A stretch of DNA of 64,000 bases from Lachnospiraceae bacterium. GTDB taxonomy: Bacteria > Bacillota_A > Clostridia > Lachnospirales > Lachnospiraceae. The stretch spans positions 66,033 through 130,032 of the forward strand of contig JAFXDD010000022.1 in NCBI GenBank assembly GCA_017516285.1. Direction: 5' to 3'. Positions 1 through 64,000 of the stretch are shown piece by piece (within the stretch, counting starts at the first letter, position 1; every line of letters begins with the position of its first letter). A program made the position numbers and the translations under genes. Below the pieces are notes generated by a model. It was not told where the DNA came from. It did no database searches and worked only from the letters and a program-made list of their open reading frames with translations.

Positions 1-181
1 CAACAATGCCATCACCATTTACACTCTGTGGATTGGTCAGAACCGTCGCAATAGGAAGCACCAGAGAAATGCTGACGGTTTCCAGCAAAGCCCCGATGAT
101 CATCATCACTACCAACAGCTTCATTCTGCTTTTTTGTTGTTTATTTAAGATTACATTCAACTTCTTTAGAATTTTTTTCAC
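1..181 (-). CDS. ABC-type exporter, N-terminal part (continues beyond window)
   Basis: A GTG start at 181 is preceded by AGGAGA, which overlaps the stop of the upstream glycosyltransferase pseudogene. The visible 60 residues have a basic start and a hydrophobic first helix containing GALLETVSISLVLPIATVL, the usual opening of the membrane domain of half-size ABC exporters (ABC_membrane family), as found in PglK-like lipid-linked glycan flippases. The ATPase domain lies outside the window. Its place at the end of a glycosyltransferase operon fits a role in moving a lipid-linked glycan or polymer across the membrane. That substrate is an inference from context only. Confidence 0.65.
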   Translation of the reverse strand, partial: MKKILKKLNVILNKQQKSRMKLLVVMMIIGALLETVSISLVLPIATVLTNPQSVNGDGIV

Positions 182-190
182 GGTTATCTC

Positions 191-1263
191 CTAAATCTGC
201 TCATTCTGCCTGTGGATATGAGGAGCCTCGTAGGCATCCATAAAATCAGGCCCCAGCTTTATTTTTTCGTCAGCGAACTGAATAGCCGCCGTCTCCGTAA
301 AGACACTGATTAACCTGTCAAAATATGCCCCCGGAATAAAATTTAACATTTCCATAGGCACCGTTCTGTCTATTCTGAAATATTGCCCAAAAAGCGCATT
401 ATAATCAAGCTCATCTCTTGGATGAGGCTTTAATACCACAACCGCATCCTGACCAAACCTTTCAATAATATCTCTGAAAATTTGTTCTCTTGTAGTCAAA
501 TCACAAAGAGGTTCCGTCAAAACCAGTACCTTTCTCCTGCCCGTGGCATCTGCCTGCTTCAAAGCATCTGCCAGAGCATCATAGTCCTTACAAAGGCTTT
601 TAATATAATTTGCTTGTCCTCGTCTGTCAATGCATCTACATATTGCTGCCTCGGCACTTCCTTATAATACGGACAAGGATGTTTAATCATGGAAATATTA
701 TTGACCTCCATATCCTTACAGTAACGACCATACCCATTCTGAATAAAAATCAGATTCAGATACTTGCTCATAAAAGTTTTTAATTTAAATGCTCCACGAT
801 TGTCAAAACGGGCAGTATCATAATAGGCAAGACAATTCAACCCATCCTCTAAGGCATGATAGTAGATTTTGTTATAATTCAGATAATACCCGATAGGATC
901 GGAATCGCAGTACACATAAACTTCCTTGTACTGCTTAAAATCAACCGGTACAAAGGGAGCCTGCAACTTGGCAAACACTTTACAAAAACGAATGCGGGAA
1001 ATCATATTAAACACAATATTGCCCTTGTCTTCCTTAAGGGGTGCCAATGCTTCAAAGTATGTGGCCTTTTTTTCATCATATTCCAATACCTCTTCAAACA
1101 AACCACTAGCCTTAGCCCGACCGGCAAAAGTTTCAAAATCATTGGACATACGACTAAGCACCAGCGTGCCCTGCCCCCGCTTTTCCTTAGGCAAATTTAA
1201 TTCCTTTAAAAAGGTGACATACACATGATAATAGGTATGACACACGTAAATTCTATCCTTCAT
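191..1263 (-). pseudogene. Sialyltransferase-like (GT52-type) glycosyltransferase, frameshifted
   Basis: Two overlapping reading frames together make one protein of about 357 residues. The first (559-1263, after GAGGAG) begins MKDRIYVCHTYYHVYVTFLK and the second (191-562) carries VVLKPHPRDELDY and a C-terminal FTETAAIQFAD segment. This order resembles the GT52 and capsular polysialyltransferase families, where the HP motif is conserved. The correct frame reads through YIKSLCKDYDALADALKQ, so one base seems to be missing near 595-610. The second frame could start on its own at TTG 562, but that would give half an enzyme. The gene is probably inactive unless the frameshift is a sequencing error. 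It is the penultimate gene of the minus-strand glycan operon. Confidence 0.65.
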
Positions 1264-1295
1264 CCTCTACTCCTCGTAAAGTATTTATCGACATC

Positions 1296-2528
1296 TTAAT
1301 AATAAGAATACCCCAGAAAAATCATTCCGAAGTAAAAAATACCACAGGTAATATGCACTGCAAAAGCAAGCCACTGTATTAACAACTTCCAACTATAAAC
1401 TCTGGTCTTAAACGTATCTTCCAATAAGACTAAAAGTGATGCCATAACCAGGAAAAAAGCGCCAATCATATATCCCCATGAAAAATTAGCATCTACAACG
1501 CGAAATCCCTTTTCATAAAGGATAATAAACATTGCAAGACCCATACCATATAACTGCCAGACAAAGCGATACAGTGTATTGGTGAATATCTTACGATACT
1601 GAAAAAATAGCACTACTAACGGAAAGAAAATCAAAAGTATAATTGCTACAAGATAATTACTGCAATATTCTCTCCACACTCTGAACAATTCAAATCCGAT
1701 ACCTGCTTCCTGTCCTGAAGAATCTGTCCCTGTAAAAACGCCGCCAAACTGGTAAAGTAAATCCACAAAAGTAGGAATAAACATACATCCCAATATAATT
1801 GTATTCTTGAAATTTGTAAATTTACTTTTTATCATACGATAAAGCATGATAAGACCCGCCGCTCCACAGAACACAATAGTAAAACTAGGTTTGGTCATCG
1901 TAGCCAATAATAAAATGCCCCCGAAGATAAGAGCCTTTTTTATCTCCAGCCTCTTTTCATACTCCATAAGTAGATCACAAAATAAAAATACCACAATAAT
2001 CGCAAAAGGTCGTGCTGCTGCATACGTAGCATTGTGAAACGGATTTGGACTGAAAACGCCTAAATAATAAAATTTAGTCCCCGGAAACGGATGGTTGTAT
2101 ACAAAAATCATTGAGAAAAACAACATACAAAATGCCGCTACAGGAACCAACACCTGTTGCCAGCCCACTTTAACTTCACCCCGTCTTCTACACAAATACT
2201 TTTTAAAATAATGCCTCAATAACACGAAACTTAGACACTGTGATGCCGCAATCACAATCGCAAAGGCCCATTCTATAGGCATAGCCAAGTACAATAGACC
2301 CGCCAACCAAAACATAACCGGATATGGGAAATTATATCCACTGTGAAATCCCTGCACCTCCATCATATATGCAAGCAAATCGGATTTATATGCCTCCTCT
2401 CCCAAACCATTGAGTGAATGCCATGCCTGCTGATAAGTAAGATAAAGCATCAATGCCGCTAATAAACCCAGTAATACTGCACTAACTGCATATTCGATTT
2501 TTTGCCATGATTTTTGTGTTAACTGCAT
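1296..2528 (-). CDS. Polytopic membrane protein, GT-C-like, 410 aa
   Basis: I do not recognise a named family. The protein has about ten hydrophobic segments starting near residue 14. The first large external loop contains acidic and tyrosine residues (EEAYKSDLLAYMMEVQGF), the place where GT-C glycosyltransferases carry their catalytic acids, and a later loop reads SPNPFHNATYAAARPF. It follows the 521-residue membrane protein by 12 bases, with AAGGAG before the ATG, and precedes the frameshifted glycosyltransferase, so it belongs to the same operon. A role as a polyprenyl-phosphate-sugar-dependent glycosyltransferase or in glycan assembly is inferred from topology and neighbours, not from a firm motif. 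Confidence 0.6.
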   Translation of the reverse strand: MQLTQKSWQKIEYAVSAVLLGLLAALMLYLTYQQAWHSLNGLGEEAYKSDLLAYMMEVQGFHSGYNFPYPVMFWLAGLLYLAMPIEWAFAIVIAASQCLSFVLLRHYFKKYLCRRRGEVKVGWQQVLVPVAAFCMLFFSMIFVYNHPFPGTKFYYLGVFSPNPFHNATYAAARPFAIIVVFLFCDLLMEYEKRLEIKKALIFGGILLLATMTKPSFTIVFCGAAGLIMLYRMIKSKFTNFKNTIILGCMFIPTFVDLLYQFGGVFTGTDSSGQEAGIGFELFRVWREYCSNYLVAIILLIFFPLVVLFFQYRKIFTNTLYRFVWQLYGMGLAMFIILYEKGFRVVDANFSWGYMIGAFFLVMASLLVLLEDTFKTRVYSWKLLIQWLAFAVHITCGIFYFGMIFLGYSYY

Positions 2529-2540
2529 CTCACATACTCC

Positions 2541-4106
2541 TTATCTTAACTGATAGACAATTGCATTCATTCCCTGTGTAATCACTTCAAGTTCTCGCTC
2601 TTTACATATCTCGTCAATCTCACAGCCTACCGGTACACATATATATTTACTCTGCAAATCATCAAAATTCTCAATAATAAAATCTGATAAACAGCAGTTA
2701 ATTCCAAAACCTGCCGGAATACCATATAAAATCTGATAATCAGTAATCACGTACTCTTTTGTCTCAGTGTTATAATCATGCGTTACCCAAATGACATCAT
2801 TGTCATAATTCGGAACAGCTTTCGTATTTACCGACAGCTTCTCATGGAACTCCGCTTCTGTACGCTCAATTTCTGCCACCAGCTCATCATTACGAAAACG
2901 ATTCTGGTAATCGTACGCATCCACTGCCATAACAAAATACAAATATACAAAGGCAAGACTGCAAACTACAACCTGCAGGTTCCATTTCACCTCCATCATG
3001 GCTATAGCAAACAGCCCCGCTACAATAAAGGTCAGCAAATGCTTGCTGCCCTCCTGCATTTTGTACATCAAAAGCAGCGCCATCCACATGGCAAAAAAAC
3101 AGAATGCCAGATGCCCATACAACAAAGCTGTTTTATATTCTTTACGTATAAGCTTGTATAGCGTATACACCCCCACTATCATCATAACCAGAATAAAACC
3201 TACAAAGAAACAGCCCGTTGCCAGTCCTTCACGAAGCCCCTGCATGCATTTGCCAATAAAATCCCAGCCCATGTAATGCAGCTTGTCCCACATAAAGCTC
3301 CAGCCTTCTGCAATTCCTTCCCGCAAATAGGTACTAATCCACGTAGTATCAAACAGCGGTGTAAAATATTCTGCTGCCAGAAACTTTTTGATTAAAATAT
3401 AAAGAACACCTGTCACACCTGCAATACCCACACTGATGCCTGCACCCAGCCATTTGCGCTTGATTGTGAGTAGCAGCATTGGAAGCACCAAAAATACAAT
3501 CATGTACGGACGCATCAATGTAAACACTGCAGAAATTATAAACATACCAATCAGCTGGCTCTTTTTCTCCTCCCTCATATATGCATATGCATAGCCAAAG
3601 AATACAATCAGCATACCAAAACAGGTACACTCCGGCATAACAGACAGCATATATCTGGTGAACAACGGAAATACTGCAAAAAGCACTGCCATACGTACCA
3701 TCTGCTTCCAGTCCGGCTTTACAAGCCATACAAACAAGAACACTGCCACCATCATTATTACAATATTGCAGTAAATCGGTGACATCAGATTCCACCCAAA
3801 CAAAAAGCCCCATATAAGCCATGGCCATACCAGCACAGGACTCCATGCCGCAAAGCTAAGTACCTCTGCATGGCTCTCGTTAAAGCCAAAATAGCCATAA
3901 GGATAACCGTACTTTACCATTCCTTCAACCTGCTTATAATAAAAAAGCTCATCGTTCCACTCGGAAGCCGGAATGTAAGCATCCCAAATGGCATAACCCT
4001 CTATGGCACAGGTAACCGCACATACAATAAGCGGCACCAATGCCATCATCGCTGCTTTATAAAAACGAATATGTTTCTTGATATGTTCTTCAATTTTTAC
4101 TTTCAT
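2541..4106 (-). CDS. Polytopic membrane protein, GT-C-like, 521 aa
   Basis: Residues 1-420 hold about eleven to twelve membrane segments and the last 100 residues are soluble. The first external loop has the acidic run ASEWNDELFYYKQVEGMVKYG, suggestive of the catalytic loop of GT-C enzymes, followed by YPYGYFGFNES. The soluble tail (residues about 425-521) probably lies outside. No family can be named with confidence. The gene sits 60 bases downstream of the GtrB-like glycosyltransferase. Such enzymes make polyprenyl-phosphate sugars, which GT-C enzymes use as donors, so this protein or the next one is a reasonable acceptor-side transferase. That pairing is inference. Confidence 0.6.
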   Translation of the reverse strand: MKVKIEEHIKKHIRFYKAAMMALVPLIVCAVTCAIEGYAIWDAYIPASEWNDELFYYKQVEGMVKYGYPYGYFGFNESHAEVLSFAAWSPVLVWPWLIWGFLFGWNLMSPIYCNIVIMMVAVFLFVWLVKPDWKQMVRMAVLFAVFPLFTRYMLSVMPECTCFGMLIVFFGYAYAYMREEKKSQLIGMFIISAVFTLMRPYMIVFLVLPMLLLTIKRKWLGAGISVGIAGVTGVLYILIKKFLAAEYFTPLFDTTWISTYLREGIAEGWSFMWDKLHYMGWDFIGKCMQGLREGLATGCFFVGFILVMMIVGVYTLYKLIRKEYKTALLYGHLAFCFFAMWMALLLMYKMQEGSKHLLTFIVAGLFAIAMMEVKWNLQVVVCSLAFVYLYFVMAVDAYDYQNRFRNDELVAEIERTEAEFHEKLSVNTKAVPNYDNDVIWVTHDYNTETKEYVITDYQILYGIPAGFGINCCLSDFIIENFDDLQSKYICVPVGCEIDEICKERELEVITQGMNAIVYQLR

Positions 4107-4166
4107 AAATCTTCCTATATTTTCACATATATTAACTGTTTTAAATAACTACATATACTAAATATA

Positions 4167-5126
4167 CTAATTATTCTTTGTTGACAATTCAATGTTGACA
4201 ACATCACGAATTACATACTGTGGAGCACTATTAAGGCTGATATAAATACGGCCGATATACTCTCCGATCAGCCCTAACATCAACATAATCATGCCGCCAA
4301 AAAACACCAGTGCACTCATCATAGCACTGAAACCGGCCGGCACATCCGGCAAAATCAATTTCTTTAAAATAGTATAAACACCATATGCAAAACCTAAAAC
4401 AGCACTGCCTCCACCCATAATGGTAGCAATACGAAGAGGCTTCACACTAAAAGCAGTAAAACCATTAAACCACAATCCCAAAAGCTTCTTTAGGGTGTAG
4501 CCACTGGTGCCTTCCTCTCTGTCACGATGATTAACCACCACGTTAGTAATATGCTTGGTGGCTCTAAGTACCAAACCGATAATGTACGGGAAAGAATTTT
4601 CATAACGAATGACATCCTCAATTACAAATCGCTTAGCCGCGAAATAACTGCTGATGTATAGTTCCTTGGGCTTCCCCAACATGAAACGGGTCATAATCTC
4701 ATTTACCTTACTACCCATGTTGCGAAATGCAGAGTGCTGCTTGTGCTCATACTTGGCATAAACCACATCATAACCTTCTTCTATCTTGGCAAGAAGCTTG
4801 CCCACCTCGTTAGCAGGGGTCTGTCCATCATCATCCAGACAAACTACTACATCTCCTGTCACATAATGAAATCCTGCCATCAAGGCTGCATGCTGCCCAA
4901 AATTTCTGGCCAAACTAATTCCCTTAACAAAAGGATACTGCTCTCCCAATGCCTTAATAGCTCCAAAAGTATTATCAGGTGAACTGTCATTTACCAACAC
5001 TACCTCGTAAGTATACTGTGACATGCTCTCCATCGTAGTATTTATTTCCTCAACAACCTTGCCAATCATCTTCTCAGAACGATAACAAGGAATTACAAAA
5101 CTAATCTTCACGTTCCTTCTCCTCAT
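4167..5126 (-). CDS. Family 2 glycosyltransferase, GtrB/DPM1-like, membrane anchored
   Basis: Residues 5-240 form a GT2 (GT-A fold) domain: ISFVIPCYRSE at the N-terminus, LVNDSSPDNT near residue 45, SLARNFGQHAALMAGF near 75, and VVCLDDDGQTP near 95 for metal and nucleotide binding. Two hydrophobic hairpins follow (about residues 232-258 and 266-290), as in GtrB and ArnC proteins, which load a sugar onto polyprenyl phosphate at the inner membrane face. The 319-residue length is normal for this group. The gene start overlaps the 3' end of the acetyltransferase gene by 26 bases, so the two are probably translationally coupled. The donor sugar is unknown. Confidence 0.88.
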   Translation of the reverse strand: MRRRNVKISFVIPCYRSEKMIGKVVEEINTTMESMSQYTYEVVLVNDSSPDNTFGAIKALGEQYPFVKGISLARNFGQHAALMAGFHYVTGDVVVCLDDDGQTPANEVGKLLAKIEEGYDVVYAKYEHKQHSAFRNMGSKVNEIMTRFMLGKPKELYISSYFAAKRFVIEDVIRYENSFPYIIGLVLRATKHITNVVVNHRDREEGTSGYTLKKLLGLWFNGFTAFSVKPLRIATIMGGGSAVLGFAYGVYTILKKLILPDVPAGFSAMMSALVFFGGMIMLMLGLIGEYIGRIYISLNSAPQYVIRDVVNIELSTKNN

Positions 5127-5625
5127 TTACAATGGCCATCCAAACGATGTCCACATATTTACCGTTAATATATACATCATCACGTAAATAACCTTCATGC
5201 TTAAATCCGGCCTTTTCATAACTGCGTACAGCCGCATCATTCCCTGCCAACGCACGTAAATAAATGCGATGAAGTCCTAATTCCTTAAACCCATGCTCTA
5301 TCATCAACCGGGCTGCCTCAGTACCTATGCCCCTACCTCTGGCTGACTCTTCACCAATAAAAATACCATATTCTCCTTTGTGATGAGAATGGTCAATATC
5401 CCGGATATACACGGATCCTAATGGCACATCCCCCTCTTTATCGCAAATAATCATCTGACAGGCATGCCCCTTCTCCACCACCTCGTGAAGCCAGCGAAGG
5501 TGACCCTCCCTGGTAAAATCCGCCTGATATATAAAATAATTCTTCACACTGGGCTTGTTGCGCCATGCAACTACCATATCCGTGTCTGCCTCCGTCATGG
5601 GACGCAAATAAACCTGATACTCCAT
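5101..5625 (-). CDS. GNAT-family N-acetyltransferase (RimJ/PseH-like)
   Basis: The protein has the GNAT acetyl-CoA binding pattern ESARGRGIGTEAARLMIEHG, preceded by GEYGIFIGE and followed by RIYLRALAGNDAAVRSYEKAGF. The opening RPMTEADTDMVVAWRN is shared with RimJ and with sugar N-acetyltransferases such as PseH and FdtC. Since it is embedded in a glycan operon, acetylation of an amino sugar nucleotide is the likeliest job, but ribosomal or small-molecule targets cannot be excluded. ATG at 5625 is preferred because AGGAG sits five bases before it. A GTG two codons earlier overlaps that site. Confidence 0.85.
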   Translation of the reverse strand: MEYQVYLRPMTEADTDMVVAWRNKPSVKNYFIYQADFTREGHLRWLHEVVEKGHACQMIICDKEGDVPLGSVYIRDIDHSHHKGEYGIFIGEESARGRGIGTEAARLMIEHGFKELGLHRIYLRALAGNDAAVRSYEKAGFKHEGYLRDDVYINGKYVDIVWMAIVNEEKERED

Positions 5626-5697
5626 ATGCACTCCTATCTATATAACAACCAAAACATTATCAAACTGTAAAAAATAATATATATAGCAAATTTCTTA

Positions 5698-7161
5698 TTA
5701 CGGATAGTAGATTTTATACAAATTTTCAGTACCAACCACTTCCGTTATCACCTGAAATCCACATTCCTCAAAGCTTTGAATATAATCACCGCTTCTGCAC
5801 CATATTTCTATTCCGGAAATCTGCAACTCTTCCAAACTGCTTATAAAAGTACAGTCAAGCATTTCCTCCCAATGCTTAAAGGCCTGACCATTATAAACTG
5901 TATCAAGACCATACTGCTCCCTTGATGGAAAATATGCTGAATTTATAGAAAGAGTTTGAATATAAAAATCAAAAAAGACAGCATCCTCCGGCATGTTCTC
6001 TTCAATATATTTATTCATAACAATATCGTTTGACCCTGCATATCTGTTGTATAAACTGTCGTAGTTTGTGATAAAACACAAGGTCAGTAATATAAATACA
6101 AAGCCATTTGCCATCTTATCATTAAAATAACGATAACCTGCTATTACAGGTATCCAGAATAACGGCAGAAGCATGACCATATATCGGTCCACCAATACCG
6201 GATTCTTCAGAACGGAATAGCCTACCAATAATACAAACCAGGATAAAACTACTCCATAGCATCCCCACAGCCATAAATACTTTTTTTCAAAGACAGAAAC
6301 ATAAACCAGCAAAAAGAAGCCTGTCACAAAAAGTACCATAAGCAACAGTTTTAACTCCGGATTATCCATCTCAAAAAGAATACCCGGATATTCGTGCAAT
6401 GCAGCCTCCGTCAAAGGAGCAATCCAATAATTTCCGTCAATATCGCTCATCTGCCTCAACAAAACCGGTATCCACGGAAGATATAAGACAAACATCCCCA
6501 CCCCATGCAAAGCCCATATCTTTAACATTACTTTTTTATCAATATTTCTTAGGAACAACAAATACACCAGCAGGAACAAAGAACTTCCCACAACAGCAAT
6601 CGCAGCAAAATAATGTGTATATGCTGTAGCCACATTAACAAGCATAAGCAAGCACCAATGTTTATCAAACTTCACTGCACCTAACTTTTGTACATCATCT
6701 ATAATAATGTACACCAGATAAAAGCTGGATGCCACAAAAAACATACACATACTGTACATTCTAAGTTGTAGCGCATATGGAAGCATATTGGGCACAGAAC
6801 ACAGCATTATTGTCACAAACAAGGATAATCTGGCATCAAAGTACTTCGTAAAGAACCAGACAGAAATAACCAAAAGTCCAATGTAAAAAAGATAGGATAC
6901 CAAATGCCATGCAAACAAAGATGCATTTGCACCTCCCAATACAGTAACAAAAAGCTTCACAACTAAATAATACAATGGCGGATGCACATCCAAGGATGTA
7001 AAATATATGATATCCTTCCAGCCTTTTCTGACAAGATTTATGGTAAAGCTTTCATCAAATAACAAGCATTCCTTTGACATAATAGGCAATAAACAAACAG
7101 CCACAATTCCTATCATGACAAATTGTACAAGACACTCTTTATTGAAACTCAACTTCTTCAT
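5698..7161 (-). CDS. GT39/GT-C-type membrane glycosyltransferase-like protein, 487 aa
   Basis: A predicted membrane protein with about ten to twelve helices. The first outer loop contains LLFDESFTINLVRKG followed by TSLDVHPPLYYLVVKLF. The pattern D/E near the first helix followed by HPPLYY is the hallmark of the PMT_2/GT39-like branch of GT-C mannosyl- and arabinosyltransferases (ArnT, PMT relatives), with the DE pair as likely catalytic or metal residues. The last 90 residues form a soluble tail. It is the first gene of the minus-strand glycan group, with GAGAGGGTG before the ATG, and it is divergent from the PIG-V-like gene. The acceptor is unknown. Confidence 0.7.
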   Translation of the reverse strand: MKKLSFNKECLVQFVMIGIVAVCLLPIMSKECLLFDESFTINLVRKGWKDIIYFTSLDVHPPLYYLVVKLFVTVLGGANASLFAWHLVSYLFYIGLLVISVWFFTKYFDARLSLFVTIMLCSVPNMLPYALQLRMYSMCMFFVASSFYLVYIIIDDVQKLGAVKFDKHWCLLMLVNVATAYTHYFAAIAVVGSSLFLLVYLLFLRNIDKKVMLKIWALHGVGMFVLYLPWIPVLLRQMSDIDGNYWIAPLTEAALHEYPGILFEMDNPELKLLLMVLFVTGFFLLVYVSVFEKKYLWLWGCYGVVLSWFVLLVGYSVLKNPVLVDRYMVMLLPLFWIPVIAGYRYFNDKMANGFVFILLTLCFITNYDSLYNRYAGSNDIVMNKYIEENMPEDAVFFDFYIQTLSINSAYFPSREQYGLDTVYNGQAFKHWEEMLDCTFISSLEELQISGIEIWCRSGDYIQSFEECGFQVITEVVGTENLYKIYYP

Positions 7162-7266
7162 TAGGCACCCTCTCTTGCTTGTAAACTTTCGTAAAATATC
7201 TATTTTTAATTATCGCATATTAAAAAATGAAAGTCAACAAAACAGACGCTGATTAACCTGTAATAA

Positions 7267-7295
7267 TTGATATCTTCTGCAAAATATGGTAGACT
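7267..7295 (+). promoter_or_regulatory. Sigma-A promoter for the plus-strand glycan genes
   Basis: TTGATA and TAGACT are separated by 17 bases, about 46 bases ahead of the ATG at 7342. It lies in the 180-base divergent gap between two membrane glycosyltransferase-like genes. Confidence 0.6.
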
Positions 7296-7341
7296 TTAGG
7301 GTAAATATTAGATACATCATACAGGAGCAGGATACATTCCA

Positions 7342-8553
7342 ATGAATAATAAGCAGAAATACTCATTTATATTTTTTACGGCCATAGGCTTTCGTGTTGC
7401 AATGTACTTGATAGCAGCAGTGATTATCGCATTTAAAACCACTGACAGTTCCCTTACCTTAGAAACCTTTCTTTCCAATTGGTGCAGATGGGACGCGAAT
7501 CATTATATAAATATTGCCAAGAATGGATATCGTGGAGCTGTTGAGTTCTGTGATACCTGCCGTAAGGCTGCGCTTGCTAAAGGGCTTTCCCCAGATGTGA
7601 TGCAGAATGGACAACATCTCTTTTTGGTGTTTTTCCCACTGTATCCCTTCCTTTTAGGCTTTCTTAATTTGATTTTTACCGATATACGCATTGCGGGACT
7701 TATATTATCCACTTTGGCTTACGCAGGCGGATGTGTATATATGTACCGATTGGTCAGACTTGATTACAACGAAGAAGTTGCTGTGAATAGTATAATTTTA
7801 TTATCGCTGTTTCCCTTCAGCTTTTTCTTTGGCGGCATCATGACGGAAGGACTATTCTTCTTTGTATCGGCTGCCATGCTTTATTATATTCGTAAACACC
7901 ACTGGAAAAAAGTGATTATCCTGGGATGCCTGTCCACAATGGTCCGTTTGCAGGGTGTACTATTAATCATCCCTGCCGGTCTGGAATTACTTTGCATCTA
8001 TAAGCCTTGGGACATGATACGTCGTAAGGATTTTAGTAAATTAAAGGAATTAATCAGACGGAGTTCATCTCTATGTCTGATGTTTATCGGTGTTGGTGTA
8101 TATTTGTTCATTAACTGGCGTGTAGAAGGCTATCCTTTTAGCTTTATGATTTATCAGGATGCGCACTGGAATAATGGAGCATGCCTTCCGACTAAGACTT
8201 TGTCATACATATTCCACTACGCCTTTTCAACAGATTACAATATACAGACACGAACTGCTCTTTGGATTCCACAGGCTGTGCTGTTTTTATTTGCAGTAAC
8301 AGCACTGATTTATGGCTTCAAAAAGCTAAAGACATTTCACACAGGCTATGCCATTGCATATGTACTACTTACCTTTTCTGTTAAATGGCTTATTAGTGCA
8401 GGACGTTACCTCACCTGCTGTATTCCACTGTTTATAGTTCTGGCAATTGCCGCAGAACGAAGGAAATGGCTAATGCCTGTGTTGATTTCAGTATTTTCTA
8501 TTTTGCTGACCATATATTATGCAGGATATTTTAATGGAATGCAGATTATGTAA
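7342..8553 (+). CDS. PIG-V-like membrane mannosyltransferase
   Basis: The 403-residue protein shows the ordered motifs of the PIG-V/Mannosyl_trans2 group of GT-C enzymes: CRWDANHYINIAKNGY near residue 48, FFPLYPFLLGF near 95, and LFPFSFFFGGIMTEGLFFF near 155. The WDA motif in the first outer loop holds the likely catalytic aspartate. About ten membrane helices are predicted. Bacterial members probably transfer a sugar from a polyprenyl phosphate to an exported lipid or protein acceptor, and the exact substrate cannot be read here. It leads a three-gene plus-strand unit, 21 bases ahead of an acyltransferase gene. Confidence 0.8.
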   Translation: MNNKQKYSFIFFTAIGFRVAMYLIAAVIIAFKTTDSSLTLETFLSNWCRWDANHYINIAKNGYRGAVEFCDTCRKAALAKGLSPDVMQNGQHLFLVFFPLYPFLLGFLNLIFTDIRIAGLILSTLAYAGGCVYMYRLVRLDYNEEVAVNSIILLSLFPFSFFFGGIMTEGLFFFVSAAMLYYIRKHHWKKVIILGCLSTMVRLQGVLLIIPAGLELLCIYKPWDMIRRKDFSKLKELIRRSSSLCLMFIGVGVYLFINWRVEGYPFSFMIYQDAHWNNGACLPTKTLSYIFHYAFSTDYNIQTRTALWIPQAVLFLFAVTALIYGFKKLKTFHTGYAIAYVLLTFSVKWLISAGRYLTCCIPLFIVLAIAAERRKWLMPVLISVFSILLTIYYAGYFNGMQIM

Positions 8554-8574
8554 ATCAGTAAGGATAACTTTTTT

Positions 8575-9762
8575 ATGAAAAAGAACAGTATTAATCTATA
8601 CTATCAGACAAATCACATAGATGTTTTGGATGGAGTACGTGCAATAGCTATACTTATTGTGGTATGGTTTCATTTTTGGCAGCAATCCTGGCTTATGCCT
8701 ATTATCGGTGCTTTTAATATCGATTGGATTCCACGTAATGGTGCCATACTGGTGGATATGATGATTTTGCTTTCCGGATTTTGCTTGTTTTTGCCTTATG
8801 CAAGAAGCATGGTTTATGGAGAGCAAGCTCCTGATCCATCCACTTTTTATATAAAGAGAGTTGCCCGCATCATGCCATCCTATTACTTCTCTGTTTTTGG
8901 AGTTTTGTTTTTGTTTGCATTACCTTTGAAGGAATTTTACAGTCCTTCATTCATGTGGAAGGACATCTTTACACACGTTTTTTTTGTAAATAATTATTTT
9001 TATGATACCTTAGTCGGTACTAAGTTGAATGTGGTTTTATGGACGGTTGCCGTGGAAATGCAGTTTTACTTAATTTTTCCATTGTTGGCGCGTTGTTTTC
9101 AAAAGAAGCCTTTGACAACCTATTGTGCAATGACCCTGGTGGGTTTATTGAGCAGTCACCTGATTAGTTCCAATTTTTATATCCTGAACCAGTCGTTGTA
9201 TGTCAATCACGCGGTGACTTTCTTAAGCGTCTTTGCAAATGGAATGTTGGGGGCGTGGGCTTATGTTTCTATCACAAAAGATAAAACCAGAAATAAAGCA
9301 GAAGAATTTTTTTACCTTATTATGACCATAGGCGGTTTATTATTGTTTAAAATTATGTGTGAACATCATATGAGCTGGTCAAACGGACAACAATGGCAGG
9401 TAAAGTATCGTTTTCACTTGTCCTTAGTATTTTTGCTTATTTTATTTGGTGTTTTAATGTCAGAATCCTATTTTCGCTGGCTTTTGGAAAATCGGGTTAT
9501 GAAATTTATAGCCGGTATTTCCTTCAATTTATATATATGGCATCAATACATAGCCGTTAAGCTAAAGGAATTTAGAATTCCTTATTGGGAAGGTGATGTG
9601 CCTCCAAATCAATTAGGTGATAAGGTGTGGATGTGGAGATATCAAACGCTGTGCATTATTGTATCCTTTGTGGTTGCTGTTGCTGTTACCTATTTTATCG
9701 AAAGACCTATGGCAAGGATTATTTTGAATTTTTATCACAAACAAAAGATAAAGAAGGCTTAA
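8575..9762 (+). CDS. Membrane acyltransferase, acyltransferase-3 (OafA/YrhL) family
   Basis: The N-terminal YLDGVRAIAILIVVWFHFW-type start (here LDGVRAIAILIVVWFHF near residue 18) contains the family arginine and the catalytic-region histidine. It is followed by LLSGFCLFLPYARS, FYIKRVARIMPSYYFS and LWTVAVEMQFYLIFPLL, all characteristic of acyltransferase-3 proteins (PF01757). About ten helices are expected. These enzymes O-acetylate or otherwise acylate exported polysaccharides using acetyl-CoA from the cytoplasm. The neighbours suggest that the product is a surface glycan. It is 21 bases after the PIG-V-like gene and 16 before the next. Confidence 0.9.
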   Translation: MKKNSINLYYQTNHIDVLDGVRAIAILIVVWFHFWQQSWLMPIIGAFNIDWIPRNGAILVDMMILLSGFCLFLPYARSMVYGEQAPDPSTFYIKRVARIMPSYYFSVFGVLFLFALPLKEFYSPSFMWKDIFTHVFFVNNYFYDTLVGTKLNVVLWTVAVEMQFYLIFPLLARCFQKKPLTTYCAMTLVGLLSSHLISSNFYILNQSLYVNHAVTFLSVFANGMLGAWAYVSITKDKTRNKAEEFFYLIMTIGGLLLFKIMCEHHMSWSNGQQWQVKYRFHLSLVFLLILFGVLMSESYFRWLLENRVMKFIAGISFNLYIWHQYIAVKLKEFRIPYWEGDVPPNQLGDKVWMWRYQTLCIIVSFVVAVAVTYFIERPMARIILNFYHKQKIKKA

Positions 9763-9778
9763 TAGGAGGAAATTTATA

Positions 9779-11923
9779 ATGTACAACGGAACACTAATCG
9801 GAAATATGACCGGTATTTTATATTATATGTTATTTCAAATATTGGGTATCGCTATTATAGGACGCCTGCTGTCAAAAGAAAAATTCAGCATAGCTTTTCA
9901 GATGCTTATAGGCAGTGTGGCCGGTACAGTGGCCTTACAATGGTTCCCGATACTTTTTGCCTTTTCCCAAGGCTTCTCTGTGTCTGCACACATGCTTGCT
10001 TCCTGGCTTTTGTTTTTGATTTATTTTATTGTGTATAAAAAGACAAAGCCTGCCATAATCTATAGCCGACATAATCCTTATTTAAAGCACACCCAATGGA
10101 TACGTTTTCTAAAAGAAAACCCTTGTGTTCTATTAATACTTATAATGTTTGTATTCTTTTTCTATTGTTTAATTACGCACAGTATCCCTATAAGTGAAGA
10201 TGGTTCTATACATACCGGTCAGGCCACCTATGGTGATATGAATATGCACTTAGGCTTTATTACCAGCATTGCCAACCAGCAAGCTTTCCCACCGGAATAT
10301 TCTATTTTCCCGGGAACGAAGCTGGCGTACCCTTTTATCTGTGATAGTGTAAGTTCTACTTTGTATTTATTTGGTGCTTCCTTGCAGGTTGCTTACATTT
10401 TCCCAATGCTTGTAGCAATTTTACAAGTCTTTTGTGGATTTTACTGCTTGATTAAGTTCTGGTTTCAAAGATCCTCTGTTGCATTTATCGCCTGGATTAT
10501 GTTTTTCTTAAACGGAGGACTTGGTTTTATTTATTATACAAATGCTGAAAGTCTTTTAAGAAATTTTACAGAATTTTATCAAACGCCAACCAATCTGGTA
10601 GACTTAAATATCAGATGGGTACAGATTATAGCCGATATGCTAATACCACAACGTGCTACCTTGTTCGGCTGGGCAGTACTTTTTCCATTACTGGCATTGT
10701 TGCTTTATGCTGTGCGCAATCATAGCAGGAAGTGTTTTGTGATAGCGGGATTATTGGCAGGGGCACTGCCTATGATTCATACCCATTCTTTTATGGGATT
10801 GGGTCTTGTGTGTGTTATGTGGTTATTTTACGATTTATCTAAATCCACGAACAACGAATCGTCTGCGGCTCTTTCATGCCGAAACATCCGGCTGCCACTA
10901 CTTCGCTATGCACTATATATTGGGCTGCTACTATTCAGTCTGTTGCAGGCAATGAATTATGCAAATAGCTTTGCTGACAAACATGGAATAATTATCATGC
11001 TTGCAGGACTTTTCGTATTAGCAGTTCTTTTCCTGATACGATTATTTCCAATAATTAAGATGGGAACATGGCGTCCACTTATGGAAACGTGGGGTGTCTT
11101 CTTGATTGTAGTAATACTTCTTGCCCTTCCACAATTGTTCTTCTGGACCTTCGGACAGGCTAATGGAGATGGCTTTGTACGAAGCAATTTTAATTGGTCC
11201 AATAACGGAAATCAGTATATCTGGTTTTATATCAAAAATATTGGAATTACATTTTTGCTGTTGCTCCCGGCTTACCTTTTTGCCCGTAAAAAAGATTTGG
11301 AGATTGCTTCCCCATTCCTTCTGATTTGGTTTATAGCTGAACTGGTTGCGTTCCAGCCAAACGAATACGACAATAACAAGCTTCTATATGTAGGTTTCAT
11401 TTTTATCTGTGGACTGGCTGCAAATTTCACTGTTCGTATATTTACACTGAAATGGCCAAAGCTTTTAAAGTACACCGTGGAAACGACTTTATTGTTCTTT
11501 GGTACGATTTCTGCATTGCTCACATTAGGAAGAGAATATGTATCAGACTACCAGCTTTATCCCGCTTCCGATGTGAAAGCATGCTGGTTTATTGAAGAAA
11601 ATACGCCTGCTGATGCAGTATTTCTGACTGCCTCCAACCACAACAATGTGGTTGCTTCCCTTACCGGCCGCAATATTGTTTGCGGAGCCGGAACCTTCCT
11701 ATACTTTCATGGAATTGATTATTATGGCAGGGAACAGCAACTGGCACAAATGTACTCTAACCCAGTAGAAAACCTGGAGCTTTATCATACATATGAAGTA
11801 TCTTATATCTACATTAGCGGAACAGAGCGTTGGAACTATCAGGTTAATGAAGAGGGCATACAGCAAATTGCTGATTGCATTTATGAACAGGACGATGTGA
11901 AAATTTATGAGCTGAGGGAGTAA
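9779..11923 (+). CDS. Large polytopic membrane protein, GT-C-like, 714 aa
   Basis: The first 580 residues contain about fourteen or more hydrophobic segments and the last 130 are soluble. The large outer loop reads TYGDMNMHLGFITSIA and later YPFICDSVSSTLYLFG, a layout seen in uncharacterised bacterial GT-C-like membrane proteins in which an early GD...H motif occupies the catalytic position. No specific family is claimed. AGGAGG lies before the ATG and the gene ends just before a strong terminator, so it closes the plus-strand glycan unit. A role as a glycosyltransferase or as a polymer-assembly protein is inference. Confidence 0.6.
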   Translation: MYNGTLIGNMTGILYYMLFQILGIAIIGRLLSKEKFSIAFQMLIGSVAGTVALQWFPILFAFSQGFSVSAHMLASWLLFLIYFIVYKKTKPAIIYSRHNPYLKHTQWIRFLKENPCVLLILIMFVFFFYCLITHSIPISEDGSIHTGQATYGDMNMHLGFITSIANQQAFPPEYSIFPGTKLAYPFICDSVSSTLYLFGASLQVAYIFPMLVAILQVFCGFYCLIKFWFQRSSVAFIAWIMFFLNGGLGFIYYTNAESLLRNFTEFYQTPTNLVDLNIRWVQIIADMLIPQRATLFGWAVLFPLLALLLYAVRNHSRKCFVIAGLLAGALPMIHTHSFMGLGLVCVMWLFYDLSKSTNNESSAALSCRNIRLPLLRYALYIGLLLFSLLQAMNYANSFADKHGIIIMLAGLFVLAVLFLIRLFPIIKMGTWRPLMETWGVFLIVVILLALPQLFFWTFGQANGDGFVRSNFNWSNNGNQYIWFYIKNIGITFLLLLPAYLFARKKDLEIASPFLLIWFIAELVAFQPNEYDNNKLLYVGFIFICGLAANFTVRIFTLKWPKLLKYTVETTLLFFGTISALLTLGREYVSDYQLYPASDVKACWFIEENTPADAVFLTASNHNNVVASLTGRNIVCGAGTFLYFHGIDYYGREQQLAQMYSNPVENLELYHTYEVSYIYISGTERWNYQVNEEGIQQIADCIYEQDDVKIYELRE

Positions 11924-11938
11924 GTTTCCCTCTTTAAG

Positions 11939-11974
11939 AAAAGCGTTACCGGATTTTAACCCAGTAACGCTTTT
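11939..11974. terminator. Bidirectional terminator between glycan unit and uxaA
   Basis: AAAAGCGTTAC and GTAACGCTTTT form an 11-bp perfect stem flanked by A and T runs. It can end both the plus-strand glycan genes and the minus-strand uxaBA genes. Confidence 0.8.
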
Positions 11975-12032
11975 GCAGTTATATAATACTTTTTATCTCT
12001 ATACCTATCTTAAATTACTATACGCCTCTTCC

Positions 12033-13514
12033 CTACAACGTTACACCCTGCTTGAAAATCGCCATATCATGGTAACCGCTTTCCTCAGCGCAAACCTTCT
12101 TGCCGGAAGCCACTTCCACTACATAGTCAAACAATGCCTGCGCTGTATCAGCCATGGACTGGTCCTCTACCAGTACGCCGGTGTTAAAGTCAATCCAGTT
12201 GGACTTCTTGCTTGCCAGACGGGAGTTAGTAGAAATCTTTACGGTTGGTACCGGTGAAGCAAACGGAGTACCGCGGCCGGTTGTAAAGAGCACAATGTGG
12301 GCACCGCTTGCTGCCAATGCAGTAGCTGCAACCAGGTCATTGCCCGGAGCACTTAACAAGTTAAGGCCCGGTGTAGTAACTCTTTCGCCATATGCCAATA
12401 CCCCCTTAACCAGAGAAGAACCGGACTTCTGGGTACAACCGAGGGACTTATCCTCTAAAGTTGAGATACCGCCCTTTTTGTTACCAGGAGATGGATTCTC
12501 GTAAATAGTCTGGTTATGAGAAGTAAAATAATTCTTAAAGTCGTTAATTAAATCAACAGTCTTGTTGAACAATTCTTCGTTGGCACAACGGTTCATAAGC
12601 AGAGTCTCTGCACCAAACATTTCCGGTACCTCTGTAAGAATAGTAGTACCACCCTTAGATACCAGAATGTCAGAGAAACGACCTACGCAAGGATTTGCTG
12701 TAATACCGGAGAAACCATCGGATCCACCGCATTTCAGTCCGATTACCAGCTTGGAAACACTGATAGGCTCTCTTTCAAAGGTAGCCGCATAGTCAATCAA
12801 TTCCTGACACAGCGCTACACCGTCTGCGATTTCGTCGTCAGATTCCTGAGATACCAAAAATTTTACACGATTTGGATCGTATTCACCAATGTATTCCTTT
12901 AAAACATCAATGTTGGAATTCTCGCAGCCAAGCCCTAATACTAATACACCACCTGCATTTGGATGATTAATTAAATCAGCCAAAATCGTACGTGTATGTT
13001 CCTGGTCATCCCCCATCTGAGAACATCCATACGGATGCGGAAAAGCGATAACCTCCTCTACAGAGCCTTTTGCAAAAGTACTTGCCTCTTTTGCAATAGC
13101 AGTTGCTACGTTATTAACGCAGCCTACGGTAGGAATAACCCAAATTTCATTACGAACACCCACCTTACCGTCAGGGCGGTTAAAGCCCATGAAAGTAACA
13201 TCTTCGGTCGTCTTTTCTTCGTATGTAACAGGCTCATATGTGTAATCCAATAAGTCACCCAAAGCAGTCTTTACGTTGTGGGTGTGAATCCACTGACCGG
13301 CCTTAACGTCTTCCTTGGCATTTCCAATACGGAAGCCGTACTTGGTCACTGCTTCACCACAAGCAATATCCTTAATAGCCATCTTGTGGCCTGCAGGAAT
13401 TTCCTCGCCTGCTGTTACCTGAACATCGCCCAAATCCACAACACTACCGGGTGCTAATGTATTAATCGCAACGACAACATTGTCGTCCTCGTGAATTTTT
13501 ATGAAATCTTGCAT
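12033..13514 (-). CDS. uxaA: Altronate dehydratase
   Basis: The 493-residue protein is the full-length fused form: an N-terminal SAF domain (residues about 10-80, DNVVVAINTLAPG... IHTHNVKTAL) followed by the large altronate/galactarate dehydratase domain with HPYGCSQMGDDQEHT, LGCENSNIDVL, and GLKCGGSDGFSGITANP. It converts D-altronate to 2-keto-3-deoxygluconate in the cytoplasm, usually with iron or manganese. The start overlaps the end of uxaB by 16 bases, indicating translational coupling. Together with uxaC and uxaB it completes the galacturonate branch to KDG. KDG kinase and aldolase are not in the window. Confidence 0.93.
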   Translation of the reverse strand: MQDFIKIHEDDNVVVAINTLAPGSVVDLGDVQVTAGEEIPAGHKMAIKDIACGEAVTKYGFRIGNAKEDVKAGQWIHTHNVKTALGDLLDYTYEPVTYEEKTTEDVTFMGFNRPDGKVGVRNEIWVIPTVGCVNNVATAIAKEASTFAKGSVEEVIAFPHPYGCSQMGDDQEHTRTILADLINHPNAGGVLVLGLGCENSNIDVLKEYIGEYDPNRVKFLVSQESDDEIADGVALCQELIDYAATFEREPISVSKLVIGLKCGGSDGFSGITANPCVGRFSDILVSKGGTTILTEVPEMFGAETLLMNRCANEELFNKTVDLINDFKNYFTSHNQTIYENPSPGNKKGGISTLEDKSLGCTQKSGSSLVKGVLAYGERVTTPGLNLLSAPGNDLVAATALAASGAHIVLFTTGRGTPFASPVPTVKISTNSRLASKKSNWIDFNTGVLVEDQSMADTAQALFDYVVEVASGKKVCAEESGYHDMAIFKQGVTL

Positions 13515-14974
13515 AATGCTACCCTCATACCATTTGCTTTAATATCGTCTAAGTATGTAACTACAGCGTCCTTTAAGCCCGGAACCAGGGTTAAATCCTG
13601 ACCAAAGAAGCTTTCATTGGACAAGAATGCATCAACAAATTCCTCAGTAGCCTTGGTACAGTTTGCTGCAAAGAACTCTAATACAGGCGCATCATCGGAA
13701 ATCATATACTCTGCGCCATCTCTGTGACCAACCAGCTTACCATCACGAAGCTCTGTAGCAGAATAGAATGCCATCAGTGCTGCCAAAGAGAAGGTTAAAT
13801 GCGCCGGTAAAGCACCATTCTTCTCTACATAGCCAAGTAAGGATGGCATACATCTTGCTCTCCACTTGGAAACGGAGTTTAAGGAAATAGCAAGTAACGC
13901 ATGCTTCACGTATGGATTCTCGAAACGACCTTCTACAGCTGCTGCAAATGCCTGCAGCTCATCCTCTGGAAGGGTAAGGGTCGGAATAACCTCTTCGTAA
14001 ATGGTCTTCTTCATAAAGTTTCTGATATCCGCGTCGTTCATAGACTCTAATACGATGTCATTTCCGCAAAGATAAGAAGCTAATACGAAGGAAGTATGCG
14101 CGCCGTTTAAGATACGAACCTTACGCTGCTTGTAAGGCTTCTGGTTGTCCGTGAAAATAACGTCCATGCCTGCCATGTCAGCCATAGCCTTATCTAACGG
14201 AAGCTCTTCGCTGATGTCCTTTTCAGACTCAATAACCCAAAGAGCAAATGGCTCTCCTGTAACCATAATACGATCCTCGTAACCCAGCTTTTCCCACTCT
14301 TCTGCTGCAGTATCGCGTGGATAACCTGTAACAATACGGTCTACTAATGTGGATGTGAAGATACAAGCTTCATTTACCCATGTCTTAAAGCCTTCTTCTA
14401 AGCCCCATAAATCAATGAGCTGGTTTACGCATTTCTTTAACATAATACCGTTGTCATCAATTAACTCTACCGGAAGCATTACAAGACCCTTGTCCGCAGC
14501 TCCGTTAAAGGCAGTATATCTTCTATGTAAAAACTGGGTCAATTTACCAGGGAAGCTCTTAGCCGGCTTTAAATCAAACTGGTCTGTGTTATCAAATACA
14601 ATACCTGCCTCCGTCGTATTGGATACTACGAAACGTAACGTTTCTAACTCTGCAAGTCCCATATATTTGTCGTAATCTTCTGTACAGTCAACAATATCCC
14701 TTACAGAAGTAATCTGTCTGTTTAATACCTTGGCTTCGCCTTCCACGATACCCCTTAAGGATACGGTGTACTGGCAATCCTGCTCCTTAAACATATCCAC
14801 GGAGCCAAAGGAAATCGGCTTAATTAATACGATATCGCCATCAAATAATCCCTTCTCATTTGCAATATCAATCATATAGTCAACAAATGCACGAAGGAAG
14901 TTACCCTCGCCAAACTGTACAACTTTGATTGGTCTGTCTTTTTTACCTGTCATTTGCTTATTCAGTCTATTCAT
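13499..14974 (-). CDS. uxaB: Tagaturonate reductase (altronate oxidoreductase)
   Basis: The protein belongs to the mannitol dehydrogenase family. Near the N-terminus VVQFGEGNFLRAFVDYMID is the NAD-binding start, and KVRILNGAHTSFVLASYLCG in the second half carries the catalytic-domain Lys, Asn and His pattern. UxaB reduces tagaturonate to altronate with NADH. ATG at 14974 is chosen because AAGGAGG lies eight bases before it. An upstream extension to 15049 would cross the operator and promoter and is unlikely. The length of 491 residues is normal. Transcription starts from a strong promoter overlapped downstream by a palindromic operator. Confidence 0.93.
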   Translation of the reverse strand: MNRLNKQMTGKKDRPIKVVQFGEGNFLRAFVDYMIDIANEKGLFDGDIVLIKPISFGSVDMFKEQDCQYTVSLRGIVEGEAKVLNRQITSVRDIVDCTEDYDKYMGLAELETLRFVVSNTTEAGIVFDNTDQFDLKPAKSFPGKLTQFLHRRYTAFNGAADKGLVMLPVELIDDNGIMLKKCVNQLIDLWGLEEGFKTWVNEACIFTSTLVDRIVTGYPRDTAAEEWEKLGYEDRIMVTGEPFALWVIESEKDISEELPLDKAMADMAGMDVIFTDNQKPYKQRKVRILNGAHTSFVLASYLCGNDIVLESMNDADIRNFMKKTIYEEVIPTLTLPEDELQAFAAAVEGRFENPYVKHALLAISLNSVSKWRARCMPSLLGYVEKNGALPAHLTFSLAALMAFYSATELRDGKLVGHRDGAEYMISDDAPVLEFFAANCTKATEEFVDAFLSNESFFGQDLTLVPGLKDAVVTYLDDIKANGMRVALCKIS

Positions 14975-14997
14975 TGTGATCCTCCTTCTATGCGCCA

Positions 14998-15017
14998 AAA
15001 TGTAAGCGCTTACATTT
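14998..15017. promoter_or_regulatory. Perfect palindromic operator (LacI-family or cre type)
   Basis: The core TGTAAGCGCTTACA is a perfect palindrome, extended to 20 bases by AAA and TTT. It fits both the CcpA cre consensus and operators of LacI-family uronate regulators. It starts four bases downstream of the uxaB -10 box, so a bound repressor would block initiation. The adjacent LacI-family gene is the likeliest ligand-responsive partner. Confidence 0.85.
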
Positions 15018-15020
15018 CCA

Positions 15021-15049
15021 ATTTTACTGCCCTCCGGCCTTTTCGTCAA
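15021..15049 (-). promoter_or_regulatory. uxaBA promoter
   Basis: On the minus strand TTGACG and TAAAAT are separated by 17 bases. The expected start site falls inside the palindromic operator and about 45 bases ahead of the uxaB ATG. Confidence 0.8.
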
Positions 15050-15084
15050 TAGGCTTTTTAATTTTTTTTATAAAATTTTTACCC

Positions 15085-15113
15085 TTGCCAAACTGTGGTA
15101 TATTGGGTATAAT
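15085..15113 (+). promoter_or_regulatory. Promoter of the LacI-family regulator and uxaC
   Basis: TTGCCA and a perfect TATAAT are 17 bases apart, about 47 bases ahead of the regulator ATG at 15160. The palindromic operator lies about 70 bases upstream of this promoter, so direct steric repression here is less certain than for uxaBA. Confidence 0.75.
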
Positions 15114-15159
15114 TACATCAGAATTATGAAACCCCTTACATTTGATGGAGGTCTCCCTT

Positions 15160-16167
15160 ATGACCATATATGACATTTCCGAAAAAGCAGGTGTGTCCAT
15201 CGCCACCGTATCAAGGGTTCTGAATGGAAGTACCAGTGTCAGTGCCAAGACCAGGCAGAAGGTTTTAGACGTTATTGAGCAGTATGGATATACCCCAAAT
15301 GCTTTTGCCCGTGGCCTGGGCCTGAATACAATGAAGACCATCGGTATTATGTGCGCAGACAGCTCAGACCTCTTTTTGGCCAAAGCAATATATTATATTG
15401 AGCAAAAGCTTCGTGCCAATGAATATGACAGCATTTTAAGCTGTACCGGTTATGAGCACAAAAATAAGGCAGCATCCATGAACCTTTTGCTCAACAAGAA
15501 AGTCGACGCCATTATCATGGTGGGTTCAAACTTTATTTATGAGGATGCTGAAAGCAATAAATACATTGCTGACGCCGCTTCCCAGGTACCGGTCATGCTG
15601 CTCAATGCCTATGTGGATATACCAAATGTATATTCCATCGTTTCGGACGATTTTACATCCATGTATGAGGCTACCGGGTATATGCTGGACACAGGAGTCA
15701 CCGACCCCATATACTTTTATGATTCTATTTCTTACAGTGGCCAAAAAAAGCTGGCCGGCTTTAAAGCCGCCATGGAAGCAGGTAAGTATTTAAATGCGCC
15801 TGAACGGATGCAGTTTTTTTCCGGCTCCCATGAAGATATCCCTGCAATGACTGCTCAGCTACACCTTATCCGTGGGAATGGGGTTACCTTTCATGGAGTA
15901 ATAGCCTCCAATGATACCCTTGCTTTAGCCGCTGTCAAGTATGCCAGAGAAGCCGGCTTAAAAATTCCTGAAGATTTGTCAATTATCGGTTATAATAATT
16001 CTATGCTGACCCAGTGCTGCATTCCGGAATTAACTTCCATTGACAATACGCTGGAGGTTCTGTGTGAGCATCTGATTATGACGCTCATGGAGGTATTTAA
16101 CGGCAAAGAAATGCCGAAAAAGGCCGTTTTTTCAGGTGAACTGGTTAAACGAAGCACTACGCTTTAA
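15160..16167 (+). CDS. LacI-family transcriptional regulator of hexuronate genes
   Basis: The N-terminus TIYDISEKAGVSIATVSRVLNG is a textbook LacI helix-turn-helix with the hinge after residue 45 (KTRQKVLDVIEQYGYTPNAFARGL). Residues 60-335 form the periplasmic-binding-protein-like effector domain, with the VIASNDTLALAAVKYAREAGL element typical of the family. ATG at 15160 is chosen because GGAGG lies eight bases before it. It is followed 25 bases later by uxaC on the same strand and is divergent from uxaBA, so it probably represses both by binding the palindrome at 14998-15017 and releases it with a uronate or KDG signal. The inducer is inferred. Confidence 0.88.
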   Translation: MTIYDISEKAGVSIATVSRVLNGSTSVSAKTRQKVLDVIEQYGYTPNAFARGLGLNTMKTIGIMCADSSDLFLAKAIYYIEQKLRANEYDSILSCTGYEHKNKAASMNLLLNKKVDAIIMVGSNFIYEDAESNKYIADAASQVPVMLLNAYVDIPNVYSIVSDDFTSMYEATGYMLDTGVTDPIYFYDSISYSGQKKLAGFKAAMEAGKYLNAPERMQFFSGSHEDIPAMTAQLHLIRGNGVTFHGVIASNDTLALAAVKYAREAGLKIPEDLSIIGYNNSMLTQCCIPELTSIDNTLEVLCEHLIMTLMEVFNGKEMPKKAVFSGELVKRSTTL

Positions 16168-16192
16168 ATATTTTAAGTTTTGGAGGAATAAC

Positions 16193-17602
16193 ATGAAAAA
16201 ATTTATGGATGCGGATTTCTTATTAGAAACCGACACAGCCAAAGCTCTGTACCACAACTTTGCAGAGAAAACCCCTGTTTTAGACTATCACTGTCATATC
16301 AATCCAAAGGAAATTGCCTTAGACCGCAAGTTTGAGAATATCACTCAAGTGTGGCTGGGCGGTGACCACTACAAGTGGCGCTTTATGCGTTCCTGCGGTG
16401 TCGATGAGAAATATATTACAGGTGATGCAAGCGATAAAGAGAAATTTTTCAAATGGGCTGAATGTGTGGGCAAGGCAATCGGTAACCCACTGTTCCACTG
16501 GTCTCACTTAGAGCTTCAGAGATACTTTGATTATCATGGTGTTTTAAGTGCCAAGACCGCTGAAGAGGTTTGGAATTTATGTAATGCCAAGCTGCAGGAA
16601 GACTCCATGAGTGTTCGTAACCTCATCCGTCAGTCCAACGTTACCTTAATCTGCACCACCGATGACCCTATTGACACGCTGGAATGGCATCAGCAAATCG
16701 CAGCTGACGATACCTTTGACGTGAAGGTATTACCTGCATGGAGACCTGACAAGGCCATGAACATCGAAAAGCCGGAATATTTAGATTACCTGGCTAAGTT
16801 AGCTGATGTAAGCGGTATTGCAATCAACTCCTTTGCGGACTTAAAGGCTGCTTTAGTAAACAGAATGGCATACTTTGATGCACAGGGCTGCAACGTTTCC
16901 GACCACGCATTAGAGTACGTAATGTATGCTCCTGCTTCAGATGAAGAAATCGAAGCAATCTTTGCAAAGAGAATGGCAGGCGGCAAGGTTACCCGTGAGG
17001 AAGAATTACAATTCAAGACCGCATTCATGCTGTTTGTAGGCCGTGAATATAATCGTTTAGACTGGGCTATGCAGTTACACTATGGATGCAAGCGTGACAA
17101 CAATGAATTACAATACAAGGCACTTGGCCCTGACACCGGCTATGACTGTATCAACAACTATGCACCAAGCGCACAGATGGCAGACTTCTTAAATGCGCTT
17201 ATCAAGACAGACGAGCTTCCTAGAACCGTTATCTACTCCTTGAATCCAAACGACAACGCAGCAATCGGTACCATCCTCGGCTGCTTCCAGGATTCTACTG
17301 CTGTTGCCAAGATTCAGCAAGGTAGCGCATGGTGGTTTAATGACCACAAGACCGGTATGCAGGATCAAATGATTTCCCTTGCAAACCTGGGTAATTTAAG
17401 CGGCTTTGTTGGTATGCTTACCGACTCCCGCAGCTTCCTGTCCTACACCAGACATGAATACTTCCGTCGTATCCTTTGCAACTTAGTGGGCAACTGGGTA
17501 GAAAACGGCGAATATCCTGATGATATGGATTTATTAGAGGAAATTATTACAGGTATTTCTTACAATAATGCCAAGAGATACTTTAAATTTCCTTTAGCAT
17601 AA
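16193..17602 (+). CDS. uxaC: Uronate (glucuronate/galacturonate) isomerase
   Basis: This amidohydrolase-fold enzyme isomerises glucuronate to fructuronate and galacturonate to tagaturonate. DYHCHINPKEIA near residue 25 supplies the N-terminal metal-binding HxH, followed by the family signatures WLGGDHYKWRFMRSCG and later CTTDDPIDTLEWH. The ATG at 16193, preceded by GGAGG, gives a protein of 469 residues, the family norm. It is probably co-transcribed with the LacI-type regulator. Pairing with uxaB and uxaA makes galacturonate the supported substrate; a fructuronate reductase (uxuB) is not in the window. Confidence 0.95.
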   Translation: MKKFMDADFLLETDTAKALYHNFAEKTPVLDYHCHINPKEIALDRKFENITQVWLGGDHYKWRFMRSCGVDEKYITGDASDKEKFFKWAECVGKAIGNPLFHWSHLELQRYFDYHGVLSAKTAEEVWNLCNAKLQEDSMSVRNLIRQSNVTLICTTDDPIDTLEWHQQIAADDTFDVKVLPAWRPDKAMNIEKPEYLDYLAKLADVSGIAINSFADLKAALVNRMAYFDAQGCNVSDHALEYVMYAPASDEEIEAIFAKRMAGGKVTREEELQFKTAFMLFVGREYNRLDWAMQLHYGCKRDNNELQYKALGPDTGYDCINNYAPSAQMADFLNALIKTDELPRTVIYSLNPNDNAAIGTILGCFQDSTAVAKIQQGSAWWFNDHKTGMQDQMISLANLGNLSGFVGMLTDSRSFLSYTRHEYFRRILCNLVGNWVENGEYPDDMDLLEEIITGISYNNAKRYFKFPLA

Positions 17603-17614
17603 TATCATTTTCTT

Positions 17615-17645
17615 GAGCCTGCTCCATATGGGGCGGGCTTTTTAT
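17615..17645 (+). terminator. uxaC terminator
   Basis: GCCTGCTCC and GGGGCGGGC pair around a four-base ATAT loop (with G-T pairs) and are followed by TTTTTAT. It begins about 13 bases after the uxaC stop. Confidence 0.75.
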
Positions 17646-17720
17646 TTACTCTAATGAATTATTTTTCAGCATCTCCTTTTCTTCCTTTTTCGACAATTAT
17701 CTGACATTTTCAGTCAATTT

Positions 17721-17746
17721 AAAAAGCCCCACAAACAGGGCTTTTT
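17721..17746. terminator. Second, symmetric terminator hairpin
   Basis: AAAAAGCCC and GGGCTTTTT pair around a loop of about eight bases, with A and T runs on both sides, so it can act in either direction. It isolates uxaC from the AT-rich gap. Confidence 0.7.
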
Positions 17747-17761
17747 GGTATCTTATGGTAA

Positions 17762-17915
17762 TTTTCCACAAAACATCTGTTCTTGCCAAAATTTTGTTGT
17801 CACTTCGAAAACCTGCACAATTCAATGTGGATAATGTGGATAATTTTGTGTATAAATCAAATTTGCTTAAATTTAGCCACTTTTTGATGTGGATAACTTT
17901 CTAAAATGCGGATAA
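17762..17915. other. DnaA-box cluster in an AT-rich gene-free gap
   Basis: The 434-base gap between uxaC and trxB contains TTTTCCACA at 17762, then two perfect head-to-tail boxes TGTGGATAA at 17826 and 17835, a near match TGTGTATAA at 17847, another perfect TGTGGATAA at 17888 and TGCGGATAA at 17907. Very AT-rich DNA follows to about 17990. No dnaA or dnaN is nearby, so this is more likely a DnaA-binding (titration or regulatory) cluster than the replication origin. Confidence 0.6.
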
Positions 17916-18036
17916 CTCAACTTTTCTACAAAATTTGTTTGGAAATTTTTTGCAACTAAAATTTCATCAATTTTGTTAATTTTGTCAATTGCCAAGATTT
18001 TCCTTCAGTTTTTGTCGATTTTTCCAAATTCTGTTT

Positions 18037-19059
18037 TCAGACAACTCGAAAAGTTGTGTGCATATTACACTCGCCCTTCTTAATGTACTCTGTTGCGGCT
18101 GTCACTGCGTTGGCTCCATCCGCCACCGCCGTAATAATTTGCCGAAGCTGCTTGGTACGGATATCGCCGGCCACATAAAATCCAGGCAAACTGGTTTCTC
18201 CCATCTCACCTGCAACGATATATCCTTGCGCATCCATATCCACAAGACCCTCTGCCAGCTTTGTACTCGGTGTGGTACCAATGGCCACGAACACACCATC
18301 CACCTTTAACGTATTCTCATCCTCTGTCTTCACATTCTTAATACGAATTCCTTCCACATATTCCTGACCCACAATTTCTAACGGAATATGATTCCAGATA
18401 ATTTCCACATTTGGCAGCTTCTTTACCTGTTCCTCCAATAACACCCCTGCACGCAAAGCATCCCTGCGGTGAACTATATATACCTTTTCGCAAATACCTG
18501 CCAGATAAATAGCATCCTCTACTGCCTGATAACTGCCCCCTACTACAGCGGTTACCTTTCCTCTGTAAAACGCACCATCACAGGTAGCGCAGTAACCCAC
18601 ACCACGTCCCAGAAACTTCTCCTCACCGGGAACCTCCAGCTTACGATTGACTGCACCGGTAGCCAGGAGGACGGCCTTACAGAAAATCTGTCCTTCTGAT
18701 GTATGAAGTATAAAATGCCTCTGAATGTCTTTTGCTTCATCATTCGTTCCACATGCTTTCGGTTCTTCTGCCATGTCAGAGCCTGTCACTATTTCAATCT
18801 TCTCTACAGAAGCGGACTGCACCGCCACCCCCAGCTTCTCCACATGCTCCTTAAACTTCATACCCATATCGAAACCATTACTGCCCGGCAATCCCAGATA
18901 ATTATCCACCTCATAGGTAGTAAGCACCTGACCGCCGGCCATATAGTTACTCTCTAACACCACCAAATCAAGCCCCGCCCTGGCACCATACAGTGCAGCA
19001 GACAATCCGGCCGGCCCCGCTCCGATAATCACTAAATCTCTCATATCATTTTTCTGCAT
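18037..19059 (-). CDS. trxB: Thioredoxin reductase
   Basis: Residues 8-20 (DLVIIGAGPAGLSA) bind FAD, CATC at residues 157-160 is the redox-active disulfide, and the second Rossmann loop (VVGGSYQAVEDA, residues about 172-183) and HRRD near 197 bind NADPH. The last part has FVAIGTTPSTKLAEG and PGFYVAGDIR. The protein reduces thioredoxin in the cytoplasm. The loop GGSYQA departs from the usual GGGNSA, which could affect coenzyme preference. ATG at 19059 follows GGAGG; a TTG four codons upstream overlaps that site. No thioredoxin gene is adjacent. The family call is firm, while a thioredoxin-like flavin oxidoreductase with another partner remains possible. Confidence 0.88.
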   Translation of the reverse strand: MQKNDMRDLVIIGAGPAGLSAALYGARAGLDLVVLESNYMAGGQVLTTYEVDNYLGLPGSNGFDMGMKFKEHVEKLGVAVQSASVEKIEIVTGSDMAEEPKACGTNDEAKDIQRHFILHTSEGQIFCKAVLLATGAVNRKLEVPGEEKFLGRGVGYCATCDGAFYRGKVTAVVGGSYQAVEDAIYLAGICEKVYIVHRRDALRAGVLLEEQVKKLPNVEIIWNHIPLEIVGQEYVEGIRIKNVKTEDENTLKVDGVFVAIGTTPSTKLAEGLVDMDAQGYIVAGEMGETSLPGFYVAGDIRTKQLRQIITAVADGANAVTAATEYIKKGECNMHTTFRVV

Positions 19060-19127
19060 ATCGTCCTCCAATCCGCCAAGTAATATAACCCTCCATTTGT
19101 ATCCTTAATCAAAATTTATTTAAAAAC

Positions 19128-19156
19128 TTGCTATTTTTTGTTAATATTATTATACT
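19128..19156 (+). promoter_or_regulatory. Promoter of the SDR gene
   Basis: TTGCTA and TATACT are separated by 17 bases, ending 53 bases before the ATG at 19210. Confidence 0.65.
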
Positions 19157-19209
19157 ATATTTATGCAAAAATTAACAGTAACTTTATCACAAAGCAAAAG
19201 GAAACTCTT

Positions 19210-19929
19210 ATGACCAAAAATGTTTTTATCACAGGCGCCTCCCGTGGTATCGGCAAAGCTATAGCACATGTATTTGCCAAGGAAGGCTTTCATTTATATT
19301 TAGTATGCAAGAACAACCTTTCCTCTATGCAGGAGTACACAACTTCTCTATGCCATAAATACGGCATTGAGGCTTATTGCTATGCAATTGATTTGGCAGA
19401 CACTGCTGCTTATGAATGTTTCCTTGATACACTGCCTGAAATGGACGTCATTATTAATAATGCAGGAATTTCCCATGTAGGCCTACTGACAGATATGTCA
19501 CTTTCTCAATGGAATGAAATTATAAACATCAACCTGACCAGTACCTTCCTCACATGCCAAAAGCTGCTCCCGTCCATGATTAGGAAGAAATCAGGCCATA
19601 TCATTAATATATCATCCGTGTGGGGAAACGTAGGCGCCTCTATGGAAGTAGCATATTCTACTACCAAAGGCGGTATGAATAGCTTTACCAAGGCACTGGC
19701 CAAAGAAATGGCTCCCTGCCACATTCAGGTCAATGCCATTGCCTGCGGCCTTATCGATACCGATATGAACGCCTGCTTCTCTGACGAAGAACTAGCAGCT
19801 GTTATTGAAGAAATTCCGGCCGACCGCATGGGACGCCCGGAGGAAGTAGCCGCGCTTTGTCTGCAGCTGGTACACGCTCCGGAGTATTTGACCGGGCAAG
19901 TAATAAATCTGGATGGAGGGTGGATTTAA
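19210..19929 (+). CDS. Short-chain dehydrogenase/reductase (FabG-like)
   Basis: The 239-residue protein has the classical SDR motifs: FITGASRGIGKAIA for cofactor binding (residues 6-19), VIINNAGISH near residue 80, the serine of NISSVWG near 133 and the catalytic YSTTK near 149. The C-terminus reads LTGQVINLDGGWI, as in 3-oxoacyl-ACP reductases. ATG at 19210, after AAGGAAA, removes a hydrophobic leader that lies over the promoter. It stands alone, not in a fatty-acid operon, so the substrate is uncertain; FabG, sugar or alcohol dehydrogenase roles all fit. Confidence 0.85.
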   Translation: MTKNVFITGASRGIGKAIAHVFAKEGFHLYLVCKNNLSSMQEYTTSLCHKYGIEAYCYAIDLADTAAYECFLDTLPEMDVIINNAGISHVGLLTDMSLSQWNEIININLTSTFLTCQKLLPSMIRKKSGHIINISSVWGNVGASMEVAYSTTKGGMNSFTKALAKEMAPCHIQVNAIACGLIDTDMNACFSDEELAAVIEEIPADRMGRPEEVAALCLQLVHAPEYLTGQVINLDGGWI

Positions 19930-19956
19930 ACAATTTTATCTGCTTCCAGTAATAAT

Positions 19957-20765
19957 CTATTTATTACCGGATGAATTATTGCGACATTTTCTCCCATGCC
20001 CATTCTCGGTAAATAAAATAACTTCCACGTCTGCCTTTTTCTGCGATAAGAGCTGTAACGTCTTTGTGTTCATATAATCATCTACTACATAAATGCTGGC
20101 ATTTGCTTGCTGGTAAATATCTATGTATACCGCATCGGCTTCAAACTTCTGCCCTTTATATATAACAAAATTCTTAAAATCCTTCTCTGATACAAAGTTC
20201 TCATTAAGTAAATCTATACGCTTTTGGATATTATGAACATCCTGCTCCGTTTTTTTGTCTATCAGACAGGCTCGCCACTTGTACGGATGTGTCAGATACC
20301 TTTGCAGTAACAAGACACATTTCCGACTGTGTCACAAACTGCTGATTCTGTTTTATGTAATGCCGCATTTCACGAAAGGCACGCATAATAAATATGCTTT
20401 GCTGCTCTGCAAGTTCTCCTCGAAGGACAGTTGCAAGCATGTATATGCCTTGTTCAGTAAAAGCGTAGGGCAATTTTCTCCTGCCCCCCCCCAACTTGAA
20501 GTCACAATTTGTGACTTCAAGTCATTCAAAACATCCCCAATTTTTGAAGTCGCAAATTGCGACTTCAAGTTCCCCATCTCCTCAACTGAAACATAAAATC
20601 TTCCGGAAACCTTGCAATATTACGCTTTACCTGTTGATTTAATGCTTTTACTTCATACCCATAAATCTCTGCCAAATCATAATCCAGCATCACCTGCTGC
20701 CCTCTTATAACATAAACCCGATTATATATATTATCTACACACATCAATTCTGCTTGTTCTTCCAT
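19957..20765 (-). pseudogene. ORF6N-domain protein, multiply frameshifted
   Basis: The start (ATG 20765 after GGAGG) encodes [19 protein letters not shown] and [16 protein letters not shown], the ORF6N domain found in phage and mobile-element proteins. Later pieces include LPYAFTEQGIYMLATVL and a coiled helix before a C-terminal domain. Three shifts break the frame: one base lost near 20575-20580, a run of nine G (minus strand) at 20484-20492 where seven or ten would be in frame, and a run of seven A at 20250-20256 where six would fit. Two of three lie in homopolymers. It could be a decayed gene, a phase-variable gene, or assembly error. Confidence 0.75.
20494..20568. repeat. Two related inverted repeats inside the ORF6N gene
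   Basis: At 20494-20522 a 14-bp arm (ACTTGAAGTCACAA) pairs with its complement across one base. At 20544-20568 a 12-bp arm (TTGAAGTCGCAA) does the same. They encode the duplicated peptide LKSQ[IF][VA]TS, so the DNA symmetry arises from a coding duplication. Confidence 0.75.
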
Positions 20766-20789
20766 AGCTTACCTCCACTTTCTAATACT

Positions 20790-20818
20790 ATTTTATCATG
20801 CATATAGTTTGTAAACAA
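20790..20818 (-). promoter_or_regulatory. Promoter of the ORF6N pseudogene
   Basis: On the minus strand TTGTTT and TAAAAT are 17 bases apart and 25 bases before the start codon, so transcription may persist although the gene is broken. Confidence 0.55.
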
Positions 20819-20935
20819 TTGTCGTCACTAGCGGTTCCACTTGCTTTTTATAGTTTTTCGTCTGAAACAGGCATATTGCAGCTTAGAATCTTGTATGATG
20901 AGAACGATATATCGTCCTTTTTTTCATAAAATTTT

Positions 20936-20964
20936 CGCCGTACCCACATTACGCAGGTACGGCG
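20936..20964. terminator. Hairpin at the 3' end of the LysR fragment
   Basis: CGCCGTACC and GGTACGGCG form a 9-bp perfect stem with an 11-base loop. The truncated LysR reading frame ends inside it. The T-rich side lies on the plus strand, so terminator function on the minus strand is uncertain. Confidence 0.5.
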
Positions 20965-21227
20965 TCTTTGCTTTTTATTAATTTATTATTTGTTATAAAA
21001 TCATCATGCTCTGCAATTAGGGAAGCGTACCGCACAAATTCGGCACCATCCTTCGTCAGATATACACCGTTTCCGGAACGCTCAAAAATTTTAATATTTA
21101 ACTCATGCTCCAAGCTCTTTATACTCAAAGAAAGCGAGGACTGAGCCACAAAGAGCTGCTTGGCGGCCTCATTAAAGGAACCTGTTTTGGCTATTTTCAG
21201 CACATATTTGCATTGTTGTATTGTCAT
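20949..21227 (-). CDS. Truncated LysR-family regulator, DNA-binding domain only
   Basis: The 92-residue product contains a complete LysR winged helix-turn-helix: MTIQQCKYVLKIAKTGSFNEAAKQ, then AQSSLSLSIKSLEHELNIKIFER, and GVYLTKDGAEFVRYA. The effector-binding domain of about 200 residues is absent, and the reading frame ends within a hairpin. ATG 21227 is preceded by GGTGG. It is probably a remnant of a full LysR gene, or a stand-alone DNA-binding protein that could compete with a full-length relative. No obvious target gene adjoins it except the serine hydrolase upstream on the same strand. Confidence 0.7.
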   Translation of the reverse strand: MTIQQCKYVLKIAKTGSFNEAAKQLFVAQSSLSLSIKSLEHELNIKIFERSGNGVYLTKDGAEFVRYASLIAEHDDFITNNKLIKSKDAVPA

Positions 21228-21388
21228 ATATCCACCTTCGTATACGAATTGATTTCTTGGTTCGCTGCAGCAATAACTCCATTCAATCATGATAATTATA
21301 GCATACCCAAATAAGAACGAGGTAATATAAAAATCCTATTACATCTGTTCATAATTACCAATATGGAACGTGTATTTTCATGAAAATA

Positions 21389-21420
21389 AAAAGGAATGGC
21401 ACCTAACTACCACTCCTTTT
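21389..21420 (-). terminator. Terminator of the serine hydrolase gene
   Basis: On the minus strand AAAAGGAGTGG and CCATTCCTTTT pair around a 10-base loop and are followed by T residues, 17 bases after the stop. Confidence 0.75.
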
Positions 21421-21436
21421 CAAACAAAATAATATT

Positions 21437-22909
21437 TTACTGTAAACGTCCGCAGGCATAGCCCTGATATTCATCCAGGAAAGCCTCTGCGGTTTTCTGC
21501 ATATAAATGCCGACTTCATTACCCTTGAAGCCGAATTCCATGCTCATGTTGCCGAAGTACTTATCGATAATCTGCACCATAATGCGAAGCTTCTGCTCCT
21601 CCGGCCAATCGGCACTGGCTGCACAGTCATACATATGACCCGGCTCAGGCACCGTGGCAATCAGGTCTGAGTAGCCTTCCTGTGGGAACTTGGCAAATTC
21701 ATTGTGACCAAATCCAAACGGCAAGGTCTTCACGCCCTGAGCGTTTTCATATGTGAGCACACCCTTGTCACCTTCTAAATCAAAGTGTACGTACTTGATA
21801 CCCATTGGATTGTCCTCCAACACATAGGTACTGCCGTTCAGCTTGTCAGCAAAAGGACTGTTGGTACTGTCAGTCAGGCTGAAAAGCTTCAGGTTCTTAA
21901 TATAGTCAGTGAGCTCCGCATAAGCTTGGTCATTCTCAGGCAGTGCCTCACCCAGCTCGTCTACAATGTATTCGTAAAGTGTATGATACAAAATTGCACG
22001 GGTAGCAGGGGAATGCCCCTGATTATCGGAATTTATAATAAAGATAAAATCCTTCTCCCTGTCACAGATAGCAAACTGGTCACCCATACCAACGAAAGCA
22101 AAGCCGTCATTCGGTGCCTTCCAAATCTGGTAGCCGTAACCATAAGAATTATAGGCAACTGCTCCGTCATGGCCGTTAGAAACCTGCTTCTTGGTTGCAT
22201 CTAAAAGGTATGCCTCGTTCATATACCTGGTGCCGTCAATCACACCGCCATCCATAACAAAACGTGCAAATACAAGTAAATCACGTGCCGTACACATGAC
22301 ACCACTGTCACCAAAGGAATGGCCTCCCGGACAGGTCAGACAGTATGCCTTCTCTGAGAAACCGCCCTTTAACAAAAATCTTTCCTTCATATACTCCAGG
22401 AACGGCTTGCCGGTAACCTTCTCAACAATAGCACCCAGCATAAAGGAACCTGGGCTGTCATATTCAAAGGTGGTGCCGCTGACACGCTTTCCTGCTGTGC
22501 GGAAATATACCTCACAGCGGTCATCCGTACCGGAATAAAACCAGTTTACATGACCGGTCTGGCTGGTCTCCATAGTCAGCATTTCGCGAATAGTCATAAC
22601 CTGCATCTTTTCATTGACATTTTCATTTATGTACTCCGGAAAATACTTTATAAACTTGTCATCCAGGTTAAGAAGACCATCTTCCTCGGCAAGTCCTACT
22701 GCTACTGCCACAAAGCTCTTGGAAACAGAGTACATTCTATGCTGAAAATCCTTGTGAAACGGAGCATAGTAAGCTTCTGCAAAAATATCCTTTCCTCTTG
22801 CCATCAAAATATTATGCGTGCAGAAATGATACTTTTCTAAGGTCTTCAAAAACTTCAACACCTTCTTTGATGAAACTCCTGCCTGCTCAGGTGAAACTAT
22901 ACGAAACAT
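21437..22909 (-). CDS. Beta-lactamase-fold serine hydrolase
   Basis: The 490-residue protein matches the beta-lactamase (class C/esterase-like, PF00144) family. The SxxK nucleophile motif is in HRMYSVSKSFVAVAVGLAEEDG (serine near residue 83), followed by a YxN-like region and by SPGSFMLGAIVEKVTGKPF. The first residues lack a signal peptide, so it probably acts in the cytoplasm. About 130 extra C-terminal residues follow the core domain. Members include esterases, D-aminopeptidases and penicillin-binding-like proteins, and the substrate cannot be assigned. It has its own promoter and terminator. Confidence 0.85.
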   Translation of the reverse strand: MFRIVSPEQAGVSSKKVLKFLKTLEKYHFCTHNILMARGKDIFAEAYYAPFHKDFQHRMYSVSKSFVAVAVGLAEEDGLLNLDDKFIKYFPEYINENVNEKMQVMTIREMLTMETSQTGHVNWFYSGTDDRCEVYFRTAGKRVSGTTFEYDSPGSFMLGAIVEKVTGKPFLEYMKERFLLKGGFSEKAYCLTCPGGHSFGDSGVMCTARDLLVFARFVMDGGVIDGTRYMNEAYLLDATKKQVSNGHDGAVAYNSYGYGYQIWKAPNDGFAFVGMGDQFAICDREKDFIFIINSDNQGHSPATRAILYHTLYEYIVDELGEALPENDQAYAELTDYIKNLKLFSLTDSTNSPFADKLNGSTYVLEDNPMGIKYVHFDLEGDKGVLTYENAQGVKTLPFGFGHNEFAKFPQEGYSDLIATVPEPGHMYDCAASADWPEEQKLRIMVQIIDKYFGNMSMEFGFKGNEVGIYMQKTAEAFLDEYQGYACGRLQ

Positions 22910-22972
22910 TTTAGTACCTCCAAAATTATCCGATACATCCGTGCACCGGTCTACTATTTTTATGCTATGGCA

Positions 22973-23001
22973 AATATATCATTTTTTCATGTAATGTGCA
23001 A
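22973..23001 (-). promoter_or_regulatory. Promoter of the serine hydrolase gene
   Basis: On the minus strand TTGCAC and TATATT are separated by 17 bases and lie about 65 bases before the ATG at 22909. Confidence 0.6.
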
Positions 23002-23036
23002 GATTTAGTTTGCCGTTTTAAGGAAATTCCTTCCAT

Positions 23037-23080
23037 AAAAACGACAAAAGCCACCGTCATGCGGTAGCTCCTTGTCGTTC
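23037..23080 (-). terminator. Terminator after spoVG (glg operon end)
   Basis: AACGACAAGGAGCTACCG pairs with CGGTGGCTTTTGTCGTT on the minus strand with a short loop, followed by TTTT. It ends the glgC-glgD-spoVG unit 19 bases after the spoVG stop. Confidence 0.8.
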
Positions 23081-23098
23081 TTTAAATCCTTATACCTG

Positions 23099-23365
23099 CT
23101 ACAGTGTTTCCGCTGCAGCTTTTTCATAAGCATCTAAGATTGTGTTCTGCAACATCACTCTGGTCTCAGAGTTAATTGGATGTGCGGTGTCTCGGTATTC
23201 ACCATCTGCCCCTTTCTTACTAGGCATAGCAATGAATAAGCCTTTTTCCCCTTCGATGATTTTGATATCGTGTACTACAAATACATCATCGATAGTGATA
23301 GAGGCAACTGCTCTCATCTTGCTATCTGTGTCTACCTTGCGAACACGTACATCTGTTATTTTCAT
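23099..23365 (-). CDS. spoVG: SpoVG regulatory protein
   Basis: The 88-residue sequence matches SpoVG over its whole length: [12 protein letters not shown] at the start, [19 protein letters not shown] residues (here [19 protein letters not shown]), FIAMPSKK and [11 protein letters not shown]. SpoVG is a small RNA- and DNA-binding regulator linked to sporulation, septation and envelope control in Firmicutes. AAGGAGG lies eight bases before the ATG. It follows glgD by 44 bases on the same strand with no visible terminator between, so it may be expressed with the glycogen genes. Confidence 0.96.
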
Positions 23366-23409
23366 TTCGCGCTCCTCCTTAGAATGCGTTATTTTGGGTA
23401 CGAAATTAA

Positions 23410-24525
23410 TTAAACGTGCCGGTCGCTGTCATTCATGACCAGCATGATTTCGCCTTCTCCTACTAAGGTAGAATTGGCTCTGATAGTGTCTCTGCTCTCT
23501 ACGATGCAGTTCTCAATATGGGTATTGTCACCAATATATACATCATTCAGAATAATAGAATTCTTAATGGTCACGTTATTGCCTACATACACCTTCTTGA
23601 ATATAATGGAATCTTCAACCTTGCCATTTATGATACAGCCGCTTGCAATCAGACTGTTCTTTACCTGGCTGCCCACGTTGTACTTGGCCGGTGCCAAATC
23701 ATCCACCTTGCTATAAATATCCGGATAGGTCTTGAAGAAGTAGTCTCTGACGTCCTTCTTTAAGAAGTCCATATTGGTCTTAAAGTAATCCTCAACACTG
23801 GCAATATTTGCCCAGTAATCCTTGATTTCATAGCCATGAATATTTCTGATATCCTTGTAACGAATAAGCACATCACGTACGAAGTCATATCTGCCTTCCT
23901 CTGCACACTGCTCCAAAATCTCAATCAACTGTCTTCTGCGCATAATGTAGATACCACAGGAAATGTTGCGGCTTTTTACTGCCAACGGCTTCTCCTCAAA
24001 CTCACGGATACGGCCGGTCTCGTCCATACTGATAACACCATAACGGTCAATCTGAACATTCTCAGGCATATGCTTGTACGCGATAGTCACATCTGCCTTG
24101 CTCTTAATATGCTCCTCCAGCATGTCGTTGTAGTCCATCTTATATACGCAGTCACCGGATGCAATAATGACATACGGTTCATGACATTCCTTTAAATTCC
24201 AAAGTGCCTGATACATAGCATCTGCTGTGCCGCGGTACCAGCTGGAATTCTCCTCGGTAATAACCGGCGTAAGTACGGAAAGTCCGCCCTGCTTACGTCC
24301 GAAATCCCACCACTTGGAAGAACTTAAGTGTCTGTTTAAGCTTCTGGCATTGTACTGTGTCAGTACTAATACGTTCTGCACACCGGAATTGGACATATTG
24401 CTCAAAGCAAAATCAATGGCTCTGTAGCTGCCTGCAACCGGCATGGCACTGATGGCTCTGTTTTTTGCTAAAACTTTCATTCGGAAGCTATTGCCACCTG
24501 CTAAAATAATACCTATTGCTCTCAT
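23410..24525 (-). CDS. glgD: Glucose-1-phosphate adenylyltransferase regulatory-type subunit
   Basis: GlgD is the GlgC paralogue that partners it in Firmicutes. The N-terminus reads [40 protein letters not shown]. The glycine-rich loop lacks the full catalytic pattern of GlgC (compare [11 protein letters not shown]), consistent with a modulatory subunit. The C-terminal third is a left-handed beta-helix rich in I-I-N repeats ([18 protein letters not shown]). The 371-residue length is typical. Its start overlaps the glgC stop in an ATGA arrangement, so both are made in balance. It contributes to ADP-glucose supply for glycogen. Confidence 0.93.
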
Positions 24526-25796
24526 GCTTTGTCACCTGCCTTAATAAAAGATTTACCACTTGCCAGACAATTATCCGGGTAATCCTCTGCAGTTGTGATA
24601 CCGGAAACAACTGTATTTTTGCCTATTTTGACATTGCTTGGAATAACCGTCTTTTCACCGATACATACCAGCCCCTGATTATAAATATGCGGATGTGTCT
24701 CGTTATCAACCTCCTCGAAAGCCCCCAAAACAACATTGTCTCCGATAACAACTTCTTCTGCAACAATCGCCTTGTTAAGCTCACAATTAGCACCGATGAC
24801 AGAGTGATTCATAATAATAGAATCCCTGACAACTGCTCCCTCTTCAATAGTAACACCGCAGCCGATAACAGAATTGTACACCTTGCCATAAATAGAAGTA
24901 CCTTCACCAATAATACTCTTCTGAATTTCACTGTTGTTCGATATGTACTGCGGAGGCAGCACCTCAGACGTGGTGTATACCTTCCAGTATTCTTCGTAAA
25001 GATTAAACTCCGGAACAAGATCAATAAGCTCCATGTTAGCCTCCCAATAGGAGCTTAAGGTACCAACATCCTTCCAGTAGCCTCTGAATTCGTACGCATA
25101 CATAGGTGCTCCCTGTGCATGTACATACGGAATTACATGCATACCGAAGTCTAAGTTTGGAACATCCTTATTTACAAGCAAAGCTTCCTTTAAGGTCTTC
25201 CAATTGAAAATATAAATACCCATAGAAGCTAAATTGCTTCGCGGATTCTTTGGTTTTTCTTCGAAGTCATTAATCCTTTTATCTGCATCGGCAATCATAA
25301 TTCCAAAACGGCTGGCTTCTTCCCATGGCACAGGCATAACTGCAATCGTACATTCGGCGCCACTTTCTTTATGAAAGTCCAACATAACCTCATAGTCCAT
25401 CTTGTAGATGTGGTCACCGCTCAGAATCAGTACGTACTCCGGATTAAAACTTTCCATATATTCCATATTCTGAAGAATAGCATTCGCCGTACCTGTATAC
25501 CATTCGCTATCCTTGCTTTTCTCGTATGGCGGTAAGATGCTTACACCACCGATATTACGATCCAAATCCCAAGGAATACCGATACCAATATGACTATTCA
25601 GCTTCAGCGGCTGATACTGTGTCAATACACCGACAGTATCAATACCGGAATTAATACAGTTACTCAATGGAAAATCGATAATACGATACTTTCCACCAAA
25701 AGAAACTGCAGGCTTTGCTACTTTTGTGGTCAGAACACCAAGGCGGCTGCCTTGTCCTCCGGCTAACAACATAGCAATCATTTCTTTTTTAATCAT
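24522..25796 (-). CDS. glgC: Glucose-1-phosphate adenylyltransferase
   Basis: The 424-residue protein makes ADP-glucose from ATP and glucose-1-phosphate. It has the nucleotide loop [33 protein letters not shown], the GTANAILQN segment near residue 99, [14 protein letters not shown] near 120, and FEEKPKNP near 175. The beta-helix C-terminus includes [16 protein letters not shown]. It heads the glgC-glgD-(spoVG) operon, behind a clear sigma-A promoter and a leader of about 100 bases containing a long inverted repeat. Glycogen synthase and branching enzyme are not in the window. Confidence 0.95.
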
Positions 25797-25830
25797 GTCG
25801 TCCTCACCTCAACCAGTCTTTAAAGTTTTA

Positions 25831-25895
25831 AATAAATAAGTGCGCAACATATCTTTCCCAAAAAAGAGCATGGCAAACACGCACAATATTTATTT
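25831..25895 (-). promoter_or_regulatory. Inverted repeat in the glgC leader
   Basis: AATAAATAAGTGCG near 25831 is nearly complementary to CGCACAATATTTATT near 25880, giving a stem of about 13 pairs with one bulge and a 35-base loop in the untranslated leader. It might affect mRNA stability or be a regulator target. No known riboswitch pattern was recognised. Confidence 0.4.
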
Positions 25896-25905
25896 ATGTA
25901 GTAAA

Positions 25906-25934
25906 AGTATAACACACAAATTTTAAAATGTGAA
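25906..25934 (-). promoter_or_regulatory. glgC promoter
   Basis: On the minus strand TTCACA and TATACT are 17 bases apart, placing the start about 100 bases before the glgC ATG. Confidence 0.65.
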
Positions 25935-26198
25935 TAGAATTTACAAACAAAATATTACTTTTATTTAACTTTTTTGTGTCTATTGTATTATTTCTACATT
26001 TCAGAATGTCGATTTTTGTTGATTTTTACTCTTGTAAAGTTTTTTTTGCGGATTATTTTCGTTAAGCTTTGCCTGAAATATAAAATTTTTTTAATAATAG
26101 ATAAATTTTCAGTACTTCCAAAACTTGTTTTTTCCGTATAATAGATATATAATTAAAGTAATGAATGTACTTAATATTTGTGATGAGGAATTTATTTT
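25935..26198. other. AT-rich divergent gap before murC
   Basis: This stretch between the glgC promoter and murC is very AT-rich. The only clear signal is TATAAT at 26137-26142, a candidate -10 box for murC without a convincing -35. GAGGAA precedes the murC ATG. No small gene or RNA was recognised. Confidence 0.5.
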
Positions 26199-27578
26199 AT
26201 GTATCAGATTGATTTTCATACACCTATTCATATTTTCTTCTGTGGTATCGGCGGCATCAGCATGTCCGGGCTTGCAGAAATATTATTAGACAGAGGCTTT
26301 CAGGTATCCGGCTCTGACATGAAGGAATCCGAGCTTACGGAGGCACTTTCTGCCAAAGGTGCTACCGTTTATATCGGACAGCGTGCCTCTAATATCACTG
26401 CCGACATAGACTGCATGGTTTACACCAGTGCCATTCATCCGGATAACCCCGAATATCAACGGGCTTTAGAATTAGGTCTTGCAAGCATGACCCGCGCGGA
26501 GCTTTTAGGTCAGTTAATGACAAACTACAGCTGCCCTGTTGCTGTCAGCGGTACCCACGGCAAGACTACCACCACCTCCATGATTGCCGATATATTAATG
26601 GCTGCTGATACAGACCCTACTATTTCCGTAGGCGGCATTTTAGAAACCATAGGGGGTAATATTCGCGTTGGTTCCTCTGACTATTTTGTCACAGAGGCAT
26701 GCGAATATACCAACAGCTACCACAGCTTTTTTCCTAAGATTTCTCTTATTTTAAATATAGAAGAAGACCACATGGACTTTTTCCGCGATTTACAGGAAAT
26801 CCGTGACTCCTTTCATACCTTTGCAAGGCTTTTGCCGGAGGATGGTTTGCTGATTATAAATGGAGACATTGCACACCACGAGGAGCTGACCTCAGATTTG
26901 CCGTGTAAGGTGCTCACTTATGGTTCCTACGCTTCCTGTGACTATTATCCTACTGACATCTGCCACAACAAGCTGGGACACACTACTGCACTGGTTCATA
27001 CCTCTAAGGGGGACACTTTCCCTATAGAGCTCCAGGTTCCTGGCAATCACAATTTATACAATGCCCTGGCTGCCCTGACACTGTCTGATTATCTGGGCAT
27101 CGACAGGGGGATTGCTTTAGCGGCTTTAAAGACATTTACCGGCAGCAAACGCCGCTTTGAATTTAAAGGAAGCCTGGGCAGCATTGCAGTCATTGACGAC
27201 TATGCCCATCATCCTACAGAGATTAGGGCCTCACTGACTGCTGCCAGGGATTACGACTGCCACCAATTATGGTGCGTATTTCAACCTCACACCTTTACAC
27301 GTACCAAGGCATTTATGGAGGAATTTGCACAGGCACTTTCCCTTGCGGATCATGTAGTACTGGCGGAAATTTACCCGGCCCGCGAAACAGACAACTTAGG
27401 CATAAGCTCCAGGGATTTACAGGCCAAAATTCAGGCATTGGGCACGGATTGCCACTATTTCGGTACTTTCGATGCCATTGAAAATTTTTTATTAGAAAAT
27501 CTTATCCACAATGATATGGTGATAACTATGGGAGCCGGAGATATCGTAAAAGTGGGCGAAAAGCTTTTGGGTATATAG
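26199..27578 (+). CDS. murC: UDP-N-acetylmuramate--L-alanine ligase
   Basis: MurC adds the first amino acid to UDP-MurNAc in peptidoglycan synthesis. The N-terminal Rossmann domain carries FFCGIGGISMSGLAEIL (residues 13-30), the ATP loop SGTHGKTTTTS is at residues 117-127, and the ligase ending has IDDYAHHPTEI near residue 334. The 459-residue length is standard. GAGGAA lies before the ATG. It is followed after 137 bases by a DnaD-domain gene, an association common in Clostridia. The downstream gap contains several degenerate DnaA boxes. Confidence 0.96.
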   Translation: MYQIDFHTPIHIFFCGIGGISMSGLAEILLDRGFQVSGSDMKESELTEALSAKGATVYIGQRASNITADIDCMVYTSAIHPDNPEYQRALELGLASMTRAELLGQLMTNYSCPVAVSGTHGKTTTTSMIADILMAADTDPTISVGGILETIGGNIRVGSSDYFVTEACEYTNSYHSFFPKISLILNIEEDHMDFFRDLQEIRDSFHTFARLLPEDGLLIINGDIAHHEELTSDLPCKVLTYGSYASCDYYPTDICHNKLGHTTALVHTSKGDTFPIELQVPGNHNLYNALAALTLSDYLGIDRGIALAALKTFTGSKRRFEFKGSLGSIAVIDDYAHHPTEIRASLTAARDYDCHQLWCVFQPHTFTRTKAFMEEFAQALSLADHVVLAEIYPARETDNLGISSRDLQAKIQALGTDCHYFGTFDAIENFLLENLIHNDMVITMGAGDIVKVGEKLLGI

Positions 27579-27579
27579 C

Positions 27580-27632
27580 TTATCCACTTTTCCACATTAG
27601 CGTTTTTCGTCAAATCCACATACTTATCCACC
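27580..27632. promoter_or_regulatory. Cluster of degenerate DnaA boxes ahead of the helicase-loader genes
   Basis: TTATCCACT (27580), TTTTCCACA (27588), AAATCCACA (27612) and TTATCCACC (27624) all run in the same direction. The second fits the relaxed consensus TTWTNCACA and the others differ from TTATCCACA by one or two bases. A -10-like TATAGT lies at 27677-27682, so bound DnaA could regulate the downstream loader genes. Confidence 0.5.
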
Positions 27633-27715
27633 GAAAGCCCCGAAAATAGGCTATTTTCAAGTTGAAATTTTTGTGTTATAGTAGCTTTTGAACCCTATAA
27701 ATGAGGTGGATTTTT

Positions 27716-28711
27716 ATGAAAACGATAGATTTGCAGTTGGTTACCAGACCTGATGTAACCATTATTCCCAATTCCATTATTGACAAGGATATGCTGGATG
27801 CAAACGAACTCCAGCTGAAGGTTTATTTATACATATTACGTAATTCAGGTACCGGTAATCCAATGCAGATATCTTCCATGGCAGATTACTTTAACGAAAC
27901 AGAAAAGGACATACGCAGAGCCATTGCTTTTTGGGAAAGGCGGGGCGTATTTAACTGCGCTTCCTGCACTGCCGAGGCACCTTTGACCTCTAACGCAGTA
28001 CCGACCCCGCATGTACCTTTGGTTTCTGCTTTATCTGTCACTCACATGAGCAAGGATGATTTTAAGTCTGTCACTGACACACAAGACTTCAAGGAGTTGT
28101 CCTTTGTAGCAGAGACCTACATGGGCAAGCCGCTCAAAAAGTCTGACTTAGATGTGTTGATTTTTATTAAAGAAACCTTGAATTTTTCTAACGATTTGAT
28201 AGAATTCTTATTAGAGTACTGTGCAGAACGTGGCAAGAAAAGCTTTAAATACATGCAGACTGTAGCCCTTCGCTGGTCAGAGGAGGGTATTACCACTCCC
28301 GAAGAGGCCCGTCTTAACAGTACCAAATACAACCAGCGTATATACGCTGTGATGAATGCACTGGGCAAGAAAGCCGAGCCTACAAACACTGAATTAAATT
28401 ATATTAATCGCTGGTACCAACAGTTTGGCTTTGAAGCGGATATGATACTGGAGGCATGCAGGCGTACTGTGCTTGCTACGGACAAGAATCGTTTTTCCTA
28501 TGCAGATTCTATTTTAAGCTCCTGGTATAATTCCGGCGTGCATCACACGGCCGACATCAGCCGTGCCGATGCCTCTTATCAGTCACAGAAAAAGCAGACT
28601 GCTGCGGTCACCCGTAAGGTGCCCGGTTATGTCGCCGCCAATCCGTTTTTACAATTCAAGCAGTCTGATACGGATTATGATGCATTAGAAAAGGAGCTCT
28701 TACAAAATTAA
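27716..28711 (+). CDS. DnaD-domain replication protein with two DnaD-like repeats
   Basis: The N-terminal 80 residues look like a winged-helix domain (LQLKVYLYILRN... MADYFNETEKDIRRAIAFWERRGV). Residues about 140-200 form a DnaD/DnaB_2 C-terminal domain (LDVLIFIKETLNFSNDLIEF, then CAERGKKSFKYMQ and ALRWSEEGITTPEEA). A second, related unit follows (NYINRWYQQFGFEADMILEA ... FSYADSILSSWYNSGV). Such proteins remodel DNA and help load the replicative helicase. GAGGTGG precedes the ATG at 27716, five codons inside the longest frame. The partner is the DnaC-type loader 29 bases downstream. Confidence 0.85.
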   Translation: MKTIDLQLVTRPDVTIIPNSIIDKDMLDANELQLKVYLYILRNSGTGNPMQISSMADYFNETEKDIRRAIAFWERRGVFNCASCTAEAPLTSNAVPTPHVPLVSALSVTHMSKDDFKSVTDTQDFKELSFVAETYMGKPLKKSDLDVLIFIKETLNFSNDLIEFLLEYCAERGKKSFKYMQTVALRWSEEGITTPEEARLNSTKYNQRIYAVMNALGKKAEPTNTELNYINRWYQQFGFEADMILEACRRTVLATDKNRFSYADSILSSWYNSGVHHTADISRADASYQSQKKQTAAVTRKVPGYVAANPFLQFKQSDTDYDALEKELLQN

Positions 28712-28740
28712 CATAAATTTTTCAGAAAGGAGTATGTCTC

Positions 28741-29694
28741 GTGTCACTGGGAAATACTAAAATGCAGGCCATTTTAAAGGAATACGATCAAATACGCGAG
28801 AAGAACCGCGACATTCTGCTCAAGCGCAGAGCCGAGGTCGAGGTCAAAGCGCCTCTATACTTTGATTATCACAGGCAGATTATTTCCTTGTGCATGCAGC
28901 ATACCAATGCGTCTTTGTATCCGGAGGCTGCTTCAAGCACCACTTCTGCTGATTATAAGGATACCCTGAGTGCGCTACGTGCTGCCAAAGCCCGGGCTCT
29001 CAAAGATGCCGGCTTTCCTGCCGATTATCTGGAGCCTGTTTACAATTGTCCTGTCTGCAAGGACACCGGCTTTTTAGCCACTGCACAATGCGACTGTCTA
29101 AAGCAGCGCATCATACGCGCTCTCTATGCCCAATCCGGCATTGAGCATTTACTGGAAAACAATAATTTCAACACCTTATCCTACGAATATTATACCGGTG
29201 CTGATCTGGAATCCTTTCAAGAGGCCGTGCGGACCTGCAAGGATATGATAGCCCATTTTTCCACCAAGAAGGACAATCTACTCCTTTCCGGTACAGTCGG
29301 TTGTGGCAAATCATTTTTGTCCGGCTGCGTGGCCAAAGAGCTGATGGATCGTGGCGAAAGCGTGGTTTATTTCAGTGCAACGCAATTTTTTGACATTCTT
29401 TACCAAAATACTCTTTACAACGAGCTCGAAGACTTGTACAATTATGATTTGGTAATCATTGATGATTTAGGCTCAGAGGTAACCAACAGCGTGGTTACTG
29501 CCAAGTTATTTTCTTTCTTAAATGAGCGCATACTAAGAGAGAAGGCTACCATTATTTCTACAAATTTAAGTCTTGCAGAAATAAAAGAGCGCTATTCTGA
29601 ACGAATTGTGTCCAGAATAATCCAAAATTTTAAACTGTGCAAATTGTCCGGACCGGACATTAGAATACTAAAACGATTGTCAACAAGAAAGTGA
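28741..29694 (+). CDS. DnaC/DnaI-type helicase loader ATPase
   Basis: The 317-residue AAA+ protein has a zinc-type motif in the N-terminal half (CPVCKDTG...CDC; cysteines 103, 106, 117, 119), Walker A GTVGCGKS at 184-191 and Walker B VIIDDLGSE near 237, followed by ISTNLSLAEIKERYSERIVSRI with the arginine finger. This is the architecture of B. subtilis DnaI, which loads the replicative helicase at DnaA-opened origins. Translation starts with GTG 28741 after AAAGGAG. It follows the DnaD-domain gene by 29 bases and overlaps the frame leading to prs. Confidence 0.9.
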   Translation: MSLGNTKMQAILKEYDQIREKNRDILLKRRAEVEVKAPLYFDYHRQIISLCMQHTNASLYPEAASSTTSADYKDTLSALRAAKARALKDAGFPADYLEPVYNCPVCKDTGFLATAQCDCLKQRIIRALYAQSGIEHLLENNNFNTLSYEYYTGADLESFQEAVRTCKDMIAHFSTKKDNLLLSGTVGCGKSFLSGCVAKELMDRGESVVYFSATQFFDILYQNTLYNELEDLYNYDLVIIDDLGSEVTNSVVTAKLFSFLNERILREKATIISTNLSLAEIKERYSERIVSRIIQNFKLCKLSGPDIRILKRLSTRK

Positions 29695-29705
29695 GGATTT
29701 ATCCC

Positions 29706-30890
29706 GTGTCTACTCAAGAAAAACGAAACTTAAACACCATTCCGGTAGGTTCCTTAGGTATGATTCCTTTGGACAGCTGCAAGCCTCTTGGCGAAAAAAT
29801 CGACAAGTACCTTGTTAAATGGCGTACTGAGCGAGAAAATGAACACAAAGACAGTTTAGCCTTTTCCGGCTATCAGAGAGGCTCCTATATTTTAAAGGCT
29901 AAAACACCACGTTTTGGCTCCGGCGAAGGTAAGGGCGTTATTTTAGAATCTGTCAGAGGTTATGACTTATATATTATGTCTGATGTTACCAACCACAGTC
30001 TGACCTACTCTTTATTCGGCAAGCAGAACCGCATGTCTCCTGATGACCACTATCAGGACTTAAAGAGAATTATTGCAGCTGTTGGCGGTAAAGCCAGACG
30101 TATCACTGTGATTTTACCATTTTTATATGAAAGCCGTCAGCACAAGCGCTCTGCAAGAGAGTCTTTAGACTGTGCTATCGCACTTCAGGAATTAGTAAAG
30201 ATGGGCGTAGACCATATTATTACTTTTGACGCACACGACCCTCGTGTACAGAATGCTATTCCTTTAAATGGTTTTGAAACTGTGCAGCCTAATTACCAGT
30301 TTATTAAGGCGCTGCTCAAAAATGTGCCTGATTTACAGCTCGATTCCAAGCATATGATGGTTATTTCCCCTGACGAAGGCGGTATGAAACGTGCCATCTA
30401 CATTGCCAACGTATTAGGTTTGGATATGGGTATGTTCTACAAGAGACGTGACTATACACAGATTATCGACGGACGTAACCCTATCGTTGCTCACGAATTC
30501 CTCGGCACCAGCGTAGAAGGAAAGGATATGATTATCATCGACGATATGATTTCCTCCGGCGACTCCATGTTAGAGGTAGCAGCTGCATTAAAGGAACGTA
30601 AAGCAAACCGTATCTTTGTATTCTCCACCTTTGGTTTATTTACCAACGGTTTAGAACGTTTTGACAAGGCTTACGAAGAAGGTGTCATCAACAAAGTATT
30701 TACTACCAACCTGATTTATCAGGCGCCTGAATTATTAAGCAGACCATGGTATGTAAGTACCGACATGAGTAAGTACATTGCTTACTTAATTGACACTTTG
30801 AACCACGATGCTTCTATCAGCGATTTATTAAATCCTTTAGAACGCATTCACAAAATTGTGGCGAGATATAATAACGGAGAGCTGCGTTAA
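29706..30890 (+). CDS. prs: Ribose-phosphate pyrophosphokinase, long form
   Basis: The protein makes PRPP from ribose-5-phosphate and ATP. The N-half shows SLTYSLFGKQNRMSPDDHYQDLKR and VILPFLYESRQHKRSARESLDCA, the flexible ATP-binding region. The PRPP-binding loop is MIIIDDMISSGDSMLE near residue 280. At 394 residues it is about 75 longer than typical Prs, with extra sequence mainly at the N-terminus (YQRGSYILKAKTPRFGSGEG), a variant seen in Lachnospiraceae. GTG at 29706 is preferred because GTGAGG lies eight to ten bases before it; GTG 29691 overlaps the upstream stop and is possible. Confidence 0.9.
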   Translation: MSTQEKRNLNTIPVGSLGMIPLDSCKPLGEKIDKYLVKWRTERENEHKDSLAFSGYQRGSYILKAKTPRFGSGEGKGVILESVRGYDLYIMSDVTNHSLTYSLFGKQNRMSPDDHYQDLKRIIAAVGGKARRITVILPFLYESRQHKRSARESLDCAIALQELVKMGVDHIITFDAHDPRVQNAIPLNGFETVQPNYQFIKALLKNVPDLQLDSKHMMVISPDEGGMKRAIYIANVLGLDMGMFYKRRDYTQIIDGRNPIVAHEFLGTSVEGKDMIIIDDMISSGDSMLEVAAALKERKANRIFVFSTFGLFTNGLERFDKAYEEGVINKVFTTNLIYQAPELLSRPWYVSTDMSKYIAYLIDTLNHDASISDLLNPLERIHKIVARYNNGELR

Positions 30891-30906
30891 CGCAGCTCTT
30901 TTTGAG
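30878..30906 (+). terminator. Terminator overlapping the prs stop codon
   Basis: AGAGCTGCGTT pairs with AACGCAGCTCT without a loop gap and is followed by TTTTT. The prs TAA lies in the centre of the palindrome and the DUF554 gene starts only a few bases later, so the hairpin may attenuate read-through. Confidence 0.75.
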
Positions 30907-30913
30907 GTTACAT

Positions 30914-31630
30914 ATGATTGGATTAGGTACTATTATCAATACTGCTGCCGTTATACTGGCAGGCATACTGGGCTTATTTTTAAAGAATGGTATTAAGCCC
31001 CGTTTTCAAAAAATTCTTATGCAGGCTAATGGACTAGCAGTTATTTTTATCGGTGTCAGCGGTGTTTTAAAATATATGCTGGTTATCGAAGACAATATGC
31101 TTTCCACCAGAGGGACTATGCTGTTAATTTTCTCTCTGGTAATTGGTGCCCTCGTGGGTGAATGGATTGACATTGAAGCCAGAATGGATACCCTCGGTGA
31201 AAAATTAAAAGCAGCTGTCAAAATGCAAAACGACAGTCGCTTCGTAGATGGCTTTGTCACTACCTCCCTCATTATCTGTGTGGGTGCCATGGCTATTGTA
31301 GGCTCCATGCAGGATGGTCTCACAGGTGATAGCTCCATGTTAATCGCCAAGTCCTTGCTGGACTTTGTTATTGTGGTCATTCTCACTGCAACCTACGGCA
31401 TCGGCTCCGCTTTCTCTGCGCTTCCTATCTTTGTATATCAGGGCAGCATTACCCTGATTACCGCCCTCTTCGGCTCCATTATTAACGATGCCTTAATTGC
31501 GGACCTTTCCTTCGTAGGAAGTGCTTTGATTTTTTGCGTTGGGGTAAACCTTGTCCGCGAAAAGACCTTCCGCGTGGCTAATATGCTGCCGGCGCTGCTG
31601 GTACCGGTAATTGCGGGGATGTTTTCCTAA
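30914..31630 (+). CDS. DUF554 membrane protein (YdfK/YqgA-like)
   Basis: The start MIGLGTIINTAAVILAGILGL and the repeat of LMQANGLAVIFIGVSGVL match the DUF554 family of small inner-membrane proteins. Six or seven hydrophobic segments are visible, with GAMAIVGSMQDGLTGD in the middle, a conserved family segment. ATG 30914 follows GAGG and gives 238 residues. The function of the family is unknown. The stop codon is shared with the left inverted repeat of the element that follows. Confidence 0.88.
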   Translation: MIGLGTIINTAAVILAGILGLFLKNGIKPRFQKILMQANGLAVIFIGVSGVLKYMLVIEDNMLSTRGTMLLIFSLVIGALVGEWIDIEARMDTLGEKLKAAVKMQNDSRFVDGFVTTSLIICVGAMAIVGSMQDGLTGDSSMLIAKSLLDFVIVVILTATYGIGSAFSALPIFVYQGSITLITALFGSIINDALIADLSFVGSALIFCVGVNLVREKTFRVANMLPALLVPVIAGMFS

Positions 31631-31961
31631 ATTCCGGTTTGACAGGCTGCGGCCCCTCTTAATGCTTCAATAAAGGAAGGTATCACACGCTCGTTTTTGG
31701 GGACGCTCTCGCTCAGTGAAAGGCTGCAGCGGTACTAACCTCGACTTCGGCACCTATGCCTCGTCTCGCTAAGGACCGGCGCCTTTCAATGCCCGGTCCT
31801 TAGCGAGACGAGGCAGGTATGCCGAAGTTGAGTTTAGTACCGCTGCGTATTTCTAGAGCGAAAGCGTGTCTTAAAAGGCATTTTTATAACACTCTGCCCC
31901 TATACAAGGACTAAAACGGCAGCCTACATAAATTTAGAAACAGAAAGCCAAACCGGAATTT
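31629..31961. repeat. MITE-like element with terminal and nested inverted repeats
   Basis: The 329-base gap between convergent genes is bounded by a perfect 13-bp inverted repeat (AAATTCCGGTTTG at 31629-31641; complement at 31949-31961). Inside, 54-base arms at 31726-31779 and 31793-31846 pair at about 48 positions around a 13-base loop, and the match continues outward to about 31698 and 31871. The right part (31870-31961) resembles the 3' end and downstream sequence of the DUF975 gene at 32774-32862 in inverted orientation, including codons for YNTLP-YKD-stop. Both flanking genes stop inside the end repeats. Confidence 0.7.
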
Positions 31962-32637
31962 AATAGGTGAACAACTGTGTCCAGTAATTTACTCCCGACG
32001 CATTCCGGTAGTAGCCCACACCGATAGATGTGTATCTGGCGTTCAGAATATTAGCGCGGTGGCCAGCGCTGTTCATCCAACCTTGCATAACCTGCTCCGG
32101 AGTTTTCTGTCCCCATGCGATGTTTTCACCGGCCCCGCGGTAGCTTACACCGGCTTCCTTCAAGGCTGTGGCAAAGCTTGTTCCGTTTGGTCTGGTGTGA
32201 GAAAACAGTGTTTGGCACTCTACAGCACGCACCTGTGCCGCCTTAGTAACGTTCATATTTAAGGTCAGAGCATTTAAGCCCGCCTTGGCACGCTCTTGGT
32301 TCACCAGTTCCACAATACGTTTTACGTAAGCATGCACAGACTGTGTAGAATTATCCGCTTCTGGCTGACCGGTCTGGTTATTGTCTTCCACTCCCGGCTT
32401 TTGCTGATTTGGCCAACATGGAATAGTAATAATCTGCATATTGCCAAACTGACAACCCGCCAAGTAATCCTTCAGAGAACCCAAATCCGGACAGTTTCTA
32501 TTCCCAACAGTTACTACCTTGATATTGCTCTTTGCAGTGTTTGCATGTTGCGGCCCTGCTGCCAATGCCTGTATCGGAGTGGCCGCTATAATAGCGCCGG
32601 TTAATACAGTTACTGCTAAATATGCTCTTTTCTTCAT
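31960..32637 (-). CDS. Secreted CAP-domain (SCP/YkwD-like) protein
   Basis: A signal peptide (MKKRAYLAVTVLTGAIIAAT, cut near ALAAG) is followed by a linker and a C-terminal CAP domain from about residue 100: IVELVNQERAKAGLNALTLN, CQTLFSHTRPNGTSFATAL, AGENIAWGQ, GWMNSAGHRANIL, and a final NYWTQLFTY. Such proteins are extracellular or cell-wall associated in Firmicutes, with unknown biochemical role. ATG 32637 follows AAAGGAGG by eight bases. Upstream are three TGTAAY repeats at 11-bp spacing that match the WalR box, pointing to envelope-stress or growth-coupled control. Confidence 0.92.
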   Translation of the reverse strand: MKKRAYLAVTVLTGAIIAATPIQALAAGPQHANTAKSNIKVVTVGNRNCPDLGSLKDYLAGCQFGNMQIITIPCWPNQQKPGVEDNNQTGQPEADNSTQSVHAYVKRIVELVNQERAKAGLNALTLNMNVTKAAQVRAVECQTLFSHTRPNGTSFATALKEAGVSYRGAGENIAWGQKTPEQVMQGWMNSAGHRANILNARYTSIGVGYYRNASGVNYWTQLFTY

Positions 32638-32697
32638 GAAAAATACCTCCTTTGTGTGAGACATCTGTAATAAATGCTTCCCAAAATCTTTTTAGTT

Positions 32698-32725
32698 ATT
32701 ACAGAATTATTACAACTTTGTTACA
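32698..32725 (-). promoter_or_regulatory. WalR-like box upstream of the CAP gene
   Basis: On the minus strand TGTAAC, TGTAAT and TGTAAT recur at exact 11-base intervals (plus-strand starts 32698, 32709, 32720). This matches the WalR (YycF) consensus TGTWAH-N5-TGTWAH with a third half-site. TTGTAA-N17-TGTAAT inside it could also serve as a weak promoter. Confidence 0.6.
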
Positions 32726-32773
32726 AGTCATATTCTAACACAAAGAAGATATAAATCATACAAGTAAATACTG

Positions 32774-32862
32774 GAAATTCCGCTTTAACTCTCTGTTTAC
32801 AGATTTATGAAGGCTGCCAATTTAGTCCTTGTATATAGGGAGAGTGTTATAAAATGCAGCTT
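32774..32862 (-). repeat. DUF975 3'-end repeat, copy related to 31870-31961
   Basis: This stretch covers the last codons of the DUF975 gene plus about 48 downstream bases. It aligns with the inverted copy at 31870-31961 at roughly three quarters of positions, including GGCTGCC, TTTAGTCCTTGTATA, AGAGTGTTATAAAA and AAATTCCG. The two copies face each other across the CAP gene. Confidence 0.65.
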
Positions 32863-33490
32863 CAGCAGCCTGTCTGTAAGGCCTCAGCCACAGATTTCCC
32901 ATGCCCATGGTAAAGGAACAAAAGATGGCCCAGCCTATGAAACTAAACCGTAAGCAAAACAACCTGAATCTATTGCCTGACATCATTTCCTTTGACCGTT
33001 CAATTGCTTCACCGGATGTCAGTTCCGGATGTTCTGCCAGAATGTAGCCGGTCATTGCATAACTGTATTTTGCAATAATTCCGGGAATGATAAACAGAAA
33101 AGACCGCAACAATATATATAATCCTTTTAAAAATCTAGTTGCAGCCAGTATCTTCCAGTTCTGAAAATATGCAAAAAGTGTTTCCACCTTTGTCTCTTTC
33201 CGTTCCACCAGATCCATATTAAATCTGGCATATCCTGCTTCTATCACACTTCCCAACACAAAATAGATTACTGCCATAGCAATCGCAGCTAAAGCTATGT
33301 ACACGGCACTCCCGGCAACAATCATTCTCAACTGATCATTTAGACCTCCGTTTGTGGAGAGGATTGTCTGCCCAACAAGTTCAAAGCTCACATCTGCTCC
33401 GGACATATCAATGTTTAATTTTAACTCCGGTCCATCTGAACCCAATCCTCCAAGCAAAGAAGCAATCAAACCAACCACTACGGCAATCAT
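32822..33490 (-). CDS. DUF975 membrane protein, N-terminally shortened
   Basis: The protein has about five hydrophobic segments and the DUF975 features GSVIEAGYARFNMDLVER, FAYFQNWKI, LLRSFLFIIPGIIAKYSYAM and the C-terminal YRQAAEAAFYNTLPIYKD. In-frame codons before the ATG read RRRKALRGKW, which matches the family N-terminus, but a TAG lies just upstream and no start codon remains. The first ten or so residues of the family are therefore missing, and initiation probably uses ATG 33490, coupled to the stop of the preceding reading frame. Function is unknown; the 3' end is duplicated in the element at 31.9 kb. Confidence 0.75.
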   Translation of the reverse strand: MIAVVVGLIASLLGGLGSDGPELKLNIDMSGADVSFELVGQTILSTNGGLNDQLRMIVAGSAVYIALAAIAMAVIYFVLGSVIEAGYARFNMDLVERKETKVETLFAYFQNWKILAATRFLKGLYILLRSFLFIIPGIIAKYSYAMTGYILAEHPELTSGEAIERSKEMMSGNRFRLFCLRFSFIGWAIFCSFTMGMGNLWLRPYRQAAEAAFYNTLPIYKD

Positions 33491-33494
33491 CCAT

Positions 33495-33924
33495 TTACCA
33501 CGTAATGCCTTCCTTCTCCGGCTCTATGACATATATACTCCAAATTGCCTGCTCATCATTTATGCTATTCATATTAACAAGCCACAGCTCGTCATCTACC
33601 TTCAATATACTATATCCAAGCATCAATGGTTGATACTGCACCTCATCATAATTTGCAAGCAGGTCCGTTTGTGCACCAAAACCTTCCATGGAATATAGGG
33701 CATTCCACTCTGCGTCCGTATATGGAAACTCCTGCCAGCCCCAATTAATGGGTCTATATTCTTCGCTGTTAGCTTGTCCCTCCGGAACATCAGCAGAATA
33801 AATTGGGCTAAAAAGAAGTGCCTTCCTTGCCAAGCTCCGAATCAACCTCTTTGGTGCTCTTGTAAGAGCATGCACTTAATGTCATAGACAACAGTATAGT
33901 TATTAATAAAAATTGCTTCTTCAT
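33495..33924 (-). pseudogene. Small lipoprotein of the shared-cassette family, frameshifted
   Basis: ATG 33924 overlaps the stop of the upstream lipoprotein (TAATG) and opens with a signal peptide and lipobox (MKKQFLLITILLSMTLSACS, then YKSTKEVDSELG) nearly identical to the neighbours. The frame then meets TAG after about 38 codons. The rest lies in another frame: SPIYSADVPEGQ, then NWGWQEFPYTDAEWNALYS and LGYSILKVDDELWLVNMNS. A one-base shift near 33805-33835 explains this. The C-terminal domain is unlike the other family members. It is probably inactive, and its end runs into the truncated DUF975 frame. Confidence 0.75.
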
Positions 33925-34715
33925 TACTCAACACTATCCTTTTCAACCTCTATCCCATATGCCATTCGTGTATTATCAATCTCCTCCTGCATATACTTTA
34001 TTGTCCCCTCCTGCTCACAGACTGTTTCAATATAATCAAAATACTCGTCCAATATTTCGGTCGGAATGTCAACTGCTTTACTTGTATTTTTAGATAACTC
34101 CTCAAAGACGTAGATTTCTCCTTCATGGTAAAGTGCCAACGGACTCATTAAAGCTTTTTTTACTTCATCTATGTCCTCTAGGTACAAAGCATCTATGGTC
34201 TCTGCAGTTAAATATATGCCACCCTTCTCATTGTTCTTTTTAATAAGGTCTTCTTTGGAAATCTCCAAATCTACAATAATTTGATAAATCGTTGGAAGTG
34301 CTTCCTGCTCTTCGGCTGATTTCTTCAAAAACACGTTATCAACCCATTCCTGACAAGCTTCTCTACCCACAACTAATGATGCCAAATGTATGTTGTAAAC
34401 TTCATCAATATACTTACGTAAGAACGAATAATCGCTACCACCAACAGCCGGTGCTTCTGCATATGTATCTTCGCTGCTTTCTGTAGCAGCCTCCACTGAA
34501 ACTGCGGTCTCGCTAACGCTTGTTGCAACCTCCACTGAAACTGCGGTCTCACTAACGTTTGTTGCAACCTCCTCTTCATGACTGACCTCGGTACTACCAG
34601 TTTCAGCAAACTGCGTTTCACCAATATCCGCATCGGCCTCCCCCGTACTCTTGTAAGAGCATGCACTAAGTGTCATTGACAACAGCATAGTTATTAATAA
34701 AAATTGCTTCTTCAT
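33924..34715 (-). CDS. Lipoprotein, shared-cassette family (C-domain type A)
   Basis: Translation probably starts at ATG 34715, after AGGAGG. Residues 1-19 form a lipoprotein signal with lipobox LSAC; the mature part starts CSYKSTGEADADIGE. Residues 20-50 are an acidic linker identical in type to that of the lipoprotein at 41008, then comes a duplicated VSETAVSVE stretch. The C-terminal 170 residues (DYSFLRKYIDEVYN... EVEKDSVE) closely match the lipoprotein at 44670-45422 and no family I recognise. It is attached to the outer face of the membrane; its role is unknown. It has its own promoter, which is also duplicated at 41 kb. Confidence 0.8.
   Translation of the reverse strand: MKKQFLLITMLLSMTLSACSYKSTGEADADIGETQFAETGSTEVSHEEEVATNVSETAVSVEVATSVSETAVSVEAATESSEDTYAEAPAVGGSDYSFLRKYIDEVYNIHLASLVVGREACQEWVDNVFLKKSAEEQEALPTIYQIIVDLEISKEDLIKKNNEKGGIYLTAETIDALYLEDIDEVKKALMSPLALYHEGEIYVFEELSKNTSKAVDIPTEILDEYFDYIETVCEQEGTIKYMQEEIDNTRMAYGIEVEKDSVE
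34490..34567. repeat. Two tandem 39-bp coding repeats
   Basis: Units at 34490-34528 and 34529-34567 differ at two positions and encode VATSVSETAVSVE twice in the lipoprotein linker, extending it by 13 residues. Confidence 0.85.
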
Positions 34716-34830
34716 TACGATATACCTCCTGTTCAACCAGATGTTTTGTTACTATGATTATAGCAATTTAAAGCACATTTTTGAACCCACTTCATAAAAT
34801 CTTAAGTTATAAATAAGATTCCTTCATTAC
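34566..34830 (-). repeat. Lipoprotein 5' cassette, copy 1
   Basis: About 265 bases covering an inverted repeat (AATCTTA-N9-TAAGATT at 34798-34820), the promoter, the ribosome site, signal peptide and acidic linker are nearly identical to 40859-41122. Downstream coding sequence is unrelated. Confidence 0.85.
34757..34785 (-). promoter_or_regulatory. Promoter in lipoprotein cassette copy 1
   Basis: On the minus strand TTCAAA and TATAAT are 17 bases apart, about 40 bases ahead of ATG 34715. Confidence 0.65.
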
Positions 34831-34844
34831 TAATTCCCCAGAAT

Positions 34845-35495
34845 TTATTGGGTATAATTTTCATCATAAAATATATTGTACATATCAGAGATTACAATAT
34901 TTTCTCCAAACTCTAATTGAAAATAAACATGCGTCATAAACTTATCTTTTAGTGTATCTGCATCCAATAATTCAACAGTGTCTCCATCTAAAACAACTTT
35001 TGTAAGTAGCAGTTCTGTCTCGCTCATTGTTTCGGTTCCGCTTGGTGTTGCAAACATTTTTATATTATCTGGAGTTCCGCCTTCCCACTGTATTAGAATA
35101 CTTTCAATCTGTGCTGAATTGTGCCACAATGCTTCTTCCATAACCACGTCTTGATTACAATCATAAAAAGTAATGCTTTTTATATTAGGAACTTTTATTG
35201 TATCAGAGTTTTTATTATGTATCCATACGACTAGAAATATGATTGCCAAAATGATAGCAATAATCCATCCTAATAATTCCCTTAATGCCATTTTTCTATT
35301 CTTTGTAACCGTATTTTCTGCTATTTCAATATTGAGGATTTTGGTCAGCATTTCTTTATTAATACCTTGGGGAAGGGAACTTCCATTTTCCCATTTTGAA
35401 ACTGCTTGGCGACTTACTCCCAGTTGAAATGCCAGTTCCTCTTGAGATAGATTTCTCTTTTCTCTTTCGTGTTTAATTTGTTCTCCTAAAGTCAT
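34845..35495 (-). CDS. Membrane-anchored XRE-family regulator
   Basis: Residues 1-60 are a Cro/CI-type helix-turn-helix (LGEQIKHEREKRNLSQEELAFQLG, then VSRQAVSKWENGSSLP). Residues about 73-91 form one transmembrane helix (LLGWIIAIILAIIFLVVWI), and the last 120 residues lie outside. This layout suggests a one-component sensor whose external domain perceives an envelope or secreted signal; the external domain matches no family I recognise. The promoter region carries two GCAAC...GTTGC palindromes, one inside the promoter spacer, so autoregulation is likely. It is flanked by lipoprotein genes. Confidence 0.8.
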   Translation of the reverse strand: MTLGEQIKHEREKRNLSQEELAFQLGVSRQAVSKWENGSSLPQGINKEMLTKILNIEIAENTVTKNRKMALRELLGWIIAIILAIIFLVVWIHNKNSDTIKVPNIKSITFYDCNQDVVMEEALWHNSAQIESILIQWEGGTPDNIKMFATPSGTETMSETELLLTKVVLDGDTVELLDADTLKDKFMTHVYFQLEFGENIVISDMYNIFYDENYTQ

Positions 35496-35531
35496 GATAT
35501 AATTCCTCCATGTAATATTTTATACAGCCTT

Positions 35532-35587
35532 ATTATATCCGCAACAGCAGTTGCAAACCACCACCTTAACGCAACTTGGCAGTTGCG
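35532..35587 (-). promoter_or_regulatory. Promoter with two palindromic operators for the XRE regulator
   Basis: TATAAT (minus strand, 35532-35537) has no good -35. The palindrome GCAACAGCAGTTGC at 35541-35554 fills the promoter spacer and CGCAACTTGGCAGTTGCG at 35570-35587 lies further upstream. Both share GCAAC and GTTGC half-sites. Confidence 0.6.
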
Positions 35588-35636
35588 ACTGCTGTAAAGA
35601 CTTTGCAATTAATAAATCTTCTCATTGGCTATTCTC

Positions 35637-37961
35637 CTAATACTGCTCCTGCATATATAATTGCACTCTATTTTGAATAAGCCCCATTACCTCCCGGGCG
35701 CTCTTCTTCCCACTAAAGTACACATCCATCTCCTCTAAAATAATGCTATACATGGTGCTGTCTATTACAGAGCTTAGCTCCACGCTATCTATCAAATTCC
35801 AGAACTCCGCTGCGTTTTCTTCGGAAATTTGATAAATGTAAACCGGTTCTTCCCATTCAAAATGGACCTGTTCCTTGGCCACTGGCTCCTCTGCGCCTTC
35901 TGCGTTTATACTGTATTCTACAGTCATAGCTTCTTCTATATATCTCTGTAAAAGCGTGCGTGAAACCGGTAAGTCAGTCAGCTTCTCCTGATAAGCCGGT
36001 TCCAGTGTCCCTGCCAGAAAATCCAAAGCTTCCTCGGTGTGCTCACTTAAGGCATTGATACTGAAGGCATAGCCTGCTATCTCTGCTACATTACCGCTTT
36101 GTCCTTCCAACGGATATCCCATGTAGGCCACCTCTTTTCCACAAAACATGGTCTCTACACGGCATGTACCAAACACATCCGACAACGTAAGGGGATATAA
36201 TAACGCCCTTCCTTCGCTAAACAGTGCTTTTAAAGAAGTATCTTCATCAAACTGCAGACTCTCCGGAAAACCATTAGAAAACCCCATCATTCTTAAAAAG
36301 CTATCCTGCTCAAAGTTACAAGTCCCCTCTGACCAGTCCACAAACTGCCCGATACTGCCACTGCATAAACAGCCGAATACAGACAGTTTGGTCTCACCCG
36401 GAAAGAGTATGCTGCCCTCTTCCCTGCTTTCGTAATAGTCCATAAGTGCCTGCACATTCCATCCTGACATTTCGTCTAATTCTGCGTCCTTCAAAGCAAT
36501 GGTACCCACCTTAAATTCCGGCACTAAAACATATAATCCATTATCCAGTGCAAAAGCTTCTAAAATGTTTTTGGTATACGTTTCTTCTGACAATGTCTCC
36601 ACAAAATCAGATAAATCCAGAAATGCTTCATTGGTCACATAGGCAGGCGTATAGAAAGACCCCCAATTAACGATATCCGGTCCTTTTCCAGTTGCAATTT
36701 TTATCAGCAGATTGCTGATGGCCTCCTGAAGGGTGACTTCTCCCAGTATAAGCTGATTTTCTATCACAACTTCATAATCACTCTGAGTAGCATTGTATTC
36801 CTGCACATACTGTGCAAGCAGTGCATCCTCTCTAAATACCGCCAACGTTACCTGTTCTTTTTGCTTTGTTTCTTCCTTGGTGCTATTTACTTCCTTTAAA
36901 AGTGGAATATAATAAATCTTTGTACCCTCTGCCATATTCACAATACTATTATTCACTACAGAAACAGCAGGCACTACCATAAGCAAACGTCCATCCTCCA
37001 TGATACAGGTTTTGCTACCATCCACTGCACAAGGAAAATTCTTTGGAGCAAGATATACACTTTCCTCCCCATCTGCACTGTATTTACATATACCATAGCC
37101 CGGTCCGTACAGAGTCAAATCGCTGTCAAAACCCATGCCCACAGCAGCAAACATGCTGCCACTAAACTCCGAACTCAAACTATCTTCTTCTAGGGTCAGA
37201 CTCGCTCCATCGCATTTAGCAAGTACATTGGTGCCATCCTGCTTCCAAAGCACTGCATACACGCTGCCATCCTGTGCTCTTCCCAAAGCATCAATATGTG
37301 AATACTCCTTCTCATTGGCAATCGCTCCAACATAACTACCCGTACCATCAAACACTAAAAACAGCTCTTCTCTCATAATACCGATGCGTACAAAAATATA
37401 CCCCTCTGCATCCACTGCAACAGCCCACGGAGAAGACTGTGCCGGCACCAATTCCGTTATATCGCACTCTAGCAGAACATTGCCTTCTCCGTCCAGCTTC
37501 CACAGAAGCATTTGCTTTATATTTCCAGTTGCATCCTTGCCGCGCAACACCGTATAAATATTACCGGCAGTGTCTGTTGTAATTACCATTGGAGCAAGCC
37601 CCTCCGGCAGCTCCGCTAACACTGCTTTCGATACACTCTCCCCAATAGTCATTTCATAGATGCCTGTATATGCACCCTGTTCACAGGTAAAATAAATTTT
37701 ATCTCTGTAATTGCAGATATCGTATATCAGAGCTTTACCGGTGTAATCTACCTCTAAGGCTTCGTAGCTAATCGGTATCGGTGACAAGCTCTCCCCGTCT
37801 GCTGTAAAGGAAGTATTTGAAATAGCTGACTTCTCTTCATTCGGCACGCTTTGCCTGGATTCATCGGTAAATCCAGGCTTTTCCTTTAAAGCTGTGCCGC
37901 AACCCATAAGACAGCTTAATATCATTATAATTATAAGTATTAAAATTCCGGTTCGTTTCAT
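35637..37961 (-). CDS. Large solute-binding-like lipoprotein with propeller-like N-domain (774 aa)
   Basis: A lipoprotein signal (ILIIIMILSCLMGCG) is followed by about 330 residues of repeated beta strands (GDNIYTVLRG-type units such as NIYTVLRGKDATG and GYIFVRIGIM), resembling a beta-propeller. From about residue 385 an extracellular solute-binding domain begins (VTLAVFREDALLAQYVQEYN, GKGPDIVNWGSFYTP, NGLYVLVPEF). The C-terminus ends ISMNRV-like LIQNRVQLYMQEQY, a common ending in sugar-binding lipoproteins. No permease or ATPase genes accompany it. A four-fold 11-bp repeat precedes it. It is a paralogue of the next gene; the ligand is unknown. Confidence 0.8.
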   Translation of the reverse strand: MKRTGILILIIIMILSCLMGCGTALKEKPGFTDESRQSVPNEEKSAISNTSFTADGESLSPIPISYEALEVDYTGKALIYDICNYRDKIYFTCEQGAYTGIYEMTIGESVSKAVLAELPEGLAPMVITTDTAGNIYTVLRGKDATGNIKQMLLWKLDGEGNVLLECDITELVPAQSSPWAVAVDAEGYIFVRIGIMREELFLVFDGTGSYVGAIANEKEYSHIDALGRAQDGSVYAVLWKQDGTNVLAKCDGASLTLEEDSLSSEFSGSMFAAVGMGFDSDLTLYGPGYGICKYSADGEESVYLAPKNFPCAVDGSKTCIMEDGRLLMVVPAVSVVNNSIVNMAEGTKIYYIPLLKEVNSTKEETKQKEQVTLAVFREDALLAQYVQEYNATQSDYEVVIENQLILGEVTLQEAISNLLIKIATGKGPDIVNWGSFYTPAYVTNEAFLDLSDFVETLSEETYTKNILEAFALDNGLYVLVPEFKVGTIALKDAELDEMSGWNVQALMDYYESREEGSILFPGETKLSVFGCLCSGSIGQFVDWSEGTCNFEQDSFLRMMGFSNGFPESLQFDEDTSLKALFSEGRALLYPLTLSDVFGTCRVETMFCGKEVAYMGYPLEGQSGNVAEIAGYAFSINALSEHTEEALDFLAGTLEPAYQEKLTDLPVSRTLLQRYIEEAMTVEYSINAEGAEEPVAKEQVHFEWEEPVYIYQISEENAAEFWNLIDSVELSSVIDSTMYSIILEEMDVYFSGKKSAREVMGLIQNRVQLYMQEQY

Positions 37962-37992
37962 AAAAGCACCTCACATTTTGTATATGTATAAA

Positions 37993-38046
37993 AGCATAGC
38001 TGATGGCTGTTAAAAGGCTGTTAGAAAAGTGTTAGAGGGATGTTAA
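37993..38046 (-). promoter_or_regulatory. Four-fold 11-bp repeat (PhoP-box-like) and -10 box
   Basis: On the minus strand TTAACA, CTAACA, CTAACA and TTAACA recur at exactly 11-base spacing (plus-strand starts 38041, 38030, 38019, 38008). Nine bases after the last is TATGCT, a candidate -10 box. This matches the arrangement of PhoP (OmpR-family) activator sites in Bacillus: four TTAACA-like repeats with five-base spacers directly upstream of the -10. Confidence 0.65.
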
Positions 38047-38061
38047 CCGCCTCATCATGCT

Positions 38062-40287
38062 TTAATCCATCTGCTCTTGCAAATATACACCCACTCTGTT
38101 TTGAATCAGTGCCGTCACCTCATCCAGACTTTTTTGTCCCTCAAAAAAGAATTCCGCTTCTTCGTTAATGATATTTTGAATGTGGGTATGGTACTTAAAT
38201 TTTACATCAGCCCGCTGGATTAACTGCTTTACGGCATCTACATCACTTTGGGTTGCCTCATAAATTTCTATATAGTTATTGCTATCCTTATATGTACGGT
38301 TAATTACGGGTACCTCTCCCTCAGGAGTTGAAGCATACGTTTTTTCCATTACCTGCTCCATTTTGGTATCAAACTGTGTTTTTATAACAGGAAAGCCACC
38401 ATTCCCGTAACCATTCATCAGATAATATTTTATAAATTCCCATGCCTTATCCTGATTTTCTCCCTTGGCATTGATTGCCAGCTGGCTACCCCGGAAGCTT
38501 ACCGCTGTGCCGCTTCCCTCCACAGCAGGATAGCCGATAAAATCCAAATTATCTCCATACAGCTTCGCCTGCAGCTGATAATCGGCCACGCTGGATATCA
38601 GGCCTACCGACATTAAAATGTCGCCCTTTTGGATATCTGCCGACAGACTTCCGTTTTTATAGCCACCTTTATATTCTTTTGCAAACTCCAAAACTTCCTT
38701 AAAGCCTTCGCTTTCAAAGCTGCAAGTACCACTTTCCCAATCTATAAATTCATCCATTCCCATAGTGCAAAGCGTTGTCAAGACCGGTTCATCAGCAGAA
38801 AACCCATTTATGGCATTAATATTTTTGCCATTATTCTTTAAAATCTGCATTAACTCCGTTAAGGTAACGCCATACCGCCCCTGAACAATCGAATTGCTGC
38901 CCCACATGGAATAAAGCTGGAAGGCAGGCGCTATGTTATATAAATGCCCCTCCAATTCGTATGCACGCAAAGCACTTGGCATAAGCTGCTCCTTGCAGCA
39001 CTCACTATCCTGCTCCATATACAAATACAAATCTACAAATGCATTCTTCTTGGCCAACATCTCGTAGTCAATCATGGATACTTCTAAAATATCCGTTGCC
39101 TCACCTCTGACGATATCCAGCTTTAATTGCTCTACTCCTGCATCAAAGCCTTCCTCTTCGTCATAATAAGTAATAATTTCTATCCTGATACCATCGCTAA
39201 AACGGTTGAAACTTGTTACCGCATCCTTTAATTCTGCAAAAGCCTCCATACTACCCAGCGTCAGTATTATTTCCTCACTTTGCCCAACTTCAAGATATGT
39301 ATATTCGGAATTGCCGTTTTCATCATAGTTATCCACAATCTCAATTGCATCCCCCTTCATTCCCAGATAAATAATGTCTGACGGATATATACCATATGTG
39401 GAAAGCTCTAACAGTTTCTCTGCAGCCTGTTCCTTAAATAAATATTTATACACACCACTTCCCCGACAAAACAGGAACCCACCTTCTATGGCAGAAACCT
39501 TTTCCATATCATTTAAGGAACCCACATCCTCCATACGTATCTTTTCAGTCGCCCCTTCTTGTTCCGCGTGCACCTCCTGCACATACACTCCCTCTGGATC
39601 CTTTGCCAGCATGACCGGAACACCATCACTGCCAACGGTAAAGCTTAAAAGCTGTGAGCCATTTGAATTTGGTACCTGTTCATAAAACAAGGTATCTAAC
39701 CGGGCATCCTTTACATATATCTGATCAACCAGTGTATAGACATTTTCCGGTTCATCCTCCCAGAACTCCCTTATTGGCAAAATTGTTTCATACCAGAAAT
39801 AAAAATAACCTGCATCATCCACATATAAGCCTTTTGGAACAACCTCATGTCGTTCATTTACATGATCCAGTACAAAATCTCCTAAGGCGCTAAGCTCCCC
39901 ATTATGGTCTATTTTCCAAAAAATTTCCTTATCCCTTGTCACGCCCAGTACATATATATTCCCATTGGTATCTACCGTTATGGTGCGAACCTCCGTTACT
40001 CCCTCTATTTTTACTTCCTTTAAAATTTCATTTCCTTCCGCCTCTTGAAATACCACGGTAGCCCCGGTGCTGTCAATATAACATCCATACACGATATCAT
40101 CCTTCACCACAGCCTGTTCCAAATGACAGCCCAGAGAATAATGCGTAGCCTTCCACGAAACAACCTCTGCCTGCTGCGCCTCATTTACACTTTCCTTACC
40201 GGAAATATCTATGCTTTCTTTACTGCAGGCTGATAAAGTTACAAGGATACAGAAGCATAGCAGTAGATTTGTAAATCTTTTTTTCAT
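38062..40287 (-). CDS. Large solute-binding-like lipoprotein with propeller-like N-domain (741 aa)
   Basis: The lipobox is LVTLSACS. Residues 40-330 are strand-rich repeats (NIYVLGVTRDKEIFWKIDHN is one unit) and the C-terminal 400 residues are a solute-binding domain: IILTLGSMEAFAELKDAVTSFN, IVRGEATDILEVSMIDYEML, LEGHLYNIAPAFQLYS, and the ending DEVTALIQNRVGVYLQEQ. It shares its order and ending with the 774-residue protein downstream, so the pair arose by duplication. It starts eight bases after the stop of the small lipoprotein at 40295 and is probably co-transcribed with it. No transporter membrane genes are nearby, suggesting a sensing or orphan-binding role. Confidence 0.8.
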   Translation of the reverse strand: MKKRFTNLLLCFCILVTLSACSKESIDISGKESVNEAQQAEVVSWKATHYSLGCHLEQAVVKDDIVYGCYIDSTGATVVFQEAEGNEILKEVKIEGVTEVRTITVDTNGNIYVLGVTRDKEIFWKIDHNGELSALGDFVLDHVNERHEVVPKGLYVDDAGYFYFWYETILPIREFWEDEPENVYTLVDQIYVKDARLDTLFYEQVPNSNGSQLLSFTVGSDGVPVMLAKDPEGVYVQEVHAEQEGATEKIRMEDVGSLNDMEKVSAIEGGFLFCRGSGVYKYLFKEQAAEKLLELSTYGIYPSDIIYLGMKGDAIEIVDNYDENGNSEYTYLEVGQSEEIILTLGSMEAFAELKDAVTSFNRFSDGIRIEIITYYDEEEGFDAGVEQLKLDIVRGEATDILEVSMIDYEMLAKKNAFVDLYLYMEQDSECCKEQLMPSALRAYELEGHLYNIAPAFQLYSMWGSNSIVQGRYGVTLTELMQILKNNGKNINAINGFSADEPVLTTLCTMGMDEFIDWESGTCSFESEGFKEVLEFAKEYKGGYKNGSLSADIQKGDILMSVGLISSVADYQLQAKLYGDNLDFIGYPAVEGSGTAVSFRGSQLAINAKGENQDKAWEFIKYYLMNGYGNGGFPVIKTQFDTKMEQVMEKTYASTPEGEVPVINRTYKDSNNYIEIYEATQSDVDAVKQLIQRADVKFKYHTHIQNIINEEAEFFFEGQKSLDEVTALIQNRVGVYLQEQMD

Positions 40288-40294
40288 AATATTT

Positions 40295-41008
40295 TTATTC
40301 CTCCGTGCTTTCTAAGCTTTCAATATCTAACTTAGCATTCGTCAGCACATTAATATACTCGCCATCCTTCTCCTGAAATACATTATAACCGCCCGCTGAC
40401 AAGCCATAATATCCTTTATAAATATCGTTATCCGTTAAATCAAGCACAAAAATGTAATATTCCTGGCCTTGCACTAACTCATAGTAAGATTCATTCTTTA
40501 TTAGAATCATTTCCTCTAGTTCTTCTGGGGTAAGCTTATCAGCATTGAGTTTTAATTTTGCGCCTTCATCCTTCGTATCAATAAATTCCTGCATTGATAC
40601 GATGCCGCCACCACTGTCAGCCAGCTTTATATTTTTCGGAACACTGCCATCATCATTCATTAATACGTCCAAGACCTCTACATTGTATGTACTGTCAGGC
40701 ATACCAGAATTTTTTACAAAAAACTTCGTTTTTTCTTTTGTTATGACTCGAATTTTTAACAAGTAATCGGCATGCTCACATACAACTGCCGGATCTAATA
40801 CATTAAACGCCCAACTACTTTCAGCAGAAATAACTTTAACAACATTATCCGCTTGTACAACCTCCTCTTCATGACTGACCTCGGTACTACCAGTTTCAGT
40901 AAACTGCGTTTCTGCAATATCCGCATCGGCCTCCCCCGTACTCTTGTAAGAGCATGCGCTAAGTGTCATAGACAACAACATAGTTATTAATAAAAATTGT
41001 TTCTTCAT
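40295..41008 (-). CDS. Lipoprotein, shared-cassette family (C-domain type B)
   Basis: Start at ATG 41008 after AGGAGG. Residues 1-50 (signal peptide, LSAC lipobox, linker ending VSHEEEV) are almost identical to the lipoprotein at 34715, but the remaining 187 residues are different: SSWAFNVLDPAVVCEHADYL, VEVLDVLMNDDGSVPKNIKL and QGQEYYIFVLDLTDN. This C-domain resembles small secreted beta-rich domains in Firmicutes of unknown function. The gene is driven by a duplicated promoter and followed by a solute-binding-like gene after seven bases. Confidence 0.8.
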   Translation of the reverse strand: MKKQFLLITMLLSMTLSACSYKSTGEADADIAETQFTETGSTEVSHEEEVVQADNVVKVISAESSWAFNVLDPAVVCEHADYLLKIRVITKEKTKFFVKNSGMPDSTYNVEVLDVLMNDDGSVPKNIKLADSGGGIVSMQEFIDTKDEGAKLKLNADKLTPEELEEMILIKNESYYELVQGQEYYIFVLDLTDNDIYKGYYGLSAGGYNVFQEKDGEYINVLTNAKLDIESLESTEE

Positions 41009-41122
41009 TATGATATACCTCCTGTTCAACCAGATGTTTTGTTGCTTTATTATAGCAATCTAAAGCACATTTTTGTACCTACTTCATAAAATCTTAAGTT
41101 ATAAATAAGATTCCTTCATTAC
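40859..41122 (-). repeat. Lipoprotein 5' cassette, copy 2
   Basis: This is the second copy of the promoter-signal-linker block (see 34566-34830), with the same AATCTTA-N9-TAAGATT inverted repeat at 41090-41112. Identity stops after the codons for SHEEEV. Confidence 0.85.
41049..41077 (-). promoter_or_regulatory. Promoter in lipoprotein cassette copy 2
   Basis: TATAAT with TACAAA 17 bases upstream on the minus strand, about 41 bases before ATG 41008. The spacer is nearly identical to copy 1. Confidence 0.6.
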
Positions 41123-41172
41123 ACCAAAAGAACTGCACCCACCAGTACAGTTCCCTCGTTGTCAGCCTCCAG

Positions 41173-42038
41173 TTATTCAATCCGACTTCTCACCCACTCC
41201 TCCGACACATTCAGACGCTTCGCTGCTTCTGACAAATTAATGATGCCGTCCTTTACCAGTGAAATATAAGCCTTTGCCTCACCTTCACTTCTAATCCTTT
41301 TTGCCTCATAATCCAAAATTCTTCCACCCATAACACTAGCTACTCCTTCCTTTACCTTCTCGTGCTTAGCTGCAATATGTCCAAGCACCTTCTTACACAT
41401 ATCAATAATGCAATGCCTGGTATACTCGTCAATCTCGCCCTTTTCGCTAAGTGCCGCCAGACGTTCCATAATATCCTGATAAATCAACTCCAGCTCTTCT
41501 AATTTCTTCTCATCTTTATTATACATCTTAAATTGGTTTTTGTACACAAAAATATGGAAAGGAATTAAAAAATATAACTTCTTTTTAAAGAGCTCGTTCA
41601 CGGAATAGTTTTTGATTTTCAGCACCTGAACTGCATATGTAACCTCACCGTCCGGTGTTTTGATAGTAACACTTAGCTTGTCCGGCGTATCCCTGGTGCT
41701 GCTCAGATAAATAACCGCAGCCTTTGGCAACTCCACTGTCAGCCCCTCTGCTGTCAGCTCCGCATCCTCCAAGGCTATCTGGGTGTCGTATTCAAACATC
41801 CGGATAATCATACTGTGGTCCTCTGTGCTCTGACTTTCAATATGATAATTCCTTTTTCCGAAGCTTCCACAAATCATAAAATGGCTGTCGGTTACCCGCT
41901 TATCTTCCTCACCATCCTGCTGCTCCATGTAGTGCACGTCACTGCCTAGCTCCACCTTTTCCTCTCCTGTAGCAGCTGGGGGCAGTCATTAACCATGGTA
42001 CGGTGTACGTCATCATAAGGCGTCGAAGATTTTTTCAT
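41173..42038 (-). pseudogene. Rpn/PD-(D/E)XK nuclease-family protein, disrupted near the N-terminus
   Basis: The long frame (41173-41955) matches the C-terminal four fifths of Rpn-family recombination-promoting nuclease proteins: DSHFMICGSFGKRNYHIESQ, STEDHSMIIRMFEYDTQIALE, and a later LKIKNYSVNELFKKKLYFLIPF, with a helix-turn-helix-like tail (LSEAAKRLNVSEEWV). Upstream, ATG 42038 encodes MKKSSTPYDDVHRTMVNDC, the family N-terminus, but this frame ends after about 30 codons and a short segment is deleted between the parts. The gene is therefore broken. It sits inside the lipoprotein region and separates two lipoprotein groups. Confidence 0.75.
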
Positions 42039-42310
42039 AAAGCACTGTCCTTTCATAAGCTTGAAGGGACAAGCATTTCTATCCGGAAAATCCTCTACAG
42101 ACACACCAGACATTTATTGACAAAAATATCCCTCTAATACATATAGGCATTAAGGGCGCATTTTGTCACAAAAATTATTATTAAATTTTTATAAAGAAAG
42201 ACTTGAAGCCCTAAGCCCCCAAGCCTTTCTTCGTGTATAGGCATAAGAGGCCATAGCTCATGCAAACCATAGCCTCCCAATAAAAAGCAAATCCAACACC
42301 AAAATCAGTC
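42039..42310. other. Gene-free stretch between Rpn pseudogene and lipoprotein operon
   Basis: It contains the operon terminator at 42196-42229 and a second imperfect hairpin (GAGGCCATAG with CTATGGCCTC-like arms, about 42247-42287). The remainder is AT-rich and shows no reading frame or RNA that I recognise. Confidence 0.5.
42196..42229 (-). terminator. Terminator after the agr-proximal lipoprotein operon
   Basis: On the minus strand GAAAGGCTTG pairs with CAAGTCTTTC (one G-T or mismatch) around a 14-base loop, followed by TTTAT. It lies about 80 bases after the stop at 42311. Confidence 0.6.
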
Positions 42311-43339
42311 TTATTCCCCAAAATCCATGATATTTACTTCCAGCTTAATACTGCCATTATCTGATAATGCAATACTACCTATCAGTCTGCCTCTGCCGGA
42401 TGGACCATCATAGCAGTAAATCTCCCAATTCTTTTCATCCACACGTAATGCAACGGTATGCTCAGGTACATGATAGGTTTCTTCACCAGCCACAATCTCA
42501 TATGCCAGGCGAGAAGCATTTTCCGGAGTAATAAGCTCGCGATACTCCTCTTTAAAGTATGGCACACCACCTGTCGCTGACAGCGCCATTTCCATATTAG
42601 AAGGTTCAAATGCCCCTTCCTTAAAAGAAACTGCTTCAGTTAACTGTGCAAGTGCTTTTTCAGAAAGTAGCGCTTTATTGACTGAGAAACAGTATCCCTT
42701 ATTCGCCCCCTCTTTACTCCAAAGCACATCCACATACTCGCAGGACTCCTTACAGGCTTCCTCCGTATCAGCAAACAAGCCGGCCGCTATCAGCCACTCC
42801 GTATCACCATAAGCATATGGCAAATCAGAAACAAGGAAGGTATATCGCACCACACCATCTATCGTTTCCTGGGACTGCGGCTTCACACTTCCATGGGAGC
42901 TTCGCTGTGCATGAAACTGCATAAACTGCCTCTCGGTTTGCAAGCCGCCCTCCGGCAACTCTATAATCTCAAACCTGCCGCAATGAATACCCTGATTGTA
43001 AATAGTAACAAAACTACGAGACACCTCTCCACTATCCGATACATTCTCATTATACACATATGACAACCCCTCTACAGCATCCAACTTGACATAATCGCCT
43101 TCAAAAGCGTCTGTGGCATATTTTTTCAGGTAGTCAGCTAATTCAAGATTTACTATAGAGTCTTCAGCATAAGCATTACTGACAACCGTCTCAACAAACT
43201 GTGTTTCTCCAACATCTGAATCTACTTTCACACTCCTGTAAGAGCATGCACTAAGCAACACTGCCACTAGCATAAATATAATTAAAAATCGCTTTTTCAT
43301 AATAGTGTATGGAGCAAATACCGATATTAATTTTTTCAT
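42311..43339 (-). CDS. Lipoprotein, shared-cassette family (C-domain type C), with fused leader
   Basis: Residues 14-33 form a lipoprotein signal (MKKRFLIIFMLVAVLLSACS) and the linker VDSDVGETQFVET resembles the other family members. The 270-residue C-domain (ADYLKKYATDAFEGDYVKLD, QTERQFMQFHAQRSSHGS, DTEWLIAAGLFAD, EIYCYDGPSGRGR) is not recognised. The only good ribosome site, GGGAGG, precedes ATG 43339, so 13 extra residues (MKKLISVFAPYTI) come before the usual start. Those residues and the ribosome site match the start of the M23 peptidase gene at 46.5 kb, showing recombination between paralogues. Confidence 0.75.
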   Translation of the reverse strand: MKKLISVFAPYTIMKKRFLIIFMLVAVLLSACSYRSVKVDSDVGETQFVETVVSNAYAEDSIVNLELADYLKKYATDAFEGDYVKLDAVEGLSYVYNENVSDSGEVSRSFVTIYNQGIHCGRFEIIELPEGGLQTERQFMQFHAQRSSHGSVKPQSQETIDGVVRYTFLVSDLPYAYGDTEWLIAAGLFADTEEACKESCEYVDVLWSKEGANKGYCFSVNKALLSEKALAQLTEAVSFKEGAFEPSNMEMALSATGGVPYFKEEYRELITPENASRLAYEIVAGEETYHVPEHTVALRVDEKNWEIYCYDGPSGRGRLIGSIALSDNGSIKLEVNIMDFGE

Positions 43340-43363
43340 CGCAACACCTCCCGATTTTTAATT
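43280..43363. repeat. 12-bp inverted repeat framing the recombined leader
   Basis: AATTAAAAATCG at 43280-43291 is the exact complement of CGATTTTTAATT at 43352-43363. The enclosed 60 bases hold the ribosome site and the leader that resembles the M23 gene start. The repeat may mark an insertion or form a stem near the ribosome site. Confidence 0.65.
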
Positions 43364-43379
43364 GGTTGCTTTTTGGAAC

Positions 43380-44600
43380 TTATTTAGTCAAATAGAGAGT
43401 ACCCTGATATCCACATTTACAAGTAGCTGTAATAGTTCCATCTCCGTTATTTACCTGTCTATAATAAGCATGTACACCAAGTGGCATAAACTCTAAATCA
43501 CCTGTTGACTGATATGAATTTCCATAGAATGCATTTAAAATTTCCTCATATGTTTTTCCGGCATTTGCCATATTATTAGCCAAATTCAAATTCATTCTTC
43601 CGCTATTTTCTGCACCTTCACTATCTGATGTAGTATACCAGCTATAAATTCGTGAATAATCTGTACTAAAGAAATTTACATTCCATATTGTTTCAACTCT
43701 CGTATATATGGTTGTCCAAGTAGAATTATTCCAATATTCATCCGGATTATATATCTGATAAGAGCTAGGATAATTTGTATTTGTTGCATTTGTATCAGTT
43801 ACATGATAATTCGCATTAGAGTCAGCAGTCACTACATAATACCAACCGTAATTTCTTATAGCCAAAATGCCCGCATAATGATAATCTGCATCTCTTCTAA
43901 CATATCCTAGCTCTCTACAAGCCACAACCTTAACATATTTTTGTAAATCTACGCTCTCAATAACCCCATTACCATATTTCCATCGTGCCACAGTAATAGT
44001 TGACGGAAGCTGATTGTATGAACATGCATATGAAGAATATGTCGTAGTATCTGCTCCAAATCTCATGACAGAATAATTAATCGCTTCTTCTTCACTTTCA
44101 TGGTCTTCTATAGTATCCGGCAAAGGCATTCTGAATGCTACAATTTTTCTTTCTCCATCAACAGTTCCTATAAATACTAAATTGTAATTCATTCCATCCA
44201 AGTAAAATTCATTATCAACCTTTGTTTCTATATCTGACTTTACAAGATATATGGAAATATCCTCTCCTTCGCAAGTATTAACTATCGGCAGATATGCACC
44301 GGAATCTACTAGCCCCTTATTTTCAACAGAATTAACTTTCTCAATTGAATAAACGCCCAATTTATTTTCCTGATAATATGGACTATTTATGTATGACTCC
44401 ATTTGGCCTGCATACTCGGTGCCCATCAATCCAAGTAAATCGTCCCAATTTTTATCAGATACATAATCATAATAACTTTCAATAATCATGTTGTCAACTT
44501 TATCGTAGTCATTTTGCATTTCGGATGCATAAGCTTTATTGCCTGTAATCCCAATTAGTAATGCTAAAGCACATATCGTCTGAAATAAGTATTTCTTCAT
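43380..44600 (-). CDS. Secreted protein with SpoIID/LytB-like domain
   Basis: A signal peptide (MKKYLFQTICALALLIGITG, cut after AYA) is followed by about 150 uncharacterised residues and then a region like SpoIID/LytB: TVARWKYGNGVIESVDLQKY, VKVVACRELG, AGILAIRNYGWYYVV and NNMANAGKTYEEILNAFYGN. SpoIID-type proteins cut glycan strands after sporulation or modify amidase activity. The final 35 residues contain CKCGYQG, a possible metal or disulfide knuckle. ATG 44600 follows AGGAGG. Its position between lipoproteins and downstream of an M23 peptidase suggests cell-wall work outside engulfment. Confidence 0.65.
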   Translation of the reverse strand: MKKYLFQTICALALLIGITGNKAYASEMQNDYDKVDNMIIESYYDYVSDKNWDDLLGLMGTEYAGQMESYINSPYYQENKLGVYSIEKVNSVENKGLVDSGAYLPIVNTCEGEDISIYLVKSDIETKVDNEFYLDGMNYNLVFIGTVDGERKIVAFRMPLPDTIEDHESEEEAINYSVMRFGADTTTYSSYACSYNQLPSTITVARWKYGNGVIESVDLQKYVKVVACRELGYVRRDADYHYAGILAIRNYGWYYVVTADSNANYHVTDTNATNTNYPSSYQIYNPDEYWNNSTWTTIYTRVETIWNVNFFSTDYSRIYSWYTTSDSEGAENSGRMNLNLANNMANAGKTYEEILNAFYGNSYQSTGDLEFMPLGVHAYYRQVNNGDGTITATCKCGYQGTLYLTK

Positions 44601-44669
44601 AGAATTTGTCCTCCTGAATAAAATGTTTTTCATGTAACTATACTAAGCTTTCTTCGCCTATTCATGCCT

Positions 44670-45422
44670 CTACTCAACACTATCCTTCTCAACCTCTATC
44701 CCATTCATCGTTCGTGCATTGTCAATTTCCTCTTGCATATACTTTATAATACCATTCTGCTCACAGACTGTTTCAATATAATCAAAGTACTCATCCAAGG
44801 TTTCCGTCGGAATATTAACTGCCATACGTGTTTTTTTAGACAACTCTTCAAATGTGTATATTTCTCCGTCCTGGTAAAGTGCCAGCGGACTCATCAAAGC
44901 TTTTTTCACTTCTTCTATGTCCTCTAGGTACAAAGCATCTATGGTCTCTGCGGATAAATATATCCCACCATTCTCATTATTCTTTTTAATAAGGTCTTCT
45001 TTAGAAATCTCCAAATCTACAATCATTTGATAAATCGGCGGGATCGCTTCCTGCTCCTCGGCTGGTTTTTTCAACAACACGTTATCGACCCATTCATCAC
45101 ATGCCTCTGCACCTACAACTTCTGAAGCTAATTGTATATTGTAAACTTCATCAATATACTTGCGTAAGAAAGCATAGTCGCCACCACCGATTGCCGGAAT
45201 TTCTGTGGATGTTTCTTCGTTGGTTTTGCTTGCTTCATCTACAGAAGCAGAAATATGACTTTCGATTGGTACTGCATCTTCTTCATGAACGGAACTAATT
45301 TCAACTGACTCCGAAACATGACTTTCACCCACATTTGAACCTACATTCTTTTCATTTTTATAAGAGCATGCACTAAGCGTAACGGCTAATAACGTAAATA
45401 TTACTATAAATTGCTTCTTCAA
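44670..45422 (-). CDS. Lipoprotein, shared-cassette family (C-domain type A)
   Basis: The C-terminal 175 residues (DYAFLRKYIDEVYNIQLASE to EVEKDSVE) are very similar to the lipoprotein at 33924-34715, including SKEDLIKKNNE, ALYLEDIEEVKKALMSPLAL and CEQNGIIKYMQEEIDN. The signal ends LLAVTLSACS. A TTG at 45422 is the preferred start: it aligns with the MKKQF start of the paralogues and lies nine bases after GGAGG, whereas ATG 45431 directly abuts the ribosome site. Only 20 bases separate it from the M23 gene upstream, so both are likely one transcript. Function unknown. Confidence 0.8.
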   Translation of the reverse strand: MKKQFIVIFTLLAVTLSACSYKNEKNVGSNVGESHVSESVEISSVHEEDAVPIESHISASVDEASKTNEETSTEIPAIGGGDYAFLRKYIDEVYNIQLASEVVGAEACDEWVDNVLLKKPAEEQEAIPPIYQMIVDLEISKEDLIKKNNENGGIYLSAETIDALYLEDIEEVKKALMSPLALYQDGEIYTFEELSKKTRMAVNIPTETLDEYFDYIETVCEQNGIIKYMQEEIDNARTMNGIEVEKDSVE

Positions 45423-45450
45423 TGTTTCCATCCTCCAAATCGTTTTTTTG

Positions 45451-46524
45451 TTAATATGAATATGTGAAGCTTACATTAGGATAAAAGAAAAATGGATTTA
45501 ACGATCTTGCCTGCGTTAAACTCGCACCAGTACTACCATCGGAAATAACTGAAAAATGTAAATGATTTCCACCAGAGGCTCCTGTATTTCCTACTTTACC
45601 AATCTGAGTCACACCTTTTGTTACAGTATCATTCAAACTCAATGTGGTCGCTTCTTGCATATGTATATACATCGTCCTAATTTTTGTTGAAGTTCCATAT
45701 ACATAATTACTTGAAGATTCAACTATTACACCATGTCCTCGTCCGGAGGTGGTACTTAACTCTTTTATTATTTCTACAACCTTTCCCGTATTGGCACTCT
45801 TTATTGCAGTACCGGCACTTGCAGGTATATCGATACCTGCATGGAATTTTCCATCATAATTACGCTTTGCATAACCTGAGGATATTGTAGTCACAGATAA
45901 AGGAAAGCTAAAGTTCATATTAGCATATGCTGTTTCATCAGCCGTAGATATTTCTGTGAAAGTCCAAAGTTGATTGTTTGAACCTGTATATGTTGACAGA
46001 TATATATTACCTGTTGATGTTGAAGCAGTTCCGCCATTTGATCCGTTGCTTGTGCCATATGACGTCAAAGCAACCGCAGGATTTGCAACCGGAACAATTT
46101 TGTATTTGCCACTTGACACTTGAATAATGTCAAAATACTGCGCCACATTATCTGTCGGTGCCCATATTTCAACATTACAGCCTGGAACTACAGAACCACC
46201 GGATTTCACAATATCTAAAACTCTATATTGTCCATTAGCGCTTGTCTTCGCTCTAAATCTGTATCCGCCATGATTATTGTTATATGATGCATCATAAACT
46301 ACCTTAAACTTTTGTTCCACAGATCCATCATCTGTCCACTGATATACATTCACACCATTTTCGTCATAATTGTTATTTACATTAATACACTTACCACTGG
46401 CAACATTGGTTATTTTATAAACTTTACCACTTGTTATACCAGGAGCCTGGGCTGCTGAAACACAAAGATTAGTTGTACAAATGCATAAAATGATTAATGC
46501 AAATACTGATATTAATTTTCTCAC
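45451..46524 (-). CDS. Secreted RICIN-like lectin plus M23 peptidase
   Basis: GTG 46524 follows AGGAGG. After a signal peptide ending VSAAQA, residues about 30-190 form a RICIN-type carbohydrate-binding domain (GKVYKITNVASGKCINVNNN; QYFDIIQVSSGKYKIVP; SNNQLWTFTEI). The C-terminal 140 residues are an M23 (LytM) zinc peptidase domain with FHAGIDIPA supplying the first His and Asp, IRTMYIHMQ, and GGNHLHFSV supplying the second HxH. M23 enzymes cleave peptidoglycan cross-bridges. The gene leads the envelope operon and has a LytTR-type direct repeat upstream, so Agr control is likely. Confidence 0.88.
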   Translation of the reverse strand: MRKLISVFALIILCICTTNLCVSAAQAPGITSGKVYKITNVASGKCINVNNNYDENGVNVYQWTDDGSVEQKFKVVYDASYNNNHGGYRFRAKTSANGQYRVLDIVKSGGSVVPGCNVEIWAPTDNVAQYFDIIQVSSGKYKIVPVANPAVALTSYGTSNGSNGGTASTSTGNIYLSTYTGSNNQLWTFTEISTADETAYANMNFSFPLSVTTISSGYAKRNYDGKFHAGIDIPASAGTAIKSANTGKVVEIIKELSTTSGRGHGVIVESSSNYVYGTSTKIRTMYIHMQEATTLSLNDTVTKGVTQIGKVGNTGASGGNHLHFSVISDGSTGASLTQARSLNPFFFYPNVSFTYSY

Positions 46525-46619
46525 TATAATACCTCCTGAATTATAATATTTTCTCGTAGCATCAATGACACCCTCACCATACCTCATTCACTATTAAATT
46601 TCAACCCTTCCTGCGCGAA

Positions 46620-46649
46620 ACGACAATTTATCGTCATTTTTGGTCAATT
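46620..46649 (-). promoter_or_regulatory. LytTR-type direct repeat upstream of the M23 gene
   Basis: On the plus strand ACGACAATT-N12-TGGTCAATT; read on the minus strand AATTGACCA and AATTGTCGT. The 9+12+9 layout is that of AgrA/LytTR binding sites, and the first half-site matches that upstream of agrD. It lies about 95 bases before GTG 46524. Confidence 0.6.
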
Positions 46650-46719
46650 TTGACTATTGCATATACCTGAAAAAAGGACCATACCATTGCAGATACAGTC
46701 CTCTTCCACCTTTTACACG

Positions 46720-47298
46720 TTAATATTCAATTTTCATCATGCGCATTACCACGCATGGTATCTGGAGTCCTGCTGACAAAATCAATCCAACTGCAATGCA
46801 AACGGCCGCTGACCGTAGTCCTAAAACCAGCAGTATCAAATGCAATACTGCAAAAACGGTTGCCATCACAGCTGTGATAACCTTGTAGCGGATTTTCTCG
46901 TCATCGTCCAATCTGCGTTTTTCAGAATCGATAGGGCTGAATACAATCAGACTTATCCCGGCAAGCATTAGACAAATGCTTATCACCACACCATATTCCA
47001 GATGTGCTGCCGCATAAATGCAGAGCATAATCAGCAGGCTGGAAACTATCAGGCAGGTACGTTCATGCTTGGCATGAAAGCCACCGCTGAACTTCCGGAT
47101 AGCCATAAAAGGTAAAATCATAAGCACTGCCTTCCACGGAGCTCCCATCAGGATACCAAATACCAGTGCCAAGAGCAGTGGTGCTATCAACAGCCACAGA
47201 CTATGTATTGCGTACTCATATAGCTCTCTGTCTGAGGCCTCAATCACACCACTCTCTATCAGCAAAGTAACAATTCCCCTTGAGCCTTTAGAATTCAT
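46720..47298 (-). CDS. agrB: AgrB-type autoinducer processing peptidase
   Basis: The 192-residue membrane protein has four to six hydrophobic segments and the AgrB catalytic stretch MAIRKFSGGFHAKHERTCLI, with His75 and Cys82 in the spacing of staphylococcal AgrB. AgrB cleaves the C-terminal tail of AgrD and forms the thiolactone ring before export. The start ATG overlaps the agrD stop (TGATG), so the two are translationally coupled. A TTG one codon earlier is less likely. Confidence 0.93.
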   Translation of the reverse strand: MNSKGSRGIVTLLIESGVIEASDRELYEYAIHSLWLLIAPLLLALVFGILMGAPWKAVLMILPFMAIRKFSGGFHAKHERTCLIVSSLLIMLCIYAAAHLEYGVVISICLMLAGISLIVFSPIDSEKRRLDDDEKIRYKVITAVMATVFAVLHLILLVLGLRSAAVCIAVGLILSAGLQIPCVVMRMMKIEY

Positions 47299-47447
47299 CA
47301 ATTCTTTTTAAAGCGGCTTAATTCCTTCGGTGCCTTTGGTTCGAAAATAATCACACAGGATGCTGAATTTGCTTCTGTACGTAACACAGAGTTCAATACA
47401 CTTGCTACACCTTTAGCAGCTTTTTTTGTAATTTTTTCTTTCTTCAT
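47298..47447 (-). CDS. agrD: AgrD-type cyclic autoinducer peptide precursor
   Basis: The 49-residue precursor has an amphipathic leader (KKEKITKKAAKGVASVLNSV), a peptide core and a charged tail. The core ANSASCVIIF followed by EPKAPKELSRF fits the cyclic lactone autoinducer family: the conserved EPK-P marks the AgrB cleavage point after Phe35. Ring closure between Cys31 and Phe35 would give a five-residue thiolactone CVIIF with an N-terminal exocyclic tail. ATG 47447 is preceded by GAGGAG. It lies upstream of agrB in the same transcript. Confidence 0.9.
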   Translation of the reverse strand: MKKEKITKKAAKGVASVLNSVLRTEANSASCVIIFEPKAPKELSRFKKN

Positions 47448-47541
47448 GCCGTAGTTGTCTCCTCTCGTATTTTTCGTCATTGAATACTACATAATTTATA
47501 TTACCGCAAAAAGGTAATTCTCGCGACCCCTTTTACTCAAG

Positions 47542-47571
47542 TGGGCAAATATTAGTTCTTTTTGGTCAAAT
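47542..47571 (-). promoter_or_regulatory. LytTR-type direct repeat upstream of agrDB
   Basis: TGGGCAAAT-N12-TGGTCAAAT on the plus strand (ATTTGACCA-N12-ATTTGCCCA in the direction of agrD). The half-sites agree at eight of nine positions and the 21-base period is the standard LytTR spacing. It lies about 95 bases before the agrD ATG, the expected place for positive autoregulation. Confidence 0.7.
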
Positions 47572-47599
47572 TCCCCTTCTTTTCGTTCTAAAATACAAA

Positions 47600-47665
47600 T
47601 TCTACAGATATTCTCAGTAAGACTTTATTTTCTTATCCAAACAACAAGTTCTACAGTGTATTTCT
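47600..47665. repeat. TTCTACAG repeats between agrD and the XRE gene
   Basis: TTCTACAG occurs at 47600 and 47649, each followed after three or four bases by a second TTCT-type element, so about 22 bases are repeated at a 49-base interval. The second copy contains TACAG-N7-CTGTA, an inverted repeat. They may bind the adjacent XRE regulator or the response regulator. Confidence 0.5.
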
Positions 47666-47744
47666 GTATAGCTTTGTTTATTTTTAGCAATACTATTGAT
47701 AAAATAAATAAAATGTCTGATTATTCAGGAGTTGGTACTATATT

Positions 47745-48077
47745 ATGGAAACACAGAGAAAACAAATAGGTAATAGAATCAGCAAGCGCCGCAAAGTGCT
47801 TCATATGACGCAAGCATATGTTGCAGAGTACTTAGATTGCTCTAACAATACTTTATCTTCAATAGAAAGAGGCCAACAAGGAATTACTGTAGAAACACTA
47901 CTTAAACTTTGTGAATGTCTGGATACCACCCCCAACCATTTACTGTTAGGTAATAGGCATCCTAATGACATTCCTATGGACATCTTGGATACGCTTCGTT
48001 TATGTACTGAAGAACAAGTACGGCTGACACGCGATTTTGTTGAAATGCTATATTCTAATAAACATATCGATTTTTGA
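47745..48077 (+). CDS. XRE-family regulator next to agr
   Basis: The 110-residue protein has an N-terminal helix-turn-helix (IGNRISKRRKVLHMTQAYVA, then LDCSNNTLSSIERGQQG and TLLKLCECLDTTPNHLLLG) followed by a short C-terminal helix pair. It lacks any sensor domain, so it probably regulates by level or by protein contact. It is divergent from agrDB and immediately precedes the response regulator and kinase on the same strand, which suggests it tunes the quorum-sensing system. A perfect terminator hairpin begins at its stop codon. Confidence 0.8.
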   Translation: METQRKQIGNRISKRRKVLHMTQAYVAEYLDCSNNTLSSIERGQQGITVETLLKLCECLDTTPNHLLLGNRHPNDIPMDILDTLRLCTEEQVRLTRDFVEMLYSNKHIDF

Positions 48078-48104
48078 CCATTTTCGTACGAAAATGGTCT
48101 TTTT
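48076..48104 (+). terminator. Terminator at the XRE stop codon
   Basis: GACCATTTTCGT and its exact complement form a 24-base palindrome followed by TTTTTAT. It separates the XRE gene from the promoter of the response regulator. Confidence 0.75.
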
Positions 48105-48115
48105 ATGCAATTTTC

Positions 48116-48144
48116 TTGTTTTTTTCACGCTACACCTATATAAT
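48116..48144 (+). promoter_or_regulatory. Promoter of the agrA/agrC-like operon
   Basis: TTGTTT and TATAAT are 17 bases apart, ending 35 bases before ATG 48179. Confidence 0.7.
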
Positions 48145-48178
48145 AAAAGTAAATATTTTACTAAAGGGGAACCCACCT

Positions 48179-48886
48179 ATGCGAATTTTAATATGCGATG
48201 ACGACGAGCTTGTCAGACGACAAATTCATAAATTTCTACGTGACTATTTTAAAAACGCGCATTTATCATGTCCGGAAATAGTGATGTACGAAAACGGGGA
48301 ATTATTATTAAAGGACACGGGCGATAAGGACATTGTTTTTCTGGATGTTGAGATGCCTGGTCTAAAGGGCATCCATGTAGGGCAGGAGCTGCAAGAGTCC
48401 AATCCACGGATTATTATCATTATGGTCAGTGCTTTCCCGGAATATCTGGATGATGCCATGCGCTTTCATGTTTTCCGGTATTTATCCAAGCCATTGGAAA
48501 AGCTGCGCTTTTTTCAAAATATGAAAGATGCCTTGCAAAAGTACAATTCCACAGCAGGCAAGGTTGTTATTGAATGCCGTGATAAAAACAATGTAACTGT
48601 GTCCAAAGCAGATATCATTGCAGTGGAGACTGCGGAACGCAAGATTATTATACATACAGTTGGTCAAAAATACGAAAGCACTGAGACTATGACTTATTGG
48701 CGTGAAAAGCTTCAGGATAAATGCTTTATCACGACCCACAAAAGCTTTATTGTAAACATGATGTATGTAATCAGCTTTACTCCAACTCTTATACAGCTGG
48801 AAAATGAAGTCACTGCATACCTGACCAAAAGAAAATACAAGGAATTTAAACGCGCATACCTTTTGTATGTGGAAGGCTTGAGGTAA
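48179..48886 (+). CDS. AgrA-like LytTR response regulator
   Basis: Residues 1-120 are a receiver domain: MRILICDDDELVRRQI with the acidic pocket, FLDVEMPGLKG with phospho-acceptor Asp56, MVSAFPEYLDDAM and YLSKPL with the conserved lysine. Residues 135-235 are a LytTR DNA-binding domain (KADIIAVETAERKIIIHTVG; WREKLQDKCFITTHKSFIVNM). ATG 48179 after AAGGGGA removes a hydrophobic stretch that overlaps the promoter. It is expected to be phosphorylated by the kinase encoded five bases downstream and to bind the 9-12-9 repeats upstream of agrD and of the M23 gene. Confidence 0.92.
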   Translation: MRILICDDDELVRRQIHKFLRDYFKNAHLSCPEIVMYENGELLLKDTGDKDIVFLDVEMPGLKGIHVGQELQESNPRIIIIMVSAFPEYLDDAMRFHVFRYLSKPLEKLRFFQNMKDALQKYNSTAGKVVIECRDKNNVTVSKADIIAVETAERKIIIHTVGQKYESTETMTYWREKLQDKCFITTHKSFIVNMMYVISFTPTLIQLENEVTAYLTKRKYKEFKRAYLLYVEGLR

Positions 48887-48890
48887 CTAT

Positions 48891-50192
48891 ATGAAAGTCA
48901 CTTTTTGTTATGTAATTACATATATAATAGAAGCTCTCATTTTATGGCAATACTGCTCTCGCTTATTTTATCCTAAACACTCAAAACACATAAAAGCCTT
49001 ACTCTTAGCCGGTTTATACAGTCTTTTATTCTTTATTGTACTATTACAGCTTGCCTGGCTCAATATTGTGGCTTTTCTAATTGTCAATTTTATCTATATA
49101 TGGGTCATATATCAGGTAAAATATAGTACTGCCCTATTTCATGCTGCCATCACAACCACTATTATGGGTATGAGTGAGCTCATTGTATTTAGCATTAGGA
49201 CATATTTTACCTCTAACTTTTTTGCAGAATATGATTACCTCAAAAATTTAATTATTTTAGGTATTTTCAGTAAAACGCTGTACTTTATTATTCTACAAAC
49301 CATTGTACGCCTTTTTAACACAAAGCATAAGTCATATTCAAAAACTTCTTTTCTTTTGACTGGTGTGCCTATCATTACTGTTTTTATTATGATGACTTTA
49401 TTTGCTACAACCTTACTATCAGAACTAACTTTACTGTTGGACTGGATGATTTCAGTCAGTGCAATTCTGCTCTTGTCCACCAATATGTTCATATTTGGCA
49501 TTTATGACTACACCCAACGCAAGGAGGCCGAATTAGCTGCCTTACGCCTGCAGCTGCAGAAAGAGTATGATGCTGCGGAATTTCGTAAAGCCATTCTGCA
49601 GGAAAGTGAAAGCAAGAGTATCCTGATTCATGACATCAAGAAGCATCTGATGACTTTGGCTGACTTAAGTGCACAAAGTGAATCGCAGAGGGTTACCTCA
49701 TATATCAGCACCCTGCTCAATTCCTCCAGTCTGCGTACCTCTGTGCGCGTCAGCGATAATGACATGCTGAACGTCATTTTGTGCCGTTATATCAATACCT
49801 GCTACGACAAGCATATCTCCATGCAAACCGACATCCGCAGCAAGTGCCTGAATTTTATGTCTGACGAGGATATGACTGCCCTTTTTTGCAACCTTTTGGA
49901 CAATGCCATGGAGGCTGCCTACCGGATACCGGAGGGATACATAGAGGTTACTGCCAGCCGAAGGGAGCGTACTCCTTATACGTTAATTACCGTCATCAAC
50001 TCCTGCCGCCAAAATCCCATTGACGAGCAGGGCAACCTGATGATTTTCAAGCCCAACAAAGAACTCCACGGCTTTGGCATGAAAAGCGTCGCCCGCATTG
50101 TCCGCAAATACCTGGGCGAAATGCATTATTACTATGATGATGAAACTTCCACCTTCCATGTGATTATGCTTGTGCAGGATATGCGAATTTAA
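48891..50192 (+). CDS. AgrC-like sensor histidine kinase (GHKL type)
   Basis: Residues 1-205 hold about six membrane helices forming the peptide-sensing domain. A coiled linker (TQRKEAELAALRLQLQKEYD) leads to the phospho-acceptor motif IHDIKKHLM near residue 245, the N box LLDNAMEAAYRIP and the G box ELHGFGMKSVARIVRKYLG, as in the HATPase_c_5 group with AgrC, ComD and VirS. It should perceive the cyclic peptide made from agrD and phosphorylate the adjacent LytTR regulator. The gene follows that regulator by four bases. Confidence 0.92.
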   Translation: MKVTFCYVITYIIEALILWQYCSRLFYPKHSKHIKALLLAGLYSLLFFIVLLQLAWLNIVAFLIVNFIYIWVIYQVKYSTALFHAAITTTIMGMSELIVFSIRTYFTSNFFAEYDYLKNLIILGIFSKTLYFIILQTIVRLFNTKHKSYSKTSFLLTGVPIITVFIMMTLFATTLLSELTLLLDWMISVSAILLLSTNMFIFGIYDYTQRKEAELAALRLQLQKEYDAAEFRKAILQESESKSILIHDIKKHLMTLADLSAQSESQRVTSYISTLLNSSSLRTSVRVSDNDMLNVILCRYINTCYDKHISMQTDIRSKCLNFMSDEDMTALFCNLLDNAMEAAYRIPEGYIEVTASRRERTPYTLITVINSCRQNPIDEQGNLMIFKPNKELHGFGMKSVARIVRKYLGEMHYYYDDETSTFHVIMLVQDMRI

Positions 50193-50228
50193 CAGCACCA
50201 TAAATCAAAAAGATTTTAAACTTTCCAG

Positions 50229-50257
50229 TTGCCATACATTCAAAAACGTGCTACAAT
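50229..50257 (+). promoter_or_regulatory. Promoter of the Rpn-family gene
   Basis: TTGCCA and TACAAT are separated by 17 bases. The predicted start gives a leader of about 150 bases before ATG 50413. Confidence 0.65.
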
Positions 50258-50380
50258 ACTTACAAAGCATTAAATTTCTACTATTCAAAAGATAAAATTT
50301 TCAGAACATCTATTTTTCATTTCAGAAATCTCAATGCTTTTGTTTCCCTAATTAACAAAGCAGCGAGGTTTTAGAAATGG

Positions 50381-50406
50381 CCTCCTGCGTATTTTTCACA
50401 AGGAGG
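50381..50406 (+). promoter_or_regulatory. Leader hairpin able to hide the ribosome site
   Basis: CCTCCT at 50381-50386 is fully complementary to the AGGAGG at 50401-50406, seven bases before ATG 50413, with a 14-base loop. Pairing would block initiation. Confidence 0.5.
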
Positions 50407-50412
50407 TAGTGT

Positions 50413-51291
50413 ATGCACACTGAAACACCAAATGTACCGGATTTACAGGTTAAATTCGACTACAAATCCAGAATATTTATCATGCTTTTCAGCAACAAAG
50501 AGAGACTTCTAAAGCTGTACAATGCCATGAGCCGTAAGAATTATACCGACCCGGAGCTTCTTACCATCAACACGCTGGAGAACGCGATTTACATGTCCAT
50601 GCAGAATGACTTGTCCTTTCTCATCGACCTGCGGCTCTCCCTGTACGAGCACCAAAGCACCTATAATCCCAACATGCCCTTGCGGTTCTTGCTGTATCTT
50701 TCAGACCTGTATTCAAGGCTGACCAAGAACATGAACCTTTATGGAAGCAAGAAGTTGGAAATACCACCGCCAAGATTCGTAGTCTTTTACAATGGCAGAG
50801 AGAAACGCCCCGATTATGAGGAATTCAGGCTCTCGGATTTGTACACCATACACGATGAGACAGTTTCACTGGAGCTGATTGTCGAAGTTTTTAACATCAA
50901 CAAAGGGCACAATACCGAGCTGGTGGAGACCTGCCGGGATTTACAGGACTACGTGGAATATACCCACCGCGTTCGTACATACGCTGAGGAATTACCTATT
51001 GAAGAAGCAGTAGAAAAGGCAATTAATGAGTGCATTCAGGAAGGCATTTTAAAGGACTTTCTGGAAACCAACAGAGCGGAGGCGATGAAAGTGAGTATTT
51101 ATGAATATAACGAACAAGAGCATATGCGCATGGAACGTGAAGACGCCTTCGAGGATGGACGTAAAGCCGGTCTTAATCAGTTGTTTGAATTGATGAATAA
51201 AATGACTGCTGATGGTCTCGGTCATCAGACCCACAGACTGGCCAGTGAACCGGACTTTTATCAGGAGATGGCGCGGAAATATCTTAAGTAG
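50413..51291 (+). CDS. Rpn-family PD-(D/E)XK nuclease-like protein
   Basis: The 292-residue protein belongs to the recombination-promoting nuclease/putative transposase (Rpn) group. The core reads MQNDLSFLIDLRLSLYEHQS followed by TYNPNMPLRFLLYLSDLYS and PRFVVFYNG; the D and E-x-Q residues correspond to the PD-(D/E)XK active site. The C-terminal part is helical (EAVEKAINECIQEGILKDFL). The best-studied relatives cut DNA and stimulate RecA-independent recombination. It shares its core with the gene at 63050-63958. It is monocistronic, with its own promoter, a possible ribosome-site hairpin and a terminator. Confidence 0.82.
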   Translation: MHTETPNVPDLQVKFDYKSRIFIMLFSNKERLLKLYNAMSRKNYTDPELLTINTLENAIYMSMQNDLSFLIDLRLSLYEHQSTYNPNMPLRFLLYLSDLYSRLTKNMNLYGSKKLEIPPPRFVVFYNGREKRPDYEEFRLSDLYTIHDETVSLELIVEVFNINKGHNTELVETCRDLQDYVEYTHRVRTYAEELPIEEAVEKAINECIQEGILKDFLETNRAEAMKVSIYEYNEQEHMRMEREDAFEDGRKAGLNQLFELMNKMTADGLGHQTHRLASEPDFYQEMARKYLK

Positions 51292-51337
51292 ACTGCATAT
51301 ATGCAACTAACAATTTCCACCAAATATTATAACAAGG

Positions 51338-51365
51338 AAAGGCTTGGAGCGCACTCCAAGCCTTT
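51338..51365. terminator. Bidirectional terminator between convergent genes
   Basis: AAAGGCTTGGAG and CTCCAAGCCTTT form a 12-bp perfect stem with a four-base loop between the Rpn-family gene and the 837-residue protein gene. Confidence 0.8.
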
Positions 51366-51418
51366 CGTATCTTTCCTCCTGGTATATCCTTTTATCTCCT
51401 TCTTTCCCCTTTTGTATT

Positions 51419-53932
51419 TTAATTCACCGCCCTCCGATAATAGGTAAACACCTGATTCTGCGTCTCTGCAAGCATTTCGCTTGCATCGCTTCTGGACATG
51501 TATCCAAGCTTTTTATTTACAGGGTCCATGACTACTATATTAAACTGATTAAAGCCGGTAATAAGGATAGCCTCTCCGGTGTCGTAAAGCACCATAATCG
51601 GGATGTCCTGGTTGGTGTAGTACAGCATGCTGCTTAGGTCGGCACCGGTAATATCCATGAGGACATAATCCTCCTGTGCTGGGCTCAAAATCTCCTGACA
51701 GGTCTTGCCTAAAGCCAGCTCCGCTGCCGTATCCTTTGGATTACCGATTTGTCTGAGCATAATATCCAGGCATATATTTTTGGAGCTTCTTTCCTGGGTT
51801 GCCGCCTCCATTACGATGGCCATAATCTGGTTCTTGGTAACTGTGGCAGCCTTTTTCCAGATAACTGCACCATCTGCATCCAGGGCGTAGCCTTCCAAAG
51901 CAGCGGCCTGCACCATAGCCTCTCCCACATCCGTTACATACTGTGCTACACTCCAAGGGGTACATACAGCACAATAACTCTTATTATTTTCTATTACGAT
52001 ATCGATATCACGGCTCCCCTCCTGAAAGACTTCCTTTGCCCTTACAAATTCCAGGCTTCCGGTATCGATTTTATTCTTAAGAGATACCTGCCTAATGGTT
52101 TGGAAGGTACTGGTTAAGGCAGTTTGAATGCCATTATACGTTTTTTTCTCGCCTTTGCTGGCTACAATTTGTTCCTGCACGGCATTAGTCACCCTGCCAT
52201 CCTGCACCTGCACTCTTTCCAACAAAATCTGATTGTCCACGATTTCACAGCCGGTTACCAGCATGCCTTCTGCCGTATATTGTTTCAGCACCTCACCCTG
52301 GGCATTTTGAATACGAATTTCTCTCATATATCGTGAATAAGAGCCATCACTTTGCAGTATGCCATCCTCCTCATAGAAAACGCCATATACAAAGTCATTT
52401 CCAATAAACCCTTGAGGAATGATGCTTCCACCGTTACCTGCAGTAATTTCCCTGGCGGCTCCCGTATCCAGATGCCAGAAATATAGTTTACCTTCTCTAC
52501 CTACCACCACGCTGCTGTGATCTCCTGACACAAAAAGTGTCTGTTCCTTCTCAAAAGGTATTTCTACCCGGGCTGCACTTGTCTCTATATCGTAGGAAAC
52601 AATATTTCCGTCCACGCAAAAATAAAACTTATTTAATCGGCTGAAGAAAGACATTTCCTCTATTTCCTGCATCACGTATGCAGCACTACGGGTACTTTCA
52701 TAAAAACCAATCTCTTCTACCAGCTTAGACTGTCCATGATAAGCGTACAGGGCAACACCTGTCTTTCCTTCATAATTGCCGCGATTCATATAACCATATA
52801 CCATGAAATAAATAGAACCGGACTCGCTGACCTCAAGGACCTTTATATCATGTGCCTGAAAAGCACTTCTCTCATCACTGCCTATACCATCAAAAAAACC
52901 ATATACAAAATTCATCTGGTTTTCAATATCATCATAGTAATAGAGACTGCTGTTCACCACAAAAGCAGCCATATTACCATCTTCACTTTCCGTCACAGGA
53001 ATATCCTTGCTTTGTATGGATAGATTTATTTTGTCATTTTGGTATACATCACTTTCATATTGGAAAACACTGTCGGCGGTTCTCTCATAATCCAAGAGAT
53101 AAAGTTTTTCTCCAAAGCTTGACACCAGAAAATTTTCTGTAACAAAATAGTACTGCTCCGTTTCATCCACGGTGCTTTTTACGTAATACTTCAAAGTAAA
53201 TGCACCAAAATTGTCCTGTAGATAAGTAATGTATATATCCGGCTCGCCGGCGCGCTCCACAGGCAAATCCCCCCACACAACCTGCTTTGCAGAGGAATGA
53301 ATATTTATAAAGCCCAGACTGGAATTATTGCCGGTACTGTCCGGCTCCATGAAAGGCGCTATTTCGGTAACCTTACTTTTGTCAAAGCTCTTTTCATGAA
53401 AATCCAGTACAAAATCCAGTTGGTTGTCTATATCATACTCATTACCATAAACAAATCTGGTATAATAGCAAACATTTTCGTGATTGTCCGTATTTAATAT
53501 AATACAGAAAATGTATTCCTCACCAACTACGATTAAATCCTTCAGCTTCACAGAAAAATCCAGAATGCCCGGTGTTTTTTCCGTGAGGCTGACCTGACCT
53601 GCTTCAATCAGACGACTGCCGTCGTTATTGCGCACCTCATATGACACATCTGTCACATTTGTACCAAAGGTTTCCACACGTGCCTGCAGTTCTCTGTCTA
53701 TATCCACCGGACACACATATTCTGCCACATCACTGACATCCATATTTCCCACATTTCCATGCAAGGTATTATAGCTCTCACCCCCAAGCACCATGGACAC
53801 CAAAGGTAATGTAGGCGCAGAAAGCTCTATGGTCATGTCCTGATTGTCCTGATTGATAAACTTGTATGAGCCCACCACACCGGCCAAAAAGACCAGCACG
53901 AAAACTCCCCACATAACAAGCTTTTTATTCAT
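51419..53932 (-). CDS. Large membrane-anchored extracellular protein with C39-like end, 837 aa
   Basis: One N-terminal helix (VMWGVFVLVFLAGVVGSYKF) anchors a long outside part. Residues about 200-560 consist of strand-rich repeats like a propeller (GKLYFWHLDTG; GSIYFMVYGYMN; KFYFCVDGNIVSY). The C-terminal 190 residues include ICLDIMLRQIGNP and DLSSMLYYTNQDIPIMVLYD-TGEAILITGFN-FNIVVMDPVNKKLGYMS, the fold pattern of C39-like peptidase domains, although a catalytic cysteine is not evident. The start overlaps the methyltransferase stop by eight bases, with GGAGG before the ATG. Function unknown; a sensor or degenerate peptidase role is speculative. Confidence 0.6.
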   Translation of the reverse strand: MNKKLVMWGVFVLVFLAGVVGSYKFINQDNQDMTIELSAPTLPLVSMVLGGESYNTLHGNVGNMDVSDVAEYVCPVDIDRELQARVETFGTNVTDVSYEVRNNDGSRLIEAGQVSLTEKTPGILDFSVKLKDLIVVGEEYIFCIILNTDNHENVCYYTRFVYGNEYDIDNQLDFVLDFHEKSFDKSKVTEIAPFMEPDSTGNNSSLGFINIHSSAKQVVWGDLPVERAGEPDIYITYLQDNFGAFTLKYYVKSTVDETEQYYFVTENFLVSSFGEKLYLLDYERTADSVFQYESDVYQNDKINLSIQSKDIPVTESEDGNMAAFVVNSSLYYYDDIENQMNFVYGFFDGIGSDERSAFQAHDIKVLEVSESGSIYFMVYGYMNRGNYEGKTGVALYAYHGQSKLVEEIGFYESTRSAAYVMQEIEEMSFFSRLNKFYFCVDGNIVSYDIETSAARVEIPFEKEQTLFVSGDHSSVVVGREGKLYFWHLDTGAAREITAGNGGSIIPQGFIGNDFVYGVFYEEDGILQSDGSYSRYMREIRIQNAQGEVLKQYTAEGMLVTGCEIVDNQILLERVQVQDGRVTNAVQEQIVASKGEKKTYNGIQTALTSTFQTIRQVSLKNKIDTGSLEFVRAKEVFQEGSRDIDIVIENNKSYCAVCTPWSVAQYVTDVGEAMVQAAALEGYALDADGAVIWKKAATVTKNQIMAIVMEAATQERSSKNICLDIMLRQIGNPKDTAAELALGKTCQEILSPAQEDYVLMDITGADLSSMLYYTNQDIPIMVLYDTGEAILITGFNQFNIVVMDPVNKKLGYMSRSDASEMLAETQNQVFTYYRRAVN

Positions 53933-55142
53933 TTACTTCTGCCTCCGTCTGAAAAATTTGCTGTAGTGTAGTATGTACACCCATCTCCTTGGTAAATGCT
54001 TCCAACGCGTCCAGACCCATACTATCGCCTTTTGGACGCATACCGTTTCTCTTTGTCGCCCTAATCAATATATTCTTTGGTGTATGCTCCATATCAATAA
54101 ACTCCAGCACCTGCGTATCATACCCCAGGCTTTCCAGCATATTGGCACGAATAGCATCGGTTAAAAGCGCAGACATCCGCTCCTTTAACAAGCCATACCT
54201 TAATACCGGCTTTAAGAAATCGCTCTGTATCTGTGCGTTCACCTCATGCTGGCAGCAAGGCACCGTCAAAATTACACTTGCCCCCCACTTTACAGCCTTT
54301 TCGATGGCATAATCCGTGGCTGTGTCACAAGCATGAAGGGTCACTACCATATCCACGCTGTCCGCTCCGGTAAACTGCGCAATATCACCCATTTCAAAAT
54401 GAATCCCGCTAAAACCATACCTCTTTGCTAACTCATTGCAGTGTGCAATGACGTCTGCCTTTAAATCCAGCCCGATAACCTCAATAGGAAGCCTTAACAT
54501 ATCATGTAAATAATAATACATAGCAAAGGTCAAATAAGACTTGCCGCAGCCAACATCAATAATACGTATGGTGCCCTCCTTTGGAAGCTTTGGCACAATG
54601 TCTCTGATAAATTCCAAATACTTATTAATCTGACGGAATTTATCATATCTGGCCTTTACTACCTTACCCTCCAAATTCATGATACCCAAATCAATCAGGA
54701 AAGGAATCTTGTCCCCTTCCTCCAGAATATACTGCTTCTGACGATTATGACTGTAATCTGCCTTAGCCGCCGTTGCCTTCTTCTTCGTTTTTATCGTCAC
54801 CTTCCCCTTCTTGCTGACCAAAATCGTGCACTCTGCCGTCTCTGTTTGAATAAGCCCCTGTTTAAAATCCTGCTCCATATACTTGCAGATACGCTCCACA
54901 GCTTCTACAATGCTTAAATTGCTGTGCAAAACCTTAGTCCCCACATATAAGGTCTCCTGTATCCAAAGCTCGTCCTTCAAGCGCACCGGACGCAGCTTCA
55001 CTTTGGAAGCCTTATCCGGATTTTTTGCGTTACTTAAAATTGCCTGTATTAACGTTTCATTTATTAACTCTGATATTGTATTTTTGATATTGTCCATATA
55101 TTTGTATTCACTTTCTGCAATTATCATGCCAAACTCTTTCAT
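53925..55142 (-). CDS. SAM-dependent methyltransferase, METTL25/GSTCD-like
   Basis: After an N-terminal region of about 180 residues, the class I methyltransferase core begins: IRIIDVGCGKSYLTFAMYYYL for SAM binding (near residue 195), VIGLDLKADVIAHCNELA, and VDMVVTLHACDTATDYAIEKA followed by ILTVPCCQHEV. The HACD and PCCQHE signatures are those of the Methyltransf_32 group, which includes eukaryotic METTL25, RRNAD1 and GSTCD. The substrate is unknown, possibly RNA. Several in-frame ATGs exist near the start and no strong ribosome site chooses among them; the longest is given. Confidence 0.85.
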   Translation of the reverse strand: MKEFGMIIAESEYKYMDNIKNTISELINETLIQAILSNAKNPDKASKVKLRPVRLKDELWIQETLYVGTKVLHSNLSIVEAVERICKYMEQDFKQGLIQTETAECTILVSKKGKVTIKTKKKATAAKADYSHNRQKQYILEEGDKIPFLIDLGIMNLEGKVVKARYDKFRQINKYLEFIRDIVPKLPKEGTIRIIDVGCGKSYLTFAMYYYLHDMLRLPIEVIGLDLKADVIAHCNELAKRYGFSGIHFEMGDIAQFTGADSVDMVVTLHACDTATDYAIEKAVKWGASVILTVPCCQHEVNAQIQSDFLKPVLRYGLLKERMSALLTDAIRANMLESLGYDTQVLEFIDMEHTPKNILIRATKRNGMRPKGDSMGLDALEAFTKEMGVHTTLQQIFQTEAEVNE

Positions 55143-55185
55143 GTATATATTTTAACCTTATTATGGAAAAATCACAACAGGAAAA

Positions 55186-55701
55186 TTACATTTCCTCTTC
55201 AGGCTGCTGCATGGTTATCTGAGGACCCTGCATTTCATTCCATGGCTGCTGCATCCCTCTTTGTGGCGGCTGTATACTGCCATAAGGCATCTGCCAGCTA
55301 TCTCTATCTACAAACATCATATTTCTGCGACGGCCGCTTTGTCTGCCGTGTCTGCGGTTAAATATTTCATCAAACAACAGCACCTGTACCATATCGCTAA
55401 TCCACTCCCACTTTTCAGGAGTAATTTCTTCACCATTCTGCTCAGCCTCGTTTTTTAAAATCGTGACAATGCTCTCTGCCAGACGGTACAACTGCCATCT
55501 GTCAGGATACTCATCATAAATAATGCTCTCCTCATAATCCATTCTGTCTAATATCTCAGAAACGCGTCCCAGCAGTCTTTTTGCTTCCATCGGATACATT
55601 TCTCTCAAATATTCTATATCCCTTGCAGCCCTGTTCTCCTGATTATAAGGATATCTTACAGGGTATGTCATATAAAAGGGTAAATATACCGGTTTTTCCA
55701 T
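55186..55701 (-). CDS. Hypothetical protein with Q/P/M-rich C-terminus, 171 aa
   Basis: I do not recognise a family. The N-terminal 120 residues are soluble and mainly helical (RAARDIEYLREMYPMEAKRL; RVSEILDRMDYEESIIYDEY; MVQVLLFDEIFN), followed by a basic patch (RRHGRQSGRRRN) and a tail with repeated Q, P and M residues. Tails like this occur in spore-coat and surface-assembly proteins of Clostridia, but that is only a resemblance. It lies between the ATP synthase operon terminator and the methyltransferase, on the same strand as both. AAGG precedes the ATG at a wide spacing. Confidence 0.6.
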   Translation of the reverse strand: MEKPVYLPFYMTYPVRYPYNQENRAARDIEYLREMYPMEAKRLLGRVSEILDRMDYEESIIYDEYPDRWQLYRLAESIVTILKNEAEQNGEEITPEKWEWISDMVQVLLFDEIFNRRHGRQSGRRRNMMFVDRDSWQMPYGSIQPPQRGMQQPWNEMQGPQITMQQPEEEM

Positions 55702-55784
55702 GTCAAAATGCCTTTTTTTATTATAGTATGCAAAATATGCGGTATAAGTTCATATCTGAATTTATCTGCACCTACTTAAAAATC

Positions 55785-55818
55785 AAGGAGCTGACCCTTC
55801 ATTGGTATCAGCTCCTTA
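55785..55818 (-). terminator. ATP synthase operon terminator
   Basis: On the minus strand AAGGAGCTGA and TCAGCTCCTT pair and are followed by GATTTTT, 12 bases after the atpC stop. Confidence 0.8.
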
Positions 55819-55829
55819 TCATTTCATCA

Positions 55830-56225
55830 TTATTTAATTAACGTAATTCGCGCCATGGCACGCATGAGCGCTGTTTCCGCCCGGGCAATGTCTGTATCAG
55901 AGGTGCGGTGGGCAATACGCTCCTTGGCTCTTTCCATAGCCGCCTCTGCCCTGTGCAGGTCGATTTCCTCCGGCCATTCAATAACCTCAGCCAGAATGGT
56001 CACCTTATCCGGCAGGATTTCCACAAAGCCGGAATGCAGTGCCGCTTCTTTTTCCTCGCCATCCATACGAATGGTCAGGATACCCGGCTTAATGATGCAG
56101 GTAAGCGGGATATGGTTTGCATATACACCGATTTCACCCTCGGTAGTATTAAACTCTACCATATAAGCGTCTCCATCAAAAAAGATACGCTCCGGAGTAA
56201 TAATTTGTAATCTGAAATTATCCAT
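55830..56225 (-). CDS. atpC: ATP synthase epsilon subunit
   Basis: The N-terminal beta-sandwich (LQIITPERIFFDGDAYMVEF, GEIGVYANHIPLTCIIKPG) and the C-terminal helical hairpin (DLHRAEAAMERAKERIAHRT ... ARAETALMRAMARI) give the standard 131-residue epsilon subunit. It links rotation of the c-ring to the catalytic head with gamma and can inhibit ATP hydrolysis. It is the last gene of the operon, 11 bases after atpD. Confidence 0.96.
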   Translation of the reverse strand: MDNFRLQIITPERIFFDGDAYMVEFNTTEGEIGVYANHIPLTCIIKPGILTIRMDGEEKEAALHSGFVEILPDKVTILAEVIEWPEEIDLHRAEAAMERAKERIAHRTSDTDIARAETALMRAMARITLIK

Positions 56226-56236
56226 AGTATCACCCC

Positions 56237-57640
<1,404 letters not shown>

Positions 57641-57675
57641 CTATAATCCACCGGAGGGGATAAGTCAGCTACATG

Positions 57676-58539
57676 CTAACTTATGGCCTCTGCGCCGGCG
57701 ATAATTTCTGTTAATTCCTGTGTAATAGCACCCTGACGGGCTCTATTGTACAAGAGTGACAGGCTGTCAATCATTTCCTCTGCATTGCTGGTTGCAGAAT
57801 CCATGGCCTGCATTCTTGCGCCATTTTCACTTGCTACGCTCTCTACCAGGCCTCCGTAAATAAGGCTCGTTACATACTGCGGAATAATCAGGCTAAGGGC
57901 CTCTTCATCCTTAGGCTCAAAATTCATCAGTGCGACATTTCCCGAACTATCCCCGGCATCCTTGCCCGTACCTGCCTCAGCAGGCAAAAGCTTGATAAGC
58001 TTTGGTTCATGGCTGACCGTATTCTTGAAGGAAGTGTATGCCAGATAAATCTCACCGATTTCACCTGCCTTGTAAGCCTCCAATACTGTCCGTGAAATAC
58101 CCATGGCATCTGCATAAGAAGGCTCCTCTGCCAAATCATCATACACTGCCTTAATGGTATAACCATATCTGTACAGTGCATCACGCCCCTTGGTACCGAT
58201 TGCATAAATATCCAAGTCCTCCTTGACAAAATCGCCCTTAGTAATCAGCTTAATAATGTTGGAGTTGTACCCTCCGGCCAAGCCTCTGTTACCGGTAATC
58301 ATGATAATAGCCTTACGCGGACTGTCAGAACCGGTAATATAAGGATGATTAATCCCACCTGCCCTGGACAACATAGAGCTGACGGTCTGATACATACAAT
58401 CAAAATATGCCTTGGAACGCTCTGCACGCAACTTCGCACGCTGCAGTTTAACAGTAGAAACAAGCTTCATGGCTTTGGTAATTTGCTGTGTACTTTGAAT
58501 ACTGCTTTTACGTCTCTTAATATCACGCATAGAAGCCAT
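57676..58539 (-). CDS. atpG: ATP synthase gamma subunit
   Basis: The two long helices of the central stalk are at the ends: MRDIKRRKSSIQSTQQITKA near residue 4 and the C-terminal ESVASENGARMQAMDSATSN with LLYNRARQGAITQELTEI. The middle Rossmann-like part contains MITGNRGLAGGYNSNI. The protein of 287 residues turns inside the alpha/beta ring. It lies between atpA and atpD. Confidence 0.97.
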   Translation of the reverse strand: MASMRDIKRRKSSIQSTQQITKAMKLVSTVKLQRAKLRAERSKAYFDCMYQTVSSMLSRAGGINHPYITGSDSPRKAIIMITGNRGLAGGYNSNIIKLITKGDFVKEDLDIYAIGTKGRDALYRYGYTIKAVYDDLAEEPSYADAMGISRTVLEAYKAGEIGEIYLAYTSFKNTVSHEPKLIKLLPAEAGTGKDAGDSSGNVALMNFEPKDEEALSLIIPQYVTSLIYGGLVESVASENGARMQAMDSATSNAEEMIDSLSLLYNRARQGAITQELTEIIAGAEAIS

Positions 58540-58578
58540 AATACACGTACCGCCTTTCTAAAAACTAAAATCTACTGT

Positions 58579-60090
<1,512 letters not shown>

Positions 60091-60118
60091 TTACGCATCC
60101 TTTCTTAAAATATTGCTC

Positions 60119-60667
60119 TTAACCCAGCTGTATTTTCAACAGCTGCTTTTTTAGTTCGTTTAACTTGGTAGTAATACTGGAGTCTATTATACGGTCCCCT
60201 ATACGGATAACCATACCACCAATGAGCGACGGATCTACGGAATAATGCATTTCCATAGTCCGGTACTTGGTAGTTTCTAACAGACGCTTTTTAATCTTAG
60301 TCTGCGTGGCTTCATCCAATGCAACCGCAGTAGTTACAAAAGCCACACCAATATGCTTTACTTCCTTTACTTTGTCGATAAAGTAAGTCAGTATGTCATC
60401 CAACCAGACATAACGGTCCTTTTCAATAACGATAACCAAAAAGCCTTCCATCTCGCTGCTGACACGTCCCTTAAAGACCTCCTCTGCAACCTTTACCTTA
60501 TCTTCCTTCGGAATCTTGGGATGGCTCATAAGCTTGCCAAAATCAGCATTCTCCCGCAAAATATCACGGACAGCCTTGGCCTCATCAAAAAGCATGTCTA
60601 ACCTCTGCTCTTCCTCAGCCAGCTCGTATAAAGCCTCTCCATAGGTTTTAGAAATCAGCTTAGCCAT
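60119..60667 (-). CDS. atpH: ATP synthase delta subunit
   Basis: The OSCP/delta family protein of 182 residues has the N-terminal helical domain (LISKTYGEALYELAEEEQRL; LMSHPKIPKEDKVKVAEEVF) and the typical C-terminal PSLIGGMVIRIGDRIIDSSI. It joins the peripheral stalk to the alpha/beta head. It overlaps atpF by 13 bases. Confidence 0.96.
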   Translation of the reverse strand: MAKLISKTYGEALYELAEEEQRLDMLFDEAKAVRDILRENADFGKLMSHPKIPKEDKVKVAEEVFKGRVSSEMEGFLVIVIEKDRYVWLDDILTYFIDKVKEVKHIGVAFVTTAVALDEATQTKIKKRLLETTKYRTMEMHYSVDPSLIGGMVIRIGDRIIDSSITTKLNELKKQLLKIQLG

Positions 60668-61173
60668 GTGCTCTCACCCATTTCCTTTAAAGTTTCATCA
60701 ATAAGCTCGGCCTGAATGTCCGTAGTCATATTGGCTGCAACTACCTTACCGGCCAATACAGAAGCGATGCTAATCATCTCCTTCTTCACTTCATCCGCAA
60801 CCTTGCTCTTTTCAAGCTCTGCCTCCACGCGGGCTCTCTCCATAATACGGTGAGCCTCTTCCTTCGCCTCAGCAATAATCTGATTTTCACTGAGTAAGGC
60901 ACGTCTTCTGGCATCGCTTAAGATTTCATCAGCTTCTTTTTCTATATTTGCAAGCTTCGCCTCATACTCTTCACGTAAAGCCTTGGCAGCCGCATCCGCC
61001 TCTGCCGCTTCTGCTAATTCTGCTGCAATCTTGGCCTGACGCTTTTCTAACATGGCGCGTACAGGATTGAATAGGAAATAGCTCAGTGCCAGATACAGCA
61101 CAAACATGGCAATCAAGGTCAGCACTGCGTCATGTAACAGCTGAAAGTCCAAATCAAATAATCTAGGCTCCAT
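60655..61173 (-). CDS. atpF: ATP synthase b subunit
   Basis: One N-terminal membrane helix (HDAVLTLIAMFVLYLALSYF) is followed by a long, Ala/Glu/Lys-rich coiled coil to the end, the peripheral-stalk design. The length of 172 residues is typical. It lies 14 bases after atpE and overlaps atpH. Confidence 0.95.
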   Translation of the reverse strand: MEPRLFDLDFQLLHDAVLTLIAMFVLYLALSYFLFNPVRAMLEKRQAKIAAELAEAAEADAAAKALREEYEAKLANIEKEADEILSDARRRALLSENQIIAEAKEEAHRIMERARVEAELEKSKVADEVKKEMISIASVLAGKVVAANMTTDIQAELIDETLKEMGESTWLS

Positions 61174-61187
61174 AATGCTTTATCTCC

Positions 61188-61478
<291 letters not shown>

Positions 61479-61485
61479 TTAGTTT

Positions 61486-62199
61486 TTATTTATCACCAAT
61501 TGCATCTGCAATGTAAGTCATTGTCAACATGCAGAATACATAGGTCTGAATAGCTCCTGAAAAAATATCAAAATATACATGCAATACTGCCGGCCATCCG
61601 ATTGCAATAAAGGATAACAAACTGTATACCAGCGCCATCATAACCGTACCGGACAACACATTTGCAAACAAACGCAATGACAAAGAAATCGGCACTGCGA
61701 TGTCACCAATAATATTAATCGGTGCCCAAATTGGCCAAGGGTCGCACAAGCCCTTGATAACTCCGCCAACCTTCTGATGCTTGAACTTGTTAAAATGAAT
61801 TAACACAAATGTAAGAAGACCAAGCGGCAAAGTGACACCGTAATCTGCCGTAGGCGGTCTGAGTCCAACCAGACTGGAAAGGTTACATATTAAAATAAAT
61901 ATGAATACGGTGCCTATATAGTTCATAAATTTACCGGCACTCCTGCCCATGCCGCCCTTGACTATACCGTCCAACATCTCTACAACCATCTCTGCCACAT
62001 TCTGAAAACCACCCGGCGTCTCTGTGGCGCGCTTCATCACGCGATTAACCACAGCCGCAAAACCAATCAGCGCCAGAACAATAATCAACAGGCATATATG
62101 GGTCGTAGTAATCCAGACAGTCTGTCCAAAGATTTCATAAGAAAAGACTCCATGAATCATAAAGTCAACTTCAGCTGACAACAAAATTCCTTGTCTCAT
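61486..62199 (-). CDS. atpB: ATP synthase a subunit
   Basis: The 237-residue membrane protein has five to six helices. The conserved stator arginine is in the LSLRLFANVLSGTVMMAL helix near residue 170. PPTADYGVTLPLGLLTF and the final GAIQTYVFCMLTMTYIADA are family signatures. ATG 62199 is chosen because AAGGAGG lies seven bases before it; that ribosome site overlaps the stop of the upstream gene. The a subunit forms the ion half-channels against the c ring. Confidence 0.95.
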   Translation of the reverse strand: MRQGILLSAEVDFMIHGVFSYEIFGQTVWITTTHICLLIIVLALIGFAAVVNRVMKRATETPGGFQNVAEMVVEMLDGIVKGGMGRSAGKFMNYIGTVFIFILICNLSSLVGLRPPTADYGVTLPLGLLTFVLIHFNKFKHQKVGGVIKGLCDPWPIWAPINIIGDIAVPISLSLRLFANVLSGTVMMALVYSLLSFIAIGWPAVLHVYFDIFSGAIQTYVFCMLTMTYIADAIGDK

Positions 62200-62203
62200 A
62201 CAT

Positions 62204-62602
62204 TCACCTCCTTTTCTTGTAGAAATTGTGTATAAGCGGCTGCAAATAAGCACCTGCCTTCAACGCAAACACACCAAATACTGCCGCCAGTGGATTGGCA
62301 ATCTCCGTAATCATGACCACTGCCATAATTACCACAATTGCAATATAACGAAACATACTGTAAACCATCATTTTCTTAGAGGCTTCGCTCTCACTTAAAT
62401 CAAGTGCCCTGTCCAAGCCCCACCACATCTGATAGCCACAGCCAATAGCAGTCAGTACGCCTATCCACCAGCCAAGACTGACGCCTATACCCCTGATGAA
62501 CAACCAAATTACAATCTGACCAAGCACGCCATACACCAACATACCACACAGCATTTCTTTCAGGGTTTCGTTACTATTTGTCCCTGTTAATCCTGGAAAC
62601 AT
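62204..62602 (-). CDS. AtpI-like ATP synthase accessory membrane protein
   Basis: A 132-residue protein with four hydrophobic segments (MLVYGVLGQIVIWLFI; WWIGVLTAIGCGYQMWWGLD; FRYIAIVVIMAVVMITEIAN; LAAVFGVFALKAGAYLQPLI) in the position of atpI, just before atpB. The topology and the LKAGAYLQP ending fit the ATP synthase subunit I group, which aids c-ring assembly. ATG 62602 after AAGGAG is preferred; the frame could extend to 62632. It overlaps the preceding atpZ-like gene by 29 bases. Confidence 0.75.
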   Translation of the reverse strand: MFPGLTGTNSNETLKEMLCGMLVYGVLGQIVIWLFIRGIGVSLGWWIGVLTAIGCGYQMWWGLDRALDLSESEASKKMMVYSMFRYIAIVVIMAVVMITEIANPLAAVFGVFALKAGAYLQPLIHNFYKKRR

Positions 62603-62834
62603 AAGGATTCTCCTTCCTTGCATCATCTTCATAAACTTTGCGGGCTAATATATATATATTCCGGAAACCGGCCAATGCCCCCACAAAAAAGAAAATAATC
62701 ATCAGAAAATCAGTCCCCAGCCACTTGTCCAAAAAATAGCCTGCTACTGAGCACATGCAAATAGGAACTATCATATTGATACCAAACTGGCTGATTGTCG
62801 CCAATGAACGCATAACAAGCGATTGCTTTTTCAT
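62574..62834 (-). CDS. AtpZ/AtpI-family small membrane protein
   Basis: The 86-residue protein has two helices (FGINMIVPICMCSVAGYFLD and FLMIIFFFVGALAGFRNIYI) joined by KWLGTDF, the AtpZ signature. AtpZ with AtpI assists magnesium or calcium supply and ring assembly of F-type ATP synthases. It is the first gene of the operon, behind a sigma-A promoter and a short leader hairpin. AGGGTG lies before the ATG. Confidence 0.85.
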   Translation of the reverse strand: MKKQSLVMRSLATISQFGINMIVPICMCSVAGYFLDKWLGTDFLMIIFFFVGALAGFRNIYILARKVYEDDARKENPYVSRINRDK

Positions 62835-62875
62835 AACTAATTCACCCTACTCTTAGAATGTAAACATTCTATTTA

Positions 62876-62904
62876 ATTATACGTTTTTTCCTTTCCCATG
62901 TCTA
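62876..62904 (-). promoter_or_regulatory. ATP synthase operon promoter
   Basis: On the minus strand TAGACA and TATAAT are 17 bases apart. The leader before the atpZ-like ATG contains AGAATGT-N2-ACATTCT (62855-62870), a small hairpin or operator. Confidence 0.75.
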
Positions 62905-62949
62905 GATGTATGTGCAAATTTAGAAAATTTTCATATGTAAATTTTTAGA

Positions 62950-62976
62950 AAAAGGCCGCCGCTAAAGCGGTCAGCC
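62950..62976 (-). terminator. Terminator of the Rpn-family gene
   Basis: On the minus strand GGCTGACCGC pairs with GCGGCGGCC (one bulge) around TTTA and is followed by TTTTT, about 75 bases after the stop at 63050. Confidence 0.65.
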
Positions 62977-63049
62977 CTTCTATACTCTTAATCTTCATTG
63001 GTTTACAGGGCAGACCCGGTCAATCTGGGACTACCCTTTTTGCAAACTA

Positions 63050-63958
63050 CTATTCTTTAATCTGCTCCAAAAATTCCTGCATACTCTCTGCTCTGGAAGC
63101 CAACATGATCCAGTTCACCAAGGTATCGTCATCAATACCCTGAATTTGGCTCTGCAATTCCTTGGAAACAGAACCTAATTTAGATAATATCTTAATTAAG
63201 ACATTACGTTCTCCCTCTGCACGTTCCTCGGCTCTCATCATTTTGAGAAACTTTTCCTCATCAAATTCAGTCAATACCATATTTCTGACCTCCCTTCGGT
63301 GCTTGCTAAAAAATTCCTCCAGCACCACAGCTTCCACGCATTCATCCACCGCCTGGTCTACCGCATCCGTTAAAGACATGCTCTTATTGTAGGTTCTCAC
63401 CTTATCTACAAAGGTTGCGTAACCACCCAAAACCTTACATTTTGACAAAAGCTCCGGATTCATGCCTGCATTAATATTCACCATGGTAGCAGTCCATTCA
63501 AACTTGCCCGGTTCTACCTCTCTGTCAAAGGCAACTGACAAATACAGCTCCTTTACCTCTTCCGGCATATCCTTCTTGTCTCCATTGTAAAAAACAACGT
63601 ACTTTGGAGCCGGAATTTTCACAATACTTTTGCTATAAATCCGCTCGTTGTCCTTTATAAGCTGACGATACAAATCGGCGAAATACAAAAAACCTCTCAG
63701 TGGCATATTCGGATTGTATGTGCTTTGATGCTCATACAAACTCAATGTCTTGTCGAACAGGAAAGACACGTCATTTTTCATCTTCATATACACCACATCA
63801 TCCAGTGTGGTAAAGGTCAAATCGTCTGCGTTGGTATAATTGCTGCCATTCACGGCATTATACAGGCTGAGCGCATTTTCCTTATCCTCACCGAAAAGCT
63901 TGCTGAATACAGTAGATTTGTGGTTTTTGTTTGCTACATAATTTTTATTAGCATTCAT
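63050..63958 (-). CDS. Rpn-family PD-(D/E)XK nuclease-like protein
   Basis: The 302-residue protein resembles the product of 50413-51291 throughout its first 200 residues: TVFSKLFGEDKENALSLYNA, MKNDVSFLFDKTLSLYEHQS, TYNPNMPLRGFLYFADLYRQ, PKYVVFYNG and the ending AVDQAVDECVEAVVLEEFFS. The D and E-x-Q residues fit a PD-(D/E)XK active site. Relatives are multicopy in Lachnospiraceae genomes. A TATAAT at 63975-63980 sits ahead of the start, and GGAG precedes the ATG. It is upstream of the ATP synthase operon but separately terminated. Confidence 0.82.
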   Translation of the reverse strand: MNANKNYVANKNHKSTVFSKLFGEDKENALSLYNAVNGSNYTNADDLTFTTLDDVVYMKMKNDVSFLFDKTLSLYEHQSTYNPNMPLRGFLYFADLYRQLIKDNERIYSKSIVKIPAPKYVVFYNGDKKDMPEEVKELYLSVAFDREVEPGKFEWTATMVNINAGMNPELLSKCKVLGGYATFVDKVRTYNKSMSLTDAVDQAVDECVEAVVLEEFFSKHRREVRNMVLTEFDEEKFLKMMRAEERAEGERNVLIKILSKLGSVSKELQSQIQGIDDDTLVNWIMLASRAESMQEFLEQIKE

Positions 63959-63974
63959 TTACTATTACTCCTTG

Positions 63975-63980
63975 ATTATA
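63975..63980 (-). promoter_or_regulatory. -10 box of the Rpn-family gene
   Basis: A perfect TATAAT on the minus strand, 16 bases before ATG 63958. The -35 would lie at the very end of the window and cannot be judged fully. Confidence 0.45.
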
Positions 63981-64000
63981 ACAATATTTTCATCACGTTG

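Follow-up and report, generated by a model that had tools for sequence, protein, structure and literature searches.

The window, the whole 64,000-nucleotide stretch of a Lachnospiraceae contig that was analyzed, contains a cluster of small lipoprotein genes with their neighbors (Table 1), named here by their C-terminal domains (A1 and A2 for the two with domain A, then B and C). A lipobox cysteine and a signal peptide were recognized by motif in A1, A2, B, and C, and these proteins are presumably anchored outside the membrane. Ribosome sites point to likely starts at 34715 (A2), 41008 (C), 43339 (B), and a TTG codon at 45422 (A1). A first-pass annotation had counted five such lipoproteins. Four are intact and have a common N-terminus, but the one at 33495 is a broken copy with its lipobox and C-terminal part in different frames: the lipobox frame begins at 33924, where it overlaps the A2 stop, and encodes 38 residues before its own stop, and the C-terminal part is an open reading frame (ORF) in the other frame. 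The lipobox LSACSY[KR]S proposed for the family is found in four of the five copies, while A1 has LSACSYKN. An agr-type quorum-sensing set adjoins the locus, with the AgrD peptide (TIGR04223, 1.6e-10), AgrB (PF04647, 6.8e-36), the LytTR regulator (2e-15), and the GHKL kinase (HATPase_c_5, 1.7e-20) all present. Two further products were taken by us to resemble known proteins, that of 43380 SpoIID and the ORF at 41173 PD-(D/E)XK proteins, and both likenesses lack Pfam or NCBIfam support. Hints of recombinase-related genes in the wider region are a sub-threshold Rpn-type match at 50413-51291 and an IstB_IS21/DnaA ATPase match at 28741-29694.

Table 1. Features of the lipoprotein cluster and its surroundings (window coordinates)
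Feature	Position	Strand
Domain D, C-terminal part of the broken copy, in a frame different from its lipobox; no family match	33495..33875	-
Broken copy: third signal and lipobox, without the upstream part; TAATG start overlapping the A2 stop; 38 residues, then stop	33808..33924	-
Lipoprotein A2: cassette, linker with a 39-bp repeat, domain A	33924..34715	-
5' cassette, copy 1 (A2): inverted repeat, promoter-like region, ribosome site, lipoprotein signal, acidic linker to codon 50	34566..34830	-
HTH_3 regulator between the two cassettes; membrane segment by reading	34845..35495	-
Two large lipoprotein-like genes with SBP_bac_1 domains, between the two cassettes	35637..40287	-
Lipoprotein C (P0044): cassette, domain C	40295..41008	-
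5' cassette, copy 2 (gene C), about 95% identical to copy 1 in DNA	40859..41122	-
Lipoprotein B: ribosome site and first codons like those of the M23 gene, lipoprotein signal, related linker, domain B	42311..43339	-
Protein of unknown family with signal-like N-terminus, flanked by A1 and B	43380..44633	-
Lipoprotein A1 (P0013): diverged N-terminus and linker, domain A	44670..45422	-
M23 peptidase with ricin-type lectin domain; upstream neighbor; 5' end in common with gene B	45451..46587	-
agrB and agrD (cyclic autoinducer peptide), upstream of the lipoprotein cluster	46720..47480	-
LytTR response regulator and GHKL histidine kinase (agrA/agrC-like)	48074..50192	+

As the first-pass annotation had described, a front end of about 265 bp is a DNA-level copy in A2 and C, with similarity ending near codon 50. 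The copy is made up of two direct repeats, one of 189 nt at 95% identity (34565-34753 and 40858-41046) and one of 74 nt at 96% (34757-34830 and 41049-41122). The upstream parts (115 nt in A2 versus 114 nt in C) differ by 6 mismatches and 1 gap, and the first 50 codons by 7 mismatches in 150 nt, which cause 2 amino acid changes; just past codon 50 the identity breaks off sharply and no similarity follows. The block cannot be a chance match: one 41-nt piece of it has 2 exact matches, against 0 in 100 shuffles. The inverted repeat, AATCTTA-N9-TAAGATT, is present in both cassettes and, allowing up to 2 mismatches, nowhere else in the window, but by itself is not significant, at least two such matches occurring in 14 of 100 shuffles. 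Each of the two full cassettes has its own upstream region, in which "promoter" is a reading: the A2 copy has a promoter-like match (TTCAAA-17-TATAAT with an extended TG) and the corresponding place in the C copy is absent from the scan's list, but such matches are no commoner in the region than in shuffled sequence (44 versus a mean of 46.0). The 5' end of gene B is a patch too, in which 47 nt around the ribosome site and first codons match the corresponding end of the M23/ricin gene at a local score of 44, against at most 26 in 1,000 shuffles. This second patch was missing from the first-pass annotation.

Behind the common N-terminus, the four intact genes carry three unrelated C-terminal domains (A twice, B, and C), as had been claimed. 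Profile comparison with hhalign found A, B, and C mutually unrelated and D unrelated to any of them, with a highest probability of 0.5%. The converse pattern described for A1 and A2, a common domain behind diverged linkers, was also borne out: the domain aligns over 300 nt at 86% identity, and 15 to 36 of each 60 linker columns agree. No Pfam or NCBIfam family was found above cut-off in A, B, or C, and the weak matches were to DUF1972, DUF4995, BSAP5b (residues 2 to 65 of B), and, in the signal region, cytochrome c551 and phrog_8801. Searches against solved structures gave no convincing match; that of domain B to 9bvp (E value, 9e-4) was judged unconvincing.

The cassette with further C-terminal domains, an expectation of the first-pass annotation, was sought in 5.8 billion proteins, and only the pairings already in the window were found: 13 of 14 candidates matched, with domain A in 10 proteins and domain C in 3 (one of them the window's own). 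Both domains have independent relatives behind other N-terminal ends. Of 29 domain C proteins, the cassette is present in 3 and other N-termini in 25, the last protein being a fragment; domain A proteins have N-termini that we assigned to A1, A2, and membrane types. A genome scan placed domain A at three distant loci. At a threshold of 1e-6 it was found in 5 of 22 genomes from the family of G002, and at 1e-12 in 0 of 397 from the family of G302, the genome whose MurC gave the best match among 391 sampled; an empty answer of this kind, without a known match, is uninformative. In searches around G302, domain C was found in 1 of 299 genomes of the family and 0 of 9 of the genus, and domain B in 0 of 9. 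The window's own species was not met in any of these group searches. Nothing was found on plasmids (DNA search for the locus), in phage records (A2 protein search), or on viral contigs (cassette pattern, domains A and C, and one SBP protein).

Proteins predicted from other assemblies pair these parts differently, although chimeric assembly may explain some of them. Window protein C is closer to P0045 in its N-terminal part (50/52 residues, versus 162/184 in the domain) and to P0047, which has 1 member on 2 contigs, in its domain (180/185, versus 37/52 in the N-terminal part), an incongruence with a Fisher P value of 7e-6 in a test that treats residues as independent. P0028 (4 members; longest contig, 5,012) joins a linker like that of P0022 (A1 type) and domain A to a foreign N-terminus of about 180 residues that is unmatched in the window. 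These comparisons support reassortment of parts between strains.

Recombination within domain A was assessed with the window's A2 and 27 of the 44 domain A proteins (P0001-P0010, P0012-P0023, P0025-P0027, and P0029-P0030, P0013 being the window's A1). The other 17 (P0011, P0024, P0028, P0031-P0043, and P0046) were omitted as truncated, oddly started, fused, or distant, P0024 for a differing start motif. A PHI-like test, in which clustered variable sites could inflate the signal, was matched by 0 of 2,000 permutations for all 28 rows, for the 14 rows from contigs of 5 kb or more (by the longest contig stated per cluster), and for the 23 lipoproteins. Approximately unbiased (AU) tests rejected a single clade of the A1 type in each half of the domain (7.8e-5 and 1.9e-5) and of the membrane type in the first half but not the second (P = 1.0); the A2 type was rejected in neither half (P = 0.10 and 0.25). 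Most branches in both half trees are weakly supported. Domain A is thus mosaic across paralogue types.

Elsewhere, domain A lies in the protein that follows ECF sigma genes at two loci (L001 and L002) and at a third (L009) follows an M56/BlaR1-type peptidase domain (PF05569, 6.7e-45). Its match in the M56 protein reaches 2e-11 within that genome and 3e-20 when six proteins were searched; this protein and two other large ones are only 28 to 33% identical to the domain of A2. These positions, in the outer part of membrane proteins next to ECF sigma genes and behind an M56/BlaR1-type peptidase domain, suggest that domain A is an exported module for sensing or ligand binding. The extracytoplasmic position in a membrane regulator, with topology by reading, belongs to the relatives alone, the window's genes being lipoproteins. 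In the same manner, RsiV (an anti-sigma factor and lysozyme receptor) and BlaR1/MecR1 sense an outside ligand through an extracytoplasmic domain that is joined to a membrane regulator (PMC7593790 and PMC5608400 for RsiV; PMC7593790 for BlaR1/MecR1). Unlike these, domain A reaches no Pfam cut-off and is also found in stand-alone lipoproteins.

Judged from sequence, DNA-level copying in the window, unrelated domains, differing pairings of N-terminal part and domain elsewhere, and a mosaic domain A are all in evidence. We consider it probable that these exported lipoproteins form a local family whose evolution proceeds by reassorting gene ends. A short 5' stretch, running from the upstream region through the ribosome site and signal peptide to the acidic linker, would be copied between nearby paralogues by homologous recombination or gene conversion, with joins tolerated within the linker, so that one expression and export front end becomes common to unrelated outer domains. 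The domains themselves also recombine among paralogues. The agent is presumably general homologous recombination and not a dedicated recombinase. Programmed variation of the Vpma/vsa kind, in which a recombinase shuffles expressed and silent genes and switches surface lipoproteins within a population, could also yield a 5' unit that stays constant while the domains differ, a third copy lacking the upstream part, and parts paired differently in other assemblies, but is very improbable. No recombinase or integrase family was recognized in a scan of non-overlapping ORFs covering 23.4 to 55.7 kb (26199-27578 by NCBIfam only), nor was any silent-copy store, and the dedicated swapping system proposed in the first-pass annotation is therefore unsupported. 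Each full cassette has its own upstream region, although promoter-like matches are at chance level, the cassette is joined to two domain types only across the proteins searched, and inversion between copies is not expected, since all point the same way. The phase-variable Vpma, vsp, and vsa lipoproteins of mycoplasmas (PMC2268961) are likewise a lipoprotein family with shared sequence at gene 5' ends, but differ in the adjacent tyrosine recombinase and silent repertoire, which were not recognized here. Homologous recombination between nearby repeats fits equally well and with fewer assumptions. Duplication of a single lipoprotein gene in tandem, with its C-terminus diverging gradually afterward, would account for N-termini shared within one cluster, and A1 and A2 are true duplicates with alignable domains. 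As an account of the whole family it is scarcely credible: A, B, C, and D have no detectable relation, and identity breaks sharply at a single point. For A2 and C it fails, because domains A and C are separate families with relatives behind other N-termini.

Repeated cassettes could also generate chimeric metagenome contigs, which would make the exchange between strains illusory, and several mosaic proteins (P0004, P0006, P0009, and P0022) do lie on contigs of 0.9 to 1.4 kb. This is quite improbable as a general explanation: the recombination signal persists in the rows restricted to long contigs, P0045 has 3 members on 3 contigs and P0028 several members, and the A1 and C proteins were each counted on 5 contigs. 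The mosaic within the window (A2/C, A1/A2, and B/M23) is independent of other assemblies. It is unlikely, if less so, that the genes encode polymorphic lipoprotein toxins or immunity proteins under agr control, whether SitA-like or for self-protection against the neighboring M23 enzyme. Different C-terminal domains behind a lipoprotein N-terminus, the adjoining M23/ricin and agr genes, and the weak match of B, confined to the signal and linker, to BSAP5b, a model of a pore-forming toxin (16.7 bits, where the cut-off is 380), favor it. However, no toxin family was found above cut-off, the ORF list has no small shared gene after each domain (immunity genes can be unrecognized), and domain A relatives occupy sensor positions. 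SitA toxins (PMC5562445) combine a lipobox N-terminus with polymorphic C-terminal domains, as here, but are delivered by outer-membrane exchange; no cognate immunity gene or toxin domain was recognized in the window. The pair of a metzincin and a TIMP-like lipoprotein under XRE control, described for Listeria (PMC8235301), similarly sets a secreted peptidase beside an exported lipoprotein with XRE-type regulators, but here the peptidase encoded next to the lipoproteins is of another class.

Reassortment of gene ends resembles the terminal reassortment of secreted effectors, in which a secretion-signal end joined to unrelated sequence gives new exported proteins (Stavrinides 2006, as cited in PMC5675462). 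An export-signal end common at the DNA level to genes with unrelated C-terminal parts is what was found here, although with a lipoprotein signal and upstream region, in one local cluster, and with copies that look re-homogenized. Rhs C-terminal displacement (PMC2935791) likewise keeps the N-terminal part and replaces the C-terminal part by recombination guided by conserved sequence, but neither an Rhs core nor orphan tips turned up in this locus, where the 5' ends appear mobile too. A bolder and rather unlikely possibility is that the agr-linked lipoproteins, carrying the outer sensor domain of ECF-linked and M56-type membrane regulators and diversified by recombination, act as decoys, co-receptors, or inhibitors for a common outside ligand, perhaps secreted wall hydrolases of the M23/ricin kind, with sensing and defense coevolving in an inter-strain arms race.

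Reassortment of gene ends would offer a Clostridia-like bacterium a compact way to bring new outer domains behind an expression and export unit that it already has. The locus also brings to light an unnamed domain, A, that recombines among surface lipoproteins and proteins anchored in the membrane. Should the sensor reading hold, the ligand of domain A becomes directly testable, as does the reason why signaling receptors and stand-alone lipoproteins would have one fast-evolving outer module in common.

On the minus strand between 33.5 and 46.6 kb, four intact lipoprotein genes (A1, A2, B, and C) have related N-termini in common. The first-pass annotation had counted at least five; the additional copy 3′ of A2 is broken, starting inside the A2 stop codon without the upstream part of the cassette (the 5′ unit of upstream region, ribosome site, lipoprotein signal, and acidic linker), with a lipobox frame that stops at 38 residues and a C-part (D) in a different frame. 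The cluster lies downstream of agrD and agrB, and a LytTR regulator and a GHKL kinase face it. By our own reading, the stretch from agrB to the M23 gene contains a hairpin with a run of T's behind it, which is absent from the scan listing. Adjoining the agr genes, positions 50413 to 51291 gave a sub-threshold match (TIGR01784, 6.8e-5) to the Rpn family recombination-promoting nuclease/putative transposase. Relatives carry the names Lachnospiraceae, Oscillospiraceae, or Clostridia, which suggests the lineage of the window, and the nearest genomes compared are 64 to 73% identical in MurC.

Lipoprotein genes and neighboring agr-type genes in the window
Feature	Position	Strand	Remark
A1 lipoprotein	44670-45422	minus	intact, family N-terminus
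B lipoprotein	42311-43339	minus	intact, family N-terminus
C lipoprotein	40295-41008	minus	intact, family N-terminus
A2 lipoprotein	33924-34715	minus	intact, family N-terminus
agr-type quorum-sensing set	46720-50192		AgrD, AgrB, LytTR regulator, GHKL kinase
Small HTH_3 gene	47745-48077		within agr-type set

The near identity of about 265 bp claimed for A2 and C was confirmed at 95 to 96% of DNA positions, and similarity ends after 50 codons. The shared cassette comprises these codons and 114 to 115 non-coding bases, with 7 mismatches in 150 coding bases versus 6 mismatches and 1 gap over about 115 non-coding ones. Because the two parts are similarly conserved, the identity looks like copied DNA rather than the result of selection on the protein alone. 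A1 and A2 do have a common C-domain behind differing linkers, as proposed, with 86% DNA identity over 300 nt of the domain. The A2 linker holds a 39-bp tandem repeat (2.3 copies, 34482 to 34572), a likely place of length change. At the 5′ end of gene B (43290 to 43360), the ribosome site and first codons match those of the M23/ricin gene (46480 to 46545); this M23/ricin-like start precedes a second, lipoprotein start, and the rest is a lipoprotein of the family. The 9-mer GTAATGAAG occurs 5 times in the window (0.54 expected), and four of the occurrences are at the outer edge of both cassettes (34822 and 41114) and the starts of A2 (34710) and the broken copy (33919). It could possibly act as microhomology at these edges and starts, a weak hint at most because the site pairs are copies of one another.

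Tandem duplication with gradual C-terminal divergence, the alternative raised at first pass, is contradicted by profile comparison, in which domains A, B, and C show no relation to one another and D shows none to any of them, and by the N-termini found elsewhere. One protein search returned 39 matches, comprising 10 A2-type proteins matched through the N-part and 29 with domain C itself; the latter carry the cassette in 3 cases (one being C of the window) and other N-termini in 25, the last being a fragment. C thus most likely acquired the family's front end inside this clade. A second search gave 47 matches: the same 3 cassette-bearing C-type proteins and 44 taken to be domain-A proteins by coverage of the match. 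Ten of the 44 are A2-type and 13 A1-type (one being A1 of the window); several of the remainder have an MKKEDLF-type membrane anchor, and others differ.

Comparisons with predicted proteins from databases suggest that parts were also reassorted between strains. The three cassette-bearing C-type proteins differ in how their parts are paired: gene product C matches P0045 at 50/52 residues of the N-part and 162/184 of the domain, versus 37/52 and 180/185 for P0047, an opposite pairing (Fisher 7e-6, residues treated as independent). In P0028, the P0022 linker and domain A, with an internal duplication that the two proteins share, follow roughly 180 N-terminal residues that match nothing in the window. 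At 15 columns of domain A, the same polymorphism occurs among A1-type and among A2-type proteins; another 4 columns separate the types, 12 vary in A2-type only, and 29 in A1-type only. Judged from these residues, domain A is a mosaic across paralogue types. Neighboring-site incompatibility was below all 2000 permutations for 28, 23, and 14 rows in our own implementation, whose signal may be exaggerated where variable sites cluster. In tree tests, a single A1-type clade was rejected for each half of the domain, and a membrane-type clade for the first half but not for the second (p 1.0); an A2-type clade was rejected for neither (p 0.10 and 0.25). Well-supported branches are few in these trees. 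The same stated length of the longest contig (11,924) for P0001 and P0016 suggests, short of proof, that A2 and A1 occur together in another strain.

A dedicated swapping system is not supported. A2 residues 1 to 50 were searched against 5.8 billion proteins (targets of about 145 to 460 aa, shared 5-residue words required); 13 of 14 candidates were returned, 10 with domain A and 3 with domain C, the two pairings already present in the window, and no further domain type. Nothing in a search built on 5-residue words suggests a large domain repertoire behind the cassette. No recombinase family was recognized among the non-overlapping ORFs scanned from 23.4 to 55.7 kb. The ORF directly upstream of the second cassette copy (41173 to 41955) matched no family above cut-off; we take it to resemble a shortened PD-(D/E)XK transposase-family protein. 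Two adjacent large lipoprotein-like genes (35637 to 40287) have a solute-binding domain and similar C-terminal ends, and the second of them additionally matches a beta-propeller repeat. They sit between both cassettes, and recombination of the repeats would delete them.

As first described, the C-domains remain unrecognized: A, B, and C all fall below Pfam and NCBIfam cut-offs, their weak family matches lie mostly over the signal region, and a solved-structure search gave no convincing relative. The gene context of domain A in other genomes is more informative. At two loci (L001 and L002, both 9087 to 10507), the gene immediately following an ECF sigma gene encodes a protein with domain A as its C-terminal part. 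This candidate anti-sigma factor has no Pfam match and, as we read it, a membrane segment. At L009 (4 to 2220), an M56/BlaR1 peptidase domain (PF05569, 6.7e-45) precedes a domain-A-like C-terminal part, matched at 2e-11 in the genome search and at 3e-20 (residues 501 to 636) among six proteins searched. In BlaR1, this position is taken by the sensor domain (PMC7593790). Domain A is also found close to the C-terminus of large proteins that match no Pfam family (L008 and L010) and in lipoprotein-like proteins (L003 and L007). From these contexts, including the BlaR1-like position, domain A may serve as an exported module for sensing or ligand binding, both in receptors and in stand-alone lipoproteins.

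Terminal reassortment is known for effectors (PMC5675462) and C-terminal displacement for Rhs proteins (PMC2935791). Neither the locus nor domain A was recognized among the matches listed from open-licence literature on shared lipoprotein 5′ ends and their recombination, gene conversion, domain shuffling, agr in Lachnospiraceae, and anti-sigma or M56 sensors. The unnamed, sensor-like domain A is the most useful by-product of the analysis of this locus.
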